Origin: Trichocoleus desertorum NBK24
Lineage (GTDB): Bacteria; Cyanobacteriota; Cyanobacteriia; FACHB-46
DNA: 64,000 nucleotides
Direction: 5' to 3'
Assembly (NCBI RefSeq): GCF_030409055.1
Contig: NZ_CP116619.1
Location: 653,628 to 717,627 of the forward strand
In this document: positions 1 to 64,000 of the stretch, one piece after another
How positions within the stretch are numbered: the first letter of the stretch is position 1
Layout of the letters: every line of letters begins with the position of its first letter
The notes under the pieces: model-generated
What the model was told of the DNA's origin: nothing
Database searches by the model: none
Seen by the model: only the letters and a program-made list of their open reading frames with translations
Position numbers and translations under genes: made by a program

Positions 1-1
1 T

Positions 2-964
2 GATGGTAACGATGTTAAAGGACTAGATGTCTACACCGAGCATGACGAGAAGATTGGCAGTATTCACAACGTCCTAGTTGATGAAGAAGGTCATTTCCGT
101 TATTTGGTTGTAGACACAGGTTTTTGGATTTTTGGCAAAAAAGTGTTGCTGCCTGTAGGTCGTTTCCGTAGCGATCCACAAGCTCAGCGGATCTACACAG
201 TTGGTTTGACGAAACAACAGGCAGAAAACTTGCCTGAGTATAACGACAGCATGACTGTAGACTACGACTACGAAGAACGAGTTCGTAGTGTTTACCGTAG
301 CCCTACCTTAGAGTCCTCAGTGCCCGTTGAGGCATCTGCCCCTCTCGAAGCGTCTGTTCCAGTAGAACGGACTTACACAGCAGGTAGTACTCTTTATGAA
401 CAGGGTCAGCCTGCACCCGTCGAAGCTTCTGTTCCGGTCGATAGTGCGGCTCTAAGAAGTCGTGAGCAAGTTCGTCCAGTAGCTCCTGCTACTCGCCCAG
501 CTTACGATTATCGCCAAGAACCAGCTCTCTACAACATGAACGAGCAGGATCACCAAACGATTCGGCTATACGAAGAGCGATTGGTCGCTAACAAACACCG
601 TCGCAAAGCGGGAGAAGTTTCGGTTGGCAAGCATGTCGAAACGGAGACTGCCAGAGTTGCGGTGCCTGTCGAGCGCGAACGAGTGGTCATTCAGCGCATC
701 AACCCAACTCAAGTTGGAACTCCTGTAACACCCGGATCGGCTGACTTCCGTGAGGGTGAAGTTGCGCGGGTGGAAGTTTACGAAGAAACAGCAGACGTGC
801 ATAAGGAAGCCTTTGTGCGAGAGCAGGTCAACATTCGCAAAGAAGTCGAACGTGACACTGTTACCGCCGAAGACAAAATTCGTCGCGAAGAACTGGACAT
901 CGATACTCAAGGCCGTCCTATTCGAGATAACCGCCCAGGTAGCTCTCCTCGCGATCGCCGCTAA
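2..964 (+). CDS. PRC-barrel / DUF2382 protein, 5' end outside window
   Basis: The reading frame is already open at base 2, so the true start lies left of the window; the first internal start-like codon (TTG at 104) is not believable because PRC-barrel sequence precedes it. Visible part is 320 residues. Residues 1-75 look like a PRC-barrel (EKIGSIHNVLVDEEG, then FRYLVVDTGFW). A Pro/Val/Glu-rich linker with repeated 'VEASVPV'-like units follows (about residues 105-150). The C-terminal third matches the DUF2382 (YsnF/AvaK-type) pattern: TIRLYEERLVANKHRRKAGE and VPVERERVVIQR, then a charged, probably coiled tail. Such proteins are usually stress-associated in bacteria, with no defined biochemical role. 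The adjacent gene at 1104 encodes a related protein, which suggests a tandem duplication. Confidence 0.85.
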   Translation, partial: DGNDVKGLDVYTEHDEKIGSIHNVLVDEEGHFRYLVVDTGFWIFGKKVLLPVGRFRSDPQAQRIYTVGLTKQQAENLPEYNDSMTVDYDYEERVRSVYRSPTLESSVPVEASAPLEASVPVERTYTAGSTLYEQGQPAPVEASVPVDSAALRSREQVRPVAPATRPAYDYRQEPALYNMNEQDHQTIRLYEERLVANKHRRKAGEVSVGKHVETETARVAVPVERERVVIQRINPTQVGTPVTPGSADFREGEVARVEVYEETADVHKEAFVREQVNIRKEVERDTVTAEDKIRREELDIDTQGRPIRDNRPGSSPRDRR

Positions 965-1024
965 ACGAGCCGCTTCGACTGAGTTAGAGATATGACTCAA
1001 CTAAAGGAAGCGCCAACCAAACGG

Positions 1025-1062
1025 TGCAGGTAGGGCAATATCAAGCTCTGCCTGCATTTTTT
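1025..1062 (+). terminator. Rho-independent terminator
   Basis: TGCAGGTAGGGC (1025-1036) pairs with GCTCTGCCTGCA (1045-1056) apart from wobble or mismatched positions, and a T run follows. It lies 60 bases after the first DUF2382 gene and before the second, so the two genes are probably separate transcripts. Confidence 0.7.
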
Positions 1063-1103
1063 CACCCGATTTTTTTACTTCTTGATCACTCAACGGGTGT
1101 CTT

Positions 1104-2051
1104 ATGAATAATTCACTATTTCCAGGTCACTCCAAACCTGAGGGCAAACAAGCTCGTCTCGATACTTTAGTGAACAAAGTACGCCACAAACTGAAAAATT
1201 TTGCGGTGCGAGATAGTCAAGGCGAGTTAGTGGGTGAGGTGCGAGATGTGCAGCTCACAGCCGATCGTCAGCTTCAGTTTGTGGTTTCTCTACCAGACGC
1301 GCATAAAGGGTTCCGCCTAGTTTTGTTAACTAGCAAATCCATCCACAGTATTGACTCCGCCAACCGTTCAGTGCTGACTCATTTAAGCGCAGCGGAAATT
1401 GCCCAATTGTCCGACTCCTCGCTACCTAGTCCCGTGAGTGCTGCATCTTCAGCCTTGCCCTCCAGACCTGTGACCTTACCTTTTGAAGCGAGTAGCCTCA
1501 ATTCTCCAGAAAGTTCTAATTCAACCTCAAATCCTATGGAAAGTTTCACTGATTCAACTTCAAATCAAAATCCTCTAGATCTTCCTCTTGAAGGCGATCG
1601 CATTGATGACACTAATGACACGGCCACGACTCGGGTCGTCGAGGAAGAAGCCATTCGCTTACTAGAAGAACGCCTAGTTGTAGACCGCAGCACACATAAA
1701 ATCGGTGAAGTGATTGTTCGCAAAGCCGTTGAAACTCAAATTGTGGAAGTTCCGGTGCGCCGCGAAAAACTAATTGTGGAGCAAATCAGCCCTGAACACA
1801 GACAACTTGCAGAAATTGATTTGAGCCAAGGTGATCTGACAGCGGTGGAACTAGCCAACGCCATGACTGCTGACAGTCAACATGTGGTTCGCGGCGAGTT
1901 CACTTCTCCGGGTGCAGCTAGCCAATTCCTAGATGCGATCGCTAAAACCCATCGACATGGCTGCGAGAAGATTCAGATAGAAATTGTTTTATCCGATCCA
2001 AACTTGCAAGAGACTTACGCTAACTGGCTGGCGCAGTACGCCGCTCATTAA
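1104..2051 (+). CDS. PRC-barrel-like / DUF2382 protein
   Basis: This 315-residue protein has the same plan as its upstream neighbour. Residues 25-90 resemble a PRC-barrel (RDSQGELVGEVRDVQLTADR). A Ser/Pro/Asn-rich low-complexity linker covers about residues 105-165. A DUF2382 segment follows at about 175-235 (AIRLLEERLVVDRSTHKIGE, VEVPVRREKLIVEQ). The last 75 residues (AVELANAMTADSQHVVRGEF onward) are not obviously similar to anything I know. The start is ATG at 1104 with no clear Shine-Dalgarno sequence. A stress-response role is inferred from the family only. Confidence 0.8.
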   Translation: MNNSLFPGHSKPEGKQARLDTLVNKVRHKLKNFAVRDSQGELVGEVRDVQLTADRQLQFVVSLPDAHKGFRLVLLTSKSIHSIDSANRSVLTHLSAAEIAQLSDSSLPSPVSAASSALPSRPVTLPFEASSLNSPESSNSTSNPMESFTDSTSNQNPLDLPLEGDRIDDTNDTATTRVVEEEAIRLLEERLVVDRSTHKIGEVIVRKAVETQIVEVPVRREKLIVEQISPEHRQLAEIDLSQGDLTAVELANAMTADSQHVVRGEFTSPGAASQFLDAIAKTHRHGCEKIQIEIVLSDPNLQETYANWLAQYAAH

Positions 2052-2080
2052 TCCCAAATCATAAAAATCAAACAATAAAA

Positions 2081-2126
2081 AGAGTCGAGGTTCAAACCTG
2101 AGAAGTTCAGGACTGACCTCGACTCT
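2081..2126. terminator. Bidirectional terminator between convergent genes
   Basis: AGAGTCGAGGT (2081-2091) and ACCTCGACTCT (2116-2126) form a perfect 11-bp stem, with an inner CCTGA/TCAGG helix. On the minus strand the stem is followed by TTTTTATTG, on the plus strand by GCAATTTTAA. It sits between the convergent DUF2382 gene and ftsH and probably serves both. Confidence 0.85.
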
Positions 2127-2184
2127 GCAATTTTAAGGAGGGTTAACCGTTTTCGGAACGATGTTGCCTATGCCTAACTGGGGC

Positions 2185-4023
2185 TTAAGCGATCGCTGCG
2201 ATCTTCACATCGTTGTTGCCGAGCAATTCTTGCAACTCTTCCGCATCCACCGTTTCTTTCTCAACTAGCATGTCCGCTAGCTGATCTAAGACGTGACGGT
2301 TTTCGATCAAAACTGACTTAGAGCGACGATATGCTTGCTCAACTAAGTTGCGAACTTCGTCGTCAATCGTAGCAGCAGTTTCTTCCGAGAAGTCCCGCTC
2401 AGCAGCGATATCCCGTCCCAGGAACATGTTGCCTTGTTGGCGACCCAAGGCAACGGGGCCGAGGCGATCGCTCATACCGAAGCGAGTTACCATTTGGCGA
2501 GCCACACGAGCCACCTGTTGTAAGTCACTAGCCGCGCCAGTGGTCACTTCTTCCTCACCGAAGATGATTTCTTCAGCAATACGGCCACCTAAAGCGACTG
2601 CCATCTGGTTTTGCAGATAGGAGCGGCTGTAGAGACCAGAATCCATACGATCTTCACTGGGAGTGAACCAAGTCAGACCACCCGCACGACCACGAGGAAT
2701 AATGCTGATCTTTTGTACAGGGTCGTAATCTGGCATCAGGGCACCCACGAGGGCGTGACCTGCTTCGTGATAAGCCACTAGCTGCTTGCGCTTCTCGCTC
2801 ATCACACGGTCTTTCTTCTCTGGGCCTGCCAAGACGCGATCGATCGCATCGTTGACTTCGTCCATCGAGATTTCGGTTAAGTTGCGACGAGCCGCTAGAA
2901 TTGCCGCTTCATTTAGCAGGTTAGACAGGTCAGCACCCGTAAACCCAGGGGTACGACGCGCAATCCGGTCTAAGTCCACATCTTTCGCTAAGGTTTTGCC
3001 ACGAGCATGTACCCGCAAGATTTCTGAACGACCTGCAAAATCAGGGCGATCGACGACAACTTGACGATCAAAGCGACCCGGACGCAGCAGCGCTGAATCT
3101 AATACATCTGGGCGGTTGGTTGCCGCAATCACGATAATGCCATTGTTGCCCTCAAAGCCATCCATTTCGGTGAGCAACTGGTTGAGGGTCTGTTCCCGCT
3201 CATCGTTGCCGCCCCCTAAACCAGCACCCCGCTGCCGACCGACAGCATCAATTTCATCAATAAAGACGATACAGGGAGCATTGGCTTTGGCTTGCTCGAA
3301 GAGGTCACGGACGCGAGAAGCACCCACACCTACGAACATCTCTACAAACTCTGAACCAGAGATGGAGAAGAAAGGTACACCTGCTTCACCTGCGACTGCA
3401 CGAGCCAACAGGGTTTTACCCGTTCCCGGAGGGCCGACTAGCAGCACACCTTTAGGAATCTTGGCTCCAACTGCAGTAAAGCGATCGGCATTTTTAAGAA
3501 AATCTACAACTTCATTTAGTTCTAGTTTTGCCTGGTCAATTCCCGCGACATCACCAAAGGTAACCTGGGTTTGAGGCTCCATTTGGACTCTAGCCTTGGA
3601 TTTACCAAAGTTCATCGCTTGGCTACCAGGGCCGTTTTGAGCACGACGCAGTAGGAAGAACAAACCAACCAGCAATAAGACTGGGAAGAATAGGCTGCTC
3701 AAGGCTTTGAGCCAGAAGCCATCGTCGGTTTGAGGCAGAACTGAGATATCAACATTATTTTTAGTCAACGTATCAATCAGCTCAGGATCGCTGGGCAGAT
3801 TGACCAAAACCTTACTACCGTCTTGAGCTGTGACTAAAGCTCTGGAGCGATCGGAGCTAAGGCTGACTTTTTCTACTCGATTGCCTTCAACTTCTTGAAT
3901 AAACTGACTGTATCGCCACGTCTCTCGACTCTGGGGTTGCTTATCAAAGAGTGCAGTTGCCAATGCAACCACCACAATTGCTAGAAGCGCGTACAGTCCC
4001 GCATTTCTCCACCGTTTGTTCAC
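2185..4023 (-). CDS. ftsH3: ATP-dependent zinc metalloprotease FtsH, FtsH3 type
   Basis: Membrane-anchored AAA+ protease that degrades damaged or regulated membrane and soluble proteins. Two N-terminal membrane helices (about residues 10-25 and 110-125) flank a lumenal/periplasmic domain. The AAA module has Walker A GPPGTGKT (about 197-204), Walker B VFIDE and [23 protein letters not shown]. The M41 zinc site HEAGH is at about 419-423. The N-terminal pattern ([32 protein letters not shown]) matches what I remember of Synechocystis slr1604 (FtsH3), the essential paralogue that pairs with FtsH1 or FtsH2. The frame opens with TTG at 4032, only about two bases after GGAGG; GTG at 4023 gives better spacing and the expected N-terminus, so I chose it. 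Confidence 0.93.
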
Positions 4024-4087
4024 TGAGGTCAATCCTCCTAGTTGTAAGTTGCGGGGACTTTTTTCAAATTTGCTTTGTTAACTAATA

Positions 4088-4113
4088 TTAACCTAATTTC
4101 AGAATCAGGTTAA
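4088..4113 (-). other. AT-rich hairpin after pabC
   Basis: TTAACCT...AGGTTAA arms extend to an 11-bp stem with one wobble and a 4-base loop, starting four bases after the pabC stop. There is no T run after it on the minus strand, so it may be a weak terminator, an mRNA-processing structure or an operator in the ftsH leader. Confidence 0.4.
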
Positions 4114-4116
4114 CAA

Positions 4117-4932
4117 TCAACCCTGGAAAAGCCCCCGCAATTGCTGAAAACCTTGATGAGTGGGGTCATAGGCAAGCTGAGAGTTACGTCTCAGAATTCC
4201 GTGAATCGGGACGATCTCTACGACGCTATTACAGTAGGCGATCGCCTCAAGCTCCATTACCAGATCCAGACACCAAGGTTCTTCTCTTATTGTCCTATTC
4301 TGGCTCATCAACCAGGTAATTAGCTGCGATCGCATCAGTCCCGGTAAAATTCCTGCCTTTAGGGGGGGAGTCCACCAATCGCCATCCAGCCATCCCCAGA
4401 GATTGCCCGTACTGGTCTCTAGCCACTCTCCCTGCTGATTCACCAAAATTGCTTCTTGCGCTCCCTTCTGCATGGCGCTTTGCCGAGCGAGCCACGTGGG
4501 TAGGTAATTTCCTGTTTTATGTACGGGTAGCGATCGCTGAAACCGAGAAGACTCCGCCAACCAAGCTACAATTCCTTGCTGTTGCCATTCACCTAGGCTT
4601 ACAGGGAGCGATCGCCCAGTAATCCACTCGCGACCATCGGGGAATAGCGTAATGCGGAGGACTGGAAAGTAAGGTACTAAAGCCTCAGCTCCTTGCCGTA
4701 TACGTCGCCAATCTGGAGTCTCCCAGCCGAGCGATCGCAAACTCCGCTTCAGTCGCTGACAATGGCCTGCCCAGTTGGTTAAAGGTGCTTCCAAAGACTG
4801 GGAGTAAACCCGCAAGGTCGTGAATACCGTGGCACCATAGAGCAGCCCTGGCTCATCCACAGGTAGCGTCACCGAGCCTGCACAAACTAGCTCACCAGCG
4901 TACCAAAAAAATTGCGAGTTCAAGTTGAGCAA
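4117..4932 (-). CDS. pabC: Class IV aminotransferase, probable aminodeoxychorismate lyase
   Basis: A 271-residue fold-type IV PLP enzyme, the right length for 4-amino-4-deoxychorismate lyase, which releases pyruvate to give p-aminobenzoate for folate. The candidate PLP lysine is K139 in HKTGNYL. E172 in LETSTGNLWG is the conserved glutamate that contacts the cofactor. The C-terminal PPLKAGILPGLMR is typical of the family. The frame begins with TTG at 4932, preceded at good spacing by AGG; no ATG is nearby. It lies between an unknown membrane-anchored protein and ftsH3 on the same strand. Branched-chain or D-amino-acid aminotransferase activity cannot be excluded from sequence alone. Confidence 0.8.
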   Translation of the reverse strand: MLNLNSQFFWYAGELVCAGSVTLPVDEPGLLYGATVFTTLRVYSQSLEAPLTNWAGHCQRLKRSLRSLGWETPDWRRIRQGAEALVPYFPVLRITLFPDGREWITGRSLPVSLGEWQQQGIVAWLAESSRFQRSLPVHKTGNYLPTWLARQSAMQKGAQEAILVNQQGEWLETSTGNLWGWLDGDWWTPPLKAGILPGLMRSQLITWLMSQNRTIREEPWCLDLVMELEAIAYCNSVVEIVPIHGILRRNSQLAYDPTHQGFQQLRGLFQG

Positions 4933-5018
4933 CGAAAAGCCTGACTCTAGTTGGAGAAAATCCAGACAAATCTTACAGTTCCGCGTGAGCCAGGATCAAG
5001 GGTTCCAGAGGCACTTGA

Positions 5019-5816
5019 TTAATCTCGCGGGGGTGACTTGATCCTTGATGTTCCATCGGGTCCTGTAATCACATCACCACCCAACGCCCGAATCCGTTTA
5101 ACTGCAATTTGACGAGTACGGTCATCGGTAGCAACGCTTAAGACTTGTGACCAAGCTGCAACTTGAGCAAACTTACTTCTAGGATTACGAGCTAGAAACT
5201 GAGCAGTTCGCTGAGAAAACTGAGCTACACTTTGACTCTCTGCATCTGTGTAAGTATTGGCCCACTTTGCTGCCATTGCAAACGAATTTTGAGCTGCTTT
5301 CGAGTCTCCTAAAAATAACAGTTCATCAATTCCCTTGTAACGCCATACATAGTAAGCCTTCGGGGGCACCTGAGGAGAAAGCCGCTCCAGACTTCGATTC
5401 ATGAGAGCAACTGAGCGTTCTGGCATTCCTGCATACAGAGCAGTGCTCCCTGAAAGAAAGAAGTAACCATCTAAAAAATAGGGATCGCGGCTGAGGATTA
5501 CTTCAAAATATTCCGGGCTTAGTTCATAACCTGTTTTCTCTCGTACCTCATCATCACCAAAATATTGCAGAAAGTTTAGAAACACCCAATCTGCTAACAG
5601 GTTACTGAATCCAAAGGTTGGTAACTTTTCTAGCAGATTAAGGCGCAACTTCTCAGCCGCAATTTCTCGCTCTAGGACTCCTACAGGAGGCGTACTGGCT
5701 TTAGTGCTGATCGTTCTCAATTGTGGCAGTTGAGTAGCCCCAATCAAGCTGGCACAGGTTAATGCAACTAGGGAAGGGACAATAAGTGAGCCCCAAACTT
5801 GCCGAGAGAACACCAT
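5019..5816 (-). CDS. Conserved cyanobacterial-type protein with N-terminal membrane anchor
   Basis: I do not recognise a named family. The 265 residues start with a hydrophobic segment (about 8-27, VWGSLIVPSLVALTCASLIG), either an uncleaved anchor or a signal peptide with a possible lipobox-like cysteine. The rest is mainly helical with TPR-like character: ILSRDPYFLDGYFFLSGSTA and MPERSVALMNRSLERLSP. ATG at 5816 has AGGA six bases upstream. The gene is divergent from the polysaccharide ABC transporter at 5985, with a 168-base shared intergenic region, so co-regulation with the glycan cluster is possible. No function is claimed. Confidence 0.7.
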   Translation of the reverse strand: MVFSRQVWGSLIVPSLVALTCASLIGATQLPQLRTISTKASTPPVGVLEREIAAEKLRLNLLEKLPTFGFSNLLADWVFLNFLQYFGDDEVREKTGYELSPEYFEVILSRDPYFLDGYFFLSGSTALYAGMPERSVALMNRSLERLSPQVPPKAYYVWRYKGIDELLFLGDSKAAQNSFAMAAKWANTYTDAESQSVAQFSQRTAQFLARNPRSKFAQVAAWSQVLSVATDDRTRQIAVKRIRALGGDVITGPDGTSRIKSPPRD

Positions 5817-5984
5817 CGATTTGTCCTAATCACAACCTCAACTACCGGATTTAGTTCTAAAGCGATTAAAAAACTCGCCAGGGCGATCGCTTGAGCTAAA
5901 TTCTAGGGCATTCTCATAATCAAGTTACTCTAATATTCATATCGAGTGATCCCCTCCACTCTTACTCGCTCACTTTGCCCGTCT

Positions 5985-6815
5985 ATGAGTACGCATCCTC
6001 CGGAACTGATCATCGAAGCAGGTCGCACAGAGAGCCAATATTGGAAAGACCTCTGGCGATACCGAGAGTTATTTTACTTCTTGGCTTGGCGAGACATCCT
6101 GGTTCGCTATAAGCAAACCGTAATCGGGATTGCTTGGGCTTTGATTCGCCCCTTCCTCACCATGATTGTGTTCACCATCGTCTTTGGCAATTTGGCTAAG
6201 CTACCATCTGGCGGTGCGCCCTATCCCATTTTAGTCTTTGCTGCCATGCTACCTTGGCAGTTTTTTGCCAGTGCCCTAGCTGAGTGCAGCAACAGCCTCA
6301 TCACTAATTCCAATCTAATTTCTAAGGTTTACTTCCCTCGGCTGATTGTGCCTTCCAGCGCTGTGATTGTCAGCTTTGTGGATTTTCTGATTTCTGGAAT
6401 AATTTTGCTGGCTTTGATGATTTGGTTCAACTTTGTGCCAGATTGGCGAATTGTAACTTTACCGCTATTTATCCTGTTGGCCTTTGCTGCTGCAATGGGA
6501 GCAGGGTTATGGCTGGCAGCTTTAAACGTGAAGTACCGTGACTTCCGGTATATTGTGCCGTTTATTGTGCAATTTGGCCTCTACATCTCCCCTGTAGGCT
6601 TTAGTAGCAGCATTGTGCCACCACAATGGCGATTGATTTACTCGATCAATCCAATGGTAGGTGTGATCGATGGCTTCCGTTGGGCAATCTTAGGAGGTGA
6701 GGCTCAGTTATATTGGCCTGGTTTCTTGCTCTCAACGGCGTTAGTGGCGTTTTTGTTAGTGAGTGGAATCTGGTACTTCCGTCAAACAGAGCGCACATTT
6801 GCAGACGTAATTTAA
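5985..6815 (+). CDS. wzm: Polysaccharide ABC exporter permease, ABC-2 / Wzm type
   Basis: Inner-membrane half of an ABC-2 exporter that moves polyprenyl-linked glycans across the cytoplasmic membrane. It has a short amphipathic N-terminus (YWKDLWRYRELFYFLAWRDI), then about six membrane helices and the ABC-2 signature region KYRDFRYIVPFIVQFGLYIS before the last helices. GTG at 5946 would add 13 residues; I chose ATG at 5985 because the protein then begins close to the conserved PELIIEAGR region. Neither start has a good Shine-Dalgarno. Its ATPase partner begins seven bases downstream. This is the first gene of the plus-strand glycan cluster. Confidence 0.9.
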   Translation: MSTHPPELIIEAGRTESQYWKDLWRYRELFYFLAWRDILVRYKQTVIGIAWALIRPFLTMIVFTIVFGNLAKLPSGGAPYPILVFAAMLPWQFFASALAECSNSLITNSNLISKVYFPRLIVPSSAVIVSFVDFLISGIILLALMIWFNFVPDWRIVTLPLFILLAFAAAMGAGLWLAALNVKYRDFRYIVPFIVQFGLYISPVGFSSSIVPPQWRLIYSINPMVGVIDGFRWAILGGEAQLYWPGFLLSTALVAFLLVSGIWYFRQTERTFADVI

Positions 6816-6821
6816 GTAGGA

Positions 6822-8129
6822 ATGACGGGTGTGTCTGATACAGTCATTCGAGTTGAAAATCTAGGCAAGAAATATATCATTGGCCATCAAACGCAGGGGC
6901 GATCGCGCTACACAGCCCTGAGAGATGTGCTTGCTGATGGTGCTAGATCTGTTGGTCGTCGAATACTCAATCCTTTTGCTCAACAACCTCTCCCGCCTAC
7001 AAAAGAAGAGTTTTGGGCACTTAAAGATGTCTCCTTTGAGATCGAACAGGGTGAAGCTATTGGCATCATTGGCCGCAATGGAGCTGGCAAATCTACTCTA
7101 TTAAAGATTCTCAGCCGCATCACAGAACCTACTACAGGTCGAGTCGAGCTAAAGGGACGAGTTGCCAGCCTGTTAGAGGTTGGAACTGGCTTTCATCCTG
7201 AATTAACGGGGCGAGAAAATATTTTTCTCAATGGGGCCATTTTAGGGATGAGCCGAGTAGAGATTAACCGCAAATTTGATGAGATTGTAGAGTTTGCGGA
7301 AGTCTCTCGGTTTTTAGATACGCCAGTTAAGCGGTATTCGAGTGGAATGTATGTGAGGCTGGCATTCGCGGTAGCTGCTCACCTAGAACCAGAGATTTTG
7401 CTTGTGGATGAAGTTCTAGCAGTTGGAGATGCTAAGTTTCAGAAAAGATGTCTGGGAAAGCTGCGAGATGTTGCAGGTTCTGAGGGACGAACAATATTAT
7501 TTGTAAGCCACGATTTGCCAGCCATGCAAGCTCTCTGCAATAAAGCAGTTTTAATGCATCATGGGTCAATCAAGATGCAGGGTATAAGCAGTGAGATTAT
7601 TGCAAATTATCTTTCCCTGGGAAGCCAAGATTTCCTAGGAGAGGTCAGTTTACAGAAACATCCAGGGAGACTGCATTCCCGCGAAAAAGCCTTACAGAAA
7701 ATATGGTTAACCAATGACAACCATGAGAAAACCAATGAATTTAGTATGGGGGATAGTCTTTTAGCCTCCTTTTCGTTTGACTGCGAACATCCCGTTTCAG
7801 CACCTGGATTTGGGTTTGGATTTGAGGATCAAACAGGCAGAAGAATTTTTTCACTGAATAACTATATGTCTCCCAATCCCAAGAACGAATTCGGTTCCAT
7901 TAAGCAAGGTACTGTAAGCCTAAAAATCGATAATATTCCTCTAATGCCCGGCAAGTATTATATCAGTGTCTCACTGGTAGAAAACCAAGCTGAGTGGGTT
8001 GATTTTATAGAAAGAGCTATAGGTTTCGAAGTTTACCCAGCTGATATCTTCGGATCTGGAAAAATCCCAGACTCATCTCATGGAATCATTTTTTTTCCCG
8101 GTCAAATAACAGTCAAGCCCAATTTTTGA
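6822..8129 (+). CDS. wzt: Polysaccharide ABC exporter ATPase with C-terminal glycan-binding domain (Wzt type)
   Basis: 435 residues. The nucleotide-binding domain spans about residues 8-260: Walker A GRNGAGKST (about 83-91), signature YSSGMYVRLAFA (about 171), Walker B ILLVDEVLAVGD (about 190) and the H-loop FVSHD. About 170 further residues form a beta-rich domain (FDCEHPVSAPGFGFGFEDQT, PLMPGKYYISVSLVENQAEW) resembling Wzt_C, which in O8/O9a-type systems recognises the modified non-reducing end of the finished chain. The gene follows the permease after seven bases. Presence of Wzt_C together with the methyltransferases downstream suggests export coupled to chain capping, as inference. Confidence 0.92.
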   Translation: MTGVSDTVIRVENLGKKYIIGHQTQGRSRYTALRDVLADGARSVGRRILNPFAQQPLPPTKEEFWALKDVSFEIEQGEAIGIIGRNGAGKSTLLKILSRITEPTTGRVELKGRVASLLEVGTGFHPELTGRENIFLNGAILGMSRVEINRKFDEIVEFAEVSRFLDTPVKRYSSGMYVRLAFAVAAHLEPEILLVDEVLAVGDAKFQKRCLGKLRDVAGSEGRTILFVSHDLPAMQALCNKAVLMHHGSIKMQGISSEIIANYLSLGSQDFLGEVSLQKHPGRLHSREKALQKIWLTNDNHEKTNEFSMGDSLLASFSFDCEHPVSAPGFGFGFEDQTGRRIFSLNNYMSPNPKNEFGSIKQGTVSLKIDNIPLMPGKYYISVSLVENQAEWVDFIERAIGFEVYPADIFGSGKIPDSSHGIIFFPGQITVKPNF

Positions 8130-8148
8130 ATCACGAAGGATAGAGACT

Positions 8149-8907
8149 ATGCCTCACGAAATTAGCTCTATAGAAAGTAAAGCTGAATACAGAGATTGGG
8201 TTTATTTGGAGAGAGGGGATTACCACAAAAACCTTGATTTAGATTGGTCCTATGCACCAACCTATCTCCAAAAAGTTAAACTTGTTCGACAATTCATAGA
8301 CAACCTTCCCTTAAATTTCAAAATTCTTGATTTGGGTTGTGGTGAGGGAGTTTTTATAAACGAATTTTTACAGAAAGGTAGGGATATACAAGGTTTAGAT
8401 TTAAACTACGAAAATGAATTTGTCCGAAGAGGAAATCTTCTTGAGCTTCCTTATGAGGCGTCAACTTTTGATGTTGTCATGTTACTGGATGTATTGGAGC
8501 ACATTCAATTTCAGGATCAGAGGAAAGCTCTCATAGAAATTCACCGAATTTTAAAGGGTGGTGGTTTATTCTTTGCCTCAATTCCCAATCTTGCACACTT
8601 CAGCTCTCGTTTTAGCCTAGTTCTTTCTGGGAAACTTGACCGCACTGATAGTGAACTAGATCATCCAGGAGAGCGTCCTTTTTCAGAGAACAAAGCACTT
8701 CTTGAAGAAGCTGGTTTTGAAATCTTTGAGTGTCGTGGCGTAACTTTTACAGTTCCGTATCTTTACAGGCGATTGATTTGCAGGAGAGCAAAGCAGATGA
8801 AGTGGTTGCATGACGCTCTAGAACCTATGGCAAAAGTATTTCCAGCATGGGCAATGCTGGATTTTTTCATCAGCACAAAGAAGCCAAGCCAGGATAAACA
8901 ATCTTAA
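8149..8907 (+). CDS. Class I SAM-dependent methyltransferase
   Basis: 252 residues. Motif I ILDLGCGEGVFINEF (about 62-76) and the acidic motif II region (GLDLNYENEF) mark the SAM site; FDVVMLLDVLEHIQ and LKGGGLFFASIPNLAHFSSR are motifs of the UbiE/Methyltransf_11-like group. The C-terminal part has a basic patch (LYRRLICRRAKQMKWLHDAL) that could touch membrane or glycan lipid. It starts 19 bases after the ATPase and is followed after ten bases by a GT2 gene, so it is in the same operon. Sugar O-methylation is likely but the acceptor is unknown. Confidence 0.85.
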   Translation: MPHEISSIESKAEYRDWVYLERGDYHKNLDLDWSYAPTYLQKVKLVRQFIDNLPLNFKILDLGCGEGVFINEFLQKGRDIQGLDLNYENEFVRRGNLLELPYEASTFDVVMLLDVLEHIQFQDQRKALIEIHRILKGGGLFFASIPNLAHFSSRFSLVLSGKLDRTDSELDHPGERPFSENKALLEEAGFEIFECRGVTFTVPYLYRRLICRRAKQMKWLHDALEPMAKVFPAWAMLDFFISTKKPSQDKQS

Positions 8908-8917
8908 TCGCCTCATT

Positions 8918-9931
8918 ATGCCAAAGCGTGTAACTGTAGCCATTCCTACCTATAAAAGAGGCAAACTTCTGATTGATGCTTTGCAAAGTATTATTGTCCA
9001 GAATGTTGCTTTCAATTTCGAAATATTGGTTCTCGACAATGATTGTGATAAAGCTTTAGAGAAAAAGATCTTAAAGATTGAACATCCTGAAAACATATGT
9101 CTGAAATATATTGCGGTTCCGGACTTAGGCTTACATAACGGGCGTAATCGAGCAGCTGTTGAAAGCAATGGAGAAATTGTCATCTTTATTGATGACGATG
9201 TTATTACTCCCTCAGGATGGCTAGAAGCCATGTACGCCCCTTTTCAAGATTCTCAAGTGGGTGCTGTTGGTGGTAAAACCCTGCCAAAATGGGAAGTTCC
9301 TCCACCCGATTGGTTAAAGAGCATCCCTAGCGATTACTTTAGCCTTCTCGATTTGGGCGATACCTCGCGTGAAATGCATTGGCCACAAACCCCTTACGGT
9401 TGCAATATGGCCTTTCGTCGAGAACTTATTCTCACCTTGGGCGGCTTTCCGCCTGATGGAGTAGGCGACGGGTGGATTGAATGGAAACGAGGTGATGGAG
9501 AGATCGGCTTTGCTAAGCGGGTTTACGATGAGGGATATAAAATTCTTTACAGTTCGGAGGCTTGGCTTTACCACCGTATTCCTGAGAAGCGACAAACCGT
9601 AGGATTTATTCGTCGTCGAGCTGTAAAAGGAGCCATTAGTGAGGCTTACAGCGAGGCGAAGCATTCTTCACCTTCTAGGCTGTCACTTTTAACTCAGGCT
9701 GCAAAGCATACTGCAAAAGCAGCCATAGCTGCCTTAAAACAGTTAGCAGTTACTTTTAGAGGCGTTGAATCTTGGTTAAAGTATGACATCCTATGGGTTC
9801 ACCACAGCATTTCAGCTATCTATAAAATTCGTCTTGCGCTCGATTCTGACCTAAGAAAGTGGGTTTATAAGCAACACTACTGGACAGATAGTGCCTCGGC
9901 GGCAATAGCACAGCGGTTGGTTAAGCTATGA
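8918..9931 (+). CDS. Glycosyltransferase family 2
   Basis: 337 residues with a GT-A fold at the N-terminus: VAIPTYKRGKLLIDALQSI, nucleotide-binding LVLDNDC, and the DXD-like metal site IVIFIDDDVITPSGW (about 88-102). PYGCNMAFRRELILTLGGFP and the GEIGFAKRVYDEGYKILY region are the acceptor/catalytic part typical of GT2. No clear transmembrane helix. The stop overlaps the next start (ATGA), indicating translational coupling with the methyltransferase at 9928. Donor and acceptor sugars cannot be inferred. Confidence 0.87.
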   Translation: MPKRVTVAIPTYKRGKLLIDALQSIIVQNVAFNFEILVLDNDCDKALEKKILKIEHPENICLKYIAVPDLGLHNGRNRAAVESNGEIVIFIDDDVITPSGWLEAMYAPFQDSQVGAVGGKTLPKWEVPPPDWLKSIPSDYFSLLDLGDTSREMHWPQTPYGCNMAFRRELILTLGGFPPDGVGDGWIEWKRGDGEIGFAKRVYDEGYKILYSSEAWLYHRIPEKRQTVGFIRRRAVKGAISEAYSEAKHSSPSRLSLLTQAAKHTAKAAIAALKQLAVTFRGVESWLKYDILWVHHSISAIYKIRLALDSDLRKWVYKQHYWTDSASAAIAQRLVKL

Positions 9932-10854
9932 ATCTAAAGAGTTCTCTAGAGACCTGGTTACCACCTGGTTTTATCACCATAGCTAAATTAGCAACTGGTA
10001 AAACACCCGAGCAAAAGGTTAAACGATATTTACAAAATGGCTGTATCCCTTGGTCACCCGGATATGAGCTTTATAAAGAAAATTTAATTCATAGAACATT
10101 GCAAGATCAGACATTGATCGAATCTTTTAAGTCAGAGAAGTCATTGCCGCAAAATTACGGCATTCGTCTTGATGAGAGATGCGTGGAGTATCCCTGGCTT
10201 TTCTCAAGACTACCCTATGAAGCTACCCACATCTTAGATGCAGGGTCTAGTCTCAACTACGAATACATCTTGGAGCAGCCTTACTTTGAGAACAAGCATA
10301 TCCATATCGTGACCTTAGCACCTGAGCCACAATGTTTTTGGTATAAAGGAGTGTCTTACCTCTTTGAAGATCTGAGAAATTTGCCGCTCAAAAGCAGTTT
10401 CTATGATGCTATTGTTTGCCTTTCTACCTTGGAGCATGTTGGCCTAGATAATACTCAATATTCTGAAGGCGATCGCTATAATGAAACACGATCTAGTGAC
10501 TTTAAGCTGGCCATCAACGAACTAAAGCGAGTTCTCAAGCCAGGCGGCTCGCTATTTATTAGCATACCCTTCGGTCAATATCAAAATTTGGGGTACTTCC
10601 AGCAATTCGACTCCAGACTGCTATCAGAAACTGTTGAAGCGTTTGGCTCCTGTCAAGATATACACAAGACTTTCTTTAGGTATACGGCTAGCGGGTGGCG
10701 GTTTTCTCCAGAAGAAGAGTGCGCCGACTGTATGTACGTGAAAGCTTCTGAATGGATGTCTAGCGATGCCACAAACGCCAGTAAAACTGGGAAAAATAGA
10801 AGTGGACTGGCGGCGTCGGCCCAGGCCGTAGCTTGCATCCATATTGTTTATTAA
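9928..10854 (+). CDS. Methyltransferase-like protein, class I
   Basis: 308 residues. The SAM motif is divergent (THILDAGSSLNYEYIL; the usual glycine-rich loop is reduced). Later motifs are recognisable: FYDAIVCLSTLEHVGLDN and ELKRVLKPGGSLFISIPFG. It overlaps the upstream GT2 by four bases. The last 25 residues (NASKTGKNRSGLAASAQAVA) are low in conservation character and may be a neutral extension. The weakened motif I leaves open that this is a methyltransferase-fold protein with altered cofactor binding. It is part of the same operon as the ABC exporter. Confidence 0.75.
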   Translation: MNLKSSLETWLPPGFITIAKLATGKTPEQKVKRYLQNGCIPWSPGYELYKENLIHRTLQDQTLIESFKSEKSLPQNYGIRLDERCVEYPWLFSRLPYEATHILDAGSSLNYEYILEQPYFENKHIHIVTLAPEPQCFWYKGVSYLFEDLRNLPLKSSFYDAIVCLSTLEHVGLDNTQYSEGDRYNETRSSDFKLAINELKRVLKPGGSLFISIPFGQYQNLGYFQQFDSRLLSETVEAFGSCQDIHKTFFRYTASGWRFSPEEECADCMYVKASEWMSSDATNASKTGKNRSGLAASAQAVACIHIVY

Positions 10855-10869
10855 AAGATTATTAAGATT

Positions 10870-11340
10870 ATGAAAACCTCACCAACAGTTCAAACTGCTC
10901 AGCTCTCTCCAGTTCAGCAAATTGTACACGAGAGCGAACTCCTGGCTCTCATTCTTTCTCACCGCTTTGTAGAACCAGGCATTCACTTCTTCACACCCAA
11001 TGAGCTATCTCAGCAGCTCGCCTACATGAAGTATGAAACAGGCAAATGTATTCCGGCTCATGTTCATAACCCAGTACACAGAGACGTGTTCTATACCCAA
11101 GAAGTACTCTTTATCAAGAAAGGTAAACTGAGAGTTGACTTCTACAGTAAACATCAAGAGTACTTAGAAAGCCGAATTTTAGAGGTAGGCGACGTTATCT
11201 TACTAATTACTGGAGGTCACGGATTTGAAGTGATTGAAGATCTAGAAATGGTAGAAGTTAAGCAAGGTCCCTACATTGGAGATCAAGATAAAACTCGATT
11301 CCCTGGTATTCCCTCTGACGAGGCCCAAGTTATAGGCTAA
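10870..11340 (+). CDS. Cupin-like small protein of the glycan operon
   Basis: 156 residues. The central part has a double-stranded beta-helix (cupin) pattern: IPAHVHNPVHRDVFYTQEVL supplies possible metal ligands, followed by LFIKKGKLRVDFY, ILEVGDVILLITGGHGFEV and VEVKQGPY. No N-terminal signal or membrane segment. Cupins in sugar-nucleotide operons are often isomerases, epimerases or regulators, but this one lacks enough signature to choose. It lies 15 bases after the methyltransferase and nine bases before a DegT aminotransferase, so a role in the same modified-sugar pathway is likely. Confidence 0.7.
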   Translation: MKTSPTVQTAQLSPVQQIVHESELLALILSHRFVEPGIHFFTPNELSQQLAYMKYETGKCIPAHVHNPVHRDVFYTQEVLFIKKGKLRVDFYSKHQEYLESRILEVGDVILLITGGHGFEVIEDLEMVEVKQGPYIGDQDKTRFPGIPSDEAQVIG

Positions 11341-11349
11341 ATAATCGTT

Positions 11350-12465
11350 ATGAACTTTATCCCCGTCAATGAACCAGCGCTGCAGGGCAACGAAAAGAAG
11401 TATCTTCTAGAATGTCTCGAAACGGGGTGGATTTCTTCGGAGGGGCCATTCATTCAGCGATTTGAGACCGAGTTTGCCCAAAGAGTAGGCCGCCAGTATG
11501 CCATTACTGTATCCAATGGGTCAGCTGCATTAGAAGTTGCGATCGCTGCCCTCAGTATTAAACCAGGAGATGAAGTCATTTTGCCGACCTTCACCATCAT
11601 TTCCTGTGCTGCTGCGATTGTTCGAGCGGGTGCAACACCCATCTTAGTAGATGCCGACCCTATTACCTGGAACATGGACGTTGGCCATTTAGAGAGCTGC
11701 ATCACTCCAAACACAAAAGCCATCATGGTAGCGCATATTTACGGCCTTCCCGTCGATATGGAACCGGTTTTGACAATTGCTAAGCAGCATAACCTAGCCA
11801 TTATTGAAGATGCCGCCGAGATGCACGGCCAAACCTATCAGGGCCAACCCTGCGGCAGCTTTGGAGAAATTAGCACCTTTAGCTTTTACGCCAATAAGCA
11901 CATCACCACTGGAGAAGGCGGCATGGTGGTTACGAATGATCCTGACTTAGCTGAACGATGTCGATCGCTTCGTAACCTGTGCTTCCAACCTCAGCAACGC
12001 TTTGTCCATGAAGAACTGGGTTGGAACTTCCGCATGGGTAACCTGCAAGCCGCCCTGGGAGTCGCTCAGCTGGAGCAGCTCGATAGCTTTGTTCAACGTA
12101 AACGCGAGATAGGCCAGCGCTACACCAAGGGACTATTCGGGTTGAAGGGAGTACAGCTACCATTAGCTGCTACCAACTATGCCAACAATATTTACTGGGT
12201 CTATGGCCTGGTGCTAGAAGACACTTTACCATTTGATGCTAAGGAAGCCATGCATCGCCTGAAAGCCAAAGGAGTTGGCACTCGCCCTTTCTTCTGGCCG
12301 ATGCACGAGCAGCCCGCTTTTCAAAAGATAGGTCTCTTTCAAGGAGAGAAGCACCCCGTTTCAGAAAACATAGCTCGACGAGGATTCTATATTCCGAGTG
12401 GTTTGGCCTTGACCGATGAGCAAATCGATCAGGTGATTGCTAGGGTCAAGGAGATAGCAGCATGA
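11350..12465 (+). CDS. DegT/DnrJ/EryC1/StrS-family sugar aminotransferase
   Basis: 371 residues, the normal length for PLP-dependent sugar-nucleotide aminotransferases. The PLP lysine is K183 in FYANKHITTGEGGMV. Other family marks are NGSAALEVAIAALSIKPGDEV, IIEDAAEMHGQTY and the late GTRPFFWPMHEQPAF. It probably aminates a keto-sugar nucleotide, giving an amino sugar (perosamine-type or similar) for the surface glycan. No dehydratase or epimerase gene that makes the keto substrate is in the window, so that step must be encoded elsewhere. The stop overlaps the next start by four bases. Confidence 0.92.
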   Translation: MNFIPVNEPALQGNEKKYLLECLETGWISSEGPFIQRFETEFAQRVGRQYAITVSNGSAALEVAIAALSIKPGDEVILPTFTIISCAAAIVRAGATPILVDADPITWNMDVGHLESCITPNTKAIMVAHIYGLPVDMEPVLTIAKQHNLAIIEDAAEMHGQTYQGQPCGSFGEISTFSFYANKHITTGEGGMVVTNDPDLAERCRSLRNLCFQPQQRFVHEELGWNFRMGNLQAALGVAQLEQLDSFVQRKREIGQRYTKGLFGLKGVQLPLAATNYANNIYWVYGLVLEDTLPFDAKEAMHRLKAKGVGTRPFFWPMHEQPAFQKIGLFQGEKHPVSENIARRGFYIPSGLALTDEQIDQVIARVKEIAA

Positions 12466-13232
12466 GCATATTCCAAGCCTATGCTGAATACTACGATCTC
12501 CTGTATCGGGATAAAGACTATCAAAAAGAGTCTGAGTTCATTCAGCAACTCATAAAAGCCCATGCACCCTCTACCCAAACTATCCTGGAGCTAGGAAGCG
12601 GCACCGGTCGTCACGCCGAGTATCTAGCTCAGCAGGGCTACAGCATTGTGGGTGTGGAAAGAAGCGAGGACATGCTGTCCCACTGTCGCCAACGCCAAGC
12701 TACCCAAGATAGAACCCTGGCCCAAAGACTCAAGTTCTTACAGGGTGATTTGAGAGACATTAGGCTTGAGCAAGTGTTTGACTGCATTCTTTCCCTCTTT
12801 CACGTCATCAGTTACCAAATCAGCAACGCCGATCTGATAGCTGCCTTTAAGACGGTCAACCTTCATTTAAAACCAGGAGGAGTCTTTATTTTCGATGTCT
12901 GGTATGGCCCCGCAGTTCTGCACGACAAGCCTCAAGTCAGGGTCAAGCACCTGCAAGATGGAAATTGCACGGTCACCCGGATTGCCAAGCCAACCCTACA
13001 CCTCAATGACAACCTTGTTGATGTCAACTATCAGATCCTAGTGAAATATCCTGACCAGGGTACTTACCAGGAATTGCAGGAACTGCATCAGATGCGCTAT
13101 CTGTTTAAGACTGAAGTTGACTGGCTGCTCAATCAAGCCGGAATGAACCTAATCAAGTACGGCGAGTGGATGACCCACGCTCCGGCAGGGCTTGACACTT
13201 GGGGAGTCTATTTTGTCGCTGCAAAGCCATGA
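12462..13232 (+). CDS. Class I SAM-dependent methyltransferase
   Basis: 256 residues. It has a canonical SAM-binding motif I, ILELGSGTGRHAEYLAQQG (about 43-61), then VGVERSEDML and LKPGGVFIFDVWYGPAVL. Placement directly after the aminotransferase, with ATGA overlap on both sides, suggests N- or O-methylation of the amino sugar just made (an N-methyl or N,N-dimethyl sugar is a reasonable guess, by analogy with NodS/DesVI-like enzymes). The C-terminal YGEWMTHAPAGLDTWGVYFV is typical of sugar N-methyltransferases as I remember them, but this remains inference. Confidence 0.85.
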   Translation: MSIFQAYAEYYDLLYRDKDYQKESEFIQQLIKAHAPSTQTILELGSGTGRHAEYLAQQGYSIVGVERSEDMLSHCRQRQATQDRTLAQRLKFLQGDLRDIRLEQVFDCILSLFHVISYQISNADLIAAFKTVNLHLKPGGVFIFDVWYGPAVLHDKPQVRVKHLQDGNCTVTRIAKPTLHLNDNLVDVNYQILVKYPDQGTYQELQELHQMRYLFKTEVDWLLNQAGMNLIKYGEWMTHAPAGLDTWGVYFVAAKP

Positions 13233-14494
13233 AAGTCGCGATTCCCATATCCTCTGGTCTCCCGTCTGACGGTGGGGGATATACCTTTGAGACCGAAATA
13301 ATTTCGGCTATCATTCAGCAAGCACCAAACCTCAACCATGAGTTTTGGGTTTTCAACCTATCTCAAGAACCTACGCATGGGTTTCAAGAATCAAAGCAGC
13401 TAAAATTTATCAATCCTCAAAAAGCAGCTTTCACAAGTTTCCTTTGCTGGGCCAAGGCCAATGGAGCTGCCTTGAGCAGGAAATTGAGTAATCCTAACGC
13501 CCTATTTTTGCCCATTAGCTGGCCAGAAGCCTACTTTCACGAATTTATTCAATCCAACGATTTTGACTTTTGCTGGCTGCTGTCTCCCTACGCCCTAACC
13601 CAGCAGCCTGTGCAAGCGGTACCCTTTGCAGTAACGGTCTGGGATTTGCAGCATCGGCTACAGCCCTACTTCCCCGAAATCAGCCTTAATAAACAGTGGG
13701 AGTCTAGAGAAGCCTTCTATGATAGACGGCTCAAACAGGCGACCTATGTAGTTACGGGAACACAAAGAGGCAAGCATGAAATTGAAATCTTTTATCAGAT
13801 TGCCTCTGAACGCATAGAGATCTTGCCTTTTCCAACACCTGAATTTGCCTTGAATCAAACAGATCGAGCCATTGATAAAAACTCATTTCTGCAACAATAC
13901 AGCCTTCCTCCTGATTATTTTTTCTATCCAGCCCAATTCTGGCCCCACAAAAACCATTTTGCTCTGCTCAAAGCGCTGAAGCTCCTCAATGAAAAGCACC
14001 ACATCAATGCTTCAGTCGTGCTGACGGGTTCTAACAAGGGAAATGTTGATTACGTAAAAAGCCTAATTGAAAAATTTGACCTTAAGAGTAGAGTTCATAT
14101 CTTAGGATTTATTCCCCAAGTTGATTTAGCTTATCTCTATAAATTTGCACTGGCATTAGTCTTTCCAACCTATTTCGGGCCTGACAACTTACCCCCGTTG
14201 GAAGCATTTGCTTTGGGTTGCCCAGTCATTGCCTCAGACGTGCCAGGTGCCTCCGAGCAGCTAGGGGAGGCGGCCCTGCTGGTAAAACCCAATGACATTG
14301 ACCAGATAGCCCTGGCTATGAAGACCATCTACGAAGACACAAACCTACACTACAACCTTACTCAAAAAGGCTTAACTAGAGCAAAAGCCTGGACAACCCA
14401 AGACTATGTCAACCAGATGCTGTCGCTTCTAGATCAGTTTGAAACAATTAGAAGCTGTTGGCCAAGTAATGGGTTTTTGAGTCATCGTTCTTAA
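13229..14494 (+). CDS. Glycosyltransferase family 4 (GT-B)
   Basis: 421 residues. The frame opens at GTG 13199, inside the upstream gene; ATG at 13229 overlaps the upstream stop (ATGA) and gives the expected N-terminus MKVAIPISSGLPSDGGGYT. The donor-binding half has PAQFWPHKNHFALLKALKLL and the catalytic E-rich region PTYFGPDNLPPLEAFALGCP, followed by VIASDVPGASEQLGEAALLV. It is a retaining GT of unknown sugar specificity, translationally coupled to the methyltransferase. Confidence 0.88.
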   Translation: MKVAIPISSGLPSDGGGYTFETEIISAIIQQAPNLNHEFWVFNLSQEPTHGFQESKQLKFINPQKAAFTSFLCWAKANGAALSRKLSNPNALFLPISWPEAYFHEFIQSNDFDFCWLLSPYALTQQPVQAVPFAVTVWDLQHRLQPYFPEISLNKQWESREAFYDRRLKQATYVVTGTQRGKHEIEIFYQIASERIEILPFPTPEFALNQTDRAIDKNSFLQQYSLPPDYFFYPAQFWPHKNHFALLKALKLLNEKHHINASVVLTGSNKGNVDYVKSLIEKFDLKSRVHILGFIPQVDLAYLYKFALALVFPTYFGPDNLPPLEAFALGCPVIASDVPGASEQLGEAALLVKPNDIDQIALAMKTIYEDTNLHYNLTQKGLTRAKAWTTQDYVNQMLSLLDQFETIRSCWPSNGFLSHRS

Positions 14495-14503
14495 ATTTAA
14501 GTC

Positions 14504-15406
14504 ATGGCTGATCAGGTTTACATTCTAATTCCCGTCCACAACCGTAGAGCCATTACGCTGGATTGCCTAGATACCCTCCAGCGCAACGGCGACCTCGACC
14601 GCTACTCCGTTGTAGTTATTGACGATGGCTCCACTGATGGCACCGCCGAGGTCATCAGTGGAGCCTACCCTGTCGTCACAGTTCTACAGGGCGACGGCAA
14701 GCTGTGGTGGACGGGAGCGATCGCAAAAGGCATGGAGTACGCCTACCATCAGGGAGCTGACTACTTTATCTGGCTCAATGACGACACCCTACCGCTGCCC
14801 ACAGCTCTAACCCAGTTAGTTGAACAATGCAGAGCTGCCCCTAGATGTATCGCGACAGGCCAGTGCTATGCCAGTACCCAGCTTCTGAAGCCGAGCTACG
14901 GCGGGCAAATTAAGCGCTCCTTCTCCATTCAGCTAATTGCGACCCCTAAAGGGCAGAAAAGAGCCTGCGACTGCATGAGCGGCAATTTAGTCTGTTTGCC
15001 TCGCTCTGCCGTGGTGGATATTGGCTATCCTCCCGCAAAGCAGTTGCCCCATTGTCGAGCGGATATTGTTTATACCTTAAACGCCAAGCGAGCAGGCTAT
15101 GACCTTAAAGTGGTGGGAGATGTGATTGCGATCGCACCTCTCAACCCTTTAGATGAGAGTTGGGCCTCTAGCCCTGTGCCCATGAGCCAGCGATGGAGAC
15201 AGTTAGCTAGTCTGAAATCCAACATCCATCCATCCACTTATTGGCTCTACTGCCATCAAGTCTTTGGGTGGCTAGGACCAATCTTGTTTGTCTGGGTTTA
15301 TATCAAGCTTCTGGGGTTTACTGTAGCTAGAGGAGTGCTACCGCTCGATTGGCTCAAGAAGATCAAGACTCTGAAAGACTCAAAGTTACAAGCCGGGCTT
15401 TGGTAA
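14504..15406 (+). CDS. Glycosyltransferase family 2, first of a tandem pair
   Basis: 300 residues, starting MADQVYILIPVHNRRAITL. GT-A motifs are VVIDDGSTDGTAEV (about 36-49), GDGKLWWTGAIAKGMEYAY and the DXD-like FIWLNDDTLP. The C-terminus has a hydrophobic stretch (VFGWLGPILFVWVYIKLLGF) that could be a membrane anchor. It shares motif order, spacing and N-terminus with the next gene, so they look like a tandem duplication that diverged. The WWTGAI pattern occurs in rhamnosyltransferase-like GT2 proteins, but specificity is not decided. Confidence 0.87.
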   Translation: MADQVYILIPVHNRRAITLDCLDTLQRNGDLDRYSVVVIDDGSTDGTAEVISGAYPVVTVLQGDGKLWWTGAIAKGMEYAYHQGADYFIWLNDDTLPLPTALTQLVEQCRAAPRCIATGQCYASTQLLKPSYGGQIKRSFSIQLIATPKGQKRACDCMSGNLVCLPRSAVVDIGYPPAKQLPHCRADIVYTLNAKRAGYDLKVVGDVIAIAPLNPLDESWASSPVPMSQRWRQLASLKSNIHPSTYWLYCHQVFGWLGPILFVWVYIKLLGFTVARGVLPLDWLKKIKTLKDSKLQAGLW

Positions 15407-15420
15407 TGAGAATCATTTCA

Positions 15421-16269
15421 ATGAGCAAGGGTATATTCATTCTTATTCCTGTTCATAACCGCCGAGAAACAACCTTACGCGGCTTAAGACAGCTGTATCA
15501 GGATACCACGATCCAAAATTGGCCCGACCTTCATCTTGTTGTCATCGACGATGGCTCAACAGATGGTACAGAAGCTGCCCTGAGAAATGAGTTTCCAGCA
15601 GTGACGATTTTGCGGGGTAACGGGCATCTCTGGTGGACAGGAGCTATTCGGAAAGGTATGGAATATGCCTACAACAAAGGGTGTGAAGCCGTCTTCTGGC
15701 TTAACGATGACTGCCCTCCCAGCGCCGGCAGCTTAGCAAAAATGCATGAAGCCTCTGTCTATCAAGGCAACGCCCTTATTGGAGCGGCCTGCTACATTGC
15801 CGAAACCGATGTTTTGAAACCGACTGGTGCTCAGGGTAGAACTCCAGTAGCGGCCAAACCAGGAGAAATGATGCCTGTAGATGAAATGAGCGGGCACTGC
15901 GTTTACATTCCCAGAGTTGTAATGGATGCGATTGGTTGTCCAGATATACAGCGCTTTCCCCATTATCATGGCGATAGCAGCTATACACTGCAAGCCACCC
16001 GCGCTGGTTTTCGGGCTTACATTCTTGGCGATGCCAAAGTTTCCCACCCTGGAATCATCAAGGCAAAGCCTGAAGACTTCGCTGATTTTCAAAAAGCAAC
16101 CCCCATTCAAACGTTCAAACAGATTTTCCTGAGTCAAAAGTCACTCTACTACTGGCCAACTCAATTTTTCTATAACACTGAAAAATACGGCTTCTGGCAA
16201 GGAATAGGTCTATTCTCCTTGAAATCAATTCGATGGTTGATCAAATGGGTTTGGCTTAACACCGTATAG
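15421..16269 (+). CDS. Glycosyltransferase family 2, second of a tandem pair
   Basis: 282 residues from ATG 15421 (MSKGIFILIPVHNRRETTL), which aligns exactly with the start of the upstream paralogue. ATG at 15406 overlaps the upstream stop (TAATG) and would add five residues; it is a fair alternative. The frame stays open back to 15349 inside the upstream gene. Motifs: VVIDDGSTDGTEAALR, GNGHLWWTGAIRKGMEYAYN and the metal site AVFWLNDDCPP. Likely adds a second, different residue of the same repeat unit. After it comes about 120 bases with no gene before the GT61 remnant. Confidence 0.87.
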   Translation: MSKGIFILIPVHNRRETTLRGLRQLYQDTTIQNWPDLHLVVIDDGSTDGTEAALRNEFPAVTILRGNGHLWWTGAIRKGMEYAYNKGCEAVFWLNDDCPPSAGSLAKMHEASVYQGNALIGAACYIAETDVLKPTGAQGRTPVAAKPGEMMPVDEMSGHCVYIPRVVMDAIGCPDIQRFPHYHGDSSYTLQATRAGFRAYILGDAKVSHPGIIKAKPEDFADFQKATPIQTFKQIFLSQKSLYYWPTQFFYNTEKYGFWQGIGLFSLKSIRWLIKWVWLNTV

Positions 16270-16391
16270 CTCAAAGAGCCACAGAATTGGGGGATAACCC
16301 AGCGTACAAAGGGAAAGAAGTAATTTGTTTCAAGTCGAACTAACTAATAGAGTTAAAGATTTTATCTTCATCTTTAAATAGGAAGAATTAA

Positions 16392-17594
16392 ATGCAGACA
16401 CAAATCAGAATTCTTTATGGGAGGCTGGTATCCGACCACCAATCCTTCCTCTTTTTAATTAAAAGAACACTTAAAAAAATATATTTATCTTTTCAACCCT
16501 ATGATGGCTCTACTTTCTTTCCCACTCGCGGCCCGATCCACTGTAGTCTTGCATCTGAGATCGCCATTGCATCAGGCGGTAGCCAGACGATAGTTTGCAG
16601 AGAAGATGAGCGGGAATTTAAAGTTCCCTTCACCGACAATCCAAGTATCGCTAATTTTTTTTCAAATTTTACCCATTCGCGATATCCACCTGTTTCTATC
16701 ACAATGATTCCTGGTGGCCACATCTATTCTGAAGGAGCAGTGTTCTCCCCTGACGGAACCGTCTTGGCCCGAGATCTTTCTCTAGACTTCAGTTCTCCTA
16801 GTGACTCTCATTACCTATGTAGAAAACCTATTCATAAGAGTAAGCATCTCAAGGGAAGCACGCTCTCAGTTGCCTCTTGGCAAACCCGCAGCTATTATCA
16901 TTAGCTGCTAGACGAACTGCCTCGTTATTTGCTACCAGCTATTCCCACTTTCGATCAGATTGTTTGTTCAAGAGACACAGCTATCAATCGAGAAGCCCTC
17001 CACGCACTAGGATTAGGAAACAGAAAGATACTCTCTCTCAATCAAGCAAAACACTACAAATGTGACTTGCTAATTACACCCTCTTATATAGCGCCTACAG
17101 GCGAGCCTAGTCCGTATCTAGTTGAACTAATAACCGAAGCTGTTCAACCTCTCATCTCTAGAGCAAAAAACTATCCAGAGAAAATATTTATTTCCCGCAA
17201 GCTAGCGCGTAGCAGGAGAATTATCAATGAGGATGCCATATTTCAGTTTTTCGAGTCCCAAGGTTACACTCGCATTAATCTGGAAGATTTACCTTGGAGG
17301 GATCAAATAAATATTTTCTATCACGCTCAGGAAATATTTGCCCCTCACGGAGCTGGATTGGCAAACTTGATTTTCTGCTCTAGAAAGCCTCTGGTCATAG
17401 AGCTTTTCAACACAAAATACCTGCATTGGTGTTTCTGGCGGTTGGCCGCATTGGTTGGTGCAAGATATTTGCCAATAGCCCTTCCTCGCATGGAGCTTGT
17501 TGAGCATAGCCTTGCTGCTGGCAACCTGGATATTAATGTTAGTAACCCAGCTGAGCTAATCTCGTTATATCAGAGCCTAAGGGCTAATCTCTAA
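16392..17594 (+). pseudogene. GT61 (DUF563) glycosyltransferase interrupted by one in-frame amber codon
   Basis: Codons 1-170 (16392-16901) and the following 229 codons up to 17594 are in the same frame, separated only by TAG at 16902-16904. Reading through gives ASWQTRSYYH*LLDELPRYL, where the family motif is YYHWLLDxLPR, so the stop replaces tryptophan TGG by a single G to A change. The second half keeps other GT61 marks: KIFISRKLARSRRIINE and IFAPHGAGLANLIFCSRKP. Full length is about 400 residues, normal for the family, and no other lesion is visible. It is therefore a very recent pseudogene, an assembly error, or a readthrough gene. Location inside the glycan operon suggests it once added a sugar to the same polymer. 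Confidence 0.85.
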
Positions 17595-17622
17595 GCCGAT
17601 TCCATCAAGCTAGTCACAGGTG

Positions 17623-18822
17623 ATGAACCTCCTCTATACCCTCACTGCCTATCCGCCCTACATTGGCGGTGCACAACTGCATCAACATTTGCTGGCCCAA
17701 CACTTAAAAAGTCACCATCAAATTCAGGTTTTTAGCCATTGGGATCACAACCGCACAGATTGGTTATTGGGTACGACACTACGAGCACCTAGCCAAAGTT
17801 GTTCCTATACCATTGATGAGATTCCTGTGCATCGGTTGGGTCTGTCATGGCGAGAAAAGCTTCGGATGGCTCCTTGGTTACCGCTGTACTATCCTTGGAT
17901 GAGTGTAGCTCTCCCAGCGATCGCCCAACCGCTCATTCAGCATTTGCAACCTTTTGCACAGGCAGCCACTCTTATTCATAATGTGCGTATTGGTCGAGAG
18001 GGCTTGAGTTATGCGTCTTGGCACGTTGCCCAACAACGTCAGATTCCTTTTGTCTTGACCCCAGTTCACCATCCTCGTTGGGTAGGCTGGCGCTATCAGC
18101 AATATATTCAGCTTTACCGACTTGCAGATGCTGTGATTACTCTGACAGAAGCAGAAAAACAGATCATCATCAGGTTGGGAGTTCGGGAAGAGCGAATTGC
18201 AGTAACTGGTATGGGGCCTGTTCTTGCGCCTCAAGCTGATGCCCTTGCATTCCTTAAAACGCATCAAATTATGGGTCCGATGGTTTTATTTCTGGGGCAG
18301 CATTACCGCTACAAGGGGTACCAACAAGTTTTACAAGCAGCTCACTTAGTTTGGCAAAAGGTTCCTGACGCTCATTTTGTCTTTATTGGGCCAGCAGTTA
18401 AGCAATCAGAGCGTGATTTTCAAAATCGTGACCCTCGAATTCATCGTTTAGGCAAAGTAGATCTACAAGAGAAAACCAATGCTTTAGCGGCTTGTACCTT
18501 GTTGTGCGTACCCTCAAGCCAGGAAAGTTTTGGGGGTGTTTACACTGAAGCCTGGCGCTTTGCTAAACCCGTGATTGGCTGTTCTATTCCTGCTGTAGCT
18601 GAGGTGATTGAAGACGGAGTGAATGGTTATTTAGCGGAGCAAGACCCTAGCCAGATTGCTAGCCGAATCTGTGATTTACTTTGCAACCCTGCTACTGCTG
18701 AGGAGATGGGTTTAGTAGGGCAACGTAAGGTAGAAGCCCGCTATACTTGGCCAAAAATTGCAGCTCTAACCGAACGAATTTACGAACAAGCCCTAAATGG
18801 TTTAGAAGTTGGGCATGATTAA
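17623..18822 (+). CDS. Glycosyltransferase family 4 (GT-B)
   Basis: 399 residues. GTG at 17620 and ATG at 17623 are adjacent possible starts; I took ATG. The N-terminal half has the acceptor-side loop TAYPPYIGGAQLHQHLLAQHL. The donor half has VLFLGQHYRYKGYQQVLQAA, VFIGPAVKQSERDF and the EX7E-like catalytic segment SSQESFGGVYTEAWRFAKPV. Standard retaining GT4 of mannosyl-, glucosyl- or galactosyltransferase type; specificity unknown. It begins 28 bases after the GT61 remnant, so it stays in the same transcription unit. Confidence 0.88.
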   Translation: MNLLYTLTAYPPYIGGAQLHQHLLAQHLKSHHQIQVFSHWDHNRTDWLLGTTLRAPSQSCSYTIDEIPVHRLGLSWREKLRMAPWLPLYYPWMSVALPAIAQPLIQHLQPFAQAATLIHNVRIGREGLSYASWHVAQQRQIPFVLTPVHHPRWVGWRYQQYIQLYRLADAVITLTEAEKQIIIRLGVREERIAVTGMGPVLAPQADALAFLKTHQIMGPMVLFLGQHYRYKGYQQVLQAAHLVWQKVPDAHFVFIGPAVKQSERDFQNRDPRIHRLGKVDLQEKTNALAACTLLCVPSSQESFGGVYTEAWRFAKPVIGCSIPAVAEVIEDGVNGYLAEQDPSQIASRICDLLCNPATAEEMGLVGQRKVEARYTWPKIAALTERIYEQALNGLEVGHD

Positions 18823-18846
18823 TGAGATAGGACTCTTGTAAGGTCA

Positions 18847-19617
18847 GTGCTCCCCAAACTTTCCCAGCAGTTTATTTTAGGTAGTCGTGTTGATGCTACA
18901 AGTTATGAGGATGCTTGCGATCGCATCCAAGCTTGGGCCGAAGCTCGAAACTCCTGCTACGTCGTCGCCGCTAATGTTCATGTAGTGATGACAGCTTATT
19001 GGAAGCGACAGTACCGAGAAATCATTAATCAAGCTGCTCTAGTAACTCCAGATGGAATGCCGTTAGTCTGGGCTTTGAGATTGCTGGGGTTGAAAGGCCA
19101 AAGCAGAGTTTATGGACCGGATTTAATGCTGGCTTGGTGCGATCGCGCCACTCACTTAGAGATGCCTATCTATTTATATGGCGGTACTGAGTCAATGCTG
19201 GAGAAGTTGCGGCACAATCTGACTCAGCAATTTCCGAGTTTGGCGATCGTAGGTACTTATGCACCACCCTTCCGCCCCCTCACCTTAGAGGAAGAGCTAG
19301 CAGATGTTCAGCGAATTAATGACTCTGGAGCCTTGGTCGTTTTTATGGGCTTGGGCTGTCCTAAGCAGGAGGAATGGATGGCTCGTCAACGAGACAAAGT
19401 TACTGCTGTAATGATTGGTGTGGGTGCAGCTTTTAGTTTTCATAGTGGAGAAGTGGCTCAGGCACCGCGCTGGATGATGAAAGTAGGCTTGGAGTGGCTA
19501 TACCGATTTTCCCAAGAACCAGGACGTTTGTGGCAGCGTTACTGCATCAATAATCCCGCATTTGTCATCCTGTTTGGTTGGCAATTGTTACAACACTGGC
19601 TACATCCAAACAATTAA
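18847..19617 (+). CDS. WecG/TagA/CpsF-family (GT26) glycosyltransferase
   Basis: 256 residues, typical family length. Starts with GTG at 18847, with AAGG four bases upstream. Family marks: VVAANVHVVMTAYWKR, VTPDGMPLVWALRLLG, YGPDLMLAWCDRA, FMGLGCPKQEEWMARQR and VGVGAAFSFHSGEVAQAPRW. Members transfer ManNAc(A)- or N-acetyl amino-sugar-type residues onto a polyprenyl-diphosphate-linked first sugar, the second committed step of many surface glycans. No SD-strong promoter is seen before it; it appears to be the last tightly spaced gene of the first glycan block. Confidence 0.92.
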   Translation: MLPKLSQQFILGSRVDATSYEDACDRIQAWAEARNSCYVVAANVHVVMTAYWKRQYREIINQAALVTPDGMPLVWALRLLGLKGQSRVYGPDLMLAWCDRATHLEMPIYLYGGTESMLEKLRHNLTQQFPSLAIVGTYAPPFRPLTLEEELADVQRINDSGALVVFMGLGCPKQEEWMARQRDKVTAVMIGVGAAFSFHSGEVAQAPRWMMKVGLEWLYRFSQEPGRLWQRYCINNPAFVILFGWQLLQHWLHPNN

Positions 19618-19669
19618 ATGCCTTGAACTAACGGTTGCCATCTTTCGTCCCTTGCCGAAACAGGTTCTT

Positions 19670-19796
19670 ACAGGACTTGGAACGTTAGCACATCAACACA
19701 GCCCTGCAAGCCAATAATTTCATAGAAACTGGTGCGAGGTCGAGGCTCCAAAGTTCTTATTCCATAGGGGTTCCCAAATAACCTTCCAAGTCCTGT
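19670..19796. repeat. 13-bp perfect inverted repeat with about 100-base spacer
   Basis: ACAGGACTTGGAA at 19670-19682 is exactly matched by TTCCAAGTCCTGT at 19784-19796. The enclosed 101 bases contain no reading frame of note. It could be a short non-autonomous element, a remnant of an insertion sequence, or a long-loop mRNA hairpin between two genes. Confidence 0.55.
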
Positions 19797-19887
19797 TCTT
19801 AAACTTTTGCAAAAAATTTCAAGAATTTCAATTACTTGGGTAAACTCTCAAGACAAAGGCTTGTAGTTTAATCAGTTAAAAAATCAT

Positions 19888-21630
19888 ATGCCTGAGTCAC
19901 CAGAACTTGCTCAATTATTAAAGTTGACCTCCTCCGAGAACTATGTTTCTAGAGAAGAGTTCTTTAAATTAATAGATTATTTACTGCTCAGTCAGCTGAA
20001 CGCACAGACTAGCTTGCAAACTGGATCAGCAAGCAACCAAAAGCTACGGGATCTTTTTCTTCGTCTGCTTGCGATCTTGCAGCCCACAGTCTTCTGTGAT
20101 ATTGGTTCCAGAGATGGGGAGAGTGCAATTCAGGTAAATCACCTTCTACCCGATTGTGAATGTTATGGCTTTGAAGCGAACCCTAAAATCTATGAACAAT
20201 TTTATTCAAAAGTGAAAGACATTAGCCCTAATGTGAATTATTTAAATCTTGCTATTGGGGATGTTAATCATCCCGTAAAACTATTTGCACCCAAAACGAT
20301 TACTAAAGTCTTAGTTGAAAATGAAATTATTGAAGTCAACACACCTGAACCAGAGGATACAGGTAGAACCTCTTTATTACGGCGCAATGAAGATATTACT
20401 TACGAAGAATTTGAGGTGCAATGTTTCAGATTAGATGAATATTGGGTAGAGCAAAAGGTAAATATCACCAAACAACGCCTCGCTTTATGGATTGACGTAG
20501 AAGGTGCAGCAGACAAAGTTTTACTAGGGGCAAACCAATCTCTGCAACAGGCTGCGATTGTGTTTATCGAAGTGGAAGGAATAGAGTTTTGGAAGCAGCA
20601 ACAGCAAGGGCATGATATTGCTCGCTCTCTAATTCATCAAGGATTTATTCCTATAGCACGCGATCGAGAATATTACGACAAACAGTTTAATCTTCTTTTT
20701 GTCAAACAGGACTATCTTGAGGTTGTTTATCCTGCTTTGTTTAACTTGAAAGATGACTTGAATGCCACAAAATTAATTTATGACGTTCAAAACATTTATG
20801 AAAGAGTTGATATTGTTGAGGATTTTTTAAATGAATCTCTTGAAGAATGTCTAAATCCAATCCTCCAGAAAGAATCTACAGTTAAAAACAAACTGAATAA
20901 TAAAAAAAATGATATTTTACTGACTCCCATTTTTTCTAATACCTATACCCTCTGCCATTTACCAATCTACATCCCCTGCTTTAATAATCTCACTTATCTT
21001 AAAAATACAATTGAGCAGCTACATCGGTTGGAATGTCATAATATTATTGTCTTAAACAATGCTTCAACCTATCCACCTTTACTTCAGTATTTTCAGGAAA
21101 TTGAAAAAGAGATAGTAATTATACATCTACCAGAAAATCATGGTCCTCATTTTGTATTTTCGGATAACTTGATTTACAGCTTTTTGCCTCCTTATTTTTG
21201 TCTTACCGATCCAGATCTAACGTTTAATTCATCACTTCCTTCTGACTTCATGGATCAATTGCTTCAGTTAACTGAAGAATTCAAGGTAGGCAAAGCTGGA
21301 TTCGCTTTAGATATTTCCCAGCCAGATCTAATGGTAGAAGAAGAGTTTCTCATTGATAACAAACACTATAAAATCTGGGAGTGGGAATCACAGTTTTGGA
21401 AGCAATCTTTAAGAGAAAATATTTACAAGGCTGAGCTGGATACTACCTTTGCCGTCTACAACAAAAAGTATTTTGATCGCCGTTTTCCCACAAAAAATGC
21501 AGTTAGAGTAGGAAGCAATTTTGTTTGTCGGCATTTACCCTGGTATCAGGACAACCTTTTGCCCAGCGATGAAGAGAAGTTTTATCGCAAGACTAGTCGT
21601 TACTCCTACTACTTAAAGGAAAATTCCTAA
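19888..21630 (+). CDS. FkbM-type methyltransferase fused to a GT-A-like domain
   Basis: 580 residues in two domains. About residues 60-280 are FkbM-like methyltransferase: VFCDIGSRDGESAIQVNHLL, CYGFEANPKIYEQF, ALWIDVEGAADKVLLGANQS. After a helical linker (about 290-345), residues 350-565 look like a GT-A glycosyltransferase: LPIYIPCFNNLTYLKNTIEQ, IIVLNNASTYPPLLQYF and the acidic site CLTDPDLTF. The fusion would couple methyl transfer and sugar addition or two steps on one glycan. Codon use is more AT-rich than in the genes upstream. ATG at 19888 follows about 270 bases without a gene, so it likely has its own promoter. The C-terminal assignment is less sure than the N-terminal. Confidence 0.82.
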   Translation: MPESPELAQLLKLTSSENYVSREEFFKLIDYLLLSQLNAQTSLQTGSASNQKLRDLFLRLLAILQPTVFCDIGSRDGESAIQVNHLLPDCECYGFEANPKIYEQFYSKVKDISPNVNYLNLAIGDVNHPVKLFAPKTITKVLVENEIIEVNTPEPEDTGRTSLLRRNEDITYEEFEVQCFRLDEYWVEQKVNITKQRLALWIDVEGAADKVLLGANQSLQQAAIVFIEVEGIEFWKQQQQGHDIARSLIHQGFIPIARDREYYDKQFNLLFVKQDYLEVVYPALFNLKDDLNATKLIYDVQNIYERVDIVEDFLNESLEECLNPILQKESTVKNKLNNKKNDILLTPIFSNTYTLCHLPIYIPCFNNLTYLKNTIEQLHRLECHNIIVLNNASTYPPLLQYFQEIEKEIVIIHLPENHGPHFVFSDNLIYSFLPPYFCLTDPDLTFNSSLPSDFMDQLLQLTEEFKVGKAGFALDISQPDLMVEEEFLIDNKHYKIWEWESQFWKQSLRENIYKAELDTTFAVYNKKYFDRRFPTKNAVRVGSNFVCRHLPWYQDNLLPSDEEKFYRKTSRYSYYLKENS

Positions 21631-21962
21631 GCAATCACACAAGTATAAGAACAGAAGGTGAGATAAAATTCAGGGAGGAAATTTCAGCATACAAAATCAT
21701 AAATTCTTAAAGCTCTAAACCGCTTCATAGGATCTTTAAAGCAGTTTTCATGCTAATAAGCCACAGCTACGTCACCAACTAATGGCTTATTTTGATAGAT
21801 TATGTGGCTTATTAGAGAGGCAGCCGTCGTAAGATTAGCCTTGAGGCATTATACAATCTACGCCAATATAAAGATAAGATGTGCCGGAAAAGCAAACGAG
21901 CCAGAGAAAGACAAAGCTAGTTGATGGATTTATGCTAATCCCTTTGCCTACTTGTTCTGCCT
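21631..21962. other. Intergenic region with alternative hairpins
   Basis: No gene is visible in these 332 bases. The stretch holds one left arm CTAATAAGCCACA (21753-21765) and its perfect complement TGTGGCTTATTAG (21803-21815). A second partial complement, TGGCTTATT at 21783-21791, can pair with the same left arm, so two mutually exclusive hairpins are possible. The rest is AT-rich with no clear terminator T run. Confidence 0.5.
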
Positions 21963-24155
21963 GTGACTCAAACCATATTATCTAACGGGTATATCGTGAA
22001 AAACCAAACATCAGGCTTTTACAAATTTTTGATAGAGCAATCCCCAACTCCAATTTATCAGCGTATTATTAAGAACTTGGAGTATATTTTAACAAAACTA
22101 GGAAATGAAGTTGTTATCTCTTACCCAGGGCAGTTTAAAGATGAAATAGACTATCTACAATATATTTCTTCTCAAGAAATAGACTATTGTATCATCACGA
22201 ATAGCTCCTCTTTAATCTCTTCGTACTCTGAAGTTTTCAACGTTTTTATATTTGAGCTAATTAATGTACCAATTATATTTATTCATCATGATAATATATT
22301 TAGTGATTTACATGAGCATGAGAAAATCAAACCAAAGCTAGAAGCTTTTTGCAGAATAAAATCTAAAAGTTTTCATTTTTGCATTGAATATTATAATTTC
22401 TTAGATCTAAAAAGTTTAGGAATTGAGAATGTGTACTCAATTCATCATGCTTCCGAATTCAAGTATATTAAACCTTGCAAAAAATATCTTTATGATGTTT
22501 CGTTCGTAGGGCATGTACTACCAGAACTGGGAAGTACACTTGGAGAAGCTTCATACTCTCATCTACTCAAGGCTGATTTTTGGAATCGTCTAGTTCATTT
22601 AGACAAGGAGCTTGAACAATCAGCTATATCTTTTGCTACCCGCGCAAGTTCTAGTCAAAGTAATTTTATCGATTTTTTGGAAGCAAAATATTTGTATATT
22701 TCCATGCTTCACTCAAACTCTTCTCCTTTTTTCCGGGGAGAGGTAATTAAACGATTAAAAAATGTAAATATCCATATTTTCGGCGGAGATCCTGCCTATC
22801 TAAATGACTTACCTCTAAACCGAAAAATTCAGGAATCAAATATTTTTTATCATCCTGTCACGAAAGATTACTCTGATGCTAAATACATATATGCCAACTC
22901 TAAAATAAATCTCAATATTACATCCTTGCAATTTGATGATGCAGTAATTAATCGAGTTATAGACATTGCCTCTGTAGGCGGGTTTGTACTCACTGACTGG
23001 AAGTCTAAATTAAAATCTCTAACATCCGTTTACGAAGAAATTTCTTACAAAACAATTGATGAGCTTAAATTCAAAATAGACTACTACCTAAAACATGAAG
23101 AAGAACGTCTTGAGATTGCAGAAAAGCTTCATCAGGATATAACGAACAGTTGCAGTTACCATTATATAGCCACCTTTATACTTTCAAAAATTGACTCTAT
23201 GACAAGGACTCAGGAAGAACCTCTTCGCTTAGATTTAGGCTGTGGAGTCTGGAAAGAAGAGGGTTTTGTTGGAGTAGATATTTACGGGGAATCAAAAGTA
23301 GATGTTATTGCCGATTTAAATCGACGTTTTCCCTTTCCAGACAATAGTGTAGATGAAATTAAAGCACACGATATTCTCGAACATCTAAAAGACAACATTC
23401 ATAGTATGAATGAAATCTGGAGAGTCTGCAAACCATATGCAAAGGTAGATATTCGTGTGCCATCAACTGATGGTCGAGGAGCTTTTCAAGATCCAACACA
23501 TATAAGTTTTTGGAATCTTAATTCATTTAAGTACTACTGTGTGGAGTTCCCTGCCTATATTAAACTTTGCAAAAGTTACGGATTTCAAGGCACATTTAGG
23601 ATTTTAACCCTTACAGAGGAAGAGTCGCCGGAGCAGGTCATTCATGTAAGAGCTATATTGGAAGTCATAAAAAATATAGACGCTCAGTCAATTTCAGAAA
23701 ATAATTCTGTTGACTGGAATTTAAGGGAAATAAATCTAATGGTTTTTCCAGATTGGAATAAGTCTGAAGAATTGTTAGCCCAAGAGTTAAGTACTGTGAT
23801 TAGGTCTATTGCAACTCATGCAGACAGAGGGTTAATTTCACTTTTAATACATATTGGGGATTTAGACAGCGAAGATACAGAACTGATGTTAGCAGCCATA
23901 GTAATGGAACTATTCTTAAAAGAGGATATTGATATTGATGAAGGGCCGGAAATCTCTTTTTTTGGAAAACTGAGTCATCTGCAACAGAATACTCTGAAGG
24001 AACGAACTTATTTTCGAGTCCCTTTAGAGAGTGAAAATCAACACTTTATTTCACCAAGCGAATTAGATCCAATTAATATTCCTACCTTTGATTTGAGTGT
24101 CCTTCATCATAAACGAGTGATCTTTCGGGAAGCAAGCACATGGGATTTTGAATAA
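21963..24155 (+). CDS. Three-module protein: CgeB-like glycosyltransferase, methyltransferase, shared C-terminal module
   Basis: 730 residues, GTG start at 21963 with no strong Shine-Dalgarno. Residues 1-400: CgeB/Glyco_trans_1_2-like GT-B (DVSFVGHVLPELGSTLGEAS, IHIFGGDPAYL, YANSKINLNITS, DIASVGGFVLTDW). Residues 418-570: class I methyltransferase-like (LRLDLGCGVWKEEGFVGVDI, IKAHDILEHL, PTHISFWN). Residues 588-715: a module beginning INLMVFPDWNKSEELL, with VIRSIATHADRG and DEGPEISFFGKLSHLQ; the same module closes the glycosyltransferase at 34479. The gene is strongly AT-rich relative to its surroundings and ends 80 bases before the mobile-element cluster, so lateral gain is plausible. Sugar specificity is unknown. 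Confidence 0.8.
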   Translation: MTQTILSNGYIVKNQTSGFYKFLIEQSPTPIYQRIIKNLEYILTKLGNEVVISYPGQFKDEIDYLQYISSQEIDYCIITNSSSLISSYSEVFNVFIFELINVPIIFIHHDNIFSDLHEHEKIKPKLEAFCRIKSKSFHFCIEYYNFLDLKSLGIENVYSIHHASEFKYIKPCKKYLYDVSFVGHVLPELGSTLGEASYSHLLKADFWNRLVHLDKELEQSAISFATRASSSQSNFIDFLEAKYLYISMLHSNSSPFFRGEVIKRLKNVNIHIFGGDPAYLNDLPLNRKIQESNIFYHPVTKDYSDAKYIYANSKINLNITSLQFDDAVINRVIDIASVGGFVLTDWKSKLKSLTSVYEEISYKTIDELKFKIDYYLKHEEERLEIAEKLHQDITNSCSYHYIATFILSKIDSMTRTQEEPLRLDLGCGVWKEEGFVGVDIYGESKVDVIADLNRRFPFPDNSVDEIKAHDILEHLKDNIHSMNEIWRVCKPYAKVDIRVPSTDGRGAFQDPTHISFWNLNSFKYYCVEFPAYIKLCKSYGFQGTFRILTLTEEESPEQVIHVRAILEVIKNIDAQSISENNSVDWNLREINLMVFPDWNKSEELLAQELSTVIRSIATHADRGLISLLIHIGDLDSEDTELMLAAIVMELFLKEDIDIDEGPEISFFGKLSHLQQNTLKERTYFRVPLESENQHFISPSELDPINIPTFDLSVLHHKRVIFREASTWDFE

Positions 24156-24235
24156 AAAATGTTTCCCACTCTTTTATTTAAGTGCTTTGACTCGGGTAAG
24201 AGTAAGGAGTTAAGCATGGTTAGTTCAGGATCAGA

Positions 24236-24430
24236 GGCACTGGTCTTCTAAAGGGTGGTTGCTAGAATGGGCAAAGCGCGTTGATTTAGCCTATGAAATG
24301 CCCTCATTGCGACAGTGAGCAGACAGTGAAGAATGGCACTGCGAAGATGCAAGATCAAAGTGTTCAGCAGCGATACCTCTGTTCAACTTGTGGCAAACGA
24401 TTCAATGAACGAACTCATACCCCAATGGCA
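24236..24430 (+). mobile_element. 5' fragment of an IS1-like element
   Basis: Begins with the terminal sequence GGCACTGGTCTTCTAAAGGG, almost identical to the end of the copy at 24431. It carries the first part of a transposase (ATG at 24293) and is interrupted at 24430 by the next copy. Left flank GGATCAGA is the reverse complement of TCTGATCC found at 25499-25506. Confidence 0.75.
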
Positions 24431-24460
24431 GGCACTGGTTCTCTAAAGGGTGACTGCTAG
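24293..24460 (+). pseudogene. Truncated IS1-like transposase, zinc-ribbon N-terminus
   Basis: 55 codons, MKCPHCDSEQTVKNG... with CxxC pairs CPHC and CSTCGKRF, the InsA-like zinc ribbon. After TPMAG the frame runs into the terminal repeat of the inserted copy and stops at 24458-24460. Clearly paralogous to residues 12-60 of the next transposase. Not functional on its own. Confidence 0.8.
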
Positions 24461-25498
24461 AATAGCTCCAGTGCATGAATTTCAGCTAATGAGATGTCCT
24501 CACTGTCAAAGCGAACAAACCGTGAAAAACGGCAGAGTCAAGCTGCAAGACCAAAGTGTTCAACAACGATACTTATGCCAAGCTTGCGCTAAACGATTCA
24601 ATGAGCGGACGAATACTCCGATGGCTAGACTGAGAACCCCGGCACTGGTGGTTTCAGCGGCGATCAATGTGCGCACAGAAGGATTAGGAGTGCGAGCCAC
24701 GGGACGCTCCTTTGGCAAATCCCATTCGACGATTATTCGCTGGGAACACCGAGTCGCCCAGCAAGAAAGTCAATGGTCTCCACCTGCGCCTGATGGGGCT
24801 GATGTCACGCTCGAAGGAGATGAGGTGTACACTCGCATCGGCGAGAACCTTCCCCCCCAGCGAATCGCCAGGTTGGACGATTCACTTCATTGAGCGTGAA
24901 AGCCGCTATTGGGTCGATGCCCAAGCGGGACAAAAAACCACTGAACTGTTTGAGCAAGGAACCCAGAAGGCTTGGGAGTGGGCGAAACCTGCTGACTTTA
25001 TCCGCTGGTTTACGGATGGAGAACGACGCTATGGCACTGCTTTATGGCAGCTTGCGAGTGTCCACCTCAAAGCGGGGGAGGTGCACCCCGACTACGGACA
25101 ACGCAAAGTCTGGCGGCAGGGGTTGGAGGTTGCCATGAAGATTAAGGGTTCTCAGGGACACAAACGAGTGGAGTGGGTGAAGGTGGAGCATCCGTTCACC
25201 GCGCTCAATCCTGTGCATGAAGTTCATGCCAATCACAATGAAGCCCAAAATAGTGCCCTCAGAAGGCGTGCGAGTGCTTATCGCAGACGACAGAATCTGT
25301 ATGCCAAGCGAGTCGAGGGCTTGCAACGAGTTCTAGACGTTCAGTGCTTGGTGCATAATTGGGTGCGACCGCACTGGGGACTGGGAAAACACAGGACTCC
25401 GGCAATCGCAATGGGGTACTGTAGTCGTCCGATTTCGATGGATGAAATCTTGACCAGTCGAGGCTTTCATTACTTCACCCCTTAGAAGACCAGTGCCT
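24431..25498 (+). mobile_element. IS1-like insertion sequence, near full length
   Basis: About 1068 bases bounded by GGCACTGGTTCTCTAAAGGG at the left and CCCCTTAGAAGACCAGTGCC at the right, which are imperfect inverted repeats. It contains one transposase coded in two overlapping frames (24450-24893 and 24712-25485). It was inserted into the 5' fragment at 24236-24430; the expected remainder of that older copy is absent on the right, so a deletion or inversion followed. Confidence 0.8.
24450..25485 (+). pseudogene. IS1-like transposase in two frames (+1 shift at C7)
   Basis: First part: zinc ribbon (CPHCQSEQ...CQACAKRF), helix-turn-helix region GLGVRATGRSFGKSHSTII and DDE start EGDEVYTRIGENLPP. 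At the run of seven C (24852-24858) the protein continues one base further on as SESPGWTIHFIERESRYWV, with WFTDGERRYG and the IS1-type C-terminal HANHNEAQNSALRRRASAYR. The overlap of frames is long enough that a programmed +1 shift would give full-length transposase of about 345 residues; a simple indel in the homopolymer is equally possible. IS1-family elements are known to use translational frameshifting, usually -1. Confidence 0.78.
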
Positions 25499-25506
25499 CT
25501 GATCCG

Positions 25507-26015
25507 GCACTGGTCTTCTAAGGGAGGATAGCAGTAAAACCCCTTTGAGTCAGAAGTTCAGGCATCGATAACGGACGATCGCAAAACCCCATTGCCAATA
25601 GCCCTCCGGGCATGGCTTCGCTAGTGCTGGAGTAGTGCCTTTGACTAGCCCCCAGTGTGGACGGACCCAATTATGGATCAGTCGTTGCACCTCCAGTACT
25701 CGTTGTAATCCCTGTACACACTTGGCGTAGAGGTTCTGTCGTCTACGATAAGCACTACAGCGTCGTCTGAGTGCACTGTTTTGAGCTTCGTTATGATTGG
25801 CATGCACCTCAGATACGGCACTGATAGCCGTAAATGGATGCTCAGGGTAAACCCACTCAATCCGCCTGTTGCCCTGAGAACCTTTGATTTTCATGGCGAC
25901 TTCTAACCCTTCCCGCCAAACCTTGCGGTGCTGGTAATCCGGATGAGCTTCTCCTAATTTGAGATAGACACAGGCAAGTTTCCACAATGCTTTACCATAG
26001 CGCCGTTCACCTAAG
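25507..26015 (-). mobile_element. 5'-truncated IS1-like copy in opposite orientation
   Basis: Starts on the plus strand with GGCACTGGTCTTCTAAGGGA, the right-end repeat seen from the other strand, only eight bases (TCTGATCC) after the right end of the previous copy. It holds the 3' half of the transposase gene. Similarity to the other copies stops at about 26010-26020, where unrelated short GC-rich repeats (cttcggcacgctacgccc) begin; this left limit is approximate. Confidence 0.7.
25550..25987 (-). pseudogene. C-terminal half of IS1-like transposase
   Basis: 145 codons beginning WKLACVYLKLGEAHPDYQHR, with VHANHNEAQNSALRRRCSAYR and LIHNWVRPHWGLVKGTTPAL, clearly homologous to the second half of the intact copy at 24450-25485 but divergent by many substitutions. 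The N-terminal half is missing. The C-terminus differs (PCPEGYWQWGFAIVRYR), because a short repeat-like insertion (cctccgggcatggcttcgct) shifts the end. Confidence 0.8.
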
Positions 26016-26146
26016 CCTTCGGCACGCTACGCCCGACACCTGTGCGGGTTTGGTGGATGCCTTATTGCAACTAAGGAGGTTTCTGGCAAAGAATTTACCC
26101 AAGTCTTAAGATCGATGTCATCCTCCTAAAAACAAGGAGCAAGCGT

Positions 26147-27167
26147 TTGGAAAGCCTCAATTGTTCTGAAACCTCACTCACTGCTTCTCAAATTGACGAT
26201 CTATGTTTGGCAGCCTCCAAAATGAGCGGGGCGGCTCGTCGGAGCTATCAAGCGCAGATGACGTTGAAGTATTGTGACGGGAATGCTCGCATGGCTGAGC
26301 GTGTGTTTGGGTGGGGCCGAAACAATATCGAAGTGGGATTAGCAGAACAGCGCAGTGGCATCATTTGTGTCGGCGCTCAAGCGGGCTATAGCGGGAGCAA
26401 ACGATGGGAGGAGAAGCCCTCTGAAGTGGCAGCAGCGTTACGAGCACTGGCAGAAGCGCAGGCTCAACAAGACCCAACGTTTGAAAGCTCAGTCGCTTAC
26501 ACCCGATTAACGGCTCAGCAAGCATTAGCACAACTACGCCAGCAGGGATTTGCTCCAGAGCAGTTGCCAGTGCCTAGTACAATGGCCGTGATTCTCAATC
26601 GGATGGGGTACCGATTGCAACCCGTGGTGAAGGCGAAACCCCAAAAAACTTCCCGAAACAGACGCCATCTTTGACAACATCAGCGCGAAAGATTCCGGTT
26701 CAAACAGCGGTCGTGTCAAACGATTAAGCATTGACTGCAAAGCGACGGTTGCCATTGGGGAATATTCACGAGGTGGAAAAACCAGGGGCAATATCAAGGC
26801 GAGTGATCATGATATGGGCTGTGAGGAAAAATATATTCCCTGTGGCATTGTGGATGAGGACAGTGGACAATTGCATATCTTCTTTGGTAGTTCCTACAAA
26901 ACGAGTGATTTCATTGTCGATACGCTTGAAAATTGGTGGAATGGACTGTCTAGCACTCAGCAAGCAAAGACTAAACGCTTGCAACTGAAAGTAGATAACG
27001 GAGCGGAAAGTAGCGGGATTCGGACCCAATTCCTCAAGCGGATGGTCAAGTTTTCAGACCAAATTGGCAAGCCCATTCAGTTGCTTTATTACCCGCCATA
27101 TCACAGCAAATACAATCCAATTGAACGATGTTGGGGAATTTTGGAACAACATTGGAACGGCACTCAA
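26147..27167 (+). pseudogene. ISAzo13-like transposase, frameshifted and truncated
   Basis: First segment 26147-26674 (TTG start, AAGGAG eight bases upstream): MTLKYCDGNARMAERVFGWG and GIICVGAQAGYSGSKRWEEK are marks of ISAzo13-family transposases. At the A6 run 26643-26648 the frame changes by +1 and continues as LPETDAIFDNISAKDSG, RLSIDCKATVAIGEYSRGG, DHDMGCEEKYIPCGIVDED, then YNPIERCWGILEQHWNGTQ. At 27167 it is cut by the 3' end of an antisense group II intron; the last about 90 residues expected for the family are missing and do not reappear after the intron and IS200 element. Not functional. Confidence 0.85.
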
Positions 27168-29037
27168 ATCGGGATAGGGAGAAACCTCGCAGTTCCCCCC
27201 TCCCACACCACCTGGCATACGGGTCCGTACCAAGGCGGTTCAATCGAGTTGAATGTCAAATCAGTCGCTAAGTTTTGGTAGTCCCTGTCTGTTGAAGTAA
27301 TCGTTGCTTAACGCCAGTTGAACGCCAGGTGTATGGCAAATCCGCCACGGTCCTTTGTTACTCCACGCAGTGGTATGAGCCAACAACGGTGGAACGCCTA
27401 ACGCTATCAACTCCCACTTGCGCCGCCGATAGGTTTTCCATTGTTTCCACAATGCACAACGCAATCGACGACGAATCCAGCTATCGAGGTCTTTGAATTG
27501 CCGGATGGTTTCGGCAAATCCAAAGTAGGCTTTCCATCCTCGCAGGTATCGGGATAACTCGGCTATCCGTTCCTGCCAGTTCACACTTCGAGTCCGGCGA
27601 GTCAATTGCCGCACTCGGTGCTTGAATCGCCGAATGGCTTCATTAGCCACTTTCCGTCGATGCAGTCCTCCGCTTGCTGTGAAGCTGAATCCCAGAAACT
27701 TGCGCTCATGAGGGCGAGCCACTGCGCTCTTGCTCTGATTAATCTTGAGCTTGAGGCGATGGGTGATGAATCGGCTAATGCTCGCCATCACTCGTTCCCC
27801 GGCTCGTTGACTGCACACATAAATGTTGCAATCATCCCCGTAGCGCACAAACTGGTGTCCTCGTCTCTCTAATTCCTTGTCCAGTTCATCTAAAACGACG
27901 TTGGACAGGAATGGTGAAAGTGGTCCACCCTGGGCTGCTCCTTCGTGGCGAGGGCTCACTAAGCCATTCTCTAAAACACCAGCTTCCAGATACGCTCGGA
28001 TTAATTGAAGCGCTCGGACATCGCTAATCCGTTGACTTAGGGCACTCAAGAGGCGGTCATGATTCACTCGGTCGAAGAATTTCTCCAAATCGAGGTCAAC
28101 CACCCATTCATACCCTGCTTTGAGGTAGCTTTGCGCTTGTGCTACGGCTTGATGGGCCGACCGCCGAGGGCGAAATCCGTAGCTGTGTTCAGAGAAGCTT
28201 CTATCCCACTTTGCTTGCAGAACCTGCAAAGTTGCCTGCTGAATCAGGCGATCTAATACAGTGGGAATGCAAAGTTGGCGAACTCCTGTACCATTCGGTT
28301 TTGGGATTGCCACCTTCCTAACCGGCTGTGGTCTGTAAACCCCACGAAGAAGACGTTCCTTGATGTCGAGCCAGTGAGCTTTGAGGTAGTTTGGTAGTTC
28401 CTCGACGGTCATTCCGTCTACCCCAGGGGCTCCTTGATTCTGCATCACACGCTTCAGCGCTGGGAGCAAGTTACTTCGTTGACAAATTTCCTCCATTAAC
28501 GCTGCATCAAACATCGGGCTTTGGGAAGGCTGTCCCGCTATGAGTAAATCAGCCGTTCCCGCATTCGCCCCAGGCTTCACCTGCTCTCGTGCGGGAGACG
28601 CTCCTTGCGAAGTTATCTGCCTTTTAGAATTACTCATAGGTTCCAGGTCTTATTCACCACTCTCGATTGTTTGGACCTTCAGCAATCGCTTGCCTACTAT
28701 GTCCGCTGCTGACTTCTGCGTCAGGGTTAGAGCAGATTGCTCTACTCTCAGTCCGTTTGAACATGCCACAGACCTCCCGGAGTAAGTTCACACACTTTTG
28801 GTACACAACCGCTGGATTTACGTTGCCGGTGCTTGATGGATATGGACTTTGTGATCTCATGCTCACTCGTCCCACCTTCACGCCTCTGATCCAGTTTCTA
28901 TTCGTCGGCTCATACCTTTGCTCCACGCTTCCTTCAGACCTTACCTCGCGATAACGCCCTTGCGCTTCACTACCCTTCACCTCCATCAGGTTGGGAAAGG
29001 ACTTTCACCTCCTAGCGTGTCCACATGTCCGGCACAC
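27168..29037 (-). mobile_element. Group II intron, minus strand
   Basis: Proposed 5' end is GTGTG at 29037-29033, matching the GUGYG consensus, followed by the conserved CTAGGAGGTGAAAGTCC. Proposed 3' end is CCCGAT at 27173-27168 (ends in AY). Upstream of it are recognisable domain V sequence (GAACCGCCTTGGTACGGACC ... GTATGCCAGGTGGTG) and domain VI. Length about 1870 nt, including the maturase gene. The 435 bases between the maturase start and the intron 5' end are ribozyme domains I-III rather than coding sequence. 5' exon side is the terminal hairpin of an IS200-type element; 3' exon side is the broken ISAzo13 gene. Confidence 0.85.
27261..28637 (-). CDS. ltrA: Group II intron reverse transcriptase/maturase
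   Basis: 458 residues. RT core motifs: RKVAIPKPNGTGVRQLCIPT, DLDLEKFFDRVNHDRL, EGAAQGGPLSPFLSNVVLDE (about 232-251) and the active site VRYGDDCNIYV (266-269 YGDD; many group II RTs have YADD). Thumb/maturase X domain: KFLGFSFTASGGLHRRKVAN and LSRYLRGWKAYFGFAETIRQ. It ends at NDYFNRQGLPKLSD with no HNH endonuclease domain, typical of En-minus introns such as group IIC. The reading frame is intact, so retrohoming is possible. It splices its intron and reverse transcribes it into new targets. Confidence 0.93.
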   Translation of the reverse strand: MSNSKRQITSQGASPAREQVKPGANAGTADLLIAGQPSQSPMFDAALMEEICQRSNLLPALKRVMQNQGAPGVDGMTVEELPNYLKAHWLDIKERLLRGVYRPQPVRKVAIPKPNGTGVRQLCIPTVLDRLIQQATLQVLQAKWDRSFSEHSYGFRPRRSAHQAVAQAQSYLKAGYEWVVDLDLEKFFDRVNHDRLLSALSQRISDVRALQLIRAYLEAGVLENGLVSPRHEGAAQGGPLSPFLSNVVLDELDKELERRGHQFVRYGDDCNIYVCSQRAGERVMASISRFITHRLKLKINQSKSAVARPHERKFLGFSFTASGGLHRRKVANEAIRRFKHRVRQLTRRTRSVNWQERIAELSRYLRGWKAYFGFAETIRQFKDLDSWIRRRLRCALWKQWKTYRRRKWELIALGVPPLLAHTTAWSNKGPWRICHTPGVQLALSNDYFNRQGLPKLSD

Positions 29038-29043
29038 ATGAAC

Positions 29044-29067
29044 TACCCCGCCGCAAGCAGCGGGGTA
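29044..29067 (-). other. IS200 right-end hairpin and probable intron target hairpin
   Basis: Perfect 8-bp GC-rich stem with an 8-base loop, six bases upstream (minus strand) of the intron's GTGTG. It is the DNA hairpin expected at an IS200/IS605 end and also has the form of the stem-loops next to which group IIC introns insert. Confidence 0.7.
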
Positions 29068-29073
29068 TCAGCT

Positions 29074-29517
29074 TCAAAAGAGAGCTAATTGCTCATCTCG
29101 ATGTAGTTGCAGATACTCCTTGCCCTGCTTTTTGACATACCTGGCAATCATGCCTTCATCCCCATGCTTGCCCACCGTACTCGCAAAGTAACCGTCACTC
29201 CAAAACTCCCCACCCCACAGCTGCTTTTTTACCCCTGGACACCGTTTGAATACCTCTCGCCCTGTTAGACTCTTGAGCATCGTCACCAACTTCGTCACAC
29301 TGTACGTCGGCACCGACTGAATTAGGAAATGCACGTGGTCTTTGTCGATCCCAATCTCGACAAACTTAATCTCATAACGCTTCTCGATTTCAAGGCAGAC
29401 CTCACGTAAGACTGCATCAACCTGTTCATCAAACACAGCCCGTCGATACTTTGCAGGAAACACCAAGTGATATAACAAAACAGTAACGTTATGACTCTTG
29501 TGAATGTACTCACTCAT
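29074..29517 (-). CDS. tnpA: IS200/IS605-type Y1 transposase TnpA
   Basis: 147 residues, normal family length. HUH motif H61-V62-H63 in DKDHVHFLIQSVP and the candidate nucleophile Y127 in IARYVKKQG; N-terminal NVTVLLYHLVFPAKYRR is typical. It performs single-strand peel-and-paste transposition using end hairpins, which are present on both sides. The gene is intact and probably active. It lies just upstream (same strand) of the group II intron. Confidence 0.93.
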   Translation of the reverse strand: MSEYIHKSHNVTVLLYHLVFPAKYRRAVFDEQVDAVLREVCLEIEKRYEIKFVEIGIDKDHVHFLIQSVPTYSVTKLVTMLKSLTGREVFKRCPGVKKQLWGGEFWSDGYFASTVGKHGDEGMIARYVKKQGKEYLQLHRDEQLALF

Positions 29518-29701
29518 CCTGGCATTTTACGCCCCGAGGGGCGGGGAATCTACCCGCAGAGATTGAATTTTTGATCCTGTCAGCTTTATGTGGATTTTGC
29601 GGAATACTGAATGAAGTTGCTGCTTCATCATTTCTTCACCATGAGATTGGTGATCGCTGAAGGGCTTCTCCACTGCATCTCCGAAATTTCTCTGTACTGC
29701 T

Positions 29702-31171
29702 ATGACTGATTTTTCTGGCAGAGCTTACAAAAGTCCCAAGCTAGATATTCGTGCTCCTGGCAAGCTGAACTTGTCACAATTTCGAGGTTGGCCAGGATAC
29801 CGAATGCTAGCGCTGCTGATCAGTGATGTTTTAGCCTTGGGAATGGCTTGGCAGATTGCGGCACATTTAAATCAATTTTATTCACCCCTCCCACCAGAAC
29901 TAAATTGGTGGAGTTGGTTAGGTCTGCCAAGTCTGTTTTGGTTCTTTGCTGCGGCGACGTTGCTGTTTTTTGCTTATGGAGGGCTGTACTCTTCAGCAAC
30001 GCAGTGGAAAAACTACCTCCGGGCCGGCAAGTTGGTGAGCATGGTTTATTTGCTCTCACTGGTAATGGGCTACTTCTATGATCCCAAGCTTGATCCACCG
30101 CGATCGCTATTCTTTACAGCTTGGTTGAGTAGTGTCGGGTTAGTAATAGGATTTCGGCTATTAACAACCTTGATTTTGCGTCAATTTGAGCAAAGCCAGT
30201 CTCCGATTCCTGTTTTTTTGATTGCTCCAGGCGATCGCTTATCCGCTTTAGCCCATGTATTAGAAAAGCGGCTAAATTTCAAGGGTCAGGATGCTTCACG
30301 GTACCGAGTTGTTGGGGCAGCACTGGCAACTACCGCTCATGCTCCAACGACTCTACAAACCATTTTGGCCTCCAAAGCCAAAGAGGTTCTAGTCGAGAAT
30401 TTACCGGACACTGCACTGGCCTCCGCCCTCTACTGGCAGTTGCGTCGTCAAGGCATTACTTTGCGGTTGTTACCTTCTAGCGTAGATATGTTGCATCGTC
30501 GTGGTTTGCCCGAAATTTTTGCTGGCTTACCGACTCTGCGAGTAGAACCGCGTTTCTTAAGCAGCTTGGAATATGGCTTGAAGCGTTGGATGGATATTTT
30601 TGGGGCTTCGGTGGGAGTAATTCTTTTATCACCTCTCTTTTTGACTGTAGCGATCGCCATCAAATTGTCTTCTCCAGGCCCCATCTTTTTCCGTCAAGAA
30701 CGGATGGGGTTGCATGGCAAAGTCTTTCAGATGTGGAAATTCCGCACGATGGTGACAGAAGCCGAAGCATTACAGGCTCAGTTAGAAGCTTGTAATGAGA
30801 TCAAAGGAGGAGTCATGTTCAAAATCAGGCATGATCCTCGGATTACTCGCCTCGGTCGTTTCTTGAGATCTACTAGTATTGATGAATTGCCCCAACTCTT
30901 TAATGTCTTGCTCGGCCAGATGAGTCTGGTTGGTCCGCGTCCTTTGCCCCTAAGAGATGTGGAGCGCTTTGACACCTGGCACCACATTCGCCACCAAGTT
31001 CTGCCTGGTATTACTGGTTTGTGGCAAGTTTCGGGACGCTCTGATATTGCCGATTTTGGAGATGCTGTGCGGCTAGATCTTTACTACATTGACAACTGGT
31101 CGCTCAACTTAGACCTCGATATTTTGGTAGAAACTTGCCGTATCGTTTTGTTTGGTAAAGGTGCATACTAA
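29702..31171 (+). CDS. Polyprenyl-phosphate sugar-1-phosphate transferase (WbaP/WcaJ-like)
   Basis: 489 residues. Four or five N-terminal membrane helices (about 30-165), a soluble middle domain (about 185-275) and the C-terminal bacterial sugar transferase domain starting [19 protein letters not shown]. Catalytic region: [39 protein letters not shown] (Asp-Glu pair), [15 protein letters not shown] and [15 protein letters not shown]. It starts glycan assembly by moving hexose-1-phosphate onto undecaprenyl phosphate. No operator is evident in the 140 bases before it; its position right after the mobile cluster suggests the cluster split a once continuous glycan locus. Confidence 0.93.
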
Positions 31172-31188
31172 ACTCTCTATACAAGCCC

Positions 31189-33759
31189 ATGACTGGCGAT
31201 CGCCCTCTAATAAAAAAAGCCCCATTTGAAGCTTCTAATCCCAAAAGTTCCCTTTTAGGATTACTAGTAGCTTGTTTCTATGTGCTCTTCACGCTGCTTC
31301 CTGACAGCAATACCTTAGTAGTTTCGTGGCCTTGGGTGTTTCTGTGGCAAGTTGGTTTAGCTTGCTTGCCCCTCTGGCTTTTATGGATGGTCTGGCATCG
31401 GCAAGAATTTCTTTGGTTAGGCAATGGCTTAGATGCGATCGCAGGTCTTATCGCTGTTGGACTGATTGCTTCAGCTAGCGTCGCCGAGTTTCCTATGCAA
31501 GCTCGTTGGTATACTTGGGCAGCTTTATGTGTTCTGGCTGGCTTGTATGCGCTCAACTACAAACTGCAAACTCCTCGCGATCGCTACAACCTACTAGTGG
31601 GGCAAGGGTACTTAGATCTAGCCTTCATTATCGTAAGTCTTAGTTTGTGGCTAACCCAAACGATCTTGCCAGAACTGAATCGGCTGCAAGCCCTACGCCA
31701 GTCAGGTGTCCATCTCTCACTAAACCTCTCAACATTAGAGTTACGAAATTGGGCACCGATCGGTCACCCCAACTATGTAGCAGGCTATCTCCTCCTAGCT
31801 CTCCCTCTGCTCCTAGCGCTGAGTATTTTGCAAACTGGAAAGCAACGTTGGCTTTGGCTGACAGGAGTAGGATTGGGGTTGATTACCCTTTACACAACAG
31901 GTTCACGAGGCGGTTGGTTAGGCTTAGCAGCGCTATGTATTGTTGGGTTCATCGCCTTGCTCTGGCGTAGCTCCCTTCCCCGTTTTTGGTTAGGCTTAGG
32001 GGGGCTTTTCATGCTGGCTTTTTTGAGCTTTTCAGCCTTCACGAATGATCGCCTCAAAATAGCAATTACTGCCATACTCAGCGGTCAACTAAGCAGCGAC
32101 TTTGCCTACCGAGTAATTACTGCTGTAACAGGTTGGCAGATGGGAATCGTGCATCCAGTCTTGGGGGCTGGCCCTGGTAGTGTCCCGATTGTCTATCAGC
32201 AATATCGTCCCGGATGGGCAGGCCGAGAAGCGGAATTAACCTACCAACTCCACAGTACTCCTGTGCAAATTTGGGCTGAGTTAGGTTTGTGGGGAATTGG
32301 GACAAGTTTAATTGCGATCGCTCTCCTCACCTACTTAAGCAGTCGCTGGCTAAGTGAAATTTCATCTAATGCTGCTTCTATTCAACACTCAGATCCAGTT
32401 CTCGTTTGGAGTATCTTGGCAGGTCTTTTGGGCTACGGAATTAGTAGCTTGACCGATTACCAGCTCGACAATGTTTGCATCAGTGGCACGCTGATACTTT
32501 TTATCGCCATCCTCGCTGCTATCTTTCGCGAGACTTTTGCCGAGACCACAGCGATCGCCCTACCTAAATTTTCAATTACAGGACGAGCTGCTCAAGGCAT
32601 AACTTATGCTGGGTTGGGTTTGCTTTTCGTAGTCAGCATCTGGCTCGTTCCGATTCATCGAGCTTGGCAACTATCGAGTCAAGGTTTTATTGCCCTAAGC
32701 CGAGAAAACATACCTGGCTTTGTTCAGAGCCTTAGTCAAGCTACTCAGTTAGCACCTTGGGAACCTTATTATCCTTACCAGCTAGGTTGGAACTTGGGAA
32801 ATCTGAGTTTGCAGACCAACGACCCACAACAACAAAACCAGCTTCAAGCGGATGCTATTGCTTGGTTGCAAAAAGGAATTCAAGCGTCTCCTTACCAGGA
32901 ATTTGGTCACAGCAACCTAGCTTGGCTCTTGTTGAATCAAAATCCTCAAGCGGCAACCCAACAGTTTGTTCGCTCTGCTCAGCTTATTCCCGCTAAACGA
33001 GGCGTGTTTTATGGCTTGGGACTGAGCTTATTAGCTCAAGGCAAAGTTGATTTGGCTACAGAAGCAGTGGCCTTGGAAGCCTTACGCGATCCATTAATCA
33101 TTACTAGCCCCGTTTGGCGATCGCCTACTCTCCAACCTCTCTACGCACCCATGCTGGATCGTGTTACAGCAAAATGCACAGAGCTACTACAAGCTCCCGC
33201 TCAGTCAGAGCCAATTCGTACTTACTGCTATCAACTACGAGGTGGGGTGCACTGGTGGCGTGGCAATTTTCAATCAGCGCACGCAGATTGGGACACCTAC
33301 GGCAGTCCTCTGAGCCAAGTTGTCCTGAAATTAGCGGAAGGCAAAGCTGTAGAGCCACAATTACAATCTTTGCCTAATTCATCAGGTAAATTAGCGATCG
33401 CCGCTTGGCTTGCCCCCACTCAACGCCAAACTCTTTTGGAACAAGCGTGGATACAAGTAGAACAATCTACGCCTCCCCCAGCCCTCATACAAACCTTAGC
33501 CACAGATATGAATCAAATGAATACATTTGACCAGTGGCTTAAGCAAAATACGGCTACTCCTCAATACCGTCGTACTCGTACGGGATTTGGCACTTTAAGT
33601 CGCCATGTGGATGGTCCTGCCCCTACAGATTTCCTCTCTGTCATTGAAAATTCGGTGATTATCCATTTCTTCCCTGAGCTATTGGCTGTTCCACCATACA
33701 TACCTGCATGGGATTTGGCTCTACAAAAGTCACGTTATGCTCTCGTTCAAGCTCTTTAA
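31189..33759 (+). CDS. O-antigen ligase-like (Wzy/WaaL) membrane protein with TPR tail
   Basis: 856 residues. About residues 20-480 contain 10-12 membrane helices. The Wzy_C/O-antigen ligase region is near LYTTGSRGGWLGLAALCIVG and HPVLGAGPGSVPIVYQQYRP with a long extracytoplasmic loop (ELTYQLHSTPVQIWAELG). From about 500 on it is soluble and TPR-like (GFIALSRENIPGFVQSLSQA, WLLLNQNPQAATQQFVRSAQ). It may polymerise or ligate polyprenyl-linked glycan outside the membrane, possibly to protein or lipid. It begins 17 bases after the initiating transferase, so they are cotranscribed. Confidence 0.9.
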   Translation: MTGDRPLIKKAPFEASNPKSSLLGLLVACFYVLFTLLPDSNTLVVSWPWVFLWQVGLACLPLWLLWMVWHRQEFLWLGNGLDAIAGLIAVGLIASASVAEFPMQARWYTWAALCVLAGLYALNYKLQTPRDRYNLLVGQGYLDLAFIIVSLSLWLTQTILPELNRLQALRQSGVHLSLNLSTLELRNWAPIGHPNYVAGYLLLALPLLLALSILQTGKQRWLWLTGVGLGLITLYTTGSRGGWLGLAALCIVGFIALLWRSSLPRFWLGLGGLFMLAFLSFSAFTNDRLKIAITAILSGQLSSDFAYRVITAVTGWQMGIVHPVLGAGPGSVPIVYQQYRPGWAGREAELTYQLHSTPVQIWAELGLWGIGTSLIAIALLTYLSSRWLSEISSNAASIQHSDPVLVWSILAGLLGYGISSLTDYQLDNVCISGTLILFIAILAAIFRETFAETTAIALPKFSITGRAAQGITYAGLGLLFVVSIWLVPIHRAWQLSSQGFIALSRENIPGFVQSLSQATQLAPWEPYYPYQLGWNLGNLSLQTNDPQQQNQLQADAIAWLQKGIQASPYQEFGHSNLAWLLLNQNPQAATQQFVRSAQLIPAKRGVFYGLGLSLLAQGKVDLATEAVALEALRDPLIITSPVWRSPTLQPLYAPMLDRVTAKCTELLQAPAQSEPIRTYCYQLRGGVHWWRGNFQSAHADWDTYGSPLSQVVLKLAEGKAVEPQLQSLPNSSGKLAIAAWLAPTQRQTLLEQAWIQVEQSTPPPALIQTLATDMNQMNTFDQWLKQNTATPQYRRTRTGFGTLSRHVDGPAPTDFLSVIENSVIIHFFPELLAVPPYIPAWDLALQKSRYALVQAL

Positions 33760-33860
33760 CATTTCGTTCTGACACTGAAGATATAGTGATGATTCGGCAT
33801 AGATAACTTCTTCGGATAAACACTGACAACGCCTAGAAACCTGATCTCTGAGCTTTCCAA

Positions 33861-34322
33861 GTGGGTAACCTAAAAAGTGAGGCTCTAATTACTACTCAAC
33901 ATCTTTACCAACTGCTACCTATGACCAGCTTTAATGACTATATGGAAGTGCGTCAAGCCAAACTAAAGCGTAAACAAAGAACTGCCGCGCTCATATCAGC
34001 AGCATGTTTCATGGGCTCCACTGTTTTTGCGATTGCCAACTTTATCGTTAAAGACTTACAGCAGCTCAGCCAGCCAGTTGAAACTCCTCAAGAATCCATA
34101 AATTCTCATCTAGAGCTCCAAGAGAATGGATATAACCTTGTTCTACAGCGAGAACCCCAAAATCAAACTGCTCTAGATGGTTTAGTGCAAGTTCGCTTAC
34201 AAATGAAGGACTTCCAGGGAGCACAGAAACCTCTACAACAACTCATAAAACTAAACCCCACAAGACAAGACTATCAAGCTTTATTGGAGCAAGTCAAACA
34301 TAAAGCAAGCGATCGCAAGTAA
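33861..34322 (+). CDS. Small membrane-anchored TPR protein
   Basis: 153 residues from GTG 33861, or 133 from ATG 33921 (MTSFNDYMEVRQAKLKRKQR), which is perhaps better because the basic segment directly precedes the membrane helix (AALISAACFMGSTVFAIANF). The C-terminal part carries one or two TPR units (ENGYNLVLQREPQNQTALDG, GAQKPLQQLIKLNPTRQDY). I cannot name a function. It follows the ligase-like gene, also TPR-tailed, so it may interact with it at the membrane. Confidence 0.7.
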   Translation: MGNLKSEALITTQHLYQLLPMTSFNDYMEVRQAKLKRKQRTAALISAACFMGSTVFAIANFIVKDLQQLSQPVETPQESINSHLELQENGYNLVLQREPQNQTALDGLVQVRLQMKDFQGAQKPLQQLIKLNPTRQDYQALLEQVKHKASDRK

Positions 34323-34478
34323 TACTCCAACATGGAGCATGCGAAACCTTTTGGGAATAGAAACTAGGAATGAAGATGTTATTTTTGAAAACGAAAGCAT
34401 AACTAACAACAGGCTTTAATTTTCGTATTTCACACATAGATTTTCATTCCCATACCATGTAGTTTTGCAGAACGTCTC

Positions 34479-36941
34479 ATGAGTGAAAGTGAAATAGTAT
34501 TCAGCCACGAAAATTATATAAATCTCTCGGTTATTCCAATCCACTTTTTCACAATTGTCTTAAATGGCAAACCTTTTATTCAATATCATATTAATATCTT
34601 AAATCAATTGCCCTTCAAATGGCATTGGCATGTTGTTGAAGGAGTTGCTGATCTAAAGAATGATACTGCTTGGAGCGTGAAATTAGGCGGTCATATTACA
34701 GAAGATATCCATCAGAACGGCCTAAGCAAAGACGGTACGACAGAATATCTTAATGAGCTAGCAGAGCTATATCCAGACCAAGTCACTATTTACCGAAAGC
34801 CTGAAGGAATGTTCTGGGATGGCAAGCTAGAGATGGTGAATGCACCTCTAGCAAACATTGATGAAGAATGCCTACTTTGGCAAATTGATGCTGATGAGCT
34901 ATGGACTGTGGAGCAAATTAACACAGTTCGCCATTTATTTTTGGAAAGTCCTGATAAGACAGCGGCTTACTATTGGTGCAATTACTTTGTAGGAGAGAAA
35001 TTATTAATTAGCTCCCGTTACTGCTATGCTCAGAATCCTCAACAAGAGTGGTTAAGAACTTGGCGGTATCAGCCAGGATGTTATTGGGCAGCTCATGAAC
35101 CACCTATCTTAGCACAGCTTAATAGCAACCAATGGCAAGATGTTGCATCGATCAACCCTTTTCTGCATCAGGAAACTGAGGCCGAAGGGTTGATTTTTCA
35201 ACATTTTGCCTATGTGATTCCAGAGCAATTGGAATTCAAGGAAAAGTATTACGGCTATGCTAATGCTTATGCTCAATGGCAAACTCTACAAGCTGAAACT
35301 CGATTTCCGGTTCTTCTGCGCGACTATTTTCCTTGGGTACATGATGAGACCTTGATCGACACAGCTGACTCGCTTGGCATTGTTCCAATTGCTCAAAGGG
35401 AGAAGACTACAAACACTTGGAGGTTTTTAAGCCTGGGAGACCTACAGCAACAACTAACTACGCTAATTCGCCCTCAGCCAACGATTATTATTGACGGCGT
35501 TTTCTTTCAGCTTTACAAAAGTGGGATTGCACGAGTTTGGCGATCGCTATTAGAAGAATGGGTTAATACTGGATTTGCCAAACATCTATTACTATTAGAT
35601 CGAGCTAAAACTGCTCCAATGATTCCTGGAGTTAAGTACCGCCTTATTCCTCCTTACGACTACAACGATATAGAGAGCGATTGCCAAATATTGCAAGAAA
35701 TTTGTGATGAGGAACAAGCTAATCTTTTTATCTCCACTTACTACACTCACCCGCTCTCAACTACTTCCGTTCTAATGGTTCACGACATGATCCCGGAAGT
35801 AGTCGGAACCAATCTAGATCAGCCGATATGGCAAGCAAAGCACGATAGCATTCATCATGCCTCTGCTTATCTTGCGGTCTCCGAAAATACAGCTCGTGAT
35901 CTAATCAAGTTTTTTCCAGAAGTTGATCCTGCTACTGTCACAGTTACCCATAACGGCATCAATCGCTCCTTTACTCCTGCTATCCCCGAAGCTATTAGTA
36001 GCTTCAAGCATAAATATGGCATTTACAAGCCTTATTTTTTGCTTTCGGGAGGCAGAAGGGGTTACAAAAACACTATTGTTTTCTTTCAAGCATTCGCTCA
36101 GCTAATTAGCAAGCACGGATTTGATATTGTTTGCACAGGAGGAACTACTCATCTAGAGGCTGAGTTTAGAGCTTATACCATAGGCACTAAAGTACATATG
36201 CTGTATTTAGAGGATGATGAGTTGCCGCTGGCTTATGCAGGGGCGATCGCTTTAGTTTATCCCTCGCAATACGAAGGCTTTGGTCTACCTATTATTGAGG
36301 CTATGGCTTGTGGCTGCCCTGTAATTACTTCTCCTAATGCGTCAATTCCAGAGGTTGCAGGTCAGGCAGCACTTTATGTACCGTCCAATGATGTCAACGG
36401 CCTAACTAACGCACTTTGTGAGATACAAAAACCGGAGGTTCGCAAATCTCTCGTTCACGCTGGTTTAGAACAGGTCAAGCAGTTCTCATGGGGCAAGATG
36501 GCCCAACAAGTAAGTTCTGCTTTAATTGCGGCCACTCTAATCCCACTCAACTTAAGTGATCGTAACTTGATTGTCTTTCCTGATTGGACTCAGCCAGAGG
36601 AAATTTACTGTACAGAGCTTGCTGATGTCATCCGGGCGATCGCAACTCAATCAGACAGGAGTCACCTAACTTTATTAATCTATAGTGAGTGCATTTCGCA
36701 GGAAGATGCTAACTTGATTCTCTCTAGCATTACGATGGCTCTACTGCTCGACGAAGAACTTGAGGTAAGTGATGGCCCCGAAATTTCACTTGTGGCTAAT
36801 TTACATCCTCTTCAGTGGCAAACTTTAATAACTCGAATTCAAAGCCGCGTTACTCTACCTCATGAGGATCAGAACGCGATTGCTCAAACAGCCGCCGCAC
36901 AACTACCAACTTTTGAGATAGGACAACTTACATCTCTTTAA
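34479..36941 (+). CDS. Large dual-domain glycosyltransferase with shared C-terminal module
   Basis: 820 residues. Residues 15-300: GT-A-like, [20 protein letters not shown] with acidic [16 protein letters not shown]. Residues 340-680: GT-B, GT4-like, with [49 protein letters not shown] and the catalytic loop [20 protein letters not shown]. Residues 695-818: [39 protein letters not shown] and [19 protein letters not shown], the module also found at 23.7 kb. Two catalytic domains imply synthesis of a disaccharide unit or a chain. ATG at 34479 with no strong Shine-Dalgarno; 156 bases before it carry no gene. Confidence 0.85.
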
Positions 36942-36952
36942 AGTCTCAAAAT

Positions 36953-39196
36953 CTATTTTGAATTTACATAGTTCTCCCACATCTGTGTATAGGCATCTTC
37001 CATATTGCGAGTAAACTGTCTAGCATTCCAGAGAGGGGATGTTTGGCGAGAAGCACGCATTTTCCAAGCTACTTGTTGGCGCAATACCGGATCTTTACCA
37101 AAGCGAACTCCCCATTCAACATATTCTTCTGCTGTTGCAGCAATGCCTTCTGTCACCCCAATATTGATCATCATTGTGTAGCTATTGCGGCTGACAAACT
37201 GCTCTCCTACTCTGGTTACCAAAGGAACTCCCATCCAGAGCGTTTCGAGGGTGGTTGTCGCACCATTATAAGGATAGGTATCTAAAACAACATCAGCAAT
37301 ACTCAAATTAGCTCGGTGAACTGCTTCAGCAGAAACCTGAGGTAAAAACTTTAGGCGATCGCTACTAATTCCTTCCGCTTCAGCAAGTTGAATAAACGAC
37401 TCCTTTAACATCTCCTCATTCGCCAAACCCTTCAACAAGAAATAACTATTAGGTATTTCTTTTAGAATTTTCATCTGTAACCGTGCTAAGTCTGGATGCC
37501 GTTTATGACCTTTTTGAGCACTTAAATAGACAACAGCATCATGAGGAATTTCTAATTGATCACGTCGAAGAGTTGGCACTCCGACTTCAAACCCCTCTAC
37601 AGCAATATAGGTGTCAGGTAAGCGCCAGATTTTCTCTGTATAGTAATTCTGTGCGGACTCTGGCAAAACATAGGGATCCGCAATATAGTAATCAACAGCT
37701 GGAATTCCTGAAGCATCCCAGCCTAACCATGTCACCTGAATTGGTGCTGGCTTTAAAGCCATAACTTCGCAAGTGGTATCTAACGTAATACTATCGAGAT
37801 CCACCAAAATATCAATTTGGTCCTGATAGATCGCGTCAGCAATTTCCAAGCCATCTATATCTAAAAATCGAACCTGAGAGCTATTATTCACAAACCAGTA
37901 GTTTGTAAATGCTTCTTCTTGGGGTTGATTTATAAAGTACGTATAAATCTGAAAGCGCTCACGATCGTGATATTGAAACAACCAGCGGGCCAACCAGCCA
38001 ACCGAGTGCTGCCTTAAAAAGCCAGATACATAACCGATTTTCAAGGGTTTAGTACATACAGTAGTATTCTGCAAAACTGTTGAATGATATTGCTGATAGT
38101 GCTCTGCCTGACCCCTTGAGTAATTATGAATGCTAGCTTGGCAAAGCTCACCAATGTGATTGAAGAAATAACGATTAGCTTCTGCTTCATCTTCCATATA
38201 GGGTAAAAAGAAGGTTGATGTAAACATGGATAATGCTGCACCACGATCTAGATCAGTAGGATTTTGCGCAATCAGCGATCGCAACAAATTCTTATGATGC
38301 TGCATTGTCTCATCTGCCTTTTCCCACGCACCCCCAGAAATTGTCAAGGATTTTAATAAAAGGAAGCTACCATAAACTTTTCCAGGCAATGTCTGAGCAG
38401 TACTGTAATATTGCTTGGCAACCTCAACGCCTTTTTCATAGTCACCAGCTTTGTAATAAAACGCAGATAAATGACCCAAAGCTCCTAAGTGTTTTGGATT
38501 GATAGTTAGCCCCAACTCTGCCAAATAAATTGCAACTCCAACTTTGCCTAAGGAGTAAGCAATTTTAATTGCTGGAATGATTAATACCTCAAGCCACGCT
38601 TCTACATCTTCTACATAGGGTAAACAAGATTCCGCAAACTCTAAGACTAACGGATGTAATGGATCAGTCTCTAAAAAGCTTTTTAGAACATTTCTTAATA
38701 AGGGCGAGTTAATACCTTGAGTGTCATTCCTTTGCAGTAATGGAATTAAGTTTAAAGAATCAAGATCGTCCCCAGAAAATATCTTGAGTTGAACCGATAT
38801 TTGTAGAATTTTCAGAAGGTTGTTGACATCTGTTGGTACAATTTCCCGAAGATGGTGCCGAATTGCTAAGGCGATCGCATCTTCCTCTTGAGAGGATAAG
38901 CTTTCTCGCCGTTCCGCCTCAGCCTGTAACACGGCAACTAGCTCAGCAGTACAGGTTGGCAATTGATCTTCATCTACATCTGCTAGGGCTATAAACCAAC
39001 TGGTTTGGGCCTCAGTTTCTTGACCTTGTAAGAGTAGTGCTAAACCTAGATACCAATAGTTCCGTTTGACACTAGAGTCAAGTTCGACAGTTTGCTCGTA
39101 TAGACTGGCAGCCTTAGCATATTGCCCTTGCGCTAAATACTGATCAGCTTGCTGCTGTAGCTTGTATAAATGGTCAGCACTAAACTCAGAAGTCAT
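36953..39196 (-). CDS. SPINDLY / O-GlcNAc transferase-like TPR-GT41 protein
   Basis: About 747 residues from ATG 39196. The frame extends to ATG 39286, but that would run the coding sequence through the pilin terminator hairpin at 39258-39280, so the shorter start is preferred. N-terminal TPR-like helices (YLAQGQYAKAASLYEQTVEL, GALGHLSAFYYKAGDYEKGV), then the GT41 domain: KIGYVSGFLRQHSVGWLARW, QVTWLGWDASGIPAVDYYIA, FLPQVSAEAVHRANLSIADV, LDTYPYNGATTTLETLWMGV. GT41 enzymes add sugars to Ser/Thr of cytosolic proteins. It is downstream of pilA on the same strand, so pilin or another cell-surface protein is a candidate acceptor. Confidence 0.9.
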   Translation of the reverse strand: MTSEFSADHLYKLQQQADQYLAQGQYAKAASLYEQTVELDSSVKRNYWYLGLALLLQGQETEAQTSWFIALADVDEDQLPTCTAELVAVLQAEAERRESLSSQEEDAIALAIRHHLREIVPTDVNNLLKILQISVQLKIFSGDDLDSLNLIPLLQRNDTQGINSPLLRNVLKSFLETDPLHPLVLEFAESCLPYVEDVEAWLEVLIIPAIKIAYSLGKVGVAIYLAELGLTINPKHLGALGHLSAFYYKAGDYEKGVEVAKQYYSTAQTLPGKVYGSFLLLKSLTISGGAWEKADETMQHHKNLLRSLIAQNPTDLDRGAALSMFTSTFFLPYMEDEAEANRYFFNHIGELCQASIHNYSRGQAEHYQQYHSTVLQNTTVCTKPLKIGYVSGFLRQHSVGWLARWLFQYHDRERFQIYTYFINQPQEEAFTNYWFVNNSSQVRFLDIDGLEIADAIYQDQIDILVDLDSITLDTTCEVMALKPAPIQVTWLGWDASGIPAVDYYIADPYVLPESAQNYYTEKIWRLPDTYIAVEGFEVGVPTLRRDQLEIPHDAVVYLSAQKGHKRHPDLARLQMKILKEIPNSYFLLKGLANEEMLKESFIQLAEAEGISSDRLKFLPQVSAEAVHRANLSIADVVLDTYPYNGATTTLETLWMGVPLVTRVGEQFVSRNSYTMMINIGVTEGIAATAEEYVEWGVRFGKDPVLRQQVAWKMRASRQTSPLWNARQFTRNMEDAYTQMWENYVNSK

Positions 39197-39257
39197 AGCC
39201 TCGCTCAATATACTGTTAATAGCTAAATCGCAGATATCAGAAAATTTCAAAAAGATA

Positions 39258-39280
39258 GGGTGGACAGCACTTGCCCACCC
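39258..39280 (-). terminator. Rho-independent terminator after pilA
   Basis: On the minus strand GGGTGGGC pairs with GTCCACCC across a 7-base loop, followed by TATCTTTTTG. It lies 65 bases after the pilin stop and upstream of the GT41 start, so the pilin is probably transcribed at high level alone, with partial readthrough to the GT41 gene. Confidence 0.8.
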
Positions 39281-39344
39281 CAACATTAGAAATATTTTAG
39301 ATTAGATAGCTTGACTCTTTAACCGTCAACGCTAGCTTAGCCGC

Positions 39345-39896
39345 TTACTTAGCATCCAAGACTTTACCTTTATCGGTGCAACCGGTAGCAACGACAGTGC
39401 TGACAGGAGTCAGGTTAGCCTCAGGGGGATTGCCAAGAACAGCCTTGGTTTCACAAAGAATTGCAAGGGTGGTTGCTTCACTAGTTGCGATCACAGTTCC
39501 TAATTCTACCCGACCTGCATATTGTCTTAGAGGAGCCTTGAGAGAGCTACCTCGGTTAATAGCAAGGGTAGACAGACCGACTGTTTCTTTGGCGTCAACT
39601 GTATAAGTATAGTTGGTGGTTTGGGTTTGAATACCAAGACCAAGGTTCTCAACGGTGCTACCGAAAGTAGAGTTCTCTAGGTAGTAAGCTTGTTGAGCTC
39701 GGTTTAGGGAGCCAACGTTTTGCTTCGCTTCAGACTGCTTCGCTTTGTTAGCTTGGTTTAGGAAGGAAGGCAATGCGATCGCAGACAAAATACCGATGAT
39801 GATGATAACAACAAGAAGTTCAATAAGGGTGAAACCTTGATCTTCTTTCTTCTGAGCTAGGTGCTGAAGGAATTTGGCTTGAAATTCGGTCTTCAT
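39345..39896 (-). CDS. pilA: Major type IV pilin PilA
   Basis: 183 residues. A 21-residue basic leader ending KKEDQG is followed by FTLIELLVVIIIIGILSAIA, the type III prepilin signal; PilD-type cleavage is expected after G21, giving N-terminal Phe and Glu at mature position 5 (E26). The C-terminal domain has two cysteines (ILCETKA and ATGCTDKG) for the D-loop disulfide. AAGGAGA lies six bases before the ATG. The pilus subunit in cyanobacteria serves motility, DNA uptake and flocculation. Flanked on the same strand by a methyltransferase and an OGT-like gene. Confidence 0.95.
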   Translation of the reverse strand: MKTEFQAKFLQHLAQKKEDQGFTLIELLVVIIIIGILSAIALPSFLNQANKAKQSEAKQNVGSLNRAQQAYYLENSTFGSTVENLGLGIQTQTTNYTYTVDAKETVGLSTLAINRGSSLKAPLRQYAGRVELGTVIATSEATTLAILCETKAVLGNPPEANLTPVSTVVATGCTDKGKVLDAK

Positions 39897-40022
39897 TAAA
39901 GTTTCTCCTTGAGGTGCGGGGTGCGTGGTTTCTAACTCCTGAATGTAATTTACCCACTCGAATAGGCTTTCATATCACCTGCTGCAGAAAACTTTTGTCT
40001 ACAGTTTTTCCTAGGTACATTC

Positions 40023-41342
40023 CTATGCCACTTCTACCAGAGTGTATAGATAGATCTCTAAGTCGCTTAGAAGCTGCTTGACCTCCTCAAGCGCCGTTTG
40101 CTCACTAATAGGTTCCAGGGTAATGGGGTTGACTGGCTTCACCACCTGCCAGCGATCCACTAAAGACATAAAAGACTGAGAACCTTCCCAAAGAGGCAAC
40201 AAACAAGCAGCAATATGGCTGTCTACTATAACAGGAGTCTTGGCTGGCTCTGGAATGAAGCGACTGATTTCGAAGGGTTGGCGTGCAGTAATGCAATCAA
40301 TCAGCATTTCTTTGACTGGTAGGGTTTTTAGTTGAGGATGTAGTTGCACTTGGGCACGCTGCCACTCTGCTACATCCCAGTCCGAAACAGGGCTCAAGTT
40401 TGTGGCCTCAGTAGGGTGAGCACACCAAAAGTCTAGTAACCGATTAACTGGTTGCAAAAGTTCAAATAAATGAAGACGTTCTTCTACAGAGATCTCTGGT
40501 AAGCTCATGGCCAGGAAGGAGGGTAGGTCATCAGGATCTTGAAAAAGATCCATGATCTCCCACTGTCGCCACCTCACCATGCTGACAAACTCTAGGTCAG
40601 CAGCTTGGAGGGCGGCAAAAAGTTCTTTGACTGTATAACCCTTATCGCCTTGCAGCAGCAGATTTGCCCGCACTCGCTCCACATCAGTCTCAAAATCGGG
40701 CTTCCAAGCCATTAACTTTAGATAAACATCTGGTTTCAGCGATCGCATAATCTCTCGGACTATCTCGATCTCTAACTCCTCAGGTGGGCCATCCATTAAA
40801 CCCATCATTCTAAAGATTTTTTGCGCCCGAAAATAAAATTCTCGCTGTAGGGAGCTATGCAGGTTCGCTCGAATAATGCCATCGGGTTTGAGCACTGCCT
40901 TCATTGATTGCAAGCCAGCAATCGGATCAGGAAGCAAGTACAAAACTTCATCACAGTTGATGTAGTCGAACTGGAGATTTAGACTGGGCAGTTCTTCGGC
41001 AGTTAAAGTATAAAATTCAGAGTTGTCAAACCCGTGATATTTCAATCGCTGACGAGCTAAGTCTACGGACTTCTCAGAAATGTCCATACCTACGATTTTG
41101 GCCCCTGGATTGGCTTCCGCCAGAATCAAGGAAGTAAAGCCACTACCACAACCCACATCTAAAATCACCTTGTCCTTTGTATCAACAACTTTGTGATTTT
41201 TTAAATAAAATGGGGTTATCAGGTTATGTAAATAAAGAATATTAGTAGCCTTTTTGGGAGATTCCTCCAAGGGAATGGTTGGGTAGGGAGCCATCTCAAA
41301 CTGCTGACGAATTTTTTCGCTCTCAGATGCCTGATTGTTCAT
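40023..41342 (-). CDS. SAM-dependent methyltransferase next to pilA
   Basis: About 439 residues from ATG 41342, which has AAGGAAGGG six bases upstream; an in-frame start at 41429 is rejected because it overlaps the palindrome region and lacks a ribosome site. SAM site: VILDVGCGSGFTSLILAEAN, VGMDISEKSVDLARQRLKYH, YINCDEVLYLLPDP. The C-terminal 230 residues are an extra domain without a name I can give. It precedes pilA on the same strand with 126 bases between, possibly sharing a function with pilin processing or modification. Alternatively it methylates a small molecule or glycan. Confidence 0.85.
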   Translation of the reverse strand: MNNQASESEKIRQQFEMAPYPTIPLEESPKKATNILYLHNLITPFYLKNHKVVDTKDKVILDVGCGSGFTSLILAEANPGAKIVGMDISEKSVDLARQRLKYHGFDNSEFYTLTAEELPSLNLQFDYINCDEVLYLLPDPIAGLQSMKAVLKPDGIIRANLHSSLQREFYFRAQKIFRMMGLMDGPPEELEIEIVREIMRSLKPDVYLKLMAWKPDFETDVERVRANLLLQGDKGYTVKELFAALQAADLEFVSMVRWRQWEIMDLFQDPDDLPSFLAMSLPEISVEERLHLFELLQPVNRLLDFWCAHPTEATNLSPVSDWDVAEWQRAQVQLHPQLKTLPVKEMLIDCITARQPFEISRFIPEPAKTPVIVDSHIAACLLPLWEGSQSFMSLVDRWQVVKPVNPITLEPISEQTALEEVKQLLSDLEIYLYTLVEVA

Positions 41343-41408
41343 GTAAAACCCTTCCTTAAAGTTCTGAATGATGTCCTGAAGTGAGAAACATTGGTAGTTT
41401 GCTCCTAT

Positions 41409-41432
41409 TGTGCCCACATATGTGCCCACATA
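41409..41432. promoter_or_regulatory. Tandem palindromic repeat between divergent genes
   Basis: TGTGCCCACATA occurs twice in tandem. Each core, TGTG-CC-CACA, is an interrupted palindrome; centres are 12 bases apart. It lies in the 170-base gap between the minus-strand methyltransferase-pilA unit and the plus-strand GT gene at 41513, 67 bases upstream of the methyltransferase start. This looks like a two-site operator for a dimeric regulator; the regulator is unknown. Confidence 0.55.
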
Positions 41433-41512
41433 AAACTTGGAGTCTAGGGCACGCTAGGAGAATAGAACGCTAAAGCTTTCATGTCAGTGCAAAAAGTTAT
41501 TAGAAGTATTAT

Positions 41513-42748
41513 TTGCACGACTCTTACGATCGCCAGAAAATTCTAACGCTTAGTTTGGATTGCCATTCAGTGAATTACTCGTTCATTCCTTCTACTGCTA
41601 AACCTGTACTCTCCTTCTGTATGATTGTCAGAAATGAGGAGCAGAACTTGTCTCGTTGTTTAGCTAGTGTGCGATCGCAAGTAGACGAGATAATTGTGGT
41701 CGATACAGGCTCTGAGGATAATACGGTTGAGATTGCTCAGCAGTACGGAGCCCAGGTTAAGCAGTTTGAATGGTGTGATGATTTTGCAGCTGCCCGGAAC
41801 TTTGCGATCGCTCACGCTTCTGGAGACTGGATTCTAACGCTGGATGCTGACGAAGAGCTAGTCATCGAATCAGGCAAATCAGAAGCTTGGCAGGAACAGT
41901 TGATAAATAGCAGTCCTGAATCCCTGGCATATTGGATTCCCTTGCTCGATGCCCATCAACCAATGACCACTTTGCCAACGATCAGGCTTTTCCGAAATTT
42001 ATCTGAATTACGGTATTGCGGACGCTATCACGAACAAATTACTTATCAAAACCAATATATCCCCACCAACTTCATTCAGAACCTGAATTGTCTAGAAATC
42101 CGACACTATGGATATGCCGATGACTTGCTTATACACAAAAACTTAAACCGAAACATTCCCTTACTCGAAAGGCTCCGCCAGAAAGAACCCCTCAGCCTAC
42201 TGCTACTTTTAACTTTGGGTAATGCCTACCTAAGAACTGACCAAGTAGATAAGGCTAGAGGCTGTTGGTCAGAAGCTTTCGAACGCCTCTCTCCTCATTT
42301 GCTGATTGGTGAGCTGCCGAATGAGACGGTACGTCTGCCAGCCTTACTGTTCATTTTAGGTCTCGACCTCCTCCACGAGCAACAAGACTACGAAACAGCT
42401 ATGTTAGTTTGTCGTCGCGGGTTGCAATGGTTTCCTGATTACCCTCCGCTTAATCATTTGACTGGCTCACTCATGCAAGAACTGGGCTTTCCACTGGCTG
42501 CTGCTGGTTACTTCGAACAGTGCCTAACAATGGGACGTCAAGGTCTTTATTTTCAGCGAGAACCTTTTGACCTCAACTTTTTAACTGTTTGGCCCGCTTG
42601 CGACCTTGGTCATGCCTATAGGGAACTCAAACGTTTCCCAGAGGCAATTCAAGCTTATGAGTTAGCCCTCTCCTTTCAAGCAGATTACGAACCCGCACAA
42701 GTAGGTTTAGCAGCCGCTCATCAGAAATTGCAGCACATACCGCTTTGA
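41513..42748 (+). CDS. GT2 glycosyltransferase with TPR C-terminus
   Basis: 411 residues from TTG 41513; GTG at 41570 is an equally possible start. The N-terminal GT-A domain has LSFCMIVRNEEQNLSRCLAS, IIVVDTGSEDNTVEIAQQYG and the metal site ILTLDADEEL, the pattern of SunS/WaaE-like GT2. The remaining about 220 residues are TPR-like helices (LLLTLGNAYLRTDQVDKARG, YRELKRFPEAIQAYELALSF). TPR-linked GTs usually recognise protein acceptors. It is divergent from the pilA unit and co-directional with the TPR protein at 42807. Confidence 0.87.
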   Translation: MHDSYDRQKILTLSLDCHSVNYSFIPSTAKPVLSFCMIVRNEEQNLSRCLASVRSQVDEIIVVDTGSEDNTVEIAQQYGAQVKQFEWCDDFAAARNFAIAHASGDWILTLDADEELVIESGKSEAWQEQLINSSPESLAYWIPLLDAHQPMTTLPTIRLFRNLSELRYCGRYHEQITYQNQYIPTNFIQNLNCLEIRHYGYADDLLIHKNLNRNIPLLERLRQKEPLSLLLLLTLGNAYLRTDQVDKARGCWSEAFERLSPHLLIGELPNETVRLPALLFILGLDLLHEQQDYETAMLVCRRGLQWFPDYPPLNHLTGSLMQELGFPLAAAGYFEQCLTMGRQGLYFQREPFDLNFLTVWPACDLGHAYRELKRFPEAIQAYELALSFQADYEPAQVGLAAAHQKLQHIPL

Positions 42749-42806
42749 ACCCACTTGCACATTGCTTTCATTCAAGCTAAATATCATCTAGCAATTAGGC
42801 TAACTG

Positions 42807-44774
42807 ATGAATCCTCTGAAGGTATCTACTGAAGCCCAAAACCTTTTATCTCAAGAGAAATTTGACCAAGCAATTGCACTGTTAAAGCAGGCTATTCAAG
42901 AAATTCCTGATAATTATCAGTTATGTAACCTGTTAGCTAACGCTTATTTGCAACGGGAACAGATGTCTGAGGCGATCGCTTGCTACCAAAAAGCTGTGGA
43001 ACTAAGTCCACAATCACCTAAGGCTCATAAAAATCTTGGTAACGCTTGGCTCAAACAAAATAACTTATCTGCTGCGATCGCTTGCTACCAAAAAGCTATA
43101 GAACTAGACCCAGACTACGCAACTGCTTATTACAACTTGGGTCTGGTTTTTCAACGACAAAACCAGCTTGAAGCTGCGATCGCTCATTATCGACATGCCA
43201 TTGAGCTTAATCCAACTGATGCAGCAGCGTACAACAATCTAGGCTTGGCTCTCCAAAGTAATAATCAACCGGAAGCTGCGATCGCTTGTTATACAAAACT
43301 TTTAACTATAAACTCTGCCGACAGTACTGCTTACTACAACCTAGGATATATTTCTCAGGAGCAAAAACACTTAGAAGCAGCACGCTTTTACTATCAGCAA
43401 GCTCTTAATCTTAATTCCTATGACATAGCAACCCTTAATAATTTAGGCTTTATCTTGAATGAGCTGGATCAACATGAAGAAGCTATTTCAGTTCTTCAGC
43501 AGGCTCTACAATTAAACCCCAAGTATATAAGTTCTCTGACAAACTTGGGAATTGCCTATACCCAACTTGGTAAGGTGGCAGAAGGGATTTTTGTGCTTCA
43601 GCAAAGTTTAGCCCTTGACTCTACTCATGTTGAGGCTTATGTCAACTTAGGAAGCGCCTATGAAAGACAGGATCGTCTTGAAGAAGCAATTGCTTGTTAT
43701 CAGAAAGCGTTGGCATTAAATCCTAATCATGCCTCTGCTTACAACAATTTAGGAGTTGTCCTTGAGCAGCAAGGAGACTTTTCTGAGGCACTCACCTCTT
43801 ATGAACAGGCGATTCAATTAGAGCCTAAAGAAGCTAGTCAGCATTGGAACCGAAGTCTACTGTTGTTGAGAACAGGTCACTTGAAGACGGGTTTTGCAGG
43901 ATTTGAGGCCCGTTGGCACATGAAGGCGATCGCACCTCATTCCTTTCCTCAACCGTTATGGGATGGTGCGAACCTTCAAGGCCGTAGTATCCTTCTCCAC
44001 TCAGAAGGAGGTTTTGGCGATACATTGCAATTCGTTCGATATGCGCCCTTGGTAGCTGAGCGAGGTGGAACTGTTAAGGTTGTTGCTCCCAAACCCCTGC
44101 TGCGTTTATTAAGTACTCTGGCAGGTGTGGATCAATTAATTTCATGGGAAGCGGATCTACCTGATTTTGATGTTCATATACCTCTGATGAGCTTGCCGCA
44201 TCTATTCAGAACCTCACTAGAGACGATCCCTGCTGGTATTCCCTACTTATCACCTCCTAAAGTCTTGCCGTTTACCCTAGAATCCCTGCCAAATACTTTT
44301 CTTAAAGTGGGGCTGGCTTGGGGAGGAAATCCTGAATATGGCCGCGATCGCAGTCGCTCTTGCTCACTACAGCAATTTCTACCACTGCTTGAGATTCCTG
44401 AAGTTGCCTTTTACAGCTTACAAAAGGGGCCAAGGGCTGCCGAATTAACTGAGTTTTCTGGTGAGATACCTCTACAGAATTTGGGCGATCGCATTCATGA
44501 CTTTAGCGATACAGCGGCTGTAATGGCACAGCTAGATCTGGTTATTACAACCGATACCTCAGTAGCTCACCTCGCTGGTGCCTTAGGACGTCCAGTTTGG
44601 GTTTTACTAAACTTTGTACCCGACTGGCGATGGCTAACTGAGGGCGATCGCAGCCCTTGGTATCCTACTATGCGGTTGTTCCGCCAAACAAAACTGGGTA
44701 ATTGGTCAGACGTATTCACGCAAGTCAATCAAGCTCTACGAGATTTAGCTAATCAAAGATCGTTAATCGTTTAA
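42807..44774 (+). CDS. TPR protein with C-terminal GT9-like (heptosyltransferase-type) domain
   Basis: 655 residues. About ten tandem 34-residue TPRs cover residues 10-350 (consensus EAAIACYQKAIELDPDYATA). The C-terminal 290 residues resemble GT9/ADP-heptose transferases: SEGGFGDTLQFVRYAPLVAE, KVGLAWGGNPEYGRDRSRSC, ITTDTSVAHLAGALGRPVWV and PWYPTMRLFRQTKLGNWSDV. The TPR part likely binds the protein acceptor. In the first repeats the A-I-A positions are written by the HIP1 octamer, recurring every 102 bases. It starts 58 bases after the previous GT gene. Confidence 0.9.
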   Translation: MNPLKVSTEAQNLLSQEKFDQAIALLKQAIQEIPDNYQLCNLLANAYLQREQMSEAIACYQKAVELSPQSPKAHKNLGNAWLKQNNLSAAIACYQKAIELDPDYATAYYNLGLVFQRQNQLEAAIAHYRHAIELNPTDAAAYNNLGLALQSNNQPEAAIACYTKLLTINSADSTAYYNLGYISQEQKHLEAARFYYQQALNLNSYDIATLNNLGFILNELDQHEEAISVLQQALQLNPKYISSLTNLGIAYTQLGKVAEGIFVLQQSLALDSTHVEAYVNLGSAYERQDRLEEAIACYQKALALNPNHASAYNNLGVVLEQQGDFSEALTSYEQAIQLEPKEASQHWNRSLLLLRTGHLKTGFAGFEARWHMKAIAPHSFPQPLWDGANLQGRSILLHSEGGFGDTLQFVRYAPLVAERGGTVKVVAPKPLLRLLSTLAGVDQLISWEADLPDFDVHIPLMSLPHLFRTSLETIPAGIPYLSPPKVLPFTLESLPNTFLKVGLAWGGNPEYGRDRSRSCSLQQFLPLLEIPEVAFYSLQKGPRAAELTEFSGEIPLQNLGDRIHDFSDTAAVMAQLDLVITTDTSVAHLAGALGRPVWVLLNFVPDWRWLTEGDRSPWYPTMRLFRQTKLGNWSDVFTQVNQALRDLANQRSLIV

Positions 44775-44852
44775 CCAGCCTGATGTGTTCTGTAAAGAAA
44801 CAATTACGTTATACTAAATAACATGTAGTCGTTATGAGTTTGTCTAGGCCCT

Positions 44853-46223
44853 ATGACAAATCCAACTGTTGAAAATTTAGTCATTATTGGTTCTGGCCCT
44901 GCGGGATATACGGCTGCCATCTATGCTGCAAGAGCGAATCTGAAGCCGTTTGTCTTTGAGGGCTTTCAGGCAGGGGGACTACCAGGTGGGCAGTTGATGA
45001 CGACCACTGAGGTGGAGAACTTCCCTGGCTTCCCAGAAGGAATTACCGGGCCACAGTTAATGGATCGGATGAAGGCTCAAGCAGTGCGCTGGGGGGCTGA
45101 ACTGGTGACTGAGGATGTGGTGTCAGTAGATCTTAGACAGCGTCCCTTTGTAGTACGCTCTGAAGAACGAGAAGTGAAGGCGCACAGTGTTGTAATTGCA
45201 ACAGGTGCGACAGCGAAGCGGCTGGGTTTACCTTGCGAACATCAGTTTTGGAGCCGTGGTATTTCGGCTTGTGCCATTTGTGATGGAGCGACCCCAATCT
45301 TCCGATCGGCTGAGTTGGCAGTTGTAGGGGGGGGCGACTCGGCAGCAGAAGAAGCTGTCTATTTGACCAAGTATGGGTCGCATGTGCATCTATTAGTACG
45401 CGGCGAGAAGATGCGGGCTAGTAAGGCTATGCAGGATCGAGTGCTGAAAAACCCCAAGATTACCGTTCATTGGAACACGGATCTTTGGGATGTGTTTGGG
45501 GAAGCAGAGCACATGAAAGGGGTTCATCTCCGTAATAACAAGACAGGGGAAGCTAGTGAGCTACATGTGCGGGGTTTGTTCTATGCGATCGGCCATACCC
45601 CAAATACCTCGTTATTCGAAGGTCAGCTCGAACTCGATGATATTGGTTACGTTTTGACGAAGCCTGGTTCTGTAGAAACTAACGTGGAAGGTGTGTTCGC
45701 CGCTGGTGATGTCCAGGACCACGAGTATCGACAAGCCATCACAGCAGCGGGCACAGGCTGTATGGCGGCGATGCTGGCGGAGCGCTGGTTATCGGCTCAG
45801 GGTTTGGTGCAGGAATTCCATCAGACAGAAGCTTCGGAGAAACCAGAAGCTGAGCAAACTGCTAAAAAGTCAGAAGCGGATCAAGAGTCTGAATTTAGTG
45901 TGGATGCAACTCGGCATGAAGGTGGGTATGCGCTCCGGAAGCTTTACCACGAGAGCGATCGCCTGATTGTGGTGAAATATGCGTCTCCGAACTGTGGACC
46001 TTGCCACACATTGAAACCCATCTTGAATAAAGTAGTGGATGAGTTTGAGGATAAAGTCCATTTTGTCGAGATTGATGTGGAGCAAGACCCAGACATTGCC
46101 GAAGCCGCAGGTGTCATGGGTACGCCAACGATTCAGTTCTTCAAGGACAAGGCCAAAGTGGGTGAAATGAAGGGCGTGAAGCAGAAGAGCGAGTATCGCC
46201 AACTGATTAGCAGCAACCTGTAA
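44853..46223 (+). CDS. ntrc: NADPH-dependent thioredoxin reductase with fused thioredoxin (NTRC)
   Basis: 456 residues. The reductase part has FAD motif [20 protein letters not shown], disulfide CAIC in SACAICDG (about 138-143), NADPH motif [19 protein letters not shown] and C-terminal FAD motif [11 protein letters not shown] linker rich in Glu/Ala (about 322-350) joins the thioredoxin domain with [20 protein letters not shown] (CGPC about 380; the usual tryptophan is Asn) and the cis-Pro [13 protein letters not shown] uses NADPH to reduce 2-Cys peroxiredoxin and other targets, especially in the dark. TATACT at 44810-44815 may be its -10 box. Confidence 0.95.
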
Positions 46224-46318
46224 CTCGTTCGGATTCGTAACTAATCCGGATTAGCCAGGGGGGACTGAGCTTGGTAGATTAGATCAGCCTATCGCGATCG
46301 CTGGCTTGCACTAATTTT

Positions 46319-47224
46319 ATGGCCTCTACTAAGCTCTGGTTCCCTCGGTTTCGATTTACCGAACGCCCCAGCCTTTCCATGCAAATGATGGGGGTCGGGC
46401 TAGTCATTACAATTTTCTTTATTCTGGTGGCCTTCCTTGCTCCTGTGTTTCAGGCTTGGGGCTGGCTCCAGAGCCCAGACACTTTTTCATTGATTGATCC
46501 AACCAAGTCCCCCCCTTCAGCAAGTCATTGGTTTGGCACCAATTCTGAAGGTTACGATATTTTTTCACGGACGTTGTTTGGTAGCCAAGTTGCGCTGCAA
46601 GTTGTGGTTTTAGCAACCGCGTTAAGCTTGGCGGTCGGCGTACCCCTAGGTTTAGTGAGTGGCTACGTGGGGGGGAGACTCGATCGGGTTCTGCTATTTT
46701 TGATGGATACGATCTATACCTTGCCAGGATTGCTGCTCTCGGTAGCATTAGCGTTTGCGGTAGGCCCAGGGGTATTAAACGCTGCGATCGCTCTGAGTAT
46801 TTCCTATGTGCCGCAATATTATCGAGTGGTACGCAACCATACCGTTTCTGTGAAAACAGAATTATTTATTGAAGCCGCTCAAGCAATGGGTGCTTCAACT
46901 TGGACGGTACTCTCGCGCTATCTACTCCTCAATGTGATTCAAAGTGTGCCAGTGCTGTTTACGCTGAATGCGGCGGACGCAATTTTAACGTTAGGGGGTT
47001 TAGGTTTCTTAGGCTTAGGCCTACCTGCGGACGTGCCAGAGTGGGGGCGTGATCTGCAAAAAGCTCTTAGTGGTTTGGCAACAGGAATTTGGTGGCCTGC
47101 TTTTTTCCCTGGGATGGCAATGACCTTAATGGTGGTGGGCTTATCTTTGCTAGGGGAAGGATTGAACGAGTTCGTCAATCCGCTGCTGCGACGAGAAAAC
47201 TGGAACCGGAAAGCTGGTAAATAA
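46319..47224 (+). CDS. ABC transporter permease, DppC/OppC type
   Basis: 301 residues. About six membrane helices; N-terminal OppC-like segment (SMQMMGVGLVITIFFILVAF, then DPTKSPPSASHWFGTNSEGY DIFSR region), and the cytoplasmic EAA loop IEAAQAMGASTWTVLSRYLL for contact with the ATPase. These permeases import peptides, nickel or related solutes. No partner permease, ATPase or binding protein is adjacent, so the other subunits must lie elsewhere, which is common in cyanobacteria. It begins 95 bases after ntrc. Confidence 0.9.
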   Translation: MASTKLWFPRFRFTERPSLSMQMMGVGLVITIFFILVAFLAPVFQAWGWLQSPDTFSLIDPTKSPPSASHWFGTNSEGYDIFSRTLFGSQVALQVVVLATALSLAVGVPLGLVSGYVGGRLDRVLLFLMDTIYTLPGLLLSVALAFAVGPGVLNAAIALSISYVPQYYRVVRNHTVSVKTELFIEAAQAMGASTWTVLSRYLLLNVIQSVPVLFTLNAADAILTLGGLGFLGLGLPADVPEWGRDLQKALSGLATGIWWPAFFPGMAMTLMVVGLSLLGEGLNEFVNPLLRRENWNRKAGK

Positions 47225-47268
47225 AAGCGTATTTATTAGCATCGTCAGCTCGCTCGGATGTGTGCCCT

Positions 47269-47838
47269 ATGCCACTCAAGACTTCATTGCTCATGACAGC
47301 CCTTTGCTTCACGCTGGTTGCAGCGGCAAACGGTAGTTTTCGAGTGAACTCTGATCAGGGGCGGGCCTCTGATGCTGCGGTTAGTCTTGCTCCTCGCTCT
47401 GGCAAATCTCTGACTGCTGGGACTGAGTTGCCTAGCGATCGCACTGCTCATCCGGATGAGCCTGTTAAAGATACACTCGATCAAAGATTTTCCGTTGAGA
47501 ACTCACTGGCAAGAATGCAGCAAATTGAGGCAGCTCTGATGAGTTTTCGGCAGTTGACCGCAAAAAGTCAGAAAAACTTGGGGCAGGCTGAGGTTACTGG
47601 GGTTAGCAATACAGATTGGGAAACCCAAAATTTAGGCTTCCATAATTGGGTAGGTGCGGTAGAAGGAACTCTACTGAAACAAAATCACCAAATTGCCCAA
47701 TTGGAATCAGAGTTAGCGCAGCAGCAGTATGCAGTGGGGAGAATCACCAAAGCTGAACTAGCTCAGAAACTTGCGAATGAGAAAAAAGCGGCTCAAGAAT
47801 TTGATCAATTCTGGAAGTCTTTTAGCGTTGCCGACTAG
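47269..47838 (+). CDS. Secreted or periplasmic hypothetical protein with coiled coil
   Basis: 189 residues from ATG 47269 (GTG at 47260 would add three). N-terminal signal peptide: MPLKTSLLMTALCFTLVAAA, cleavage probably after an Ala-X-Ala-like site near residue 20-22. Residues 85-185 are helical with heptads (RMQQIEAALMSFRQLTAKSQ, LLKQNHQIAQLESELAQQQY, KAELAQKLANEKKAAQEFDQ), so coiled coil is likely. I do not recognise a family. It lies between an ABC permease and a ROK kinase; no functional inference. Confidence 0.65.
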   Translation: MPLKTSLLMTALCFTLVAAANGSFRVNSDQGRASDAAVSLAPRSGKSLTAGTELPSDRTAHPDEPVKDTLDQRFSVENSLARMQQIEAALMSFRQLTAKSQKNLGQAEVTGVSNTDWETQNLGFHNWVGAVEGTLLKQNHQIAQLESELAQQQYAVGRITKAELAQKLANEKKAAQEFDQFWKSFSVAD

Positions 47839-47892
47839 GGAAGTTGTAGGATTGTAGACCGTCATCTTTTCAATTACTGCATCCTTAGAAGT

Positions 47893-48822
47893 ATGGGGAC
47901 AACGCCTGATGTTTCAGCCCAGCCACACCAAGCACCTCAAGTCTTAGGCATTGACTTAGGCGGCTCAGCCATTAAACTGGGTCGATTTAATCAAGATGGT
48001 ACTTGTCTGCAAGCAATGTCTGTTCCAACTCCACAACCTGCCCACCCCGAAACAGTTTTAGCGGCAATGGTTGATGCGATCGCCCAGCTTGATCCAGACC
48101 AGAGCAGCCTAGCCATTGGAGTCGGAACCCCAGGCCCCGCCGATCGCCAAGGCCGCATTGCCAGAATCGCCATTAATTTACCTGGATGGCGAAATATTCC
48201 AGTAGCAGATTGGCTAGAAGCAAAAACTGGGCGGCCTACAGTAGTTGCCAATGATGCCAATTGTGCTGGCTTGGGAGAAGCTTGGTTAGGAGCAGGCCGA
48301 GAATTTCAAAATCTGATTTTACTAACTTTGGGTACAGGAGTTGGTGGAGCGATTATTCTCAATGGTCAACTGTTTACCGGACAAGATGGAGCTGCGGGCG
48401 AGCTGGGCTTGATTACCTTAAAACCAGATGGCCCAGCCTGTAACAGCGGCAATCATGGTTCTTTGGAGCAACATGCTTCGGTGCAGGCAATTCGGCGACA
48501 GACTGGGGTAGAGCCGATTGAAATGGGAATGAGGGCGCAGGCAGGCGATCGCGATGCTTTAGCATTTTGGCAAGAATATGGCCGAGATTTGGGTGCAGGC
48601 TTGACCAGCCTCATCTATGTTTTAGCCCCTGAAGCAGTTGTGATTGGGGGTGGAATTAGTGCTAGCGCTGAGTTCTTCTTACCAGCCGTGCAAGCAGAAA
48701 TTCAGCGACGTGTTTTACCGAGTTCTCGCACCAGCTTGCAGCTATTAAAAGCACAGTTAGGAAATCGCGCCGGAATGGTCGGGGCCGCAAAGCTAGCCTG
48801 GCAGCTAATAAATAAATGCTAA
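47893..48822 (+). CDS. ROK-family sugar kinase, probable glucokinase
   Basis: 309 residues. ATP-binding GIDLGGSAIKLGRF (about 20-33), catalytic region VVANDANCAGLGEAWLGAG, phosphate loop LTLGTGVGGAIILNGQLF and adenosine motif VIGGGISASAEFFLP. The usual ROK zinc motif CxCGxxGCxE is reduced to GPACNSGNHGSLEQHA, keeping one Cys and the Glu; loss of the zinc cluster is noted. It phosphorylates glucose or another hexose for glycolysis or glycogen. Convergent with the small gene at 48831, eight bases apart. Confidence 0.88.
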   Translation: MGTTPDVSAQPHQAPQVLGIDLGGSAIKLGRFNQDGTCLQAMSVPTPQPAHPETVLAAMVDAIAQLDPDQSSLAIGVGTPGPADRQGRIARIAINLPGWRNIPVADWLEAKTGRPTVVANDANCAGLGEAWLGAGREFQNLILLTLGTGVGGAIILNGQLFTGQDGAAGELGLITLKPDGPACNSGNHGSLEQHASVQAIRRQTGVEPIEMGMRAQAGDRDALAFWQEYGRDLGAGLTSLIYVLAPEAVVIGGGISASAEFFLPAVQAEIQRRVLPSSRTSLQLLKAQLGNRAGMVGAAKLAWQLINKC

Positions 48823-48830
48823 TTGCTGAA

Positions 48831-49043
48831 TCAAGGTAAGGTGTGCCCTGTAGATTTTTCCACGTAGTCCATGACTTGCTGAAAGGCTTCGGGGTGGCCT
48901 TGCTGATTCAAAATCATATGGGTTCCCCCCTCTGGCAAGTAAAAAGACAACCTACCATTGGGGGTAAAGGCAAAGGCACTGACACGTTCCAGATCAACTA
49001 CATAAACGTTCCTCTCGTAATTAATTTTGACCCAGTACCCCAC
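48831..49043 (-). CDS. Small conserved-type protein, 70 residues
   Basis: Compact beta-rich sequence: MGYWVKINYERNVYVVDLER and FAFTPNGRLSFYLPEGGTHM, ending VMDYVEKSTGHTLP. Well-formed composition, no membrane segment, and coordinates that fit neatly between neighbours support a real gene. I recall similar small proteins in cyanobacteria without an assigned role. Its ATG at 49043 is preceded by AGGAGCGCTCGTGGG-like sequence. Confidence 0.7.
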   Translation of the reverse strand: MGYWVKINYERNVYVVDLERVSAFAFTPNGRLSFYLPEGGTHMILNQQGHPEAFQQVMDYVEKSTGHTLP

Positions 49044-49092
49044 GAGCGCTCCTCATTAGGATTGAAAGTATTTTAGTCTGGAGGCTAGTACT

Positions 49093-51032
<1,940 letters not shown>

Positions 51033-54000
51033 CTAGCCCGTATAGGCATCCATTGGTAAGCAAGAGCAAACCAAATTGCGATCGCCGTAGGCATTATCAA
51101 TCCGGGCGACTGCGGGCCAGAACTTGTTTTCGCGAGTCCAAGGGGTGGGGTAAGCGCCTTGTTCACGAGGGTAAGGTTTGTCCCATTCTGCGCTCATCAA
51201 GGACGCTGCTGTGTGAGGAGCATTTTTCAGCAGATTGTTCTGTCGAGCAACTTGACCCGCTTCAATTTCAGCAATTTCGGCTCGGATAGCAATCATGGCA
51301 TCACAGAAGCGATCGAGTTCTTGCTTAGACTCACTCTCGGTTGGCTCGACCATAATCGTGCCTGGGACAGGCCAAGAGACGGTCGGCGGGTGGAAGCCGT
51401 AGTCAATCAGGCGTTTAGCAATATCATCGACTTCGATATCAGCCGTTTTCTTGAACTGCCGCAAATCCAAAATGCATTCGTGAGCCACCAAACCATTTTT
51501 ACCTTTATACAAAACGGGGTAATAAGTCTCTAGCCGTTTGGCAATATAGTTGGCATTGAGAATGGCGACTTGAGTGGCTTTAGTCAGGCCAGTACCACCC
51601 ATGAGAGCAATGTACATCCAAGAAATAGGCAGGATGCTGGGGCTACCCCAAGGGGCTGAGGCGATCGCCCCAATTCCTTGTTCGCTGCCAACGGGAACGA
51701 TCGCATGCCCTGGCAAGAAGGGCACTAGATGGGGCATGACACCAATCGGTCCCATTCCAGGCCCGCCGCCACCGTGGGGAATACAGAAGGTTTTGTGCAA
51801 GTTCAAGTGACAAACATCGGCTCCATAGTCTCCCGGACGACAAAGCCCCACTTGAGCGTTCATGTTGGCTCCATCCAGATAAACCTGCCCACCATTGGCA
51901 TGGACGATCGCGCAAATTTCTCGGATGGGTTCTTCAAATACCCCGTGGGTAGAGGGATAAGTGACCATGAGCGCGGCTAAGTTTTCTTGGTGCTGCTCTG
52001 CCTTAGCTTTGAGGTCAGCTACGTCGATGTTGCCATCGCGATCGCACGCCACCGGAACCACTTTCATCCCTGCCATCACCGCACTGGCGGGATTGGTGCC
52101 ATGCGCCGACTGCGGAATCAAGCAAATATGACGGTGAAAATCGCCGCGTTGTTCGTGGTACTGGCGAATCACCAGCAACCCCGCATATTCCCCTTGAGAA
52201 CCCGCATTTGGTTGCAGCGAAATACCTGCAAAGCCTGTAATCTCGGCCAACCACTGCTCCAACTGTTGAAACAGAGTTTGATAGCCCTGAGTTTGGTCGA
52301 GGGGGGCAAAGGGGTGAATCTGCCCAAACTCAGGCCAAGTCACAGGGATCATTTCTGCCGTGGCATTCAACTTCATGGTGCAGGAGCCGAGCGGAATCAT
52401 AGCTGTGGTCAGCGATAAATCCTTAGCTTGCAAGCGATAAATGTAGCGCAGTAGCTCGGTTTCCGAGTGGTATTGGCTAAAAACTGGATGAGTGAGATAG
52501 GTACTGGTACGAGCGAAGCGATCGCTAACCTCAGCATTTACCTCAGTTGCCAACTCTTCAGGAGTAAAGTGGGGAGTTTGGTCGCCCGCAAAAACCTTGA
52601 ACAGAGCCAGCAAATCATCGGCTGAGGTAGTTTCGTCTAAAGAAATACCAATGGTATGAGCATCAATCAGCCGCAAATTAATATGATGGGCGTTCGCCCG
52701 TTCCACAATGTCTGCGGCTCGGTTCTCGGCTACATCCACCCGCAAGGTATCAAAGTAAGGCGCTGAACCAAGTTTGTACCCTAACCGACTCAATCCTGCT
52801 GCCAAAGTAACGGTTAAGCGATGAATGCGCTGAGCAATGCGCTTTAAACCCGTGGGGCCGTGATAAACAGCGTACATACTAGCAATGACTGCCAGTAGCA
52901 CTTGGGCAGTACAGATATTGCTGGTCGCTTTGTCACGACGGATATGCTGCTCTCGTGTTTGTAGCGCTAAACGTAAAGCAGGCTGACCTTGAGCATCTTT
53001 AGAAACACCCACCAAACGCCCAGGAATTTGCCGCTTATAAGCATCTTTGGTGGCGAAGTAAGCAGCGTGAGGCCCCCCATAACCTAGAGGTACGCCAAAG
53101 CGTTGGGTGCTGCCTACCACAATATCTGCGCCAAACTCTCCAGGAGGCTTGAGGAGCGTCAAGCTGAGGAGATCTGCCGCGACTGTCACTAGCGCTTGGG
53201 CTTGGTGGGCGCGCTGGATAAAGTCTTGGTAATCGTAAATGGCTCCATCAGTGGCAGGGTATTGCAAAAGTGCGCCAAAGATCGGTTGGTCAAAGGCAAA
53301 GGTTTGATGGTCGCCTATCAAAACTTCAATCCCTAGCGCCCGTGCCCGTGTCTTTACGACTTCAATCGTTTGAGGATGGCAGGCCTCTGATACCCAAAAA
53401 GTCTTCTCATCTCCCTTGGCAAGTCCGTAGCTCATGCCCATCGCTTCTGCCGCTGCGGTGCCTTCATCCAGCAGTGAAGCATTGGCAATTTCCATGCCTG
53501 TCAAGTCAATCACCATCGTCTGGAAGTTGAGCAGAGCTTCCAGACGGCCTTGAGCAATTTCAGGTTGGTAAGGAGTGTACTGGGTATACCAGCCAGGATT
53601 TTCCAGAATGTTGCGCTGAATCACGGGGGGGGTGATGCAGCCGTAATAGCCCATGCCAATAAACGAGCGAAATACGTGATTTTCTGAGGCGATCGCTTTT
53701 AGTTCTTGGAGCAGTTCATATTCACTCCGCCCCTCCTCCAGTTGCAGCGGTTGCTGGAGCCGAATTCCTGGGGGTACAGCCTTGTCAATGAGAGCTTCTA
53801 AGCCAGAAAAACCTAACTCGGAAAGCATTTGATCAACTTCCGCCCCACTAGGGCCAAGATGGCGGTCTGCAAATTCGTCTGTTAGGGTAAGCCCCCCTTT
53901 CGTTTGGGTTGGCTGAACACCATGAGCAGCACTGTTGGTTCTTTGCAGATCAGATCCATGCAGCTCAGATTCATTCACGGTTGCTTTAGAAGAAGTCACG

Positions 54001-54131
54001 GGCTCGATCGCTGCTAGGGGGTCAGATTTAGAATGGCTCAATCCAGTTGCACCTTGCTCGTAGGTAGAAGGCTCGGACATGAAAGACTCTGGCATGGAAC
54101 TTGGGGACACAAGAAGGTCATTTCTGACCAT
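51033..54131 (-). CDS. gcvP: Glycine dehydrogenase (decarboxylating), P-protein
   Basis: 1032 residues, single-chain P-protein. N-terminal half [40 protein letters not shown] and the C-terminal half with PLP lysine in [20 protein letters not shown] (about residue 777). It decarboxylates glycine and passes aminomethyl to GcvH lipoate; in cyanobacteria this is part of photorespiratory glycine use. The first 50-70 residues are low in conservation, so a later start (54080 or further) is possible. gcvH lies 154 bases upstream on the same strand; gcvT is not in the window. Confidence 0.97.
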
Positions 54132-54285
54132 TTTGCAACAATTTGCAATGGATAGTTGACCCTGATTTCACCAGAGTGCTCCTGTGTCTCTGATAGGGTT
54201 GCTCAGTTATTTTGCGCAACCTAGTGCAGTTAACGACTGCTAATGGGCGATCGCTTCCTCCAAGCCTTCAGGGGCCTTCTGAAAC

Positions 54286-54675
54286 TTATTCGCCTTCGAC
54301 CTGTTGGCGATACTCTTCCGCCGAAAGAGCTTCGTCTAGTTCATCAGAGTCGTCAACCCGGAGCTTGAGCAGCCACCCTTCTCCATAAGGATCTTCTGCT
54401 ACTTGTTCCGGTGCATCCACCATTGCTGTATTGCGCTCAATTACAGTCCCTGTCACCGGAGCATTGAGATCTTCAACAGCCTTGACTGACTCCACCGTAC
54501 CAAAGGTCTCTCCCTTAACTAGCTTGTCACCAATCTCAGGTAGCTCTAGAAATACAATGTCACCCAGTTGATCGACGGCAAAGGCGCTAATACCAATCGT
54601 AGCGATATCGCCATCTAAGCGCACGTACTCATGGCTGTCTAGGTACTTTAGATCATCGGGATATTCAAAGGCCAT
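54286..54675 (-). CDS. gcvH: Glycine cleavage system H protein
   Basis: 129 residues, normal length. The lipoyl domain has K65 in [18 protein letters not shown], the lysine that carries lipoate; N-terminal [20 protein letters not shown] and late NPYGEGW-like [13 protein letters not shown] are typical. It shuttles the aminomethyl group from GcvP to GcvT. Start ATG 54675. Operon with gcvP likely (54286 to 54131 gap, both minus). Confidence 0.97.
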
Positions 54676-54754
54676 ACCAATTCCTCACCGGATAAGTCAC
54701 TACACTTCCAATAAGCTTGCAAGATTTAGTCAGTTCTGACAATGTCTTGTAGCT

Positions 54755-55024
54755 GCTAACATCACCAAAATTCGGCAGATACACTGCCCAGTCTTGGCGA
54801 TGCATGGAACTGCTGATGAAATTATTCCATTTCAGCATGGAGAGCAGCTTTTTCAGGCGGCCAACTCGCCCAAGCAAAGTTTCTGGGTCGAGAATGCTAA
54901 CCATGACGACTTAATAGATGTAGCGGGTTCCAGCTACGCTAAGCACTTGCAGGCATTTGCTCAGCTGGTTCAAGCTTCAGAGGCAGTATCCAAACAGGCT
55001 CAAGCGATCGCTCCTGCTCACTAA
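54755..55024 (+). pseudogene. C-terminal remnant of an alpha/beta hydrolase (BEM46-like)
   Basis: Recognisable homology begins near 54755 and reads NITKIRQIHCPVLAMHGTAD, then EIIPFQHGEQLFQAANSPKQ and the catalytic His segment NANHDDLIDVAG. Asp and His of the triad are present but the nucleophile Ser and the whole N-terminal two thirds are missing; an upstream stop at 54737 closes the frame. TTG at 54794 would be the only start. It is a decayed gene fragment between gcvH and pyk. Confidence 0.75.
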
Positions 55025-55074
55025 GTAATCAAGGGCGATCGCCTGAGCTTGGTAGATGAAAGTTTTCAAACCAG

Positions 55075-56865
55075 TTAGACCGTAATCGCTGAGTCAGTTT
55101 GAGCGGCTCCCACAGCACCGGAGTAAACTAAACCCCGATGGGTATCAAGCGTCAAAATTGCGCCATCTCGAATAATTTCGGTCGCATTCTTAACTCCGAC
55201 AATCACGGGTACCCCTAAACGTAAGCCAATTACTGCGGCGTGGCTGGTTAAGCTGTCGTCTTCAGTGATGATGCCAGCGGCTTTACGAATCATCTCGACA
55301 TAATCAACACTGGTGCGGGAGGTGACTAAAATGTCGCCCGGATTGAAGTTGCCAACTTCATTACTCGCATGAGCCACTCGTGCACGCCCACTGACGGAGC
55401 CTTGACCAATGCCGATCCCCTTGCCCAGAACCGCTGTCACCACTTCTACCTTAATTAAGTCGGTGGAGCCAGATACCCCTTGCAGGGTACCAGCAGTCAT
55501 GACTACCAAATTACCTTCAGAGAGTAGCTCTTTCTCTTGAGCGACGTTAAGCGCGGCCTGGAAGGTTTGCCCAGTGGAAGGCAAATCCAGCACTAGCAAA
55601 GGTTTAACACCCCACACTAATTGCAACTGCCGTGCCACATCGACATGAGGGGTCACTGCCAAAATGGGGGTATGAGGCCGAAATTTAGAAACGTTACGAG
55701 CTGTGGCTCCCGTTTTGGTCAGCGTCATAATTGCAGATGCACTTAGCTGTTCAGCAATGCGAGCGACCGCTTGGCTAATGGCATTGGGGATCGATCGCCC
55801 ACCACTTTCTAGGTTGCGACGAATCTGCTCTTGCTCGGTACGAATCGCAATCCGGGCCATTGTTGCCACCGCTTCAATGGCATACTTACCAACTGCGGTT
55901 TCGTTCGACAACATGACAGCATCTGTACCATCCAGAATGGCGTTGGCTACGTCCGAAATCTCAGCACGAGTGGGACGCGGATTATTCACCATGCTGTCTA
56001 GCATCTGGGTAGCAGTGATCACCGGAATACCCAACCGATTAGCTGTAGCGATCAATCGCTTTTGCAAGATGGGGACATCCTCAGCGGGTAGCTCTACGCC
56101 CAAATCACCCCGCGCCACCATAACGCCATCGCAAAGACAAAGCACATCCTCCATCTGCTCAATGGCTTCATGCTTTTCAATCTTGGCAATTACCGGGACT
56201 TGCTTACCCGCATTGGAAATCAATTCTTTGATCTCCAGCACATCCTGGGGATTGCGGACAAAACTGAGGGCCACCCAATCAACGCCTTGATCGAGACCAA
56301 AGGTGAGGTCTTTGCGATCTTTGTCGGTCAACGCCTTAATGGACAGATAGACCCCTGGAAAGTTAACACCCTTGTTGTTGGAAAGGACACCACCTACTAC
56401 CACTTCGCAATGCAACTCTTTGCGCTGGTGGTCTACTTTTTCGACCCGCATTTCTACCTTGCCATCGTCGAGCAAAATAGTGGCACCTTCAGGCACTTCT
56501 TCCGCTAGCGGCTCGTACGTTACAGAACTGATTTCTTGCGTACCAGGGACGGCACGACTGGTCAGGGTGAAGCGATCGCCACGGTTGAGCGTAATAGGCC
56601 CGTCTTCAAACCGCCCTAACCGAATTTTGGGTCCTTGGAGATCTTGCAAAATTCCGACAGGTTGATTCAGCTCAAAAGAAATTTGCCGAATCAGACGAAT
56701 ACTGCGTTGATGATCTTCATGCGTTCCATGAGAAAAATTGAGACGCAGAGTAGTTGCACCCGCTTCAATCAGGGCGCGCAGAACTTCTGGGCTACTAGTA
56801 GCTGGGCCAATCGTTGCGACGATCTTTGTCCGACGCGGAGAGTTACGCAGTTGCATGGATTCCAA
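55075..56865 (-). CDS. pyk: Pyruvate kinase with C-terminal PEP-utilizer domain
   Basis: 596 residues, longer than the usual 470. The catalytic core has TKIVATIGPATSSPEVLRAL, RLNFSHGTHEDHQ, the metal/K+ region IAKIEKHEAIEQMEDVLCLC, VMVARGDLGVELPAEDVP and ITATQMLDSMVNNPRPTRAE. The extra C-terminal region resembles the mobile phosphohistidine domain: GDILVTSRTSVDYVEMIRKA and IITEDDSLTSHAAVIGLRLG. This longer form is found in cyanobacteria, plants and some Gram-positives. Housekeeping glycolytic enzyme. Confidence 0.96.
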   Translation of the reverse strand: MESMQLRNSPRRTKIVATIGPATSSPEVLRALIEAGATTLRLNFSHGTHEDHQRSIRLIRQISFELNQPVGILQDLQGPKIRLGRFEDGPITLNRGDRFTLTSRAVPGTQEISSVTYEPLAEEVPEGATILLDDGKVEMRVEKVDHQRKELHCEVVVGGVLSNNKGVNFPGVYLSIKALTDKDRKDLTFGLDQGVDWVALSFVRNPQDVLEIKELISNAGKQVPVIAKIEKHEAIEQMEDVLCLCDGVMVARGDLGVELPAEDVPILQKRLIATANRLGIPVITATQMLDSMVNNPRPTRAEISDVANAILDGTDAVMLSNETAVGKYAIEAVATMARIAIRTEQEQIRRNLESGGRSIPNAISQAVARIAEQLSASAIMTLTKTGATARNVSKFRPHTPILAVTPHVDVARQLQLVWGVKPLLVLDLPSTGQTFQAALNVAQEKELLSEGNLVVMTAGTLQGVSGSTDLIKVEVVTAVLGKGIGIGQGSVSGRARVAHASNEVGNFNPGDILVTSRTSVDYVEMIRKAAGIITEDDSLTSHAAVIGLRLGVPVIVGVKNATEIIRDGAILTLDTHRGLVYSGAVGAAQTDSAITV

Positions 56866-57248
56866 GAAGGTAAAAATAGACTGAAGGAGACCCTACCGCT
56901 GATGTCCTCAGGATACTGGCTTAGCGGTGACTTGCTGCACTTTTCAGCCTAGGCGTGAACTGAAAGCCTGAAGTGAAGTGCAACAAGAAAATAACTCTAA
57001 ACTATCAATAGTCGCATGCGTTGATAGCAAAGAATTAACGGCTGAGGAAAATGCTGTTGCCTCTTTGCAAGGCGGCAACAGGGATACTACCACGTTTGGC
57101 TAGTCCCTTTTGCAAAAACCTGCAAGGGCAAAGGGCAGAATCTTTAGGTGCCTTCAGTCTCTAGGGTGGGTTCAATCAGGTTTAGTAGGTTAGTTGTTCG
57201 GCGCACCAAAAAACTAATCTGCAAAACCTACCCTGCTTTAATATTTAC
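56866..57248. other. Gene-free interval between pyk and the COP23 gene
   Basis: Contains the pyk promoter region and the end of the COP23 transcript. One stem (AGGTTAGTT at 57187-57195 with AACTAATCT at 57212-57220, one wobble) lies just after the COP23 stop; no T run is visible, so terminator status is uncertain. No RNA gene seen. Confidence 0.45.
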
Positions 57249-58115
57249 CTAACGAAAATTAGCTGGATTGAGGCGAGGATTGTTGCGAGTAGACATACCT
57301 TGACCTAGCTTGCTGCCTGTTCCACCATCAGCGGGATCAAGGAAGGGCCGCAAGTTGATGTTGCTAGAGCGTTCCTGCCGCCCGCCTAGAAGCGAGGCAC
57401 CTAAGTTCACCAATTCGTCCAGCTTGTCACCTCCTCGACTACTGCCGCCTACAGAACTATTGCCTACACGACTACTACCGACAAACGTATTAGCTGCTTG
57501 AGTTTGTTGGCCACTGTCAGCAATCGTCAAGTTTTGGAAGACGCGATCGCGAGTCGTCAGCGGGTCTTGATTCGGCGGGACTGTCAGAACAATCCGACAA
57601 CTAGAATTTTTCTCGGTGGTAACACAAACTGTATTGTAGTTATTTTCTACCGCTGTTCGCATTTCCTGTAGGCCATCAGGACGATACAGTTCTAAGCGAC
57701 GGCTGATTTCTTGACAACGAGCTTGAGGAGTCCAACCACCGCCTAGTTGGCTGGGTGTCGCCCAAGGATAAGATTCGCTGGGACGGCTCTCTGGGTGATA
57801 AACCACCGTGTACTGACCATTGAGCATCTCACAAGTAAACCTTGGTCTATTGGCCACGCCAGTTTGAGTAGAGCTGCTAGTTGGGTTTGTTGTAGGTGTA
57901 GACTCCGAGTTCTCAGGCTCTGTTTGTACTTGAATATCCTCTGATGCTGATCCAGAACTGGTAGGTGTGGCAGCGATTGCACTACCAGTCATCCCTGCGA
58001 ACAGCCCACCACCCAAGAGCACCGCAGCTCCTGTAGCCAAACTTGTAGCCTTAAAAGTAAGAAACGTTAGCTTGAAACGACCTTGAGAATCACCTTGAGA
58101 TTGTAATAACACCAT
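57249..58115 (-). CDS. COP23-domain secreted protein
   Basis: 288 residues from ATG 58115 (AGAGG eight bases upstream; a TTG at 58121 would add two). A signal-like hydrophobic segment (about 22-48, ATSLATGAAVLLGGGLFAGM) precedes a Ser/Thr-rich linker. The COP23 domain follows: FTCEMLNGQYTVVYHPESRP, WTPQARCQEISRRLELY, VCVTTEKNSSCRIVLTVPPN. The last 90 residues are Gly/Ser-rich. COP23 was named from a circadian-oscillating cyanobacterial membrane protein; biochemical role unknown. Divergent from crtR. Confidence 0.85.
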   Translation of the reverse strand: MVLLQSQGDSQGRFKLTFLTFKATSLATGAAVLLGGGLFAGMTGSAIAATPTSSGSASEDIQVQTEPENSESTPTTNPTSSSTQTGVANRPRFTCEMLNGQYTVVYHPESRPSESYPWATPSQLGGGWTPQARCQEISRRLELYRPDGLQEMRTAVENNYNTVCVTTEKNSSCRIVLTVPPNQDPLTTRDRVFQNLTIADSGQQTQAANTFVGSSRVGNSSVGGSSRGGDKLDELVNLGASLLGGRQERSSNINLRPFLDPADGGTGSKLGQGMSTRNNPRLNPANFR

Positions 58116-58501
58116 AATCAAAGCCTCTTCAGAGTGAATGACAACTAATCACCGCAACACCACCACCCCTGATGCAACAAAGCCCTGAGCCAACAAAACA
58201 CTCCTACAACCCTCATAACATTCAGACCTAGCATTTACATCGGAAGATCTGCCAACCTAGGCGGATAATTTCACCGAGTCTTCATTGAAGTTGGGTTTCT
58301 GCTGAAGTGTTTAAAGCTGAGGTTGTCGGGCAACGTCCTTGCACTTCTGAGGTTAGACTGCTCTTGTCGCTCTAAAATTGGCTCAAATTATTTAATTTGA
58401 CGCTACTGTTAGCAAAGCTCTGAATTAGATGAGCTAGTTTCACAAAACTTTATTATTAAGCATTCGTATCGTATACTACGCGAGGATGACAAAGAAGGAG
58501 T
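58116..58501. promoter_or_regulatory. Divergent upstream region of the COP23 gene and crtR
   Basis: Gene-free 386 bases. A possible crtR -10 box TATACT lies at 58472-58477; the -35 candidate TTTATT (58449-58454) is poor. The crtR ribosome site AAGGAG is at 58495-58500. No riboswitch or hairpin is evident. Confidence 0.4.
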
Positions 58502-58510
58502 ATGGATACG

Positions 58511-59512
58511 ATGTCGGAGGCAGTGAAGCCCCTGACAGTGCCGAAGGAGTTAATGGGTCCTCCGGGTCAATTTAACCCGACGCTGCTAATGTTCCTGGCA
58601 GCGGTAGCCATAGAAATCCTGTCGATACTGGGTTACTGGTGTTGGGAATGGCTTGACTGGTGCTGCTTTACCATGACTGTCATTGCTCTACATATGGTGG
58701 GAACTGTGATTCATGATGCGTCCCACAATGTGGCTCATCGCAATCGCATCATCAATGCCGCTATCGGGCATGGGAGTGCCTTAATGCTGGGTTTTTCTTT
58801 CCCAGTTTTTACACGGGTGCACATGCAGCACCATGCTAATGTGAATGATCCAGACAACGACCCCGACCATTTTGTCTCAACCGGGGGGCCGCTCTGGTTT
58901 ATTGCGGCTCGCTTCATGTACCATGAGATTTTCTTTTTTCGCCGTCAGCTATGGCGAAAGTACGAATTGTTGGAGTGGTTTCTCGGTCGCTTAGCCGTTG
59001 CCGCTCTGATTTACACAGCCTGCCAGCACGACTTCCTGGGTTACATTTTCAATTTTTGGTTTGTACCTCTAGCAGTTGTAGGCTTAGCTCTGGGCTTATT
59101 CTTTGACTATTTGCCTCACCGACCTTTTCAGGAGCGCGATCGCTGGAAGAACGCTAGAGTCTACCCCAACCGGATTCTGAACCTGCTGATTATGGGTCAG
59201 AATTACCATTTGATCCATCATCTGTGGCCTTCGATTCCCTGGTATAACTATCAGCCAGCCTACTATGCAACTCAGCTTTTGTTAGACGCTAAGGGTTGCC
59301 ACCAATCGCTAGGTTTGTCAGAAACCAAAGACTTTTGGCACTTTGTGTACGATGTCTTTCTAGGCATTCGCTGGCATCGTCCGCGATCGCCAGAGCCTCT
59401 AGAAACAACTGCCCCTATTAGCCAAGCTCTTATTAGTCAGGCTCCTATTAGCCAGGTTAGCCAAGCCCACAGTAGCTTAGAGGTAACCCAAGGCGTAGAA
59501 GTTCGCAGTTAA
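58511..59512 (+). CDS. crtR: Beta-carotene hydroxylase, CrtR type
   Basis: About 333 residues from ATG 58511; ATG at 58502 is only one base from AAGGAG, so the inner ATG (ten-base spacing) is preferred. Integral-membrane di-iron hydroxylase with His boxes HDASHNVAHRN, HMQHHANVND, FDYLPHRPF and NYHLIHHLWP. It adds hydroxyl groups to beta-ionone rings, giving zeaxanthin and helping myxoxanthophyll synthesis. The C-terminus is an unusual Ile-Ser-Gln repeat (ISQALISQAPISQVSQAH). Followed by a strong terminator. Confidence 0.93.
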   Translation: MSEAVKPLTVPKELMGPPGQFNPTLLMFLAAVAIEILSILGYWCWEWLDWCCFTMTVIALHMVGTVIHDASHNVAHRNRIINAAIGHGSALMLGFSFPVFTRVHMQHHANVNDPDNDPDHFVSTGGPLWFIAARFMYHEIFFFRRQLWRKYELLEWFLGRLAVAALIYTACQHDFLGYIFNFWFVPLAVVGLALGLFFDYLPHRPFQERDRWKNARVYPNRILNLLIMGQNYHLIHHLWPSIPWYNYQPAYYATQLLLDAKGCHQSLGLSETKDFWHFVYDVFLGIRWHRPRSPEPLETTAPISQALISQAPISQVSQAHSSLEVTQGVEVRS

Positions 59513-59546
59513 GCAAAGCAATCCAGTAACCTCCGTTTAAATAACT

Positions 59547-59583
59547 AAAAAAGGGAGCAAGATTTAACTCTGCTCCCTTTTTT
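59547..59583. terminator. Bidirectional terminator after crtR and aroH
   Basis: AAAAAAGGGAGCA (59547-59559) and TGCTCCCTTTTTT (59571-59583) form a perfect 13-base stem with 11-base loop and T run in both directions. It separates the convergent crtR and aroH genes. Confidence 0.92.
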
Positions 59584-59597
59584 GAATGATTTACTAG

Positions 59598-60029
59598 TTA
59601 TCGATGAGACTTGGCGACGGGGGAGGCTAAGCCTGTTTGGGCCAAGATCCAGTCGGGTCTTAAGCTTTTGGCCTGCCGCAGATAGGGGTGATAAATTTCA
59701 ACGTGCGGATTCGGGGTATTGAAGTGAATTAGGAAGCGAATACAACGCTCTAAACTGCCTTCGACGTGCATTTGTTGCACATCGAGCAAAGGAACGTTTT
59801 GCCAACGGGGACGTTCACGCGCTACTGAAGCCGGAAAGATGGCGTCCAAGTCGCGGGTAACAGAGAACGTCGCACTGATAATTTCTTCTGGATCGAGTTG
59901 ATTGTGAGCTTCTAACTCATCTAACAGCTCAGCGACTGCTTCTCGAATTGCCTCAGCCGTGTTGTCTGAGGCAGTTGTTGCACCACGAATTGCCCGAACT
60001 CTCCATTCCACGCCCTCATCCTCCGTCAT
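59598..60029 (-). CDS. aroH: Chorismate mutase, AroH type
   Basis: 143 residues, slightly longer than the Bacillus AroH monomer. Family marks: WRVRAIRGATTASDNTAEAI, EIISATFSVTRDLDAIFPAS, ARERPRWQNVPLLDVQQMHV and GSLERCIRFLIHFNT. Converts chorismate to prephenate for Phe and Tyr synthesis as a trimer. Single domain, no dehydratase or dehydrogenase fusion. No clear ribosome site. The C-terminal 25 residues are variable. Confidence 0.93.
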   Translation of the reverse strand: MTEDEGVEWRVRAIRGATTASDNTAEAIREAVAELLDELEAHNQLDPEEIISATFSVTRDLDAIFPASVARERPRWQNVPLLDVQQMHVEGSLERCIRFLIHFNTPNPHVEIYHPYLRQAKSLRPDWILAQTGLASPVAKSHR

Positions 60030-60070
60030 GTGATTAAACTAATATTCATCAAGTTGGATTTTTATGGCTC

Positions 60071-60092
60071 AGATCATCTGATCAGATCATCT
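60071..60092. repeat. AGATCATCT direct repeat with central palindrome
   Basis: AGATCATCT at 60071-60079 recurs at 60084-60092 and the middle ATCTGATCAGAT (60076-60087) is a perfect palindrome. It sits 42 bases upstream of the aroH start and downstream of sppA, so it could be an operator for aroH. Confidence 0.45.
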
Positions 60093-60198
60093 AACCTGAG
60101 CGATCGCAACGATAACTGAAAATATTGACAATGCGAGCCAATGTTAACAAAATCTAGGATTTTCAAGGCTCCAATTGCCAATTTTAGGCAAGTTATTA

Positions 60199-61020
60199 CT
60201 AAGGTCGGTAAAGCCACAAGGGCAGACCACTGGTAGACAACTCAAACTCCATCCAATCAAGACCAGCCCTGACTCCTGAGCGAGTTTGACTGGTACTAGG
60301 AACAACACGACTCCAGAAGGGCTTGCGTTCCTCCAAGTTGTAGCAACGAGTTTTTTCTGGATCAAGACCTGCAAGTTCCGCTGCCCAACGACGAGCATCT
60401 TCTTCGGTGCCTAAGCGATCTACAAGCCCTAGTTCTTGGGCTTGCTCCCCTGTGAAAACTCTCCCATCTGCAAAGCTTTTAACTGTATCCACCGCCAACT
60501 TGCGAGCTTCAGCCACCGTCTGCACAAATTGTAGGTAGCTTGTGTCAATCAACGATTGCAAAATGTCGGCTTCTGGCTCTGTCAACTCTCGGTCAAAAGC
60601 CAGAATATCTTTGTAGGGACCAGATTTAATTACCTTGAAGGAAACGCCTACTTTTTCTAGAAGCCGTTCTAAGTTGTTGCCCCGGAGAATTACCCCAATG
60701 CTGCCAGTAATGGTACCCGGATTGGCCACGATATAATTTGCGCCCATACCGATATAAACGCCACCCGATGCCGAAATATTGCCGAAGCTGGCAACAATTT
60801 TGATTTTTTCGCTCAGACGTTTAAGCGCACTGTAGATTTCCTGAGAGTCCCCGACAGTACCACCAGGGCTGTCAATCCGTAGGAGCAGAGCGGGAAATTC
60901 TCTTTCTTCTACTGTTTTGAGGGCTTCTAAAACTCGCTTGCGTGTCGCTCCTGCGATCGCCCCTGAGACTTCAATGCGAGCAATTTGTTTTCGAGACCGA
61001 GGCTTGAAAGGCCAAATCAT
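60199..61020 (-). CDS. sppA: Signal peptide peptidase SppA, short form
   Basis: 273 residues, short SppA with a single peptidase core. Catalytic Ser85 in GNISASGGVYIGMG and Lys137 in IKSGPYKDILAFDRELTEPE form the Ser-Lys dyad; DSPGG and TGSIGVI are other marks. No strong N-terminal membrane helix is visible (MIWPFKPRSRKQIARIEVSG), so it may be cytosolic or peripherally bound. Degrades cleaved signal peptides and, in cyanobacteria, has been linked to phycobilisome turnover in high light. Divergent from the EamA gene. Confidence 0.92.
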   Translation of the reverse strand: MIWPFKPRSRKQIARIEVSGAIAGATRKRVLEALKTVEEREFPALLLRIDSPGGTVGDSQEIYSALKRLSEKIKIVASFGNISASGGVYIGMGANYIVANPGTITGSIGVILRGNNLERLLEKVGVSFKVIKSGPYKDILAFDRELTEPEADILQSLIDTSYLQFVQTVAEARKLAVDTVKSFADGRVFTGEQAQELGLVDRLGTEEDARRWAAELAGLDPEKTRCYNLEERKPFWSRVVPSTSQTRSGVRAGLDWMEFELSTSGLPLWLYRP

Positions 61021-61507
61021 GAGTAATTGAGAACCAGTACGAAATGATGTGAGTCAATTTTGAGGAGGCAACCGACTCAGACTGGGATGACAGCCCAAGT
61101 TTTCAGCTTTCCTCAAGGAGCTGAAGCTGACCAGCAGGTTAGAAGTATTGCACTGTTCGCTGGAGCGGTCTGACTCCTAGTGTGCCTTAATTCTTGGATG
61201 ATTGGATTGAAAAGGTTGGGGTTGCTACTGGCAAGGTGGCTAATACTTTTCTAGATGCAACGCCTGATAGGTCCCCAGAATTAGCCGTTTGCCTAAACCT
61301 CGGCACCGTAGTGGTAAACCTGTGTATGTTTATGTAAGCTACTTAACATAACTACATGACTCAGTACAATTAGTAAAGAACGACTACGAGCTGTCACGAG
61401 CTGTGGCTTAGTTCTCTCGAACACTCAGCATCCTAGATCAGATCAGATCAGGACGCGGGCCTCAAGTTTAGTGTTTGGCACCGCCCAGTCTTCCCCGGAG
61501 TTATTGC
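61021..61507. other. Gene-free divergent region between sppA and the EamA gene
   Basis: 487 bases without a believable reading frame or RNA gene. A dyad TTATGTAAG-cta-CTT-A-ACATAA (61330-61351) with one bulge and three tandem GATCA units (61436-61450) are the only structures I see. They may be operator elements for the divergent promoters. GGAG before the EamA ATG is at good spacing. Confidence 0.45.
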
Positions 61508-62605
61508 ATGCCTCTAAAACCCTCTGACTCAAAGTTAGCTGTAGCACCGCTCCTCTTGATTGCGCCTTTTTTCCTTTGGGGCACGGCGATGGTAGCAATG
61601 AAAGGAGTTATTCCGCAGACTACCCCTATGTTTTTGGCAGGGGTGCGCTTGGTGCCCGCTGGGATGATGATTTTAGCGATCGCAGCGCTGATGCAACGAC
61701 CACAACCAAGGGGATGGGCAGCTTGGCTCGGAATTCTGAGTTTTGCCTTGGTAGATGGAGCCTTATTTCAAGGCTTTTTAGCGGAAGGATTGACCCGAAC
61801 TAGTGCGGGTTTAGGGTCAGTCATGATTGACTCTCAGCCGTTGGCTGTAGCTCTGCTAGCCTGTTGGTTGTTTGGCGAACACATTGGTTTATGGGGTTGG
61901 CTCGGTCTAAGCCTAGGGGTGTTGGGTATTAGCTTGCTAGGGCTACCCGATGAATGGATTTGGGGGTTACTGCAAGGACATTTTGCGATCGCCTCCTTAC
62001 CCTCCGGGTCGGAGCTACTACACCAACTGTTTCAGAATGGCGAATGGCTAATGCTTTTAGCGGCTCTGTCTATGGCGGTAGGAACGGTTATGGCCCGCTT
62101 AGTTTTCCGCCATGCCGATCCAGTCACCGCAACGGGCTGGCATATGATATTGGGAGGTCTACCACTTTTCGCGTTTTCATCGCTGTGGGAGTCCGATCAG
62201 TGGGTGCATCTTGACTTTTCCGGATGGATAGCATTGAGCTATTCCACGATCTTTGGCAGTGCGATCGCCTATGGGCTGTTCTTTTACTTTGCCTCTAGTG
62301 GTAGCCTCACCAGTCTCAGTTCTCTGACGTTTCTGACACCTGTGTTTGCCCTGCTATTTGGTAATTTATTCTTAGCGGAAGTATTAAGTCCTTTGCAGTG
62401 GTTTGGGGTTGGTCTGACATTGGTCAGCATCTACCTCATCAATCAGCGCGAGGCGATCGCTCGGAAACTGCAACACTCTGCCGTAGGGGAGCCAACGGCT
62501 CTAGCCGAGGGAAGTAGCTCTGCTGTAGAGCGATCGCCCCAACCTGCAAGGAATATCAGTAATATTACGAGGGTGCCTCTACCAGTAACCGAATCAGAAT
62601 CTTAG
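61508..62605 (+). CDS. EamA (DMT superfamily) transporter
   Basis: 365 residues from ATG 61508 (GGAG seven bases upstream; an in-frame TTG at 61475 is unlikely). Ten membrane helices in two EamA halves: LLLIAPFFLWGTAMVAMKGV ... GMMILAIAALMQ, and LMLLAALSMAVGTVMARLVF ... LTFLTPVFALLFGNLFLAEV. Exports or exchanges small metabolites such as amino acids; substrate not predictable. The last 50 residues are a soluble Ser/Glu/Pro-rich tail. Confidence 0.92.
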   Translation: MPLKPSDSKLAVAPLLLIAPFFLWGTAMVAMKGVIPQTTPMFLAGVRLVPAGMMILAIAALMQRPQPRGWAAWLGILSFALVDGALFQGFLAEGLTRTSAGLGSVMIDSQPLAVALLACWLFGEHIGLWGWLGLSLGVLGISLLGLPDEWIWGLLQGHFAIASLPSGSELLHQLFQNGEWLMLLAALSMAVGTVMARLVFRHADPVTATGWHMILGGLPLFAFSSLWESDQWVHLDFSGWIALSYSTIFGSAIAYGLFFYFASSGSLTSLSSLTFLTPVFALLFGNLFLAEVLSPLQWFGVGLTLVSIYLINQREAIARKLQHSAVGEPTALAEGSSSAVERSPQPARNISNITRVPLPVTESES

Positions 62606-62689
62606 CTTTTGCGATGATTGGCGATTAGTGCGAGTTATGAATCGTCGTACCAGTTTGGTCAGGCCCGACTTACCTTTTGAGATCGGGAC

Positions 62690-62716
62690 TTTAACTTATC
62701 AGGGTCCTAAGTTAAA
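62690..62716. other. Perfect AT-rich hairpin after the EamA gene
   Basis: TTTAACTTA (62690-62698) and TAAGTTAAA (62708-62716) with a nine-base loop. No T run follows, so it may be a weak terminator or an operator. A second, imperfect stem GCCTTC-ATTCC / GGAAT-GAAGGC lies at 62780-62818. No gene is seen in 62606-62908. Confidence 0.5.
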
Positions 62717-62908
62717 AGTGCATTGATAACCCAGTGTTTTGCCACGTAAGCTTGAACGTAAGATAAGTCCTTCTAAGATGCCTTCCTATTCCGTAAAACT
62801 AAGGAATCTTTTGAAGGCTTATGAGAGTCACAATCGCTATGTTAACTTCGCAGCAATCACACTCTCGCAGCTCACCCTGGTTGTAGTTTTTAAGCCTTGG
62901 GTTTACTT

Positions 62909-64000
62909 ATGACGCTCTACCGCTCCACTCTACTCCTGCTTACCTGTGCCACTTTCCTCGGTGTCATCCCCGAGCCAGCAAGGAGTTACCCAGGAGTTCG
63001 TTCTAGGGTAAGTACTTCTGAGGCTCACAGCGCTTATCGGCTCAATAGCACGCTCCGCCTAGCCCAGGCCCTTCCGGTTGAACCTGCGCCAACCACACCC
63101 CAGCCAATTTCTAGTAGCCCAAGCCCAGCGACTACCCTCCAGCCTGGGGCTCAAGGGCCAGCAGTTCAGCAATTGCAAAGCACATTGAAGCTGTTAGGCT
63201 ACTACGAGGGTCCGGTCAATGGCAATTACGAGCAAAGCACCGAGATTGCTGTTTTAAATTTTCAAAAAGCGATCGGGCTGAGTGCGGATGGGGTCGCTGG
63301 TCCTAGCACACTTTCCCGACTGCAAGAGTTGCAAAAGGCTCAGACCACAGCCCCAAAACCTACGCCAGCATCGGCTCCAGATCCTGCACCTGCGAAGTCA
63401 CAGGGGAGATGGATAGGCTGGTTGATCGGGGTGATTGCGATCGCTGCAACTGGAACTGGCATTTTGTATTTACTAAACCGAGCCAGCAGCTCATCGAAGC
63501 AGCCCCACCCTCTACCCGAACCCGATTCTTCTCCTGCTGGTTTCTTAGAGCCAGAGGTAAATCGTTCGGAAGCGCCAGCCCCGCCTTCGCCTCATGCCGA
63601 CACTCCCAGACCTGCAGTTAAGACGAGTAGTAATGGTCATAGTGCTACGGGTGTAGCAGTCAATGGTAGTAGTTCATCACAGGCCAGAAACCCCAAGGAA
63701 TTGCCCGTCAGAGAAACCACACGGCTGCCCAAAATCAACATTGTTGAGGAGCTAATTCAGGATCTACGGAGTCCTGACCCTGCAAAGCGGCGCAAGGCCA
63801 TTTGGGAACTGGGTCAACGCGGTGATACCCATGCGGTGCAGCCACTCGTTGATTTGATGATGGATTCCGACTCCAAGCAGCGCAGCTTAATCCTCGCTTC
63901 CTTGTCAGAGATTGGGGTACGAACCCTGAAGCCAATGAACCGCGCCCTAGCAATTTCTTTGCAGGATGAAAATCCAGAAGTGCGAAAAAATGCCATCCGA
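62909..64000 (+). CDS. Peptidoglycan-binding domain / HEAT-repeat membrane protein, 3' end outside window
   Basis: Open from ATG 62909 to the last base (364 codons visible). N-terminal signal-like segment YRSTLLLLTCATFLGVIPEP. Residues 85-150 are a PG_binding_1 domain (VQQLQSTLKLLGYYEGPVNG, NFQKAIGLSADGVAGPSTLS). A membrane helix follows at about 169-190 (GWLIGVIAIAATGTGILYLL), then a Ser/Pro-rich linker and, near the edge, HEAT-like helices (DLRSPDPAKRRKAIWELGQR, KPMNRALAISLQDENPEVRK). A cell-wall-anchored scaffold with a HEAT part is suggested; the topology and C-terminus cannot be judged here. Confidence 0.88.
   Translation, partial: MTLYRSTLLLLTCATFLGVIPEPARSYPGVRSRVSTSEAHSAYRLNSTLRLAQALPVEPAPTTPQPISSSPSPATTLQPGAQGPAVQQLQSTLKLLGYYEGPVNGNYEQSTEIAVLNFQKAIGLSADGVAGPSTLSRLQELQKAQTTAPKPTPASAPDPAPAKSQGRWIGWLIGVIAIAATGTGILYLLNRASSSSKQPHPLPEPDSSPAGFLEPEVNRSEAPAPPSPHADTPRPAVKTSSNGHSATGVAVNGSSSSQARNPKELPVRETTRLPKINIVEELIQDLRSPDPAKRRKAIWELGQRGDTHAVQPLVDLMMDSDSKQRSLILASLSEIGVRTLKPMNRALAISLQDENPEVRKNAIR

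Follow-up and report, generated by a model that had tools for sequence, protein, structure and literature searches.

Does a glycosyltransferase gene that is intact apart from one codon still encode an enzyme? The question is raised by a gene of family GT61 in Trichocoleus desertorum NBK24, which lies in the window (the whole 64,000-nucleotide stretch of DNA analysed here) and carries an amber codon within its reading frame. The answer is probably negative: with good confidence, an accessory GT61 glycosyltransferase gene has recently become a null allele through a nonsense mutation, within a Wzm/Wzt (ABC-transporter-dependent) surface-polysaccharide cluster. The basis for this reading is the stop itself, an intact copy in a sister genome (G001), undamaged neighbouring genes, signs of purifying selection in the past, tRNAs among which no suppressor was recognised, and a GT61 gene missing from the equivalent cluster of a third genus member (G002). 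The gene and its parts are as follows:

16392 to 17594, + strand, interrupted GT61 glycosyltransferase gene, 400 codons with one internal stop
16902 to 16904, + strand, in-frame TAG at codon 171, a Trp position in sister G001 and in 38 of 41 homologues
16392 to 16904, + strand, N-terminal product of 170 amino acids expected if translation ends at the TAG, without a Pfam match and without the conserved Arg
16905 to 17594, + strand, remainder after the stop, holding the bulk of the Pfam GT61 domain, with no further lesion

The frame runs from an ATG at 16392 to a TAA at 17592-17594, and another TAA at 16389-16391 sits just upstream of the ATG, outside the coding region. Both halves share one frame, as the earlier note had claimed, and the amber (asterisk) is read in the context SWQTRSYYH*LLDELPRYLL. 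Besides this TAG the 400 codons contain neither a further stop nor a frameshift, which bears out the idea of one substitution interrupting an otherwise undamaged gene. The same note took YYHWLLD as the family motif; this locates the site correctly, but the motif is broader, typically [YF][YF]HW[ML]xDxLPR, with a Trp that is common and not invariant.

Against Pfam Glyco_transf_61 (PF04577; cut-off 27), the post-stop part reaches 73.1 bits and the intact sister protein 81.6 bits; the upstream 170 residues alone match no Pfam family. A chance frame is ruled out by this match together with the intact same-genus orthologue. Searching the whole genome for Glyco_transf_61 returns one place, the 400-residue frame with its one TAG inside; a second GT61 copy able to cover the loss is absent from that search. 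The genome thus lacks the uninterrupted frame expected of a functional GT61 enzyme, because of the TAG at 16902-16904.

Relatives retain a sense codon at the site. The gene is intact in the same-genus genome G001 as a 415-amino-acid frame (L022:10300-11547), is 84% identical to the window's gene over 400 aligned residues and has Trp at the stop codon. Among 41 de-duplicated homologous matches, which are the loci fetched and only part of the genomes matched, the position holds 38 W, 2 L and 1 F; two further alignments did not cover it. The expectation of a Trp codon (TGG) after YYH is thereby confirmed, and homologues lacking this Trp and starting downstream, the case named earlier as refuting, were not what the comparison found. 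With the post-stop part as query, 25 of 59 related genomes matched, and none of the matches listed has an internal stop. With the intact sister protein as query, 95 of 388 genomes matched, the only internal stop among the matches listed being the window's own. Of two contig scans for named or closer relatives, the first gave none and the second gave two distant ones, Iningainema tapete and Paraburkholderia diazotrophica. Among phage records the best hit is a weak 34% match. No published description of the interrupted gene was found, which is not a claim that none is in print.

The position of the stop bears directly on activity. In an alignment of 19 homologues, headed by the sister protein and leaving out the window's own, the Trp, the His preceding it and an Arg pair (R269 and R275 of the window) are invariant. 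In the eukaryotic members EOGT and POMGNT2, UDP is described as bound by the triads N245, R372, R377 and N163, R294, R298, respectively; POMGNT2 H166 (EOGT H248) is proposed to be catalytic, the His of an xxH motif acting as catalytic base, and Gly is reported at the Asn position of the UDP-binding constellation in Proteobacteria (PMC13123520). By motif spacing, we infer that H170 of the window corresponds to H248/H166; likewise, R269 and R275 fit the UDP-binding Arg pair and S167 fits the Asn position, which is Ser in the window's gene and Asn in some homologues. A profile search matches the C-terminal part to the POMGNT2 and EOGT chains, with the His region outside the match. An AlphaFold model built from two sequences was too poor to be of use (mean pLDDT 41.3). 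The Pfam match, the profile match, the HW motif and the two conserved Arg are features shared with the GT61 family as described for EOGT and POMGNT2 (PF04577; PMC13123520). The window's gene differs from the enzymes described there in being an interrupted gene for a bacterial cluster enzyme and in having Ser, not Asn, three residues before the His (PMC13123520). The 170-residue product would end at the putative catalytic His and would lack both conserved Arg.

How long the stop has been in place can be judged from the pattern of substitutions. Between the window and sister G001, pairwise dN/dS (Nei-Gojobori) is 0.17 ahead of the stop (residues 25-170) and 0.14 beyond it (residues 172-400), next to 0.11 for the neighbouring GT4 gene and 0.10 for WecG. 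Polarising the amino-acid changes in GT61 gives 9 on the window lineage and 6 on the sister lineage with G357 as outgroup, 4 and 9 with Iningainema, and 6 and 9 with both (32 unresolved), with no clear excess on the window lineage. A maximum-likelihood protein tree leans the opposite way to the 6 against 9, with branches of 0.093 for the window and 0.054 for the sister, and the longer window branch would allow for an interval of relaxed constraint preceding or following the stop. As a rough figure, with the 6 versus 9 changes and dN/dS set at 0.15, no more than about one fifth of the window branch could have been unconstrained. Purifying selection on both halves and the lack of a clear excess of changes argue that the stop is recent, or that GT61 was constrained until recently. 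The low dN/dS to either side of the stop, and the lack of a second lesion, lead us to reject an ancient pseudogene.

The surroundings of the gene are those of a polysaccharide cluster with an exchanged interior:

5946 to 6815, + strand, wzm (ABC-2 permease), conserved flank
6822 to 8129, + strand, wzt with Wzt_C domain, conserved towards its N-terminus and divergent towards its C-terminus relative to G001
8149 to 16269, + strand, variable cassette of methyltransferases, GT2, DegT aminotransferase, GT4 and two GT2
16392 to 16463, + strand, divergent first 24 GT61 codons, the right edge of the exchanged cassette
17620 to 18822, + strand, GT4-type glycosyltransferase, common to G001 and missing from the equivalent G002 cluster
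18847 to 19617, + strand, WecG/TagA/CpsF-family transferase, right flank, conserved in all three genus members

An ABC-2 permease and a Wzt ATPase with a Wzt_C domain adjoin the transferases, an arrangement followed by variable transferases that is shared with cyanobacterial Wzm/Wzt O-antigen clusters (PMC4390846); unlike those described as O-antigen clusters, the window's may make either an LPS O-antigen or an exopolysaccharide. The genome also encodes PsaA/PsaB proteins, which marks the organism as a cyanobacterium. DNA similarity to G001 breaks off within wzt, near 7470-7510, and picks up again within GT61, at 16461. Synonymous divergence from G001 is 0.40 for GT61 and 0.42 for GT4, against 0.71-0.79 for wzm, WecG and the gene at 21963-24155 and 1.05 for the start of wzt. 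The stretch at 16461-18822 (GT61 and GT4) thus shows about half the synonymous divergence of the flanking genes, which suggests that it was exchanged more recently. G002 retains wzm, the first part of wzt and wecG, with other genes between them, and has neither GT61 nor GT4 there; on these three genomes, GT61 is thus accessory in the genus. Further along the window, an ISAZ013-type DDE transposase in two frames with its middle missing (26147-27281) is probably a decayed insertion element. Beside it lies a reverse transcriptase with a group II intron maturase domain (27261-28637, - strand), and an IS200-type Y1 transposase (29074-29517, - strand) sits between two polysaccharide gene groups.

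The main rival reading is that the stop is a single-base consensus error and that GT61 is unbroken in the strain itself. Such an error would leave just one substituted codon in a gene that is otherwise undamaged and bears signs of purifying selection until recently. This reading is nevertheless unlikely: the 5,458,034-base assembly forms a single contig and is 99.99% complete, and gene-breaking errors are not frequent in the window. Thirty-seven of 43 sister ORFs of at least 150 amino acids (stop to stop) match it, and stops appear in five of these, namely GT61, one ORF that is largely antisense to the 5019-5816 gene, and three whose stop either precedes the listed start or falls at the extreme end. 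Only GT61 is broken inside its coding region among the 37, and the description of the operon as otherwise intact stands. Division of GT61 into two cistrons, the 170-residue protein and a separately started C-terminal protein of 221 amino acids, is barely credible. A TTG-started frame is present at 16929, but TTG is a rare start codon and lies here inside the conserved LPRYL motif, and no examined homologue is split at this point.

Reading through or suppressing the amber, to give full-length GT61 at a low or regulated level, would accord with a frame that is intact past the stop and was under past purifying selection; the sense codon in the sister and the homologues speaks against it, as does the translation machinery. 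RF00005 matches were passed to ARAGORN (a first look scored 150 of 276 candidates), which recognised as tRNAs 39 of the 40 above the cut-off, the exception being the partial match L064, and neither of two below it (L065, L066). None of the recognised tRNAs has a CUA anticodon, a strong negative in a set that is nevertheless incomplete: Ala-UGC, Ile-GAU and Leu-UAA, which are expected in the genome, are missing from this non-exhaustive search, and that gap leaves some room for a suppressor. A CUA anticodon-arm pattern occurs 32 times in the genome against 53 for the reversed control, and no CUA tRNA is found among the 30 of 32 matches fetched. The gene for RF1 is present (519 bits), leaving neither a suppressor tRNA nor a release-factor change in evidence within this search. 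TAG is an ordinary terminator: of 39 genes picked from the window's ORF list, 9 end in it, 24 in TAA and 6 in TGA. The RNA downstream of the stop shows no unusual stability (z 0.54). The absence of a suppressor from the tRNAs found, the presence of RF1 and the use of TAG argue against readthrough, so the earlier suggestion of a suppressor-dependent gene is very improbable. For the suggested phase-like polymorphism, a point substitution shows no visible switching mechanism. A standing, reversible or leaky amber in the population, with most cells lacking the GT61 sugar and a minority bearing it, is as improbable as readthrough; if true, it would give the population varied surfaces as a defence against phages or grazers. 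As a separate observation, one 41-base sequence that fits the tRNA-arm pattern recurs unchanged at several sites (L105, at G000:C1, 376638-376678; L106; L107; L109; L133; and 5330982) and is a multicopy element, not a tRNA.

For a recent null allele, the expected consequences are limited. Since translation would stop immediately past the putative catalytic His, leaving 170 residues, a protein truncated at H170 is predicted to be inactive and no active GT61 enzyme would be made. With the remaining cluster intact, the pathway would be changed and not abolished, and the strain probably makes an altered polysaccharide. This would probably lack the residue that GT61 adds, or be truncated if that residue belongs to the backbone. 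Pneumococcal capsule type 33E, which arises from inactivation of the glycosyltransferase gene wciE, in which nonsense mutations are described (PMC10462825), is a direct precedent for a nonsense-inactivated glycosyltransferase. In each case a single glycosyltransferase gene is cut short by a stop within a cluster that otherwise works (for wciE, a 33F-type cps locus), and the repeat is expected to lose one sugar. They differ in that 33E concerns a Wzy-dependent Gram-positive capsule of solved structure (PMC10462825), whereas the window holds a cyanobacterial Wzm/Wzt-type cluster with a GT61 enzyme.

As an ordinary gene loss, this allele leaves the understanding of any system unchanged. Should the stop be real, GT61 has here a naturally occurring loss-of-function allele, in a cyanobacterial surface-polysaccharide cluster, and a close relative has an intact copy, and the copy in G001 makes the contribution of the GT61 sugar testable by comparing the two strains. 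The change of a surface glycan by cassette exchange and nonsense mutation is a familiar pattern, met here outside pathogens.

Follow-up and report, generated by a model that had tools for sequence, protein, structure and literature searches.

Pilin O-glycosylation has been shown for other cyanobacteria (PMC12288463; PMC8546353), and according to PMC12288463, an Ogt encoded adjacent to pilA is involved in the glycosylation of PilA. The examples reviewed there include ogtA of Nostoc punctiforme (Khayatan, 2017) and the pilin glycosyltransferase of Synechococcus elongatus (Suban, 2022). In Synechocystis, glycosylation of the prepilin can precede its processing (PMC8546353). The window analyzed here, a stretch of 64,000 nucleotides from Trichocoleus desertorum NBK24, resembles the pilA-ogt locus of these cyanobacteria in that a TPR-GT41 gene lies directly beside a major pilin gene (36953-39896). 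It differs from the locus as described in the relevant passage of PMC12288463, where Ogt alone appears, in the addition of shuffled glycosyltransferase (GT) and methyltransferase genes with a constant module, hereafter MOD. The pilA-ogt pair is already known; MOD is an unnamed family so far without named-domain cover. No description of MOD or of shuffled genes adjoining pilA-ogt was found in the literature searched, which took in little of the subscription journals.

Two further systems bear comparison with MOD. Asp1 is a GT-B-like pseudo-enzyme that lacks GT function, takes part in glycoprotein biogenesis, and probably brings enzymes to the serine-rich-repeat adhesin substrate. Polyketide synthases are an example of multi-enzyme assembly lines with docking domains. 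MOD is similar to such docking domains in being constant on variable catalytic units and in its placement at termini or at split and fused junctions, but its fold and size differ from those of the polyketide synthase type, and a docking role for MOD is putative.

Two tails in the window and their host proteins

The original prediction was that two otherwise different glycosyltransferases of the window end in a common tail. BLASTP of the full host proteins 1 and 2 gave 60/161 identical residues (E=1e-26), with the tails aligned end to end and no similarity outside them, and tblastn gave 42% identity over 127-129 aa (E 6e-28), so that the common tail was borne out. The motifs quoted for it (NL-x-VFPDW, VIR-x-IAT, LLI, GPEIS, and LQ) are all present in the tails. 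As regards the catalytic parts, the CgeB-like plus methyltransferase composition of host protein 1 and the GT4 part of host protein 2 were found as described, but for the GT-A part, residues 1-330 of host protein 2, the only Pfam match was sub-threshold (Glycos_transf_2, E 0.17). MOD copy 1 scored 127 bits against the profile, and a third copy was found neither in the window (tblastn) nor in the rest of the 5.46-Mb genome.

Table 1. Features of the window that carry or accompany MOD (window positions).
Feature	Position	Strand	Description and evidence
Host protein 1	21963..24155	+	CgeB-like GT PF13524 (262-407), Methyltransf_11 (449-491), and MOD
MOD copy 1	23718..24104	+	Residues 586-714 of the 730-aa host protein 1; BLASTP/tblastn to copy 2
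Small TPR protein	33921..34322	+	One N-terminal hydrophobic segment; PF14559 weak; 160 bases upstream of host protein 2
Host protein 2	34479..36941	+	Weak GT-A-like N-terminal part, complete GT4 (about 338-680), and MOD
MOD copy 2	36546..36938	+	Residues 690-820 of the 820-aa host protein 2; BLASTP, tblastn, profile, AlphaFold model
TPR + GT41 protein (Ogt-like)	36953..39286	-	PF13844 E 2e-52; convergent with host protein 2
Major type IV pilin-like prepilin, proposed acceptor	39345..39896	-	PF16734 Pilin_GH E 2e-27, PF07963 N_methyl
SAM methyltransferase accompanying the pilin/Ogt pair	40023..41429	-	PF13847

MOD copy 1 lies about 12 kb from the Ogt gene, with mobile elements in between. The stretch between the two MOD genes (24450-28637) contains ISAzo13-type transposase remnants (PF07592) together with a reverse transcriptase/maturase of a group II intron (PF00078, PF08388). 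Such mobile elements may be the reason why copy 1 now stands apart from the pilin locus. Adjoining copy 1 on its other side is a gene (19888-21630) for a 580-aa protein with an FkbM methyltransferase and a GT2-like domain and without MOD; it has no homologue in the 61 MOD loci described below. At a great distance from the pilin locus, the genome also harbors another cluster, in which three large GT41 proteins (frames of 762-1448 aa) are encoded and MOD is absent (1606562-1614263 in contig rather than window coordinates).

A domain family on interchangeable enzymes

A scan of GTDB contigs with a single protein retrieved one relative only, L033, because its pattern step requires near-exact peptides, and a profile search across the phylum was used instead. 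The sample comprised 386 genomes of the cyanobacterial phylum-level group to which the window organism belongs, i.e., one phylum. The profile built from both tails matched 63 of these 386 genomes, in 39 of 143 genera, in keeping with the statement in the original prediction that similar tails exist in other cyanobacterial GTs. Extraction of 20-kb loci and iteration of the profile over their ORFs yielded 99 domain matches; the 88 proteins that contain them are encoded in 61 loci and in the window itself. MOD thus defined spans 121 positions with the core N-x3-FPDW-x3-E, in which the N is invariant and F, P, D, W, and E are conserved at 94-98%. The architecture of host protein 1 recurs in a homologue at one of these loci (L093), and homologues of host protein 2 aligning over >60% of its length occur in 19 of the 61.

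The claim that the module has no named domain also held: neither tail gave a meaningful Pfam or NCBIfam match, and the MOD profile retrieved nothing from all PDB sequences at E<=10, leaving the tail outside any known named domain in these collections. When 66 diverse MOD sequences were compared with the families, no GT family appeared among the 25 listed, and none was matched by more than one member. Viral contigs, phages, and plasmids contained no match, and MOD as a virus- or plasmid-borne element was rejected. Weak MOD-like matches in Ogt-like GT41 proteins (E 0.4-5) were scattered over the TPR regions and were judged to be chance.

A recognizable GT or methyltransferase accompanies MOD in 84 of the 88 carriers, the other four being without a recognizable partner. 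By Pfam and local labelling, the partners are GT4 (47 proteins), assorted methyltransferases (29), GT41 (23), FkbM methyltransferase (14), GT-A-like (13), GT2 (9), CgeB-like (6), DUF5672 (6), and GT11 (2). Attachment of the tail to differing catalytic parts, as predicted, thus extends to GT and methyltransferase families of many kinds. A restriction of the tail to GTs was not supported, as many carriers are methyltransferases and some of them lack a GT (e.g., L037 7785-9239 and L069 9669-10760); for this reason, MOD is better labelled a tail of glycan-building enzymes than a glycosyltransferase tail. Four carriers (L055:9055-11721, L062:6618-9329, L058:10338-11909, and L040:13804-15396) have ∼400-760 residues upstream of MOD without a Pfam match, which, judged by context, might represent families of glycosyltransferases or methyltransferases not yet described.

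MOD is C-terminal in 67 of the 99 copies. An N-terminal MOD is followed by TPR-GT41 in 10 of 12 cases, and an interior one by another MOD, TPR-GT41, or other parts. Three CgeB-like/GT41 multi-domain proteins (L086:13028-15262, L087:7048-9264, and L089:8952-15959) end in a broken MOD followed by another MOD; the broken copy consists of the first 35 positions, a gap of ∼30-40 residues, and then the remainder, and represents either a MOD interrupted by an insertion or a subtype that has diverged.

Exchange of partners is frequent. Among 741 pairs of C-terminal MODs that are >=50% identical, the preceding 350 aa have no detectable similarity in 424, and in the extreme case, MOD identity reaches 89% between proteins from L071 (GT41) and L075 (DUF5672). 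On the MOD tree, poorly resolved as the domain is short, at least 20 changes of partner type are needed, as compared to a minimum of 5 and to 39 with shuffled labels. MOD has in part been passed on together with its partner and in part been joined to new ones, which is what a reusable joint would show. Repeated partner swapping, together with the tandem MOD copies found in some proteins (near-identical in L037 and L088), would also suit a passive stretch of homology, or a folding cap, which persists because catalytic cassettes can recombine through it and which has no docking or binding role. Such a passive role is highly improbable, since the copies have a median pairwise identity of only about 44% and yet the core motif is strictly kept, a pattern indicating that purifying selection acts on function and not on DNA identity.

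Predicted fold and relation to GT-B enzymes

AlphaFold2 models were built from three sequences (window and L033 only). The tail of host protein 2 (pLDDT 73, pTM 0.70) and the L033 module (pLDDT 80, pTM 0.78) were both predicted to form strand-helix-strand-helix-strand-helix-strand, with strands at 8-13, 43-48, 80-84, and 101-104, in agreement with the Rossmann-like alpha/beta fold anticipated by the original prediction. The best PDB fold match of both models in Foldseek was Asp1 (5vaf; E 2e-4 and 4e-4, TM 0.6-0.67), followed by Gap1, SenB, trehalose-phosphate synthase, VldE, the C-domain of glycogen synthase (2bfw), and other GT-B enzymes or C-domains. Receptor entries also appeared in the lists; one of them, 8cxo, states a glycogen-synthase fusion construct, and the others are presumably constructs of the same kind. 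The predicted MOD fold hence resembles one half of a GT-B enzyme, as far as models from three sequences can tell.

The resemblance to the C-terminal donor-binding domain of GT-B enzymes (PF00534/PF13692, 2bfw) lies in the order of strands and helices and in the repeated fold matches, including those to the glycogen synthase C-domain, trehalose-phosphate synthase, SenB, and VldE. It would accord with MOD being a degenerate GT-B half that still binds nucleotide sugar and completes or regulates the neighboring catalytic domain. This is improbable, for MOD differs from that domain in lacking a Pfam match, a profile-profile match to the GT4 C-domain of its own proteins, and EX7E. The hhalign alignment of MOD with the GT4 C-domain had a probability of 0.2, leaving descent from GT4/GT41 C-domains without sequence support, and no two conserved Glu residues eight positions apart were found among the MOD columns conserved at >=70%. 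Likewise rejected was the idea that sequence comparison might reveal MOD as a duplicate of the GT4, GT41, or methyltransferase domains (profile-profile probability 0.2-6%). MOD is also found on methyltransferases without a GT and behind complete GT-B domains. In host protein 2, the GT4 is complete by its Pfam/TIGRFAM extents, to about residue 680, and MOD begins after it; the module is therefore not the GT-B C-terminal helix region, which was ruled out also by its presence on methyltransferases. MOD is best read as a stand-alone Rossmann-fold domain, shaped in the models like the C-terminal half of GT-B and probably non-catalytic.

The likeness to Asp1/Gap1 of the accessory Sec system (5vaf, 5vae, and 6oyc; TM 0.57-0.67) raises the alternative that MOD is an acceptor- or sugar-binding module, recognizing the prepilin or the growing glycan and bringing each enzyme to its substrate. 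Asp1 as the best match of both models, the listing of Gap1, and the linkage of MOD to the pilin gene agree with this, as does the occurrence of MOD on sugar-acting enzymes generally, including methyltransferases that would act late; the tandem copies would fit an avidity role. On the other hand, conservation is strongest in FPDW-x3-E, where strand 1 ends, and this patch consists mainly of hydrophobic residues and shows no obvious cluster for binding sugars. The recurrent position of MOD beside TPR-GT41 described below fits protein docking at least equally well, so that acceptor binding seems somewhat unlikely. Moreover, Asp1 and Gap1 have ∼500 aa in several domains as compared to the 121 aa of MOD, share 10-13% identity with it, come from another phylum, and act on a serine-rich adhesin substrate, and the MOD profile detected no sequence homology to them among PDB sequences (E<=10). 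The comparison is one of analogy, not of membership. Asp1-like binding of acceptor or glycan and a remnant donor-binding half are the most serious alternatives to docking.

Linkage to the pilin-Ogt locus and the TPR-GT41 junction

The genes neighboring MOD genes are constant across loci, and it is the MOD proteins themselves that vary. The typical layout, to which the window conforms, is a small TPR gene, one or more variable MOD genes, and then a convergent Ogt-like GT41 gene, a pilin gene, and a methyltransferase gene. Homologues of the window TPR-GT41 protein, whose gene adjoins the pilin ORF at a distance of 58 bases, occur in 54 of the 61 MOD loci (48 over >60% of the length), those of the pilin in 42, of the small TPR protein in 40, and of the methyltransferase encoded at 40023-41429 in 21. 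A convergent Ogt-like GT41 gene lies within 6 kb in 44/62 loci, and in 27/62, the window included, a small TPR gene is found upstream at no more than 1.5 kb, on the same strand. The small TPR ORF of the window was listed from a GTG at 33861, but the ATG at 33921 fits the homologue length of about 130 aa. After the pilin locus follow genes for a thioredoxin reductase-thioredoxin fusion, a DppC-like permease, and a ROK kinase (44853-48822), which also flank the locus in distant genomes (15, 10, and 8 of 61 loci, respectively); this is a conserved chromosomal flank beside a highly variable cassette.

Across genomes, an Ogt-like GT41 is present in 60/63 MOD genomes as against 39/323 others (Fisher p 1e-39, with genomes counted as independent of phylogeny). 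The distance between MOD and GT41 is <=12 kb in 49/60 genomes, the remaining 11 having MOD >12 kb from Ogt or on another contig, and MOD lies <=30 kb from the best pilin in 49/61, as compared to about 1% expected for random placement in a 6-Mb genome with a 30-kb radius. MOD is found beside a major pilin gene and a TPR-GT41 (Ogt) gene in about 80% of MOD genomes. The Ogt-pilin pair is also kept in 22 of 36 testable non-MOD genomes, and hence pilin glycosylation in itself does not require MOD. Twenty pilin-Ogt loci that have no MOD gene next to them (16 taken from non-MOD genomes and four from genomes with MOD elsewhere) gave no diverged MOD at E<1, and a small TPR gene was recognized in only two of them. 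As such loci hold neither gene, bar these two TPR genes, MOD and the small TPR gene are parts of one version of the pilin-Ogt locus.

It could be argued that MOD genes make a cell-surface polysaccharide and that their nearness to pilin and Ogt is conserved synteny only. In the window, a Bac_transf initiating transferase gene (29702) and a Wzy_C ligase-like gene (31189), in the span 29702-33759, stand just upstream, and the first MOD protein sits among exopolysaccharide-type GTs. However, homologues of the Bac_transf and Wzy_C genes were found in none of the 61 MOD loci, which is to be set against the frequencies of Ogt-like GT41 and pilin given above, and MOD tracks Ogt across genomes, making a role confined to surface polysaccharide quite improbable.

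In a fixed order X-MOD-TPR-GT41, MOD is placed between variable enzymes and a second TPR-GT41, and three states of this junction were observed. The parts are fused in one chain in 5 loci (e.g., L033 with 1841 aa and L054 with 1745 aa); they are split in 10 loci, where MOD ends the first protein and GT41 is the next gene; and in another 10, MOD stands at the start of the GT41 protein, most of these loci also having other enzymes that end in MOD. Such alternation between fused and split forms is classically taken as evidence of a functional complex. By this pattern, MOD is at the contact between the variable enzymes and TPR-GT41, from which we infer physical docking. The original suggestion that the tail recruits its enzymes to the same complex or acceptor gains support from this junction and from the adjacency to major pilin and TPR-GT41 Ogt genes in most genomes.

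In our reading, MOD is the invariant part of otherwise interchangeable cytoplasmic enzymes, both GTs and sugar O-methyltransferases, whose genes lie at the pilin-Ogt locus. Our leading explanation, to which we give an even chance of being correct, is that MOD is a non-catalytic docking module joining these interchangeable sugar-building enzymes to the TPR-GT41 machinery of pilin glycosylation. TPR-GT41 (Ogt) would put the first sugar on the prepilin, the putative acceptor in this organism. The variable MOD-carrying enzymes would be held to the TPR-GT41 protein, the candidate partner, through MOD, and perhaps also to the small membrane TPR protein. The GTs and O-methyltransferases held in this manner would then extend and methylate the pilin glycan in assembly-line fashion. 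The literature on prepilin glycosylation fits such a cytoplasmic, nucleotide-sugar-dependent addition.

MOD provides a single profile by which candidate enzymes of any catalytic family can be picked out in many genomes for the part of the pilin glycan that follows the initial sugar added by Ogt, and TPR-GT41 is a testable partner for it. More tentatively, the locus might represent a cyanobacterial pilin-glycan assembly line in which a constant GT-B-like docking domain lets GT and methyltransferase cassettes pass between strains, giving species-specific methylated pilus glycans, plausibly under phage or kin-recognition pressure. This unnamed domain family would also offer the engineering of sugar assembly lines a natural joint at which parts could be swapped.
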